IMG/VR virus record: IMGVR_UViG_3300032163_000104
Span: 1 to 23,916 of that record
Source of the DNA: a virus
Length of the DNA: 23,916 nucleotides
Direction: 5' to 3' (one strand)
The notes beneath the pieces are model-generated. The model did not search any database and was not told the origin of the DNA. It was given only the letters and a program-made list of their open reading frames with translations. Of the stretch, positions 1 to 23,916 are shown in pieces (positions within the stretch are counted from its first letter, which is position 1; the number at the start of each line of letters is the position of its first letter). The position numbers and the translations under genes were made by a program.

Positions 1-62
1 ATGAAAATCCTGAACATAGTGTCTCCGTCGGCTACTTTTTGTATGAGTTCTATGATATTCAT
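1..62 (-). CDS. Unidentified phage gene, N-terminus only (cut by left edge)
   Basis: The frame opens with ATG at 62-60, begins MNIIELIQKVADGD and runs off the left edge. A strong ribosome binding site (GGAGGTGA) lies about 6 bases upstream, just after the stop of the gpG-like gene, so it continues the leftward morphogenesis operon. Only about 20 residues are visible, with no motif, so no function is assigned. The operon position suggests another structural or accessory phage protein. Confidence 0.6.
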   Translation of the reverse strand, partial: MNIIELIQKVADGDTMFRIF

Positions 63-75
63 TTATATCACCTCC

Positions 76-609
76 TTACTCATGAGTTCCTCCTCTCGGT
101 CGCGCTATATAATCAAGGATCGCATCCCTGATCTCTTGCCAATCCTCATCCTGCACCATCAGGAAGGGCCGCGCCGGTATGTTCATCTTGCGCTGATGGC
201 TGCGAACCACACCTATGCCCTTTGCAATGGTCTTCTTGCCCTCCTTAATATCCCTGGTCTTCACCTTCCTGGTATGCTGCCCCACGCTCACCGTACCGCT
301 GTAGCCGAACTGATGCACTGCCGCATAACGCACGTTAGTGCCGATCTCCACGCGGTCATTGAATGCCGCGTAGGTGATGGACTTCCTGAGCCTGCCGGTG
401 TGGGTCAGGGTCTTGTCGTCGGTGTATAGTGCGCGTCTTGATAATCTCCAGGGCGGACGACCCTCTTCGTCAAAGTTTTTTTCGACTGAACGCCTCACCG
501 TCTCGCCTATCAGCTTCATTACGGGCGTCAGGTTTTCTCCGCGATCCTGCATGCCCTTCAGCAGGTCTTTGACCTTTTGGTCCTCAACCTTTATCTCGAT
601 TATGGGCAC
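76..609 (-). CDS. Virion morphogenesis protein, Mu gpG-like (Phage_tail_S family)
   Basis: This 177-residue protein matches the phage virion morphogenesis family typified by Mu gpG, which acts at the head-tail junction and is needed for correct tail attachment. Family features are visible: an N-terminal helix with a DLLKGM-type motif, a central PPWRLSRRALYTDDKTLTHTG stretch (about residues 52-71) followed by LRKSI, a VRYAAVHQFG segment near residue 94, and an IPARPFL motif near residue 145. The start is GTG at 609-607, preceded by AAGGAGG with a 6-base spacer, which is better than any nearby ATG. The gene follows the gpF-like gene, as in Mu. It ends in TAA, and the next gene begins 13 bases further on. 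Assignment is by motif recognition only; the family is well conserved in order and length. Confidence 0.88.
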   Translation of the reverse strand: MPIIEIKVEDQKVKDLLKGMQDRGENLTPVMKLIGETVRRSVEKNFDEEGRPPWRLSRRALYTDDKTLTHTGRLRKSITYAAFNDRVEIGTNVRYAAVHQFGYSGTVSVGQHTRKVKTRDIKEGKKTIAKGIGVVRSHQRKMNIPARPFLMVQDEDWQEIRDAILDYIARPRGGTHE

Positions 610-722
610 TTGACACCTCCTTGTGATTGAGACATACTAAACTTAACTGGACGGCGCAGGGACACACCCCGATGACCGCCGTCGTAGCGACGCAGCTCAG
701 GTGTGTCGGGCTGTAGTCTCAT
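600..722 (-). CDS. Possible 40-residue small protein between gpF-like and gpG-like genes
   Basis: An ATG at 722-720 overlaps the TGA stop of the gpF-like gene (ATGA arrangement). It opens a 40-codon frame beginning MRLQPDTPELRRYDGG and ending in TAA at 602-600, ten bases inside the gpG-like gene. The overlaps at both ends are what translational coupling would produce, and the frame fills an otherwise 109-base gap in a tightly packed operon. Against it, there is no recognisable family, it is short, and the same DNA contains a long inverted repeat that may be a structural RNA element. It could be a coupling leader peptide or chance. Confidence 0.35.
   Translation of the reverse strand: MRLQPDTPELRRYDGGHRGVSLRRPVKFSMSQSQGGVKCP
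661..707 (-). repeat. Extended inverted repeat (RNA hairpin) between gpF-like and gpG-like genes
   Basis: Eight-base arms GACACACC (661-668) and GGTGTGTC (700-707) are perfectly complementary. Inside them TGA/TCA (673-675 with 697-699) and CGTCG/CGACG (680-684 with 688-692, loop TAG) extend the structure. No U-tract follows on the minus strand, so it is not a classical terminator. It could be an mRNA processing or stabilising element between two cistrons. It overlaps the possible small ORF. Confidence 0.5.
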
Positions 723-1945
723 CTTCCCCATAAAAGCCTCCCCTGCCTGAGATTACTGAGAGCCGAATCCGATCCCCTGTAATACGTCATACCGGTCCAT
801 AAACCATTTGTAGTCTCCGCTACCAGGCCGAGGGTAGTCTTTTTGTCGAGCTGCACGGACTTCACGTACTTCTCCCTCACCGCATAGAGGCCGCTCTCCT
901 CATTCCGCGCAAAGTTGACCCATATCTCATAAGGGTCCGTTATCAGTTCGGGGATAAAAGGGAAATACGCCTCCCTGCCGTCCCAGCGCATTTTCGGATT
1001 TTCCATCATATGATCTGCAAGGGCTTGGTTGATCATCACCGTCTCGCCTGACGGATTGGTGAAGTACGCCTCCTCGCCGCCAATAGCATTTTTCAGCGCC
1101 TGCCTCAGTGCCGCTTCAGTTCGTGCTGTCGGCCCGACTGCAGCCTGAGGCTTATCTGTGGGCACCCGGTCGGGCCTGCTGTACGCCGAGGACTTCCACG
1201 GGTCCACATCCCCCCACCTGCCAGCATCTGCTTTATCCATTGCCGTTGCTGCCCAGTTTCGTCCCCAGGCCGCTTCGCCTGGATTGTGATCCCAGCCCGG
1301 ATCGATGCCCCTGGGTATGGTCATGATCTCGCCGGTGTGCGGATTCGTCCACTTATAAGTGCCGTCATCCGGGGCGGTGGTGATAATGTCTCCCGATCCC
1401 TTAAACCGATCATAATCTCTACCCGAGAGATTCTCCACCGCGCACCGTCAGCCCCAGCCGCAGGGCGGGAAATGACTCTGCCACCACGGATCATCGTATT
1501 TGAGCGTTACGCCGTCCCATTGCCGGTGCAGGGGCCGCACACGGGTATCCCGCATGGTCTTATACCTCCAGTAGGGCATGGCCGCCAGTACGTCCGGATC
1601 GGTCATCTGTTTGTAGCGGCCCGCCGAGTAAGCTACCGATAGATTAGTATTGAAGATCACGCCCGTCCTCCAGCCGTACTCGCCCTTGTACGTCCAGCCC
1701 GTTTTGTTGACAGTCGCGTTGAAGTCTTTGCGGAAGTCCTGGATGGTTCCGCCCTTGGCGATGCTCTTGTCCACGGCCCCGCGCAAATCGGCCAGCAGTT
1801 CCGCCTTGTTCGCGCCCGCCACCACAAACGCCGGCGCGTGCATACCGCCCATGAGGTCCGTCCACCGCTGGGTGGGCAGATCCACCTTATTGCGAAAATA
1901 ATCTATCGCCTCGTTAAAGGGAAGGTCCTGCCAGTCGGCGCTCAT
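719..1945 (-). CDS. Mu gpF-like minor head protein with in-frame UGA (likely selenocysteine) and C-terminal PBECR-like nuclease domain
   Basis: Read through one TGA at 1450-1448, this is a single 408-residue frame. Residues 1-165 are a typical Mu gpF/SPP1 gp7 head morphogenesis domain, ending DPWWQSHFPPCGWG. The family continues with C-R-C, and here the codons read TGA-CGG-TGC, giving C162-x3-U166-x-C168. The C-terminal part (about 280-408) resembles the PBECR (barnase/EndoU/colicin-like) nuclease domains often fused to gpF, with PELITDPYEIW near its start and LRQGRLLW at the end. The start ATG overlaps the portal stop (ATGA). No ribosome binding site precedes the first codon usable after the TGA (GTG at 1438), so separate translation is unlikely. 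A SECIS-like hairpin lies just downstream. TGA ends many other genes here, so UGA is not globally reassigned. A simple nonsense mutation or sequencing error remains possible. Confidence 0.75.
1414..1432 (-). promoter_or_regulatory. SECIS-like stem-loop downstream of the in-frame UGA
   Basis: On the minus-strand mRNA a perfect 7-bp stem AAUCUCU / AGAGAUU encloses the loop CGGGU. The loop begins 22 nucleotides after the UGA at 1450-1448. Bacterial SECIS elements lie inside the coding region, have a short apical loop with a G in the first two positions, and sit roughly 16-37 bases from the UGA. The E. coli fdhF loop likewise carries a GGU core. All these criteria are met by eye. SelB binding is inferred, and no bulged U like that of fdhF is obvious. 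Confidence 0.65.
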
Positions 1946-3435
1946 TGCTTCACAGTAAAGCGGCCCGCAAGCTCTGCTACGGCAAAGGCCTGTTCCATAA
2001 GGGTGCCCAGGGCGTTGACATCCATGTCTTTGTACGCCTCGACAAGCTTGTCGCGCAGCTCTTCCAGGCTCTGCGCCTCATTGATCATCGCTTCGATGGG
2101 AGCCCACATTCCCGTCATGGCCGCTGATGCCTCTTTGTTCATGCGGTTCGCCATGCTGTCCAGCGGGCTTATAGCATCTGCTGTCGTCGTATCCGAAGCC
2201 GAAAACTGAGACGTAGTTTGTGCCGTGCCTGCATCCTCTATATCTTCATCGTCCAGGCTGTAGTTCTTCTTGTAATAAGTCCTGGTCAGGCTCAGGCCTG
2301 ATTTTTCCATGGCTGTCGTCAGCTTATCGTCGCGCTCAGCTAACGTTAGGTCCACGTCCTCCTCTTTATATAGACTGAATGTCGGTGGATTCCCGGATTG
2401 GAAGTTCAACTCGTCAATCCAGATGATAAGCTGATTCATCGTGCTCTCGCAGAGCCTTTTATCTCCCAGGACGATATCGTTTCGCACTTCCATGTGCGTC
2501 TGTGATGTAGCATACGATCCTTTTTCTCCGACCTGGGTGGTTAGAGTTTGCCCCACGATCGCCTTGCTCACCTCACTATCGGCAAACGTCAGAAACTTTT
2601 CGTATATATCCGAACTCCCGCTTGAGCCTTTGCTCTCGATCATCGAGATGCTCCCGTCATCAGGCGTAACCGCTACCGCGTCTGTGACCATGCGTTCGAG
2701 GATATCGTAGAGATCATCATATTCTTTTTTGCCTAATCCGCGCGGCAATTTGCCCCATAAAAAAGGCATGCCGAATTTCTCTAAAAACGTTACCCAGAAC
2801 TTATAGCCACCCTTTTTAAAAGTTACCGGCCAGAAACAGCGTGACAGGAGCGGAAATCCATAGGGATTATCATATGTCGGCTCATAACGCGCAAAGAGAA
2901 ACTGTTTCGGCGGAAGCTCTTCACCCAGGATCATATCTACCTTGGTCAGGAAACGTGGATTGTTGGATGCGTCAAAGGCAAACCAGTTCCGGGGCTTCCC
3001 GACAACGTCGATCGGAAGTATCCAACCGCCGACCTTTCCCCATAAGACCTCCAGGGGCTGATACCCGCACAGCGGAGCATTAAGGATCTCTCCGATAATC
3101 CTGTTCATGTCGAGAGCCTGAAGCGCATCTGAAGTGATCTTCGCCTGTCGGCTCTTTGCTTTGCCCCGATCTACAGACCACTGCATGGATTGCACTCCGC
3201 TTTTGCGGTTGATGACGCATGATCCCACGTGCGCGTCTGAGAGCAGCTCGTTATAGACCTTGATGTTTTGCCCGGATTTGCGCAGTACAGGGTCAGGGTT
3301 CGGCAGGTACATGCCGAGGTTGTAAAAATCGATTGACCGGTCCCTGGTCGCGATCTCCTTGCTCAATGAATTCCCGGCGTCTCCCGAGAATTCCGTAAAT
3401 GTATGCTGATCTATCCAGATGCCCTGTCTACCCAT
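1942..3435 (-). CDS. Portal protein, DUF935 family (Mu gp29-like)
   Basis: This 497-residue protein matches the DUF935 portal family of Mu-like phages, which forms the dodecameric ring through which DNA enters and leaves the head. Visible family features are the N-terminal YLPNPDPVLRKSG segment (about residues 43-55), the DAHVGSCVINRKSGV stretch that follows, the GYQPLEVLWGK motif near residue 125, the RYEPTYDNPYGFPLLSRCFWP motif near residue 185, and a C-terminal acidic and Ala/Met-rich helical tail. Length is normal. The ATG at 3435 has GGGAGGT seven bases upstream. The TGA stop overlaps the ATG of the gpF-like gene, so the two are probably translationally coupled. The order TerL, portal, gpF is that of Mu. 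Confidence 0.93.
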   Translation of the reverse strand: MGRQGIWIDQHTFTEFSGDAGNSLSKEIATRDRSIDFYNLGMYLPNPDPVLRKSGQNIKVYNELLSDAHVGSCVINRKSGVQSMQWSVDRGKAKSRQAKITSDALQALDMNRIIGEILNAPLCGYQPLEVLWGKVGGWILPIDVVGKPRNWFAFDASNNPRFLTKVDMILGEELPPKQFLFARYEPTYDNPYGFPLLSRCFWPVTFKKGGYKFWVTFLEKFGMPFLWGKLPRGLGKKEYDDLYDILERMVTDAVAVTPDDGSISMIESKGSSGSSDIYEKFLTFADSEVSKAIVGQTLTTQVGEKGSYATSQTHMEVRNDIVLGDKRLCESTMNQLIIWIDELNFQSGNPPTFSLYKEEDVDLTLAERDDKLTTAMEKSGLSLTRTYYKKNYSLDDEDIEDAGTAQTTSQFSASDTTTADAISPLDSMANRMNKEASAAMTGMWAPIEAMINEAQSLEELRDKLVEAYKDMDVNALGTLMEQAFAVAELAGRFTVKQ

Positions 3436-3526
3436 GCGTTAAACCTCCCTGCATTGCTTGTTAACTCCTTTTAGTTTTGCCCATACCGCCCTGACCTATG
3501 CCTATGTATGCCCTGACAGCTGAAAT

Positions 3527-3540
3527 GGCCCTGTAGGGCC
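3527..3540 (-). repeat. Small palindrome in the TerL-portal gap
   Basis: GGCCCT and AGGGCC are perfect 6-bp arms around a 2-base centre, six bases beyond the TAA of the large terminase gene. No U-tract follows on the minus strand. The rest of the 111-base gap (3436-3546) holds only the portal ribosome binding site and a 7-codon ORF that I do not consider a gene. The hairpin may protect the terminase mRNA end or may have no role. Confidence 0.35.
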
Positions 3541-3546
3541 TTAGAT

Positions 3547-5199
3547 TTAGTCGTACCCTCTCAGGATGCTGCTCGATTCCCGTTTGCTTCTGGATGCGAC
3601 ATAGACAGGGCCTGAATTCGCCTTGCTCCTGGCAATGACAGCCAATGCCTTTGCCCAGAAGTGGTCGGCATGCCCGATCTGCTCTGTCCTGTCGGCATCG
3701 AACCTGAAATGTCCTGTTTCAGTGGCTGTCTTCTTCACGCTGTGCAGGCTCTGCCGGATCACCTGGTCTGCGGGGATCATGTCCTTGCGGTCTTCAAAAC
3801 TCTGTTTGATCGCATGGGCCAGCACTTCTTTATTAGCCGGTGTAAAAGTGATACCCTCTACTCTGCTCGGCCCAAATACCTCCAGGGCTCTTTCCGCAAT
3901 ATCCGCGCCGATGCCGGTTTGGTCGATACAGCCGCGCCTGAACCTCGGCAATCTCATGATCGCAAAGAGCACATTCCTCTGGACTCCGAAGGGCTGCTTC
4001 TTAAGCGCGATGGCGGCGCGTGTCACATAAATACCGCTGTGGTCCTCATCCAGCCAGATGATTGATAAATCCCGTATGCGTGCAACGTCAAAGCCGACGT
4101 GGAGATCTCCAATGAACGGGACCTCCTCTTGCAGCCAATGCGGATCGAATATGGGAGGACTTTGCAGATGCTTATATAGAGCGTGATGTTCCACCGCCTC
4201 ATTGATAAGGCGCTCCACCCATGAAGGCTCAGCCAGGAGCCTGACATCCTCCACAGTCTCTATCAGGTCATAGGGCAGCCATGCCGTGGCCTCGTCAACA
4301 AACTCGACCAGGTATTCCTGGTGCCAGGCCTCATCATCATTAAGAGCCAGGCGCAGGTCTTCCGGCTCAATAAGCACGCCGTCCTCATCGTATATCTCAA
4401 GGCCAAGTTCAACAGCCTGGTCAATTGTGCAGTTGTGTTTGGAGTATCCGCCGCGCTCGCCCTTATGCTCATAGTCATGGCCGTCGAATATCTGCAGCGT
4501 CTTGGCCGTCCACAACTCATAGAACTTGTTCTTTTTGCCCTGGGGCGTCGAAATGATACGGATTTTGTACCCCCGGGTAACTGTAGGGAAAAGGGCCTTC
4601 CATATTTCCCTGGAGTCTTTATGAAATGCGAACTCATCGAGCAGGATGTTGGCGCTGTGTCCACGGGCAGTGCTCGGGTTAGCGGGGAGCCCGATGATGC
4701 GCGAACCGTTAGGGAAGAGTATTTCGAGCTGCTTGTACTCAGTTTTATTGTTTTCGTCCTTGAAGCTATCTGTAAGCTCGGTGATTGCTGCATTGATCGC
4801 ACGGGCATGAATTGCGGCGGTGCGCATCAACTCCTTTGATTGACGTTCACCGGCTGAAAGAAATACCCATGTAGTCCCCGGATGCTCGAAACAGTCGATA
4901 ACCGCTTCCAGCGATGTGGCAAATGATTTGCCCGCCTGTCTTGACCACTTTCCGATCTTGAACCTGGACTTATCGTTCACCCATCGCTTCTGGTATTCCG
5001 TAAGCTTTATGATGGGGTCGATGGTGGATTGAGATGTGAGCGTAGTGGCAGGCTGCTGGTTTCCGGTCTTGACCACTCCCTTGGTCTGAGGAGGCTTGGG
5101 GGTTGCGAGTGCAGGCAGTCGGTCAATTATCAGCAGCAGGCCAAAGGCAAGCAATAGGCCCAGTAGATATGTTCGGAGCCGCTTATGCTTTGAGGCCAT
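3547..5199 (-). CDS. Terminase large subunit, Mu gp28-like, with an N-terminal hydrophobic segment
   Basis: This is the packaging ATPase and headful nuclease (550 residues). The ATPase region shows TEYQKRWVNDKSRFKIGK (about 67-84), a Walker A-like KWSRQAGKS (84-92), Walker B NILLDEF with D188/E189, and the coupling motif ISTPQG (216-221). The RNase H-like nuclease shows D371 in VGFDVARIRDLS, D426 in CIDQTGIGAD and D512 in GHADHFWAKA. An unusual N-terminus comes before the ATPase: residues 1-10 are basic, 11-25 are a strongly hydrophobic run, and RLPALA-TP resembles a signal peptidase site. A proline/threonine-rich linker to about residue 65 follows. The ATG at 5199 has AAAGG five bases upstream and overlaps the small terminase gene by 17 bases. 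An in-frame GTG at about residue 42 lacks a properly spaced ribosome binding site. Confidence 0.93.
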   Translation of the reverse strand: MASKHKRLRTYLLGLLLAFGLLLIIDRLPALATPKPPQTKGVVKTGNQQPATTLTSQSTIDPIIKLTEYQKRWVNDKSRFKIGKWSRQAGKSFATSLEAVIDCFEHPGTTWVFLSAGERQSKELMRTAAIHARAINAAITELTDSFKDENNKTEYKQLEILFPNGSRIIGLPANPSTARGHSANILLDEFAFHKDSREIWKALFPTVTRGYKIRIISTPQGKKNKFYELWTAKTLQIFDGHDYEHKGERGGYSKHNCTIDQAVELGLEIYDEDGVLIEPEDLRLALNDDEAWHQEYLVEFVDEATAWLPYDLIETVEDVRLLAEPSWVERLINEAVEHHALYKHLQSPPIFDPHWLQEEVPFIGDLHVGFDVARIRDLSIIWLDEDHSGIYVTRAAIALKKQPFGVQRNVLFAIMRLPRFRRGCIDQTGIGADIAERALEVFGPSRVEGITFTPANKEVLAHAIKQSFEDRKDMIPADQVIRQSLHSVKKTATETGHFRFDADRTEQIGHADHFWAKALAVIARSKANSGPVYVASRSKRESSSILRGYD

Positions 5200-5593
5200 A
5201 CATACCTTTGATCATTTCTATGACCTCAGGGGAGTACTGGTTCTGCCCCGGCTTCTTGCTCTCTTCGCCGGTGCTCTCTATCTGGAGCTTGATCCCTCCA
5301 TAGCTTTCATATGCCTGGATGGATCTAAGGAGGGCCAGGATGTTCTTGGGGGTGGGCTCCGCCTCAGCGTTCTGGAGGGTGATGTCTACAAGGTTCTTAA
5401 GCTGAACCTTGGTTTCCTTGTTTTGCTCAAGATGCTTTTTTCTCTTGTTCTCCCACTCACCGTCGGTCTTCCAGTTATATAAGGTTTTTCTGGAAACCTT
5501 TTTGCCGAGCATGCCGACGATCGCATCGAGCGAAAAACCTTCGCGCACAAATAGCCGCTGGGCATCTTCGTAATAAAGAGCTGTCTTACCCAT
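5183..5593 (-). CDS. Probable terminase small subunit (DUF1804/Mu gp27-like, HTH)
   Basis: The 136-residue protein begins with a helix-turn-helix that matches small terminase subunits of Mu-like phages: EDAQRLFVREGFSLDAIVGM (about 9-28), then KKVSRKTLYNWKTDGEWENKR. It is followed by a helical region with NILALLRSIQAYE and a C-terminal YSPEVIEMIKGMYG that may contact the large subunit. The small subunit recognises phage DNA and recruits the large subunit for packaging. It lies directly before the large subunit and overlaps it, as expected. The start ATG lies 8 bases inside the preceding gene. The exact Pfam family (DUF1804 or DUF3486) cannot be settled by eye. Confidence 0.8.
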   Translation of the reverse strand: MGKTALYYEDAQRLFVREGFSLDAIVGMLGKKVSRKTLYNWKTDGEWENKRKKHLEQNKETKVQLKNLVDITLQNAEAEPTPKNILALLRSIQAYESYGGIKLQIESTGEESKKPGQNQYSPEVIEMIKGMYGLKA

Positions 5594-5846
5594 CGATCCC
5601 CAGCTCCCGTTTATTTTTCCTGATCTCGGCCTTTAGCTCCACAATCTCTTGGTTGAGAGCCCTGAAGTCCCTCAGCGTTATCTCCCCCCTGTCGAGATCG
5701 AGATCCTCGGTCTCCTCGACACTCGGGTCAATAATATCGCGGAGGATGATTATGTAGTTCTCTCCCCGCCGTCTCAGGTCTCTCAGGCGTTTCTCCTTCT
5801 CTGAGAGTCGTGCCTTGGCTAGAATCACCTCGTTCCCCAGGTTCAT
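5586..5846 (-). CDS. Small coiled-coil protein in packaging operon (Mu gp26 position)
   Basis: An 86-residue, highly charged and probably all-helical protein with no signal or membrane segment. Residues 8-32 and 58-82 have heptad-like patterns (for example LNQEIVELKAEIRKNKRELG), separated by an acidic loop VEETEDLDLDRGE, so an antiparallel coiled-coil hairpin is plausible. It overlaps its neighbours on both sides: ATGA with the upstream gene and 8 bases with the small terminase gene. This implies translational coupling in the leftward operon. It lies where Mu has gp26. No function is known to me, and sequence similarity to Mu gp26 cannot be claimed. Confidence 0.72.
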   Translation of the reverse strand: MNLGNEVILAKARLSEKEKRLRDLRRRGENYIIILRDIIDPSVEETEDLDLDRGEITLRDFRALNQEIVELKAEIRKNKRELGIDG

Positions 5847-6169
5847 TCAGACACCTCCAGTCTGATCTTCTTGCCGCCTATCAGAATGGGGCACTGCGCG
5901 GGTGTTTCCATTTTCATCGAGAGCCGGTCGAGAATGCCTGTGAGTTGGAGTTTGTATTCCTGCTCGTCAGTGAGGTACTTCAGAAGCAAGGTATTGAGAG
6001 TGGTGAGTTTGTCGAATGCTTCCTTGCTCTGTGCGAGAGACTGTTTAAGAAAATCATCGGTTTGTTTCTTGGCGCTGGCGAACGTGAAATACCAGATAAT
6101 GAATACGATGATAGCCACTCCGCCCTGTGTTGTAAATTGTATGACATCCTTAAAACTTATGCCGTCCAT
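5843..6169 (-). CDS. Small single-pass membrane protein, first gene of the leftward operon (Mu gp25 position)
   Basis: A 108-residue protein with one membrane segment at about residues 17-32 (VAIIVFIIWYFTFASA), followed by a long amphipathic helix (about 33-90) and a basic tail. The start ATG at 6169 has AGGAGG seven bases upstream. It is the first gene of the minus-strand packaging and head operon. Mu and many relatives have a similar one-TM, coiled-coil protein (gp25/DUF2730) at this place, whose function is unknown. A holin-like role is possible but unsupported, because a separate lysis cassette is present elsewhere in the window. Confidence 0.75.
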   Translation of the reverse strand: MDGISFKDVIQFTTQGGVAIIVFIIWYFTFASAKKQTDDFLKQSLAQSKEAFDKLTTLNTLLLKYLTDEQEYKLQLTGILDRLSMKMETPAQCPILIGGKKIRLEVSE

Positions 6170-6222
6170 GCGCTGCCCTCCTAGTTATAAATTCCCCTCC
6201 ATCTTAGCTGCTGGAAGCTACA

Positions 6223-6251
6223 AACAAATATTGAACGGTTCAATATTTGTT
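6223..6251. promoter_or_regulatory. 29-bp near-perfect palindrome in divergent control region (candidate operator)
   Basis: Perfect 14-base arms AACAAATATTGAAC (6223-6236) and GTTCAATATTTGTT (6238-6251) flank a single central G. It lies between the first gene of the leftward operon (start 6169) and the Com-like gene (start 6280). The arms nearly touch, which suits a dimeric DNA-binding protein better than an RNA hairpin. No U-tract is present. A GATAAT with an upstream TG (TGTGATAAT, 6263-6271) may be an extended -10 for the rightward transcript, which would place the palindrome over its -35 region. I could not find a convincing -35. Confidence 0.5.
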
Positions 6252-6279
6252 CTTTCTCCGACTGTGATAATCTCAACCC

Positions 6280-6411
6280 ATGGAAACCGAAGTTCGCTGT
6301 GAAGGATGTAATCGCCTGCTTGGGATTTTCGCGACTGCAAAAGGGCAGATTAAGTGCCCGCGTTGCAAAAATCTCCAAAAGGTGGACGTAAAAAAAGGAG
6401 GTAGCCTATGA
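6280..6411 (+). CDS. com: Com-like zinc-finger regulator (43 residues)
   Basis: This small gene encodes METEVRCEGCNRLL... with two Cys pairs, C7-x2-C10 and C26-x2-C29 (IKCPRCKNLQKV), the pattern of the Mu Com protein family. Mu Com (62 residues) is an RNA-binding zinc-finger protein that activates translation of the overlapping mom gene. Here the TGA stop overlaps the ATG of the next gene (ATGA at 6408-6411), the same tight coupling as com-mom. However, the partner is an HTH protein rather than Mom. A short UCUCC upstream of the partner's GGAGG could mask its ribosome binding site, which would fit a Com-type switch but is weak evidence. The protein is shorter than Mu Com and lacks its C-terminal tail. 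Confidence 0.75.
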   Translation: METEVRCEGCNRLLGIFATAKGQIKCPRCKNLQKVDVKKGGSL

Positions 6412-6770
6412 GCAACATAATGGAACGCATTGAAAAGCTGGAACGAGACCTTGGGGCGTTGAAGGAAAAGGTTGAATCATCTGACCAATGGAAGGACAAA
6501 TATCTTGCATTGCTTGAAGAGGTTAACGAGAACTTTAAACGTAAATTGGTCAAGAAGCCGCCTCTCACCGCTGAGAACATCGCGCAAGTAAAGGATATGT
6601 ATCGTCGAGGTGTCAGTTTCCGAGAGATAGGACGGGCTGTAGATCGGACGGCCTCAACCATCTATACGGTCCTCTATAATGAACTGCCTGAAGAGGAGTT
6701 TAAGCATCATAAAAAGGTTGCAGGCCGACGTTATGAAGATAAAAGAAAGAAGGAAGGCGCGGGGGAATAA
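6408..6770 (+). CDS. Coiled-coil plus helix-turn-helix protein of unknown role
   Basis: The 120-residue protein has an N-terminal coiled coil (about residues 3-45, MERIEKLERDLGALKEKVE...) and a homeodomain/resolvase-like helix-turn-helix at about 52-90, LTAENIAQVKDMYRRG followed by VSFREIGRAVDRTASTIY. A basic C-terminus completes it. The coiled coil would dimerise it, so it is probably a sequence-specific DNA-binding protein. It starts in the Com-like gene's stop codon with AAAGGAGG upstream. A role as regulator of the divergent operons, perhaps binding the 29-bp palindrome, is an inference from position. It does not look like Mu Mor/C or Mom. A structural or small-terminase-like function is not excluded. 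Confidence 0.75.
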   Translation: MSNIMERIEKLERDLGALKEKVESSDQWKDKYLALLEEVNENFKRKLVKKPPLTAENIAQVKDMYRRGVSFREIGRAVDRTASTIYTVLYNELPEEEFKHHKKVAGRRYEDKRKKEGAGE

Positions 6771-6807
6771 GTATCCGCTAATAATTCAATCTTCAGAGGC
6801 ACCAGAT

Positions 6808-6847
6808 GCCCGGTAAGGCCGACAGGCCGAGCCGGGCTATTTATTTA
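6808..6847 (+). terminator. Terminator-like compound hairpin before the capsid operon
   Basis: GCCCGG (6808-6813) pairs with CCGGGC (6832-6837). Inside it GGCC-GACA-GGCC (6817-6828) can form a second stem. TATTTATTT follows, so the element resembles a rho-independent terminator with an imperfect U-tract. It separates the Com/HTH pair from the protease gene, whose ribosome binding site begins just after it. It may attenuate rather than fully stop transcription, since no clear promoter is visible between it and the next gene. Confidence 0.5.
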
Positions 6848-6860
6848 AAAAGGAGGTAGC

Positions 6861-7940
6861 ATGGGCAAGAGAATCAAGATCAAAGGTTTCCCGGCATTTC
6901 GGGCCGGAACTCATACCGACTCTGCCGGTAATACCAAGCCATGGTCCGATGCTGATATGCAGAGCATGGTCGCAAACTTTAATGCCGACAAGGCTGCGGG
7001 CGGTTTTATTCCAGCTGTTGTAATAGGCCATCCGAAATTAGACAGTCCGCGTTATGGCGACTTCGAGGCAATGCGTGTCCAGGACGGCATGCTCTTTTCC
7101 GATCTCGATGTAGCAGAGGAATTAGTCAATGCTGTAAGAGAGCGCAAACTCATCGATCGCTCGCTGAAGGTAGTCAGTGATGGCAAGGGCGGCTATAAGG
7201 TGCGGCATCTCGGCTTTCTGGGCGCGGTGCCTCCCGCAGTCGAGGGACTCCCTCCTTTTCAGTTCAACGCCGAAGACGAGGGCAGTACCTTTGAGTTTGC
7301 GGATAATCGCATGACTAACGTGGGCGATATCTTCCAGCGGCTGCGCGACTGGTATATCTCCAAGTTCGGGACGGAGACGGCGGACAGCATATTTAGCCAG
7401 TACCAGATAGATGATCTCAAACGCTATATCGAGGATGCGTCCGCCACGGCGGACGCGATGTGTTCATTTAATTCAAATGAGGGAGGTGCAGCAGTGCAGA
7501 AAACAGCAAAGGAGTTGACGCTTGAGCAGGCGCTCGCTGATGCTCAACGACAGATCTCCGAATTCTCCACGAGTCAGAAAGCGCGTGATGACGCGTATTC
7601 AATCACGGTCGAGGAGAATAAGAGGTTAAAGGCGGCCGGTATGGCTGCAGAGTTCAGCGCGTTCTGTGACGGTTTGCCGGAACAGGTTACACCTGCCATA
7701 AAATCCAAGGCAATGGAATTCATGGCTATACTGAGCGGTTGCGAGGAGTTCGAGTTCGCGGAAGGCGACGGTAAAGTCAAAAAGCCACCGGTGGAGGCGT
7801 TCAAGGACTTTTTAAAGGATTTGCCAAAAGCGGTGAGCTTTAGTGAGTTCGCCACCGGCGATAGGGCAACTAAAATCAGCGAGGCCGACCAGGTGGTAGC
7901 CGGTATCGCATCAGCATCACCAAAAGAAGGAGGCAAGTAA
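6861..7940 (+). CDS. Prohead protease/scaffold, Mu gpI-like
   Basis: The 359-residue protein matches the Mu I protein family, a serine protease that matures the prohead. Visible family landmarks are FRAGTHTDSAGN (about 13-24), FIPAVVIGHPKLDSPRYGDF with GHP at 56-58, LIDRSLKV with a candidate catalytic serine S101, and LGFLGAVPPAVEGLPPF (117-133). From about residue 212 the protein is charged and helical, as in scaffolds. An in-frame GTG with its own ribosome binding site starts the scaffold there. The ATG at 6861 has AAAAAGGAGG upstream. The TAA overlaps the ATG of the decoration gene. This is the first structural gene of the rightward operon. Catalytic residues are assigned by analogy, not by alignment. 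Confidence 0.88.
   Translation: MGKRIKIKGFPAFRAGTHTDSAGNTKPWSDADMQSMVANFNADKAAGGFIPAVVIGHPKLDSPRYGDFEAMRVQDGMLFSDLDVAEELVNAVRERKLIDRSLKVVSDGKGGYKVRHLGFLGAVPPAVEGLPPFQFNAEDEGSTFEFADNRMTNVGDIFQRLRDWYISKFGTETADSIFSQYQIDDLKRYIEDASATADAMCSFNSNEGGAAVQKTAKELTLEQALADAQRQISEFSTSQKARDDAYSITVEENKRLKAAGMAAEFSAFCDGLPEQVTPAIKSKAMEFMAILSGCEEFEFAEGDGKVKKPPVEAFKDFLKDLPKAVSFSEFATGDRATKISEADQVVAGIASASPKEGGK
7494..7940 (+). CDS. Internal in-frame scaffold protein (Mu gpZ-like), nested in the protease gene
   Basis: GTG at 7494-7496 is in frame with the protease gene and preceded by GGGAGGT with a 6-base spacer, one of the best ribosome binding sites in the window. Translation from it gives 148 residues, beginning with KTAKELTLEQALADAQRQIS after the initiator and Gln. 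The product has long charged helices (about 5-55) and no protease motifs. The layout copies Mu I/Z and lambda C/Nu3, where the scaffold is the C-terminal part of the protease made separately in excess. Independent initiation is inferred from the sequence signal. Confidence 0.7.
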   Translation: MQKTAKELTLEQALADAQRQISEFSTSQKARDDAYSITVEENKRLKAAGMAAEFSAFCDGLPEQVTPAIKSKAMEFMAILSGCEEFEFAEGDGKVKKPPVEAFKDFLKDLPKAVSFSEFATGDRATKISEADQVVAGIASASPKEGGK

Positions 7941-8896
7941 TGAGCGACAACGTAACAAAGTCCGAAATATTCACCCCTGACAATCTCATGGCCGGTGACA
8001 CCGGGGATGTTGTCGGGCGCACTGGTATCCTCATCACAGGTGAAAACCGCGCAAGGGGTACATTGCTCGGCAGGATCACAAAGAGCTGCCCTGCCACCGG
8101 CGCGGCCACCCAGGGCAATGCAGGCAATGGCACTGTAACAGGCGTCCTCATGGGTCTGTTGGCTATGATCGGGGCCTATGTCCTTAAATGCATCAGCCAG
8201 ACAATGGGAGCTATTTCCACGCCGACTACAGGCACGGCCAATCAGGGCAACGCAGGCGCTAATACTATGACCGGGGTATTAGCGGGAGCCAGGGTAAAGA
8301 CAGGGACATATACTGCTACCTGCATCGACGCCACTGTTGGAGGCTCGGAGGTATTCGAGGTCACAGACCCGGACGGGTTGCTGTTAGCCCCTGCTACGGT
8401 TGGAACTGCCTACGTTGACGCGCAGCTCGAATTCACTATTAATGACCCCGGCGCAAATGCAGAGGTCGGCGATAAGTTCACTGTCCTCGCAAGCGCGGTT
8501 GATAGCAATAGTGGAGTATTCCAGGTCGTAACTCCAAGCGGAGAGCTGCTGGCCCCTGCGGTCGTTGGCTCTCCTTATGTCAGCAAGCATATTAATTTCA
8601 CACTCAATGATGGCACTGACGATTTTGAGATAGGGGATACCTTTACCATTACCGTCGCTGCCGGAAGCTTAAAGTACAAAAAGAGCCTCGCCGCGGCAGT
8701 CGATGGATCCCAGGAGCCCGACGCAATACTCGCTAAAGACACAGACGCTACATCAGCGGATGTCACCACAAGCCTGTATGTCGCGGGACCGTTCAACGAA
8801 AACGCTATCACATACGGGGCGGGCCATACAGCCGACAGCGTGAGGGAAGCCCTCAGGGCAAAGAACATTAATCTACTGCCGTCTGTAACGGCATAG
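7940..8896 (+). CDS. Head decoration protein (lambda gpD-like) with nested internal domain duplication
   Basis: Residues 1-49 (RARGTLLGRIT at 37-47) and 244-292 (LKYKKSLAAAVDGSQEPDAILAKD... then the segment ending GPFNENAITYG) are the two halves of the lambda D-type decoration fold, which stabilises the expanded head. Between them is an approximately 190-residue insert. It has two copies of a GNAG-x3-MTGVL/VTGVL...Y-x5-CI module (about 53-85 and 97-129) followed by two copies of a F-x-V-x3-G-x-LLAPA-VG-x-Y...GD-x-FT module (about 138-183 and 193-240). The order is A-A-B-B. Such glycine-rich inserts are known in decoration proteins of other phages. The length (318 residues) is well above the roughly 110-130 of simple members. 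It starts in the TAATGA overlap with the protease gene and ends just before the capsid ribosome binding site. Confidence 0.85.
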   Translation: MSDNVTKSEIFTPDNLMAGDTGDVVGRTGILITGENRARGTLLGRITKSCPATGAATQGNAGNGTVTGVLMGLLAMIGAYVLKCISQTMGAISTPTTGTANQGNAGANTMTGVLAGARVKTGTYTATCIDATVGGSEVFEVTDPDGLLLAPATVGTAYVDAQLEFTINDPGANAEVGDKFTVLASAVDSNSGVFQVVTPSGELLAPAVVGSPYVSKHINFTLNDGTDDFEIGDTFTITVAAGSLKYKKSLAAAVDGSQEPDAILAKDTDATSADVTTSLYVAGPFNENAITYGAGHTADSVREALRAKNINLLPSVTA

Positions 8897-8919
8897 CGAA
8901 AAAGGAGGCAGATCGAAAC

Positions 8920-10113
8920 ATGAAAAATAAAAACTCGTTATTTAAAACCTTAGCCATATGGGGCCTGCTGCTGGTAGGCAGTCTTCTGGGGATCGGCTTC
9001 CTGGGAGTCGGCTCCCTGGTAATAGCGGCGACGGACAAGAGGCTCCTGCTGGATAAAGACCTGTGGAGCCTGTCGTTCGTAGCATTCGGGACAATCGACA
9101 TGTTCGAGAGCCGGACAATGCTCCAGGCCTTGGAGCAGATGTTCATCCCGAGGACATTTATACTGAATACCTTCTTCAAGATTCAGAACTCGTTCACTAC
9201 CCTGAACGTTGATGTGGACATCATAAAAGGCAAGCGCAGACTTGCGCCGTTCGTCTCGCCTCTATTGCCGGGGAAAATGGTCGAACGCCAGGGATACGAG
9301 ACTCGCAGCGTCAAACCTCCGTATCTCAAGCCCAAGATGATCACAACGGCTGCCGACATAATCAAACGGCAACCCGGCGAGGTCATCTACCAGGGCAATA
9401 TGGCTCCGGCCACACGCGCACAGCAGCAGCTAGGGAAGGACCTTCTGGAACTCACAAACCAGATCACCAGGCGTGAGGAGTGGATGGCGGCCCAGGCGAT
9501 CACGACCGGTGCTGTCGTTTGTGTCGGCGAAGGAACGGATATTAAAGTCGATTTCCTCATGTCAGGTACGCATAAAATCACGCTTATCACTGACGCCCGC
9601 TGGAACCAGTCAACCGGTACGCCGATTACGAATCTCCGGGCATGGAAAAAACTTATATCAAAGGATTCCGGTCTCGGAGCAGACGTGCTGATCGTGGGTG
9701 AGGATGTAATAGGGCCGTTCCTTGCAAATCCCGAGGTCCAGAAAATGATGGACAAAACGAAGATATCCCTCGGTGTTATTGATCCCAAGGAACTGCCCGA
9801 TGGAGTCACCTATTACGGACGGCTGCTCGATCTCTCGATGGACATTTACACCTACGACGAGTATTGCATCGACGACCAGGACGGAGTGACTAAGCCGATG
9901 ATACCTGCCGACTCTATCGTTATGGGCTCGACCAAGGTGAGGGCTGAAAGGCTTTACGGTGCTATCCAGGACCTGGAGGCAATAGCCGCAGTGCCTTTCT
10001 TCCCTAAGAGTTGGACAGAGAAGGACCCCTCTGCCAGGGTTCTTCTGGTGCAATCGGCGCCTCTGCCGAATCCGATCCAGATCGACGGCTTCGTCACGGC
10101 GAAGGTTTTATAG
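8920..10113 (+). CDS. Major capsid protein, E family, with N-terminal hydrophobic extension
   Basis: The 397-residue protein belongs to the lambda gpE-like major capsid family. The core begins near residue 66 with DMFESRTMLQALEQMFIP and continues with GKMVERQGYETRSVKPPYLKPK, ARQ-type helices (AQQQLGKDLLELTNQITRRE), a DVLIVGEDVIGPFLANPE segment and YGAIQDLEAIAAVPFFPKSW near the end. Ahead of the core is an extension of about 65 residues containing FKTLAIWGLLLVGSLL and further hydrophobic residues to about 36, like an uncleaved signal anchor. The ATG at 8920 has AAAGGAGG nine bases upstream. The internal ATG near residue 67 has no ribosome binding site, so the long form is probably real. The prohead protease may remove the extension. 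That is inference. Confidence 0.9.
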   Translation: MKNKNSLFKTLAIWGLLLVGSLLGIGFLGVGSLVIAATDKRLLLDKDLWSLSFVAFGTIDMFESRTMLQALEQMFIPRTFILNTFFKIQNSFTTLNVDVDIIKGKRRLAPFVSPLLPGKMVERQGYETRSVKPPYLKPKMITTAADIIKRQPGEVIYQGNMAPATRAQQQLGKDLLELTNQITRREEWMAAQAITTGAVVCVGEGTDIKVDFLMSGTHKITLITDARWNQSTGTPITNLRAWKKLISKDSGLGADVLIVGEDVIGPFLANPEVQKMMDKTKISLGVIDPKELPDGVTYYGRLLDLSMDIYTYDEYCIDDQDGVTKPMIPADSIVMGSTKVRAERLYGAIQDLEAIAAVPFFPKSWTEKDPSARVLLVQSAPLPNPIQIDGFVTAKVL

Positions 10114-10115
10114 CC

Positions 10116-10289
10116 ATGCGGATCCGCGCGAAACATTCGATCGATGACGGCAAAGTGCATCTGCCCGGAACTATATTCGAAGTCGATGACGACACCGGGC
10201 AGGAGCTTATCGATGCAGGCTCTGCCGAAGAGACGGAAGAGCCTGCTGATAAAAAAGCAGCAGCCACGAAGAAGGCGAAGGGCAAGTAA
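10116..10289 (+). CDS. Small head protein, Mu gp35-like position
   Basis: A 57-residue protein, MRIRAKHSIDDGKVHLPGTIF at the N-terminus followed by EVDDDTGQELIDAGSAEE and a Lys/Ala-rich tail (KKAAATKKAKGK). The pattern of a short beta-rich start with an ELIDAG/AA motif and a lysine-alanine tail is common in the small gene that follows the major capsid gene in Mu-like and other phages. I chose the ATG two bases after the capsid stop. A longer in-frame reading inside the capsid gene is unlikely. The TAA overlaps the next ATG (TAATG). Function is unknown; it is probably a minor head component. Confidence 0.75.
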   Translation: MRIRAKHSIDDGKVHLPGTIFEVDDDTGQELIDAGSAEETEEPADKKAAATKKAKGK

Positions 10290-10732
10290 TGTCCTATTGC
10301 ACCCTGGACGATCTGAAGGCTGCGCTCCCTGAGCGGACGCTCATCCAGCTCACGGATGACGCCGGGGCCGGCGAGGTGGACCAGACCAAGGTGGACGATG
10401 CCGTGCAGTATGCGGGCTCAATGATCGACGGGTATCTGGGCGGGAGATACACACTCCCGCTCGATCCCGTTCCCGCACTGATCAGGGCAGTGGCCGTGGA
10501 TCTCTCTATCTTCCACATCTACAGCCGCAACTCAGACGCGGAAATGCCCAGGACGGTCAGCGATAAGTACCCGAACGCCACAAAGCTCCTCGGGCTGATT
10601 CAGCGGGGAGAGGTCCAGATCGGCGTGACCCCAATCTCAGGATCGGGAGACGGCGGCGGCTCAGGCAGCTACCGGACTAACAAAAGATCGTCCGACCGGG
10701 TATTTGGCCCGGACGTTTTAAAGCGGTTTTAA
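10289..10732 (+). CDS. Head-tail connector, DUF1320 (Mu gp36-like)
   Basis: This 147-residue protein matches the DUF1320 family: YCTLDDLKAALPERTLIQLTDD at the start, AVQYAGSMIDGYLGGRYTLPL at about 40-60, VPALIRAVAVDLSIFHIYSR near 61-80 and a C-terminal Gly/Ser-rich tail with GDGGGSGSY. In Mu this is gp36, a helical head-completion or adaptor protein docked under the portal. The start overlaps the previous stop. In Mu the gp37 gene follows directly, but here a lysis cassette intervenes. Confidence 0.9.
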   Translation: MSYCTLDDLKAALPERTLIQLTDDAGAGEVDQTKVDDAVQYAGSMIDGYLGGRYTLPLDPVPALIRAVAVDLSIFHIYSRNSDAEMPRTVSDKYPNATKLLGLIQRGEVQIGVTPISGSGDGGGSGSYRTNKRSSDRVFGPDVLKRF

Positions 10733-10762
10733 GGGCCTTCTATATCAAAGGTATAGGAATGT

Positions 10763-10778
10763 ATAGGCTTAAGCCTAT
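10763..10778. promoter_or_regulatory. 16-bp perfect palindrome upstream of lysis cassette
   Basis: ATAGGCTT/AAGCCTAT is a perfect palindrome in the AT-rich 102-base gap before the lysis genes. The half-motif GTATAGG also occurs ten bases earlier (10751-10757), giving two direct GTATAGG copies. The spacing and AT-richness suit an operator or promoter for the lysis genes, but I see no convincing -35/-10 pair. Confidence 0.35.
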
Positions 10779-10804
10779 CGATCAAAATTTAAAGGATTTA
10801 ACAA

Positions 10805-10831
10805 GGTCTGGTGATGAATTGAGGCCGGACC
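10805..10831 (+). promoter_or_regulatory. Hairpin immediately before the lysis gene start
   Basis: GGTCTGG (10805-10811) pairs with CCGGACC (10825-10831), seven pairs including one G-U, with a 13-base loop. The loop contains GAGG, the only ribosome binding site candidate for the ATG at 10835. Folding could therefore modulate translation of the long form of the lysis protein, while GGAGG at 10837-10841 would serve the GTG at 10847. Regulation is inference. Confidence 0.4.
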
Positions 10832-10834
10832 ATT

Positions 10835-11779
10835 ATGGAGGATGCCGTGGATTGGATTAAAAAAGAAGGGAAACGGCTGTGGTTGCCTATATTGCTGGGT
10901 ATCGCGGCGTGGTACGGTCTCGGGTCATCAGTCTTCTTTACGGGGCTCGGCAGGCTTGCAATGATCGCCATGGTCTTCGCGGGGGTTAACATACTTCGCA
11001 AATCCTACTGGCCAGGCCTCGATATTGTAGTCTTCGCCAAAAAGACGATTGAAAGCCCTATGGCTTCGTCCGTGGTCTTCACCGTTCTGATGACGTTCCT
11101 TATGGTTATGGTTTCTCTGACGCTCGCTCATGGCGCTATGACCGACGCGACTATACTTGCCAAGGCCCGGCCGCATATGCACATCTTCCGGGCGGTAGTG
11201 GATAAACACTGGCCGGGGGCTCCGAATCCTGAAAACCTCCCTGGTAAAGTCGAGCAGGAAACCTGCGCGACAATGCGGCAGTGCTGGAACTCGCATACAG
11301 AGTTGAAAACGGCACGGGAGTATGGGTTCAGTTATAGTCAGATGACCGTTGCCTATAACAAGGACGGTTCTGAGCGGTTCAATAAGTTCGATGAGGCGCG
11401 GCGACAATATCACGAACTGGTATCGTGGAAATGGGCTGACCGCTACAACGACGAATACCAGTTTATTTTTATCACCCTCGAATCGCGCAGGCTCTATGAG
11501 ACCTATCGTCGCTATTTTACTCACGATGTAGACGCTGAGGCCGCGAGCCTGGTGGCATACAATGCCGGTGGAGGCACTGTGACCGGGCGCATTGCAGTAT
11601 GCAGACACACGACAGGCTGTGATGCTACCCGATGGTTCGGCGGGCTGGATAGTGTGGTCATTCCTGGAGAGCAGCGACTGCTCTATGGCCGCTCATTGCA
11701 TGACCGGCGAAATGAGTACCCGGACAACATCATCAACCGGCGGGCCGCGAAGTACGTCAAACCGTGGGCTGAGGCCTGA
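10835..11779 (+). CDS. Membrane-anchored lytic transglycosylase endolysin, probably a holin-endolysin fusion
   Basis: Residues 16-35, 36-55 and 78-98 are hydrophobic membrane segments. The first two with the following NILRKSYWPGLDIVVFAKK stretch resemble small holin proteins of Mu-like phages, and the third resembles a signal anchor. From about residue 134 the protein matches phage SLT-type lytic transglycosylases: VEQETCATMRQCWN with candidate catalytic E140 or E142, TELKTAREYGFSYSQMT, the YNKDGSERFNKF segment, AASLVAYNAGGG (about 237-248) and CRHTTGCDATRWFGG. It would cleave peptidoglycan from the periplasmic side. ATG at 10835 has only a distant GAGG. GTG at 10847 has GGAGG with a 5-base spacer and may be the main or a second start, giving forms four residues apart. 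Spanin genes follow two bases later. Confidence 0.85.
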   Translation: MEDAVDWIKKEGKRLWLPILLGIAAWYGLGSSVFFTGLGRLAMIAMVFAGVNILRKSYWPGLDIVVFAKKTIESPMASSVVFTVLMTFLMVMVSLTLAHGAMTDATILAKARPHMHIFRAVVDKHWPGAPNPENLPGKVEQETCATMRQCWNSHTELKTAREYGFSYSQMTVAYNKDGSERFNKFDEARRQYHELVSWKWADRYNDEYQFIFITLESRRLYETYRRYFTHDVDAEAASLVAYNAGGGTVTGRIAVCRHTTGCDATRWFGGLDSVVIPGEQRLLYGRSLHDRRNEYPDNIINRRAAKYVKPWAEA

Positions 11780-11781
11780 CT

Positions 11782-12285
11782 ATGCTTATACTTCTGGGCC
11801 GCTATTGGTATCTGGTGGTAATTGCTGGCCTTCTGGCTCTGCTCGGTGTGCAAAAGATGCAGGTTGACTGGCTCCGTATCGACCTGAAACAGGCGCAACT
11901 TAATGTGACGACATACCGGACGGCTAACGCTAAGAATATAGCCGCAATAAGCAGTCTTAAAGCCGAAGTTGAAAATGCGATCGATCTTGGAGAACAGCGG
12001 CTGAAGCGTAAGGGCCGTGTCTTGTCGAGTATCAAGGAGATCGATGACCTGCCGGAACCTCAGGTATGCAAGGGCACGTCAAGCGGCCATCCTATAAACC
12101 AACCGGACGAGGTGACACATGAAGAACGTGACGTTAACAGCACTGATGATCCTATTCTGCGTGAACTTAACAGGATGTATGACGGCTCCGGTGGCAGTCC
12201 AGACGGAGTACATAAAACAACAGGTCCCCCCGCTACCGGACGATCCGGATTATTACCGGGTCATCTGGAAGAAAAACGGCAATGA
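11782..12285 (+). CDS. i-spanin (Rz-like)
   Basis: The 167-residue protein has one N-terminal membrane segment (about residues 8-24, YWYLVVIAGLLALLG), followed by a periplasmic coiled coil (about 28-90) and a hydrophilic tail. This is the architecture of inner-membrane spanins, which join an outer-membrane lipoprotein partner to fuse both membranes at the last step of lysis. It starts two bases after the endolysin stop. The o-spanin gene lies inside it in the +1 frame. The tail (about residues 113-167) is encoded in DNA shared with that gene, so its composition is constrained. Spanins are recognised here by architecture and context rather than sequence similarity. The host must be Gram-negative for this pair to make sense. 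Confidence 0.82.
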   Translation: MLILLGRYWYLVVIAGLLALLGVQKMQVDWLRIDLKQAQLNVTTYRTANAKNIAAISSLKAEVENAIDLGEQRLKRKGRVLSSIKEIDDLPEPQVCKGTSSGHPINQPDEVTHEERDVNSTDDPILRELNRMYDGSGGSPDGVHKTTGPPATGRSGLLPGHLEEKRQ

Positions 12286-12391
12286 TTATTGCCTGGATAC
12301 TGGAAACGCGAAGTCGTTGCTCAAGGACAAGATCCTGACCGAGGGCAATCGTGATGATCTCAAAATTATCATCGAGGGAATGAGACGCTGA
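12119..12391 (+). CDS. o-spanin lipoprotein (Rz1-like), nested out of frame in the i-spanin gene
   Basis: The 90-residue protein begins MKNVTLTALMILFCVNLTGC, a lipoprotein signal with lipobox LTGC and acylated Cys20. A proline-rich segment QQVPPLPDDPDYY follows (about 34-46), typical of Rz1-type o-spanins. The gene starts in the +1 frame within the i-spanin gene and extends 106 bases past its end, an embedded-to-overlapping layout seen in several phages. The C-terminal extension (about residues 47-90) is longer than in the lambda Rz1 and includes a short helix NAKSLLKDKILTEGNRDDL. The following gene starts one base after its TGA. Confidence 0.85.
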   Translation: MKNVTLTALMILFCVNLTGCMTAPVAVQTEYIKQQVPPLPDDPDYYRVIWKKNGNDYCLDTGNAKSLLKDKILTEGNRDDLKIIIEGMRR

Positions 12392-12392
12392 T

Positions 12393-12836
12393 ATGCCGGT
12401 GGATATCCAGACCATAGAGGACACTGTCATCACGGCTCTTAAAGCCGGTATGCCGTACCTGCGTTATTGCGACAGCTACTCGGGCCAACTTGACGAACAA
12501 TCAATATTGATGTTCGTTAAAAACTTCCCCGCAGTGCTGGTCTACCTCGAACGGTCAAAGTACACCAACAGGGGATATCCTCTTAAATGGCGGCATATCG
12601 AATTCGCCATATTTGTGGCCGACAAAAACAGCCGGGGGAATAAAGCAGCTCGGCATGGCGATCTGAATAACCCTGGGACATATCATATGCTCAATGACGT
12701 GTTAGGTGTTCTCCAGGATAAGAACTTAGGGCTTACCGGAATAGATCCCTTTGATGTGGACCGTGAAGACGCCGTTATCAATAGCAGCAAACTCGCCCTT
12801 TATGGGGCGATATATAAAACCAAATATTCAACGTAG
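12393..12836 (+). CDS. Tail terminator/completion protein, DUF1834 (Mu gp37-like)
   Basis: The 147-residue protein matches the Mu gp37 / DUF1834 family: IQTIEDTVITALKAGMPYLR at the start, then SYSGQL, FPAVLVYLERSKY (about 44-57), a WRHIEFAIFVADKNSRG strand region (about 65-82), GTYHMLNDVLGVLQD (about 93-109) and a final ALYGAIYKTKY strand. Members sit at the tail-proximal end of the neck and complete or terminate the tail tube. Position after the gp36-like gene and before the tail tube agrees, apart from the inserted lysis cassette. Ribosome binding for its ATG must come from within the o-spanin gene end (GAGGGAATGAG), with a spacing of about 12 bases. Confidence 0.82.
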   Translation: MPVDIQTIEDTVITALKAGMPYLRYCDSYSGQLDEQSILMFVKNFPAVLVYLERSKYTNRGYPLKWRHIEFAIFVADKNSRGNKAARHGDLNNPGTYHMLNDVLGVLQDKNLGLTGIDPFDVDREDAVINSSKLALYGAIYKTKYST

Positions 12837-12858
12837 GGGCGCACCCGGTGGGTCGCCC
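12837..12858 (+). repeat. Strong GC-rich hairpin after the gp37-like gene
   Basis: GGGCG (12837-12841) pairs with CGCCC (12854-12858) and ACCC (12843-12846) with GGGT (12850-12853), with one bulged C and a GGT loop. It begins at the first base after the TAG stop. No U-tract follows; the next ribosome binding site (AAAGGAGG) comes instead. It may stabilise or limit the upstream mRNA rather than end transcription. Confidence 0.5.
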
Positions 12859-12871
12859 ACAAAGGAGGATC

Positions 12872-13075
12872 ATGCAACCAGGCTCATTTGTAGACGATGG
12901 CAAAGGAGGATTGACGCCGAACATGGCCGACAAGGCCATGGCTGCGCGCCATAAGGCTGATAAAGGGACAGACATCAAAAAAAACGAGCCCGCTGTGCTG
13001 CCTGCAGCCCCTGTGACGGATGACACAACCCAGACGGCGGGAAGAAGGAAAAGGGAGGTCTCAGCCAATGATTGA
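12872..13075 (+). CDS. Small hydrophilic protein before the tail tube gene (Mu gp38 position)
   Basis: A 67-residue, Lys/Ala/Pro/Thr-rich protein beginning MQPGSFVDDGKGGLTPNMAD. The ATG at 12872 has AAAGGAGG with a 4-base spacer and is preferred to an in-frame GTG 24 bases earlier, which lies in the hairpin. The second half is low-complexity and probably disordered. It lies where Mu encodes gp38 (DUF2635) but does not visibly match that family. The TGA overlaps the first codons of the tail tube gene by eight bases, so translation is likely coupled. Function unknown. Confidence 0.7.
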   Translation: MQPGSFVDDGKGGLTPNMADKAMAARHKADKGTDIKKNEPAVLPAAPVTDDTTQTAGRRKREVSAND

Positions 13076-14003
13076 CAGATATGCAGCGCTCATAAAGATC
13101 GAGGACGAGTATGGTGTCGATGCCGTCCCGGTACCGGCCACGGATGCGATCCTGACAGACGAACCAAAAATCAGCGTCCTCGGACGGACACTGAAGAGGG
13201 CCAGCTCAAAGCTGACCATGGGAAATATCCCTGGTCTTAATATCGGGGAAGGCCTCAAGCTCACGTTTAACAGCGAGGTCAAGGGCTCAGGCACGGCAGG
13301 TACGCCGCCACGTCATGGCGCGTTGCACCGCGCGTGTAACATGACAGAATCAATCGTTGCTGTCACAAGCGTTACCTATAAGCCGAACTCGGCGGCGGGA
13401 AACGTTGATGCAGCTGAAAGTGTGACTATCTATTTCTACTACGGCGGGTTGCTCTTTAAGCTCCTGGGCGCGCGTGGCAATATGACTGTCAACCTGACAG
13501 CAAAGGAATACGGGAAGTTCGGTTGGGAGTTCACCGGCATTTACGGCGGCCCGGTTGATAGCAGCATTCCAGTATGCACGTTTGATACGGCTGTGCCGCC
13601 TCGTTTTATCAATGCGGCCTTTACTTTCGACAGTTATGCGGCGGTGATCAACGCGCTATCGCTTGATCTCGGCAATAAGGTCGCTGCGCGTATCGATGCG
13701 AATGCTCCTACGGGCATTGTCGAATATGCGGTTATGGATCGTGCGCCCAAAGGGAAAATCGATCCGGAGATCGCGGCTCTGGCCACAAAGGACTTTTTCG
13801 AGCACTGGGTCAACTCTACGGAGTCTGCACTGACTGCGGCTTTGACCGGCTCGGCTGGCAACATCACGACAATTACCGCACCAAAATGCCAGCAGGACAA
13901 TGCTCCCACGCTGAATAAGCGTGAGAACGTTCTGACGCACGATCTCACGTTAACTCTCAATCCCAATGCCGGGGACGATGAACTCGTGATTGCGTACACA
14001 TAA
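13068..14003 (+). CDS. Major tail tube protein (long non-contractile tail)
   Basis: The 311-residue protein begins MIDRYAALIKIEDEYGVDAV followed by PATDAILTDEPKIS, the usual opening of tail tube proteins in D3112/B3-like and related siphoviruses. It is rich in beta-strand and Gly/Thr/Asn and ends LTLTLNPNAGDDELVIAY. It would form the stacked hexameric rings of the tail. The ATG at 13068 follows GGGAGG at a spacing of about 8 bases. An in-frame GTG-type extension upstream has no support. No sheath gene is present, consistent with a non-contractile tail. Neighbours are a gp37-like terminator upstream and chaperones plus tape measure downstream, the standard tail order. Confidence 0.82.
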   Translation: MIDRYAALIKIEDEYGVDAVPVPATDAILTDEPKISVLGRTLKRASSKLTMGNIPGLNIGEGLKLTFNSEVKGSGTAGTPPRHGALHRACNMTESIVAVTSVTYKPNSAAGNVDAAESVTIYFYYGGLLFKLLGARGNMTVNLTAKEYGKFGWEFTGIYGGPVDSSIPVCTFDTAVPPRFINAAFTFDSYAAVINALSLDLGNKVAARIDANAPTGIVEYAVMDRAPKGKIDPEIAALATKDFFEHWVNSTESALTAALTGSAGNITTITAPKCQQDNAPTLNKRENVLTHDLTLTLNPNAGDDELVIAYT

Positions 14004-14016
14004 AGAATAGCCGTAA

Positions 14017-14041
14017 AAGGGCGAGGCAGCGCCTCGCCCTT
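14017..14041. terminator. Perfect 11-bp hairpin after the tail tube gene
   Basis: AAGGGCGAGGC (14017-14027) and GCCTCGCCCTT (14031-14041) pair perfectly around the loop AGC. On the plus strand ACAATCAAAT follows, so there is no U-tract and it would act as an attenuator or as an mRNA 3'-end protector for the highly expressed tube gene. On the minus strand the hairpin is followed by TTTTA, so antisense transcripts could end here. Confidence 0.5.
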
Positions 14042-14073
14042 ACAATCAAATAAATAAAGGAGATAGATATTTT

Positions 14074-14559
14074 ATGGAACTGAGAAAAAGCAGAAAACCC
14101 GGAGAGCCAATAGAGACGACGTTGCCCCTGGGTGGCGAGGAGTACCCCATGGAGATTATCCCCTTGACTGAGGATGAAATCTCCGCCGCTTATAAGCCGT
14201 TCCGAAAGAAAAAAAGCGTATGGAATGCTACAACGAAGCAGATGGAGACTTTGAGCTATCTGGATACTGACGATCCTAAGTTCCGCGAGGTCCACGACAA
14301 TCTGGTATGCCGGGCAATCCATAATTTCAGAATCATAGATGCCGATACCAAGGCTCCTCTGGATGGGACACTCGATGAAAACAAGCTTGCCCTGGCTTCC
14401 GTCCAGATCGAAGATTTTGAGGATGTCAAAACGGTGGATGAAGAGGGACTGGTAACGATCGTTAAGGTTCCCAGAAAACGTAGTTTCGGGGCCACGATCG
14501 TCGAGAAGGCCCTCGAATTGAGTAAGGCGACCATAGAGGCTGAAACAAAAAACTCATAG
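14074..14559 (+). CDS. Tail assembly chaperone, upstream frame (lambda gpG-like)
   Basis: This 161-residue protein lies between the tail tube and tape measure genes, where almost all long-tailed phages encode the tail assembly chaperone. It has ELRKSRKPGEPIETTLPLGG at the start, an acidic middle and helical ends, FRKKKSVWNATT near residue 44 and a C-terminal helix VEKALELSKATIEAETKNS. An AAGGAG lies about 11 bases before the ATG. Its last codons contain the slippery sequence that lets a fraction of ribosomes enter the second frame. It should coat the tape measure while the tube polymerises. Identification rests on position, size and frameshift signal rather than on sequence similarity. Confidence 0.8.
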   Translation: MELRKSRKPGEPIETTLPLGGEEYPMEIIPLTEDEISAAYKPFRKKKSVWNATTKQMETLSYLDTDDPKFREVHDNLVCRAIHNFRIIDADTKAPLDGTLDENKLALASVQIEDFEDVKTVDEEGLVTIVKVPRKRSFGATIVEKALELSKATIEAETKNS

Positions 14560-14903
14560 ACCTCGTTCGCCTGTGCTACTCCGGGACGGTCGGCGAGGCT
14601 GGAGATATAAGGATACTGCCCGGCAACGAGGAGATGGAATATCTCCTCAGCCGGGCAGCCGGGCAGTTTGAAAGGGCGGGCATGGACGGCATGCCTTATG
14701 CGCTCAAGATCGATGTTATAGAGCGCATGGCTAAAAATCTCGGGCTTGTCCGGGACCGCAGCTTTTACGACAAGATCGATATATGGGAACGTGAGGCGTT
14801 GAGGATTATGCTGGCCAAAATGGGGATTACGGGAAATGAGACTGATGAGGAATATCTGGAGAGCATGAAAAGAGCGCAGAAGAGGTTGAATGGGACAAAG
14901 TAA
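14074..14903 (+). CDS. Tail assembly chaperone frameshift fusion (lambda gpGT-like, -1 frame)
   Basis: A -1 slip at the heptamer 14547-14553 joins 160 codons of the upstream frame to 116 codons of the next frame, giving a 276-residue fusion. The second part reads LIDLVRLCYSGTVGEAGDIR, continues through MEYLLSRAAGQFERAGMDG and ends LNGTK. The second frame is open from a TGA at 14541 through 14903. Its first possible ATG (14634) has GAGGAG only four bases before it. The stop overlaps the tape measure start by 14 bases. In lambda the T part contacts the tube protein while G binds the tape measure, and the ratio of the two forms is set by frameshift efficiency. A separately initiated 89-residue product from 14634 is an alternative. 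Confidence 0.78.
14547..14553 (+). promoter_or_regulatory. Programmed -1 ribosomal frameshift site (A AAA AAC)
   Basis: The heptamer AAAAAAC is in exact phase with the upstream chaperone frame (codons ACA AAA AAC), two codons before its TAG stop. A AAA AAC is a classical strong slippery sequence in bacteria. The hairpin 14561-14598 begins seven bases after it, the expected spacer for a stimulator. Position, phase and the open second frame all agree. Confidence 0.85.
14561..14598 (+). promoter_or_regulatory. Stimulatory hairpin for the frameshift
   Basis: CCTCGTT (14561-14567) pairs with GGCGAGG (14592-14598) using two G-U pairs. After one C-C mismatch GCC (14569-14571) pairs with GGT (14588-14590). 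The 16-base loop is GC-rich and could take part in a pseudoknot. It starts seven bases beyond the slippery heptamer. The pairing was found by eye, not by folding calculation. Confidence 0.55.
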
Positions 14904-17900
14904 CGAACTGGCACTTGTTTTAACCCTGAACTCCGCCGGGCTTGTCACGGGCTTTAAAACCGCGACGGGCGAGGTTATAAGTTTCGAGGGCACGGCACAA
15001 AATGCGGCAAATAGTGCCTCTGCTGGCTTTGACAAAGTAAGTAAATCGGCAAGCCAAATGGCCACCAATGTCAGCCAATCCGGCAAGCAGGTAGGGGGTG
15101 AGTTGGACTTTGCCGCTGAAGCTGCGAAAAGAGTCGCCGCCGCAGTGGCGGCCATATCTATTGCCAGGGGAACTGAAGATGTGATCATGTTCGCTGCTAA
15201 TGTGGAACAGGCGGATAGGGCATTAGTTGTTATCGGAAATAACACAGGGCACGCCGCTGCTGAGATGTTGAAGTATCGTGATGCTGTGCGTGACATGAAC
15301 ATAACAACGATGGCGGCAACAGGTGCCACAACTGCTTTTGCCCGCGCAGGGTTGCCATTAGATAAGTTGGGGGTACTTGCTCAAGGTGCTCAGGGGGCGG
15401 CTATTGCTTACTCTCAGTACGCCAATTCAATTATTTCCTCTTCCGAAGCATATCAAACTATGATTCGCGCAATCCTGACAGGGCAGACCATAGAGTTGCA
15501 TCAGATGGGCATTACTGTGTCACAGCGTGAGTTAATGAGAATGAATGATGCTGGTATTACTGAGCACCAGCGCAAGTTACTACTCTTACAGGCTGTTTTG
15601 AAGGAGTTAGAACCGCTGAATAGCCTATATGCGAACTCCTTAGATCTTGCTGCTAAAAAAATATCCTCTAGTAAACGGCCCTTAGAGGAGCTAAAACTGG
15701 CCCTCGGTAATCTATTTTTACCAGAGTTGACCGCCGGGGCAACAGCTTTTTACGAAACTGTATCTGGTGGCATGAAGTGGGTAAGGGAACATACGTTTGA
15801 TCTGCTGGCCATGAAAAACATGCTTAAGGACACTAGTGAGGGCTTGTATTATGGGGTGGGTGCATTAGTCATATATACCGCAAGCGTTGTTACGGCCACA
15901 GCGGTGACAGGCGGTTTTACTGCTGGTGCAGGGGTCTTTACCGGAGTGTTGGCGACAATGAGAATGAACCTTAGCCTGACCGGAGCTGAGGCTATTATCA
16001 CCTCAACAAAAGTCGGAGTACTGGGCGAAACGATCACTACGACCTCTTCCCAGGCTACCTTAGGTTTAATGTCGATCAAAGCTGCGTTCGGCGTGCTGGC
16101 CGCATTCATGGTGGGCTGGGAGATCGGGAAGCTCCTAAATAATCAATTTGAATCAGTCAGGAATGTCGGCACACAGGTTGTATGGGGCCTTATCAGAGGG
16201 TGGAAAGAATTGGGCTATACCCTCCAGGAGACTATTGCAATACTGGATTTCACCACGTCATCTGCTCAGACCAAGACCATATTAAAGCAGATATCTGATG
16301 AACGAGAGGCCTGGCGTAAAGAGTGGGAGAAGAGCAAAAAAGATCAACTTAGGGATAATGTAAATCCGCCTGGTGCTCCGGCACCTACACCCTACAAAGA
16401 TGATACGGCCGCAATTGCTAAAGGCAAGGAAGATGAAAGAAAACGCCTTGCTGATGAAGCTAAACGCCTCAGTGAGCAGCAGCATCAGGAGGCGATGCAG
16501 TATCTTAAGGATGAAGAAACGGCTCATAACGAATACCTGGCATATTCGAAGGCATATGACGATAGACGATTAGCACAAATCAAAAATCAGTCGGCCCTCG
16601 AACTCACCGCCCTGGATGATAGGCACGCCCAGGGACTCTTGTCTGAAAAGCAATACCTGGACGGTAAATATTCTCTGCAAATGGTCGAACTGAAGAAGGA
16701 ACTGGCCATCGCTCAGAAGGCATATGATGATGCTCAAGGATCCGTTAAAAAAGCGGATACCATGGCGACTGGGGATGTCAAAGACAAAGAAATACTTAAG
16801 GTTTGGACCGACGCCAATAAAAAATTCGAGGAAGCAGGTAAAACACTAGATGCGGTGAATGCGAAGGTGGTGACTATTGGACTACAACACGATCTAGGCA
16901 TAGATAAGGTTGCCCGCGATATGAACGATCAATTTGAGCAGCTCAATATTCAACTTTTGACAACGGAGGGCAGGTTTATTGATGCGGCTGCGGCTCAGAA
17001 AGCCTTTGATGCATCACGCCCGGATTATAAGAAACTGCTAAAAGCATGGATTGAGGAAGATAATATTACTGCGGGCCAGATAATACAGCAAACGGATAAA
17101 GCTAATGCGATAAAAGCAACGTCCTCCGCATACCAGGAGGCAGCTCAAAAAGCATCGCGCTCAATGGCTGAGTATGAAAATCGACTGACGATAGTTGACC
17201 AACTCGAAAGGGCACACTCAATAACTGCGACTGATGCAGCAACCCAACGCGCTGATCTTTTAGAAAAAGAGCGGATTGCTCAACAGGCGGCATATGACTC
17301 TATACAGGGTAATGAACCGGCCGCTATTTTAGCGCGGCAGCAAACACTCGCTACTATTACAGCTATCAACGGGAAATTGATTGACCAGCGTGAGATAGCG
17401 TCCGGATTCGCGGGTGGTGTGAAAATTGGCATGAAGGATTATGTGGCCTCTTTGGAGTGGGGCTTCGACCGCGGCAAATCCTTGGCTCGTGAAGCGTTCA
17501 CAAGTATGGAGAACTGGTTTGAGGACCTTTTCACCGGCAAGGCAAAGCTCTCATTCAAATCCCTCACGAGCTGGATCGGAGGCCTCTTTGCCAAGCTGCT
17601 GGCGCAGATGGCCACACAGGCCCTGGCCATGCCGATCATCGTGCCGGTCCTTCAGGCCGTTGGTGGAGCGGCAGGAGGTATCCAGAACGCTGTTCTCGGT
17701 GTGGCCGGTGGCGCTTCATCGATGGGTGGAGCATCCATAGGAGTACCAACCGGCTTGCTTTATGGTGGTTACAAATGGGGTTCCAATGCTGCAACTGGGC
17801 TTATGGGTGAAACCGGATATGCCGGTGAAGAAGCTTTTGCAGGGTTGGGGGCTCCATCTGGCTGGCAATACGCAGGTGCTGGGATTGGCGCAGCGGCCGG

Positions 17901-19920
17901 GTTATATGGGATGTATCAGGCATACAGATCGGGGAGCATGCCAGGAGGTGCTTTTAGTGGGATGGCGGCTGGAGCATCTATTGGAAGTATTGTCCCCGGA
18001 GTGGGCACAATTGCCGGAGCGATTATAGGTACCGTTGTGGGAGCACTTGCCGGGGCTTTGGGCGGCAAGAAAGTCCACAACCCTGAGTTCGCCATGTCCT
18101 ACAATTACAACAACACACCAACCGGCATGTTTCAGGATGGGGAGTGGCACAGAGCTACGACTGAATCCGGGGTTAACTTTTCAACAAACCATTTACCTCT
18201 CAATGACCCTCAGATGTTGGCCTTGGCATCAGGGGTCGAGAGATATATTACGGATGCTAAAAAGGCCATGGAGTCCCTGGGCCTCGATGTAAGCGGCTTT
18301 TCAAAGCAGTGGGCGGCACAGATCGGAGATTTGAAGGACCTCACAGTCGAGGAACTTCAAAAGAAGATACAAGAAATGATGGCCGGAGCTATCGATTTTT
18401 TCGCCGGAGATGACCTGAAAAAATTCGAGAGGAACGGGGAGGATGCTGCCACGGCCCTGACGCGCCTCACGACCTCTCTAAGCGCCGTTAATGGTGCAGC
18501 TGCACTCTTCAACATGCAGCTCATGGAAGTGACTGTCCAGGGCGCTGATGCAGCGTCAAGCCTGGTAGATATGATGGGAGGGTTGGATGCGTTCAATAGC
18601 AAAACCAGCTTGTATTTCCAGAACTTCTATACCGACACCGAGAGAGCGCAGTTACAGGCCCAGGCTGGCCAGAAGGTGATGGCAGCGGCTTTTGGCGATC
18701 TGGGCATGGCAATACCGGCCACGAGGGACGGGTTTAAAGCTCTGGTATCATCCCTGGATGTGACTACAGAGAGCGGACAAAAGACGTTTGCCTCGCTCAT
18801 GAATATAGCCGCTGCTGCAAACTCGGTATATACAATGAGCGAGCAGGCTGCGGATGCGGCCAGGGCTGCTGCGGATGCGTTTGCCTTAAACACCACTGCG
18901 ATGTACGACAATGCCCACCTGCGGGATCTTAGAAACAATGGCCTGGGGCCGATTGCCGACATCCAGGAGAAAATCTACAGTAATGAGCAGGGGTTGTCCG
19001 AAGCCAGGGCAAAGGGCCTCGATACTGTTTTCCTGCAAATGGTGCAAACTCAGGAACTAACGGCGATTATTAAAGAGAAGCTGATAACAGCTCAGGGAGA
19101 ATACAATAAATCTTTGGCCGATACTGCCACCAAGCAGATAGATGCGGCAAAACAAATCTCATCAGCCTGGCACAGTGCCTATGACAGTATTACCAGTATG
19201 ATTGCCACACTGAAGGGCGGTGACCTCTCTACGTTGTCCCCTGGCGATAAGTTGAGCCTGGCCCGCTCTAATTTCGATGCAGCATATCAGGCGGCCATGG
19301 CAGGCGATGCGTCCCAGGCTGCCAATATCAGTAGCCTCGGACAGGCATTCGCTGAGGCCTCGCGCGGATATAATGCGAGTGGCTCAGCATACACAACTGA
19401 CTACAATCACATCTTATCGGCCATGGCAGAGGTCCAGGGCCTGGCGCAGGCCACATATACACAGCAGGACGCCCAGATAAACCTGTTGCAGCAGCAGGTA
19501 GACAGGCTAAGCAGTATAGCTAATAACACTGCGGATGCATCTCAGGCGTTGTATGCGTTGACGAACGCCGGGTGGTTTCATAACCTGACGGGTGCGAATC
19601 TGCCCTCATTCGATGTCGGCAGCCCTGAAATCTCTCATGACATGGTAGCCAAGGTCCACCGGTCTGAAACGATTATCGATCCTCAATCCTCGGCTATTCT
19701 GCGCAAGTATGGCATCCGGGTGCAGGCGCAACAGGCTGATGCCTCAACATTAGCGGCTCTCCTGGAGAGCAACCGGCTGAAGGAAGAAGAAATTCAGGTC
19801 CTTAAACTTCAGCTCAAGGTCTTACAGGATGGCTTTAACCAGCTACTTAAGGAACAGGGGAAAGGTAATGCCAGCCTCAAGACTCTCGAAAGCTCCTCCC
19901 GGCGTGAGCGTGCAGCATGA
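14890..19920 (+). CDS. Tail tape measure protein
   Basis: At 1676 residues this is by far the longest gene, directly after the chaperones, which defines it as the tape measure. An N-terminal helical region (about 1-290) includes a typical FDKVSKSASQM segment. Two hydrophobic stretches lie at about 312-355 and 390-420. A charged coiled coil spans about 505-560 (KGKEDERKRLADEAKRLSEQ). Gly/Ala-rich membrane-like segments lie at about 895-960 and 1015-1058 and may form a channel during DNA entry. The C-terminus has the common motif FDVGSPEISHDMVAKVHRSE (about 1574-1593) and a final coiled coil. No peptidase or lysozyme domain is seen. By the family rule of about 0.15 nm per residue the tail would be roughly 250 nm. 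The start overlaps the chaperone fusion end and the TGA overlaps the next ATG. Confidence 0.93.
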   Translation: MGQSNELALVLTLNSAGLVTGFKTATGEVISFEGTAQNAANSASAGFDKVSKSASQMATNVSQSGKQVGGELDFAAEAAKRVAAAVAAISIARGTEDVIMFAANVEQADRALVVIGNNTGHAAAEMLKYRDAVRDMNITTMAATGATTAFARAGLPLDKLGVLAQGAQGAAIAYSQYANSIISSSEAYQTMIRAILTGQTIELHQMGITVSQRELMRMNDAGITEHQRKLLLLQAVLKELEPLNSLYANSLDLAAKKISSSKRPLEELKLALGNLFLPELTAGATAFYETVSGGMKWVREHTFDLLAMKNMLKDTSEGLYYGVGALVIYTASVVTATAVTGGFTAGAGVFTGVLATMRMNLSLTGAEAIITSTKVGVLGETITTTSSQATLGLMSIKAAFGVLAAFMVGWEIGKLLNNQFESVRNVGTQVVWGLIRGWKELGYTLQETIAILDFTTSSAQTKTILKQISDEREAWRKEWEKSKKDQLRDNVNPPGAPAPTPYKDDTAAIAKGKEDERKRLADEAKRLSEQQHQEAMQYLKDEETAHNEYLAYSKAYDDRRLAQIKNQSALELTALDDRHAQGLLSEKQYLDGKYSLQMVELKKELAIAQKAYDDAQGSVKKADTMATGDVKDKEILKVWTDANKKFEEAGKTLDAVNAKVVTIGLQHDLGIDKVARDMNDQFEQLNIQLLTTEGRFIDAAAAQKAFDASRPDYKKLLKAWIEEDNITAGQIIQQTDKANAIKATSSAYQEAAQKASRSMAEYENRLTIVDQLERAHSITATDAATQRADLLEKERIAQQAAYDSIQGNEPAAILARQQTLATITAINGKLIDQREIASGFAGGVKIGMKDYVASLEWGFDRGKSLAREAFTSMENWFEDLFTGKAKLSFKSLTSWIGGLFAKLLAQMATQALAMPIIVPVLQAVGGAAGGIQNAVLGVAGGASSMGGASIGVPTGLLYGGYKWGSNAATGLMGETGYAGEEAFAGLGAPSGWQYAGAGIGAAAGLYGMYQAYRSGSMPGGAFSGMAAGASIGSIVPGVGTIAGAIIGTVVGALAGALGGKKVHNPEFAMSYNYNNTPTGMFQDGEWHRATTESGVNFSTNHLPLNDPQMLALASGVERYITDAKKAMESLGLDVSGFSKQWAAQIGDLKDLTVEELQKKIQEMMAGAIDFFAGDDLKKFERNGEDAATALTRLTTSLSAVNGAAALFNMQLMEVTVQGADAASSLVDMMGGLDAFNSKTSLYFQNFYTDTERAQLQAQAGQKVMAAAFGDLGMAIPATRDGFKALVSSLDVTTESGQKTFASLMNIAAAANSVYTMSEQAADAARAAADAFALNTTAMYDNAHLRDLRNNGLGPIADIQEKIYSNEQGLSEARAKGLDTVFLQMVQTQELTAIIKEKLITAQGEYNKSLADTATKQIDAAKQISSAWHSAYDSITSMIATLKGGDLSTLSPGDKLSLARSNFDAAYQAAMAGDASQAANISSLGQAFAEASRGYNASGSAYTTDYNHILSAMAEVQGLAQATYTQQDAQINLLQQQVDRLSSIANNTADASQALYALTNAGWFHNLTGANLPSFDVGSPEISHDMVAKVHRSETIIDPQSSAILRKYGIRVQAQQADASTLAALLESNRLKEEEIQVLKLQLKVLQDGFNQLLKEQGKGNASLKTLESSSRRERAA

Positions 19921-21488
19921 AAAAAAAATATCTGGAGGAAGTCACAGTTTATGATCCGGGCCTGCCTGGGACTCGGGTTTTAAGGTTTTCCTGCTCTGGG
20001 CATCTGACACAGCCGGGAGAGACTCCTCCTAATGCCTATTATGCGCCGCGCCTTAAGCAGCCCGGTAACTACAGGCGGGACCTGTTCAGCCAGGGCACCA
20101 CTAGCGGGGAAAGCACAACGGGCTTTGGCGAAACGGTGTTAACCAATCCGGACGGTGGTCTCGACGCGCTCAAGAATTATGTGTTTGCCGGTTATCCATT
20201 CGTCAAAAGGTTAGGATATGAAGGCGCGGCATATCCGTCCGGATTCCCGGTGATAATGACTGGCGTAAATGCGCAACCTGAATTCTCCTGGAGCGAGATC
20301 ACGCTGCGTAATAGGGACAGGGAAGCCGAACTCGACCAGCCATTACAAACGCATTTTTATGCGGGTAATAATGCGTTGCCGAACGGCCTGGAGGGCGTAG
20401 AGGATTTGAAAAATAAGCCCAAGCCTATTTGTGTGGGCGCCGCACCTCAGATATCTCCACCGTGTGTGAACAGTTCAAAACTAACGTATCAGGTGCATGA
20501 TGGTGTGGTAGTGTCTATCACGCCGTATTGCCAGGGAGTGGCATCGTACTCATTCAGCGCTAATTATGCGACCAGCGCGCTTCTGCAAGCGGCCACAGTC
20601 GCTGCAGGGACGTATAGCACGTGTTTGGCCGAGGGATATTTTCGACTCGGCAGTTCCCCCTCAGGTAAGGTCACGGCCGATGTGGTACAGGGTGCCACTG
20701 TAGCGGCGCGTACAGTCGGGCAGATTGCAAAGGCCTTTGCACTTACCAGGCTATCGGCAGGGGATATTATAGATGCCGATATTACGGCCTTGGATGCGGC
20801 AAACAGCGCTCCTATCGAGCGCTGGTACGATTCCCCTATCAATGTCTCCGATGCCCTTACAGACATCTGTGGAGATGTAGGCGCATGGCGGGGTTTTGAC
20901 CGGCTGGGTAAGTTCCGCATACAGCGACTGAATGCCCCTGTGGGCGATCCCGCAGTAAAGCTGATGACGGAATCCACCAGCTACACGCCCATAGCGGGCG
21001 CCCCTTTTTGCGTCGTCGCTGAGCCGGAGATAATCAATACAGCTGACGATAATAAAGGCGCGCCTGTATGGAAGGTGACGGTAAACTATGCCCGCAACCA
21101 CACCGTGCAGACCAGCGACTTGGCCGGGACCATTACTGATGCACGTCGGGCACTACTCGCCCAGGAATATCAATCGGTCGAATACTCCGCTCCCGATCTC
21201 CTCGATACTTATCCCAACGCCACTGAGTTGGTCATTACGACAGGACTGACCAATGCGGCCGCCGCCCTGGCGGAAGCACAACGCCTGCAGGCGCTTCATG
21301 GCGTGCAGCGAGATCGACTGATGATAAAGGTTTTTGCCTCTCCGGAGACGATCACGTTGTTCGATCTTGGAGTGGAAGTTTCTGCGGCCCTGCCCCGTTT
21401 TGGTTACGATTCCGGGAAACCTCTAATCATCATCGGCATTCAGCCGGACTATGCTCTTGGTTGGATAGATCTAACGTTATGGGGATAA
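19917..21488 (+). CDS. Tail-tip protein following the tape measure (D3112/B3-type tail, probable hub)
   Basis: A 523-residue protein starting in the ATGA overlap with the tape measure gene. It opens with KKYLEEVTVYDPGLPGTRVL and has a strand-rich first half with FSWSEITLRNRDREAELDQP (about 122-141), which resembles the part of tail-hub proteins that describes movement along the tube axis. A KPKPICVGAAPQISPPCVNS segment follows (about 168-187). The second half contains VGQIAKAFAL, an IERWYDSPINVSDALTDICG stretch (about 300-319), FDRLGKFRIQRL and a final segment GIQPDYALGWIDLTLWG. Transposable siphoviruses have large proteins of this kind right after the tape measure. The protein contains several cysteines, more than is usual for a tail protein. 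The hub role is inferred from position and general layout; I cannot name a precise family. Confidence 0.7.
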   Translation: MKKKYLEEVTVYDPGLPGTRVLRFSCSGHLTQPGETPPNAYYAPRLKQPGNYRRDLFSQGTTSGESTTGFGETVLTNPDGGLDALKNYVFAGYPFVKRLGYEGAAYPSGFPVIMTGVNAQPEFSWSEITLRNRDREAELDQPLQTHFYAGNNALPNGLEGVEDLKNKPKPICVGAAPQISPPCVNSSKLTYQVHDGVVVSITPYCQGVASYSFSANYATSALLQAATVAAGTYSTCLAEGYFRLGSSPSGKVTADVVQGATVAARTVGQIAKAFALTRLSAGDIIDADITALDAANSAPIERWYDSPINVSDALTDICGDVGAWRGFDRLGKFRIQRLNAPVGDPAVKLMTESTSYTPIAGAPFCVVAEPEIINTADDNKGAPVWKVTVNYARNHTVQTSDLAGTITDARRALLAQEYQSVEYSAPDLLDTYPNATELVITTGLTNAAAALAEAQRLQALHGVQRDRLMIKVFASPETITLFDLGVEVSAALPRFGYDSGKPLIIIGIQPDYALGWIDLTLWG

Positions 21489-21489
21489 C

Positions 21490-22344
21490 ATGGGAAGTCT
21501 AATGCTTGCGTATCCTAATAGGATCGACGAAGCAACCCTTTCAGGAGGGGCATGGGGAAACCGCCCGCTGACATGCCTTCAGACCAGGGAGCTATCAGAC
21601 CAGGCACGGTCTACGGATCTGGAGTTATCGAGCACAAAGTACCTGGCAGATCTCGGGAGATTGCGGAATATCTCATTACTCTCCCAGGTTAACCATAACT
21701 TCTCGCTGGATGCCACATACCGAATTACCATAAGCGCCACGGCGGGCTTCGAGACACTGCTCCTGGATACGGGATGGAAGCCTGCATGGCCATCGATATG
21801 GTCAACCTATTCACTGGAATTCGAGGATAACAACTGGTGGACTGGCCAGCCGACCGAGGAGTTAAAAACCGGTTACATGGCGAGTCTGATCGAGGTGCTC
21901 TCTACGATGGTATTTGCCAGGTACATATTATTTGAATTTAACGATCCTGCAAATCCTGCAGGATACTTAGCCATCGGCAGGCCATTCATCGGGCTCGGCT
22001 GGCAACCTGAATCAGGAGTCGCCTACGGAAGCGCGGTCTATTACGAGGAGAACACAAAGGTGGATACCTCATTGGGCGAGGTAGAATATTTCGATATGCG
22101 GCGCGGGCATCGCGTGACATCATTTTCACTGAATGATATGTCTTCGGATGAGGCATATAACAGGTCGCTGGAGCTGCAGAGGCAGGCGGGGATCAGCGGT
22201 GAAGTGTTTCTGGTTGCTGATAAGAACGATCAGCCTAATCTCATCCGCTGCAGTTATCTGGGCCGCCTGCGTAAATCATCACCTATCACTCACACCGATT
22301 TTAAGACGTATGGCACACAATACGAGGTAAAGGAGATTATATGA
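21490..22344 (+). CDS. Tail-tip protein, second after the tape measure (function not identified)
   Basis: A 284-residue protein beginning MGSLMLAYPNRIDEATLSGG followed by AWGNRPLTCLQTRELSDQAR. It has beta-rich character and aromatic motifs such as LEFEDNNWWTG (about 114-124), a FARYILFEFNDPANPAGYLAIGR region in which a DPAN loop joins two strands, and RRGHRVTSFSLNDMSSDEAY (about 205-224). The pattern of an N-terminal target-binding-like region and a C-terminal strand region resembles distal tail proteins that link the tube to fibres. It starts one base after the previous stop with only a weak ribosome binding site, so coupling is likely. Its TGA overlaps the fibre gene ATG (ATGA). Assignment rests on position in the tail-tip module. 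Confidence 0.65.
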   Translation: MGSLMLAYPNRIDEATLSGGAWGNRPLTCLQTRELSDQARSTDLELSSTKYLADLGRLRNISLLSQVNHNFSLDATYRITISATAGFETLLLDTGWKPAWPSIWSTYSLEFEDNNWWTGQPTEELKTGYMASLIEVLSTMVFARYILFEFNDPANPAGYLAIGRPFIGLGWQPESGVAYGSAVYYEENTKVDTSLGEVEYFDMRRGHRVTSFSLNDMSSDEAYNRSLELQRQAGISGEVFLVADKNDQPNLIRCSYLGRLRKSSPITHTDFKTYGTQYEVKEII

Positions 22345-23747
22345 GTAGCGTAACGATTGGCGGGCATACATACAGCGACGACAACAACCCTACCACTGGG
22401 CTAGGGGCCGGAGGCCATCGGATGCGATTTATCCCGCTGGTCCAGGATATTGTGGCAGTGGCCGCCGAGGCAGCATCGGCGGAAGCGTTTATTGCCGGTC
22501 ATTTGGTTATAGATCCTGGCACATACTATGTGATTGACTCGGGCGTGGCTAACGCCTATGTCCTGAACATTATTTTGAATAATTACGTGCAGGGTATGGC
22601 GATCAGCTTTAAGGCTACTAACGCCAATACCGGAGCCTCTACGCTCAAAGTCGGGACTCTGGCTGTAGTTCCCATTAAAAAAAATAAGGATGTAGCACTG
22701 GACCTTGGCGACATTAAAGCAGGGCAGGTGGTAACCGTAATTTATGATGGCGCCACATTCCAGGTGCAGAGCCAGTTGGGATTAGAGGCTAAAGTACAGG
22801 TGGAGCATAATAGCAACGGCACACATAAAGCCATCATACAGAAAGCCCTAAATGTAAAAATAGTGCCGAATAGCACTGTTAACATCTTAGATATCTTTAC
22901 GCTCTCCGGCGGTAACGTCCCCAATGCAGACAATATATGGGTATTCCAGATCAATACTGGAAACGGGCTGGTCCCTAACACTCGCGCGGGCTCATATCTG
23001 ACAGGGAATGGGAGATTCACGTTTCTCGATGCAAATAACTACGGCGGCGCTGTATCAGCAAATAATAGCCGTTATATATTCTATTTGTATGGGATTTATG
23101 ACGGGACAGGTGTGGTACTGGCTTTGAGCCGATATACTGGGTTCGAGAGGGTGCCCACGACCACGACAATATCCGATCCCGACTTTTTTAAGTTGGAGGA
23201 CGGAAGCACATACATCCGAGACTCAGCTCATAGTTGTGAGTGCTATGGGCATGTCTGGCTCTCCTTTTACACCACAAATACGCCCGACTGGACCATACTT
23301 ACCACGGCAGGGCTTGAACCAAGGGTCCTTTTCCAGCCCGCAATCGATTATGGGGGAACGCTTAATCTTGCCACCACCAACATTTCAGGCTCCAATATTG
23401 CCGTCTACTCTGTAGTGAATGTTGTGGTCAAGCAGAGTGGAATTTACGAGGTAAGTGGTTCGGTAAGAGGATCAGTCGATGGCGGAACTTATACACAATT
23501 AAACTCGTTTATCAAAATTGGCTCCGCTACATATGGGTCTGCTACGGCAATAGCAATGGCAGGTGGTGAATTTAGTGGAAGTGGATTTTATCAGAGTGCC
23601 ACCATAAACCCACGAAGAGTATATGGAGTTGCCGGGGATACTATTCACCTTGGGGCTTCGATTGCAGGGTCGTCAGGTAATAGAAATATTTGTGGAGATA
23701 ATGGTTATGTAGGGGCTACATCATTAACGTTCAAGAGAGTTGGGTAA
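22341..23747 (+). CDS. Tail fibre / receptor-binding protein
   Basis: The 468-residue protein has, at about 65-150, a fibre domain found in many phages: IDSGVANAYVLNIILNNYVQ, then AISFKATNANTGASTLKVG and GDIKAGQVVTVIYDGATFQVQ. Before it is an N-terminal adaptor (SSVTIGGHTYSDDNNP). The middle (about 165-290) is a beta-rich spacer. The last part (about 325-468) is strand-rich with alternating Gly/Ser/Thr, ending GYVGATSLTFKRVG, which resembles a trimeric beta-sandwich tip. Such proteins bind the host surface and set host range. The ATG has AAGGAGAT upstream and overlaps the preceding stop. It is the last recognisable phage structural gene. No chaperone or second fibre gene lies downstream in the window. 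Confidence 0.85.
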   Translation: MSSVTIGGHTYSDDNNPTTGLGAGGHRMRFIPLVQDIVAVAAEAASAEAFIAGHLVIDPGTYYVIDSGVANAYVLNIILNNYVQGMAISFKATNANTGASTLKVGTLAVVPIKKNKDVALDLGDIKAGQVVTVIYDGATFQVQSQLGLEAKVQVEHNSNGTHKAIIQKALNVKIVPNSTVNILDIFTLSGGNVPNADNIWVFQINTGNGLVPNTRAGSYLTGNGRFTFLDANNYGGAVSANNSRYIFYLYGIYDGTGVVLALSRYTGFERVPTTTTISDPDFFKLEDGSTYIRDSAHSCECYGHVWLSFYTTNTPDWTILTTAGLEPRVLFQPAIDYGGTLNLATTNISGSNIAVYSVVNVVVKQSGIYEVSGSVRGSVDGGTYTQLNSFIKIGSATYGSATAIAMAGGEFSGSGFYQSATINPRRVYGVAGDTIHLGASIAGSSGNRNICGDNGYVGATSLTFKRVG

Positions 23748-23757
23748 TGGACGCTGG

Positions 23758-23802
23758 TTTCTCAAACCGCCTGTTAAGTTTTCTCAAACCGCCTGTTAAG
23801 TT
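23758..23802. repeat. 22-bp tandem direct repeat (two perfect copies)
   Basis: Two identical 22-base units (23758-23779 and 23780-23801) share the core CTCAAACCGCCTGTTAAG and stand head to tail, 10 bases after the fibre stop. The six-base AACCGC of this core recurs twice more downstream (23823-23828 and 23847-23852, both followed by ATG) in otherwise different sequence. Two adjacent 22-bp sites near a phage end recall the transposase-binding sites R1 and R2 of Mu. Multiple terminal repeats of an insertion sequence are the main alternative. Two copies are too few for a CRISPR array. Confidence 0.75.
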
Positions 23803-23829
23803 ATAGTAGCCAACAAACACATAACCGCA

Positions 23830-23842
23830 TGTCTGCGAGACA
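23830..23842 (+). repeat. Short hairpin upstream of the last ORF
   Basis: TGTCT and AGACA pair around a GCG loop. Both sides are flanked by the direct repeat AACCGCATG (23823-23831 and 23847-23855), the second copy of which includes the start codon of the last ORF. Function is unknown; it could be a regulatory site for that ORF. Confidence 0.35.
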
Positions 23843-23852
23843 GGTGAACCGC

Positions 23853-23916
23853 ATGAGTAGAGTAATCACTTTATACACGAAATATTTTTTGGCAGGTATC
23901 CTCTTTCCCCTTATTG
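23853..23916 (+). CDS. Possible gene start cut by the right edge (hydrophobic N-terminus)
   Basis: ATG at 23853 opens a frame that stays open to the window end, beginning MSRVITLYTKYFLAGILFPL. The hydrophobic stretch suggests a membrane protein. CAGGTGA lies about 5 bases upstream and could serve as a weak ribosome binding site. Only 21 codons are visible, so it may be a chance frame. It may already be host DNA if the tandem repeats mark the phage end. Confidence 0.35.
   Translation, partial: MSRVITLYTKYFLAGILFPLI

Follow-up and report, generated by a model that had tools for sequence, protein, structure and literature searches.

An in-frame UGA codon, very likely decoded as selenocysteine, in the MuF minor head protein gene of a phage and its relatives

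The MuF gene and its surroundings

The window, i.e., the whole stretch of DNA analyzed, is a complete IMG/VR virus record of 23,916 bases, which may represent a phage fragment. On its minus strand, a gene encoding a MuF (gpF-like) minor head protein starts with ATG at position 1945, contains an in-frame TGA at 1450-1448 (codon 166), continues for 242 sense codons and ends with a TGA stop at position 719. The features discussed below are the following (all on the minus strand):

1942-3435: Mu-type portal gene, directly upstream of the MuF gene, with its own TGA stop (Portal_Mu, E 5.9e-94)
719-1945: MuF (gpF-like) minor head protein gene with the in-frame UGA, very likely a selenocysteine (Sec) codon; 408 amino acids if read through; matches to Phage_Mu_F, PBECR2 and phrog_220
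1436-1786: Phage_Mu_F domain, residues 54-170, extending across the UGA (E 7.6e-20)
1526-1528: His140, an invariant alignment column; possible partner of the C-x-C site (partnership inferred)
1448-1450: putative Sec codon (UGA) for residue 166, at the first Cys position of the invariant C-x-C; all aligned homologues carry TGC/TGT or TGA
1442-1444: Cys168, second C-x-C position according to the homologue alignment; UGA site in CxU and UxU relatives
1414-1432: putative bacterial SECIS (bSECIS) hairpin, stem 1432-1426 with 1420-1414, loop CGGGU at 1425-1421; fits the bacterial SECIS model and is supported by family comparison
728-1105: PBECR2 domain, residues 281-406, located 3' of the UGA (E 1.9e-24)

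Assignment of the protein to the MuF family is supported by matches above the curated cut-offs of PF04233 (72.2 bits vs. 29.6) and TIGR01641 (41.7 vs. 39.65), and the PHROGs annotation over residues 2-407 is phrog_220, 'minor head protein and DNA pilot'. The C-terminal part matches PF18810 (PBECR2) with 86.6 bits against a curated cut-off of 27.1 and is produced only if the UGA is decoded. Membership of this part rests on the profile match, and nuclease activity is only predicted from it. A first-pass annotation, made without database searches, had described a gpF-like frame reading HFPPCGWG-TGA-RC followed by 242 further sense codons with a C-terminal domain. This description held, the domain being PBECR2, and decoding would yield the peptide HFPPCGWG-U-RC. 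Likewise, the claim that the family normally carries cysteine at the TGA position was confirmed, the residue being the first cysteine of an invariant C-x-C motif. The proposed U-x-C pair held as a family motif, with the addition that Sec is also predicted at the second cysteine or at both in relatives. The further proposed C-x3-U pair failed as a family feature, since Cys162 is peculiar to the window and replaced by Asn in the family.

Upstream of the MuF gene, genes for the large terminase (Terminase_6N) and the Mu-type portal protein were found, and a virion morphogenesis gene follows downstream; a position after portal and terminase is the usual place of MuF genes (PMC5576092). TGA terminates eight of the 24 listed open reading frames (ORFs), including that of the upstream portal gene, and is therefore an ordinary stop codon here, as had been claimed. 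The MuF gene contains a single internal UGA, located at a Cys position, and its remaining Cys codons are TGC or TGT. No tRNA genes were found on the phage fragment, and an Rfam search of the UGA region and of the window returned no match.

Some further observations concern the remainder of the window. Head genes are divided between the two strands: the minus strand (76-6169) carries those for terminase, portal, MuF and morphogenesis, and the plus strand (6408-23747) those for capsid and tail. The terminase ORF (3547-5199, minus strand) and the major capsid ORF (8920-10113, plus strand), as listed, start with a hydrophobic stretch, and their true starts may lie further downstream. Within the region 11782-12391 (plus strand), an ORF with a lipoprotein-like beginning (MKNVTLTALMILFCVNLTGC; 12119-12391) starts within another ORF (11782-12285) in a different frame, an arrangement resembling nested Rz/Rz1 spanin genes.

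UGA codons and hairpins across MuF genes

Among 37 IMG/VR homologues retrieved by protein search, three (L003-L005, 48-49% identical) carry TGA at the first-Cys codon, as in the window, and two (L016, L017) carry it at the second Cys of C-x-C, where the others have TGC or TGT. Pattern scans of IMG/VR and GTDB contigs yielded 41 distinct MuF genes with UGA at C-x-C, originating from many samples: 28 at the first Cys, 10 at the second and three at both. The control pattern, in which the neighboring TGG is changed to TGA by one transition, gave no match in the same collection. Patterns with TAA or TAG at either Cys also gave none; these controls carry less weight than they seem to, since a change from TGY to TAA or TAG takes two substitutions, and the TGG-to-TGA pattern is the fair control. 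Hence, stop codons scattered at random elsewhere in relatives, which the first-pass annotation had named as a refuting outcome, were not borne out: TGA was found at two Cys codons, not at the neighboring Trp codon, and no TAA or TAG occurred in the same context. Cys-form MuF genes are widespread, with at least 120 stretches matching. In a tree of 195 homologues, at least 18 Sec/Cys changes are required, and well supported branches by themselves force 12, so that many exchanges between Sec and Cys are deduced within related phages.

Many of the UGA genes stop about 60-70 codons past the motif and lack a C-terminal domain. The three U-x-U genes (L041, L042, L100) are located on separate tree branches, and a diselenide is possible in their products. 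Three UGA genes (L038, L047, L133) belong to IMG/VR records with isolate-genome-like identifiers; a culturable host may therefore exist. Among named phages, 297 INPHARED records showed a match but were not inspected singly for UGA. Several scan matches were discarded as chance, namely five of the seven in reference genomes, L055, L060, L064 and several others, and a two-feature match in Thermus phage Riverbug represented merely a neighboring gene.

Persistence of coding constraint past the UGA was taken as a criterion for decoding and was met in UGA relatives. For three relatives, all with UGA, dN/dS was 0.10-0.11 after the codon vs. 0.04-0.12 before it, from which it is deduced that the part downstream of the UGA is translated in these genes. 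Comparison of the window gene with its nearest Cys relative showed 63% identity before the UGA and 57% after it.

The first-pass annotation had also pointed to a 7-bp hairpin whose loop, CGGGU, starts 22 nt after the UGA as matching SECIS criteria. The bacterial SECIS model (PMC13188914) describes a loop of 3-9 nt, mostly N-G-[G/U]-N-N, with G within the first two loop bases, an upper stem of 4-16 bp, a distance of 16-37 nt from the UGA and a minimum free energy (MFE) of at most -7.5. The window hairpin (stem AAUCUCU/AGAGAUU) meets this model regarding loop, stem, spacing and the MFE of the local structure (-10.7 kcal/mol; -4.8 kcal/mol for the hairpin alone), and the claim thus held. By itself it is unexceptional, with a shuffle z of about 0 for a 53-nt stretch and p = 0.065 for synonymous-codon shuffles, and its significance therefore rests on family comparison, in which the support is strong.

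In this comparison, a SECIS-type hairpin below -4 kcal/mol was present in 87% of 38 UGA genes vs. 25% of 141 Cys genes (p about 6e-12), and in 89% vs. 24% after stricter redundancy removal. Synonymous-codon shuffles gave mean z values of -2.0 for UGA genes and -0.14 for Cys genes, the latter from an initial set of 40. Moreover, a 5-nt loop with G in second position, closing a stem of at least 5 bp, was observed in 31 of 38 UGA genes vs. nine of 80 tries in Cys genes. The stems of UGA genes show compensatory pair changes, with G-U, G-C, U-A, C-G and A-U all occurring at stem position 3. These changes were counted on loop-centered, gap-free hairpins and are biased towards pairing, since the hairpins had been picked for pairing; energies and shuffles compared with Cys genes represent the fairer test. 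A MAFFT alignment for covariation was dropped, as it placed the short hairpins out of register. Loss of the hairpin in homologues retaining TGA, a further anticipated refutation, was not seen: UGA homologues preserve it with compensatory changes, and most Cys homologues lack it. One set of related genes shares a hairpin whose loop begins at nt 28 after the UGA if Sec is predicted at the first Cys and at nt 22 if it is predicted at the second; a single hairpin would thus serve either codon. Five UGA genes (L098, L113, L118, L126, L051) lack a strong hairpin of the standard model; a GGUC-loop hairpin of 6 bp, starting just about 15 nt past the UGA, is present in two of these, L118 and L126.

Two named reference metagenome-assembled genomes (MAGs), of a Desulfobacteraceae bacterium (L078) and a Nitrospirae bacterium (L079), contain UGA MuF copies, and SelA, SelB and tRNA-Sec were detected above curated cut-offs in both. 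Absence of Sec machinery in the host, likewise proposed as a refutation, therefore does not apply to these two. In the Nitrospirae MAG, the 72-kb contig C85 holds both the UGA MuF gene (C85:48586-49242) and selB (C85:28636-30519). Host genes flank the prophage, with rnc, fabF and selB to its left and cobalamin genes to its right; the phage is thus linked to a Sec decoder independently of binning. This prophage (about 31-68.5 kb; L301, L302, L303) lies about 1-2 kb from host selB and looks like a Mu-like transposable phage, so that the closeness may be due to chance. Furthermore, SelB was found in 20 of 22 Cys-carrying genomes of the class of the Desulfobacteraceae MAG. Since SelB is common in such hosts, the host machinery represents a necessary condition that was passed and not an independent proof. 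The second-position UGA pattern was not found in 395 genomes of the phylum of the Desulfobacteraceae MAG. All evidence on Sec machinery refers to hosts of relatives; the host of the window phage itself is not known.

Based on these comparative data, UGA 1448-1450 of the window MuF gene is very likely decoded as selenocysteine, although neither protein nor read data are available. The selenocysteine interpretation of the first-pass annotation is thereby supported overall.

Alternative explanations

An ordinary nonsense mutation, leaving a broken gene, or a sequencing error, in which TGC or TGT was misread in the window contig, could be put forward, since only one metagenome contig without read data is at hand and a single substitution converts TGY to TGA. 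This explanation is regarded as very unlikely: TGA occurs at the same or the neighboring Cys codon in 41 genes from many samples and never at the adjacent Trp codon, dN/dS remains at about 0.1 downstream in UGA relatives, and SECIS-type hairpins are enriched in UGA genes. The existence of independent UGA relatives in particular argues against a sequencing error. A genetic code of the phage or host that assigns an amino acid (e.g., Trp or Cys) to every UGA would also explain that the in-frame UGA is read through. It is practically ruled out by the eight of 24 listed ORFs ending in UGA, among them the portal gene, and by the single internal UGA in the MuF gene, placed at a Cys position while all other cysteines are encoded by TGC or TGT.

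The UGA could moreover be a true or leaky stop codon, giving a protein with the MuF domain only, with PBECR2 reached through nonspecific readthrough or through reinitiation at GTG 1438. In favor of this view, MuF and PBECR2 are separable domains, and partial Sec decoding also predicts a truncated form (PMC4513850). It nevertheless appears very improbable, as the UGA falls within the MuF domain, with the second invariant Cys downstream of it, many UGA genes have no C-terminal domain to be gated, and the restriction of UGA to Cys positions as well as the SECIS fit would remain unexplained. Restart at GTG 1438 was rejected: in agreement with the earlier claim, no ribosome-binding site was seen before it by eye, and the MuF domain extends across the UGA. 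A further alternative accepts UGA as Sec and questions the function of the pair, which might form a metal ligand site together with the invariant His140 instead of a redox or structural bond. This is the main alternative to a bond and remains possible, given that His140, Cys166 and Cys168 are all invariant in the alignment. Sec is known to act as a metal ligand in hydrogenases and formate dehydrogenases. Against a metal site, no solved relative or fold match is available for judging its geometry, and Sec is known to switch between the two positions in the redox motifs UxxC, CxxU and UxxU.

Proposed role and relation to known selenoproteins

Under the preferred reading, the Sec machinery of the host, directed by the bSECIS hairpin at 1414-1432, would decode the UGA. 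The resulting MuF-PBECR2 minor head protein would be 408 aa long and contain a U-x-C motif. Sec decoding is partial, reaching 30-40% in E. coli (PMC4513850), and the window phage is therefore expected to produce both MuF-only and MuF-PBECR2 proteins. Since numerous UGA genes terminate some 60-70 codons beyond the motif, gating of a C-terminal domain is not the general purpose. Sec is inferred to replace one or both invariant cysteines and to take on the job of the Cys pair. The favored possibility is a reversible selenylsulfide or diselenide bond (a disulfide in Cys relatives). Such a bond would be established more easily than a disulfide under the reducing conditions inside anaerobic hosts, i.e., in their cytoplasm, and may fix the MuF fold beside the portal. 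The alternation of UxC, CxU and UxU in MuF genes parallels redox selenoproteins with UxxC, CxxU and UxxU. The function of these residues has not been measured, and the bond role is an inference for which the chances are evenly balanced; the redox switch suggested by the first-pass annotation likewise remains an inference. Neither a PDB profile search nor a fold search with the AlphaFold model (mean pLDDT 81) identified structural relatives of the window protein, so that the geometry does not decide between a metal and a redox site.

MuF proteins have previously been described as head proteins (PMC5576092, PMC5512222), and the window protein shares with the MuF/SPP1 gp7 minor head family (PF04233, TIGR01641, phrog_220) the domain, the gene position after the portal and the C-x-C at the domain end. 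In contrast to what has been described for this family in the literature examined, the window gene and its relatives carry a putative Sec-UGA at one or both Cys codons together with a SECIS. MuF polymorphic toxins and MuF-PBECR proteins (PMC5576092, PMC5512222) are similar in fusing MuF to a predicted RNase-like C-terminal domain; however, cysteine is not mentioned in the main text of these papers, and the C-terminal domain of the window protein requires UGA decoding. Bacterial selenoproteins with UxC, CxU and UxxU (thioredoxin-like Sec.1/Sec.2, Prx-like; PMC13188914) also feature an in-frame UGA at a Cys position, a bSECIS in the coding region, Cys homologues and hosts with SelA, SelB and tRNA-Sec, whereas MuF is a virion head protein rather than a member of an established redox enzyme family, and UxU is not contained in the 2026 table. 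Poxvirus glutathione peroxidase selenoproteins (PMC8310308) likewise represent viral genes using host Sec decoding, but they belong to a eukaryotic virus with a eukaryotic SECIS and are cellular-type enzymes, in contrast to a bacteriophage structural protein.

An inventory from 2026 covering 119 prokaryotic selenoprotein families (PMC13188914) lists no phage, virus, capsid, PF04233, TIGR01641 or UxU, and a 2022 selenoprotein review mentions neither phage nor virus. No report of a bacteriophage selenoprotein was found in the open-access literature searched; a paywalled or unpublished record (e.g., among NCBI protein entries) is not excluded. Judged by that literature, MuF proteins with very likely Sec form a selenoprotein family not described before, seemingly the first one in a head protein of a bacteriophage. 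Comparative sequence data support Sec decoding, the SECIS and a recurrent family with Sec at the first, the second or both invariant C-x-C positions (UxC, CxU, UxU), while no protein has been measured.

A bolder reading, considered likely, is that phages of anaerobic Sec-decoding bacteria repeatedly turn one or both C-x-C cysteines of a virion protein into Sec, so that the particle would carry selenium and its assembly would depend on the selenium supply of the host; the UxU form would be capable of forming a diselenide. If the proposed decoding is true, the range of selenocysteine would come to include bacterial viruses and a virion protein, infection by some phages is predicted to need host selenium, SelA and SelB, and standard gene callers would truncate or split UGA MuF genes of phages. 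Furthermore, the natural series CxC, UxC, CxU and UxU makes the unknown job of the invariant MuF Cys pair directly testable.
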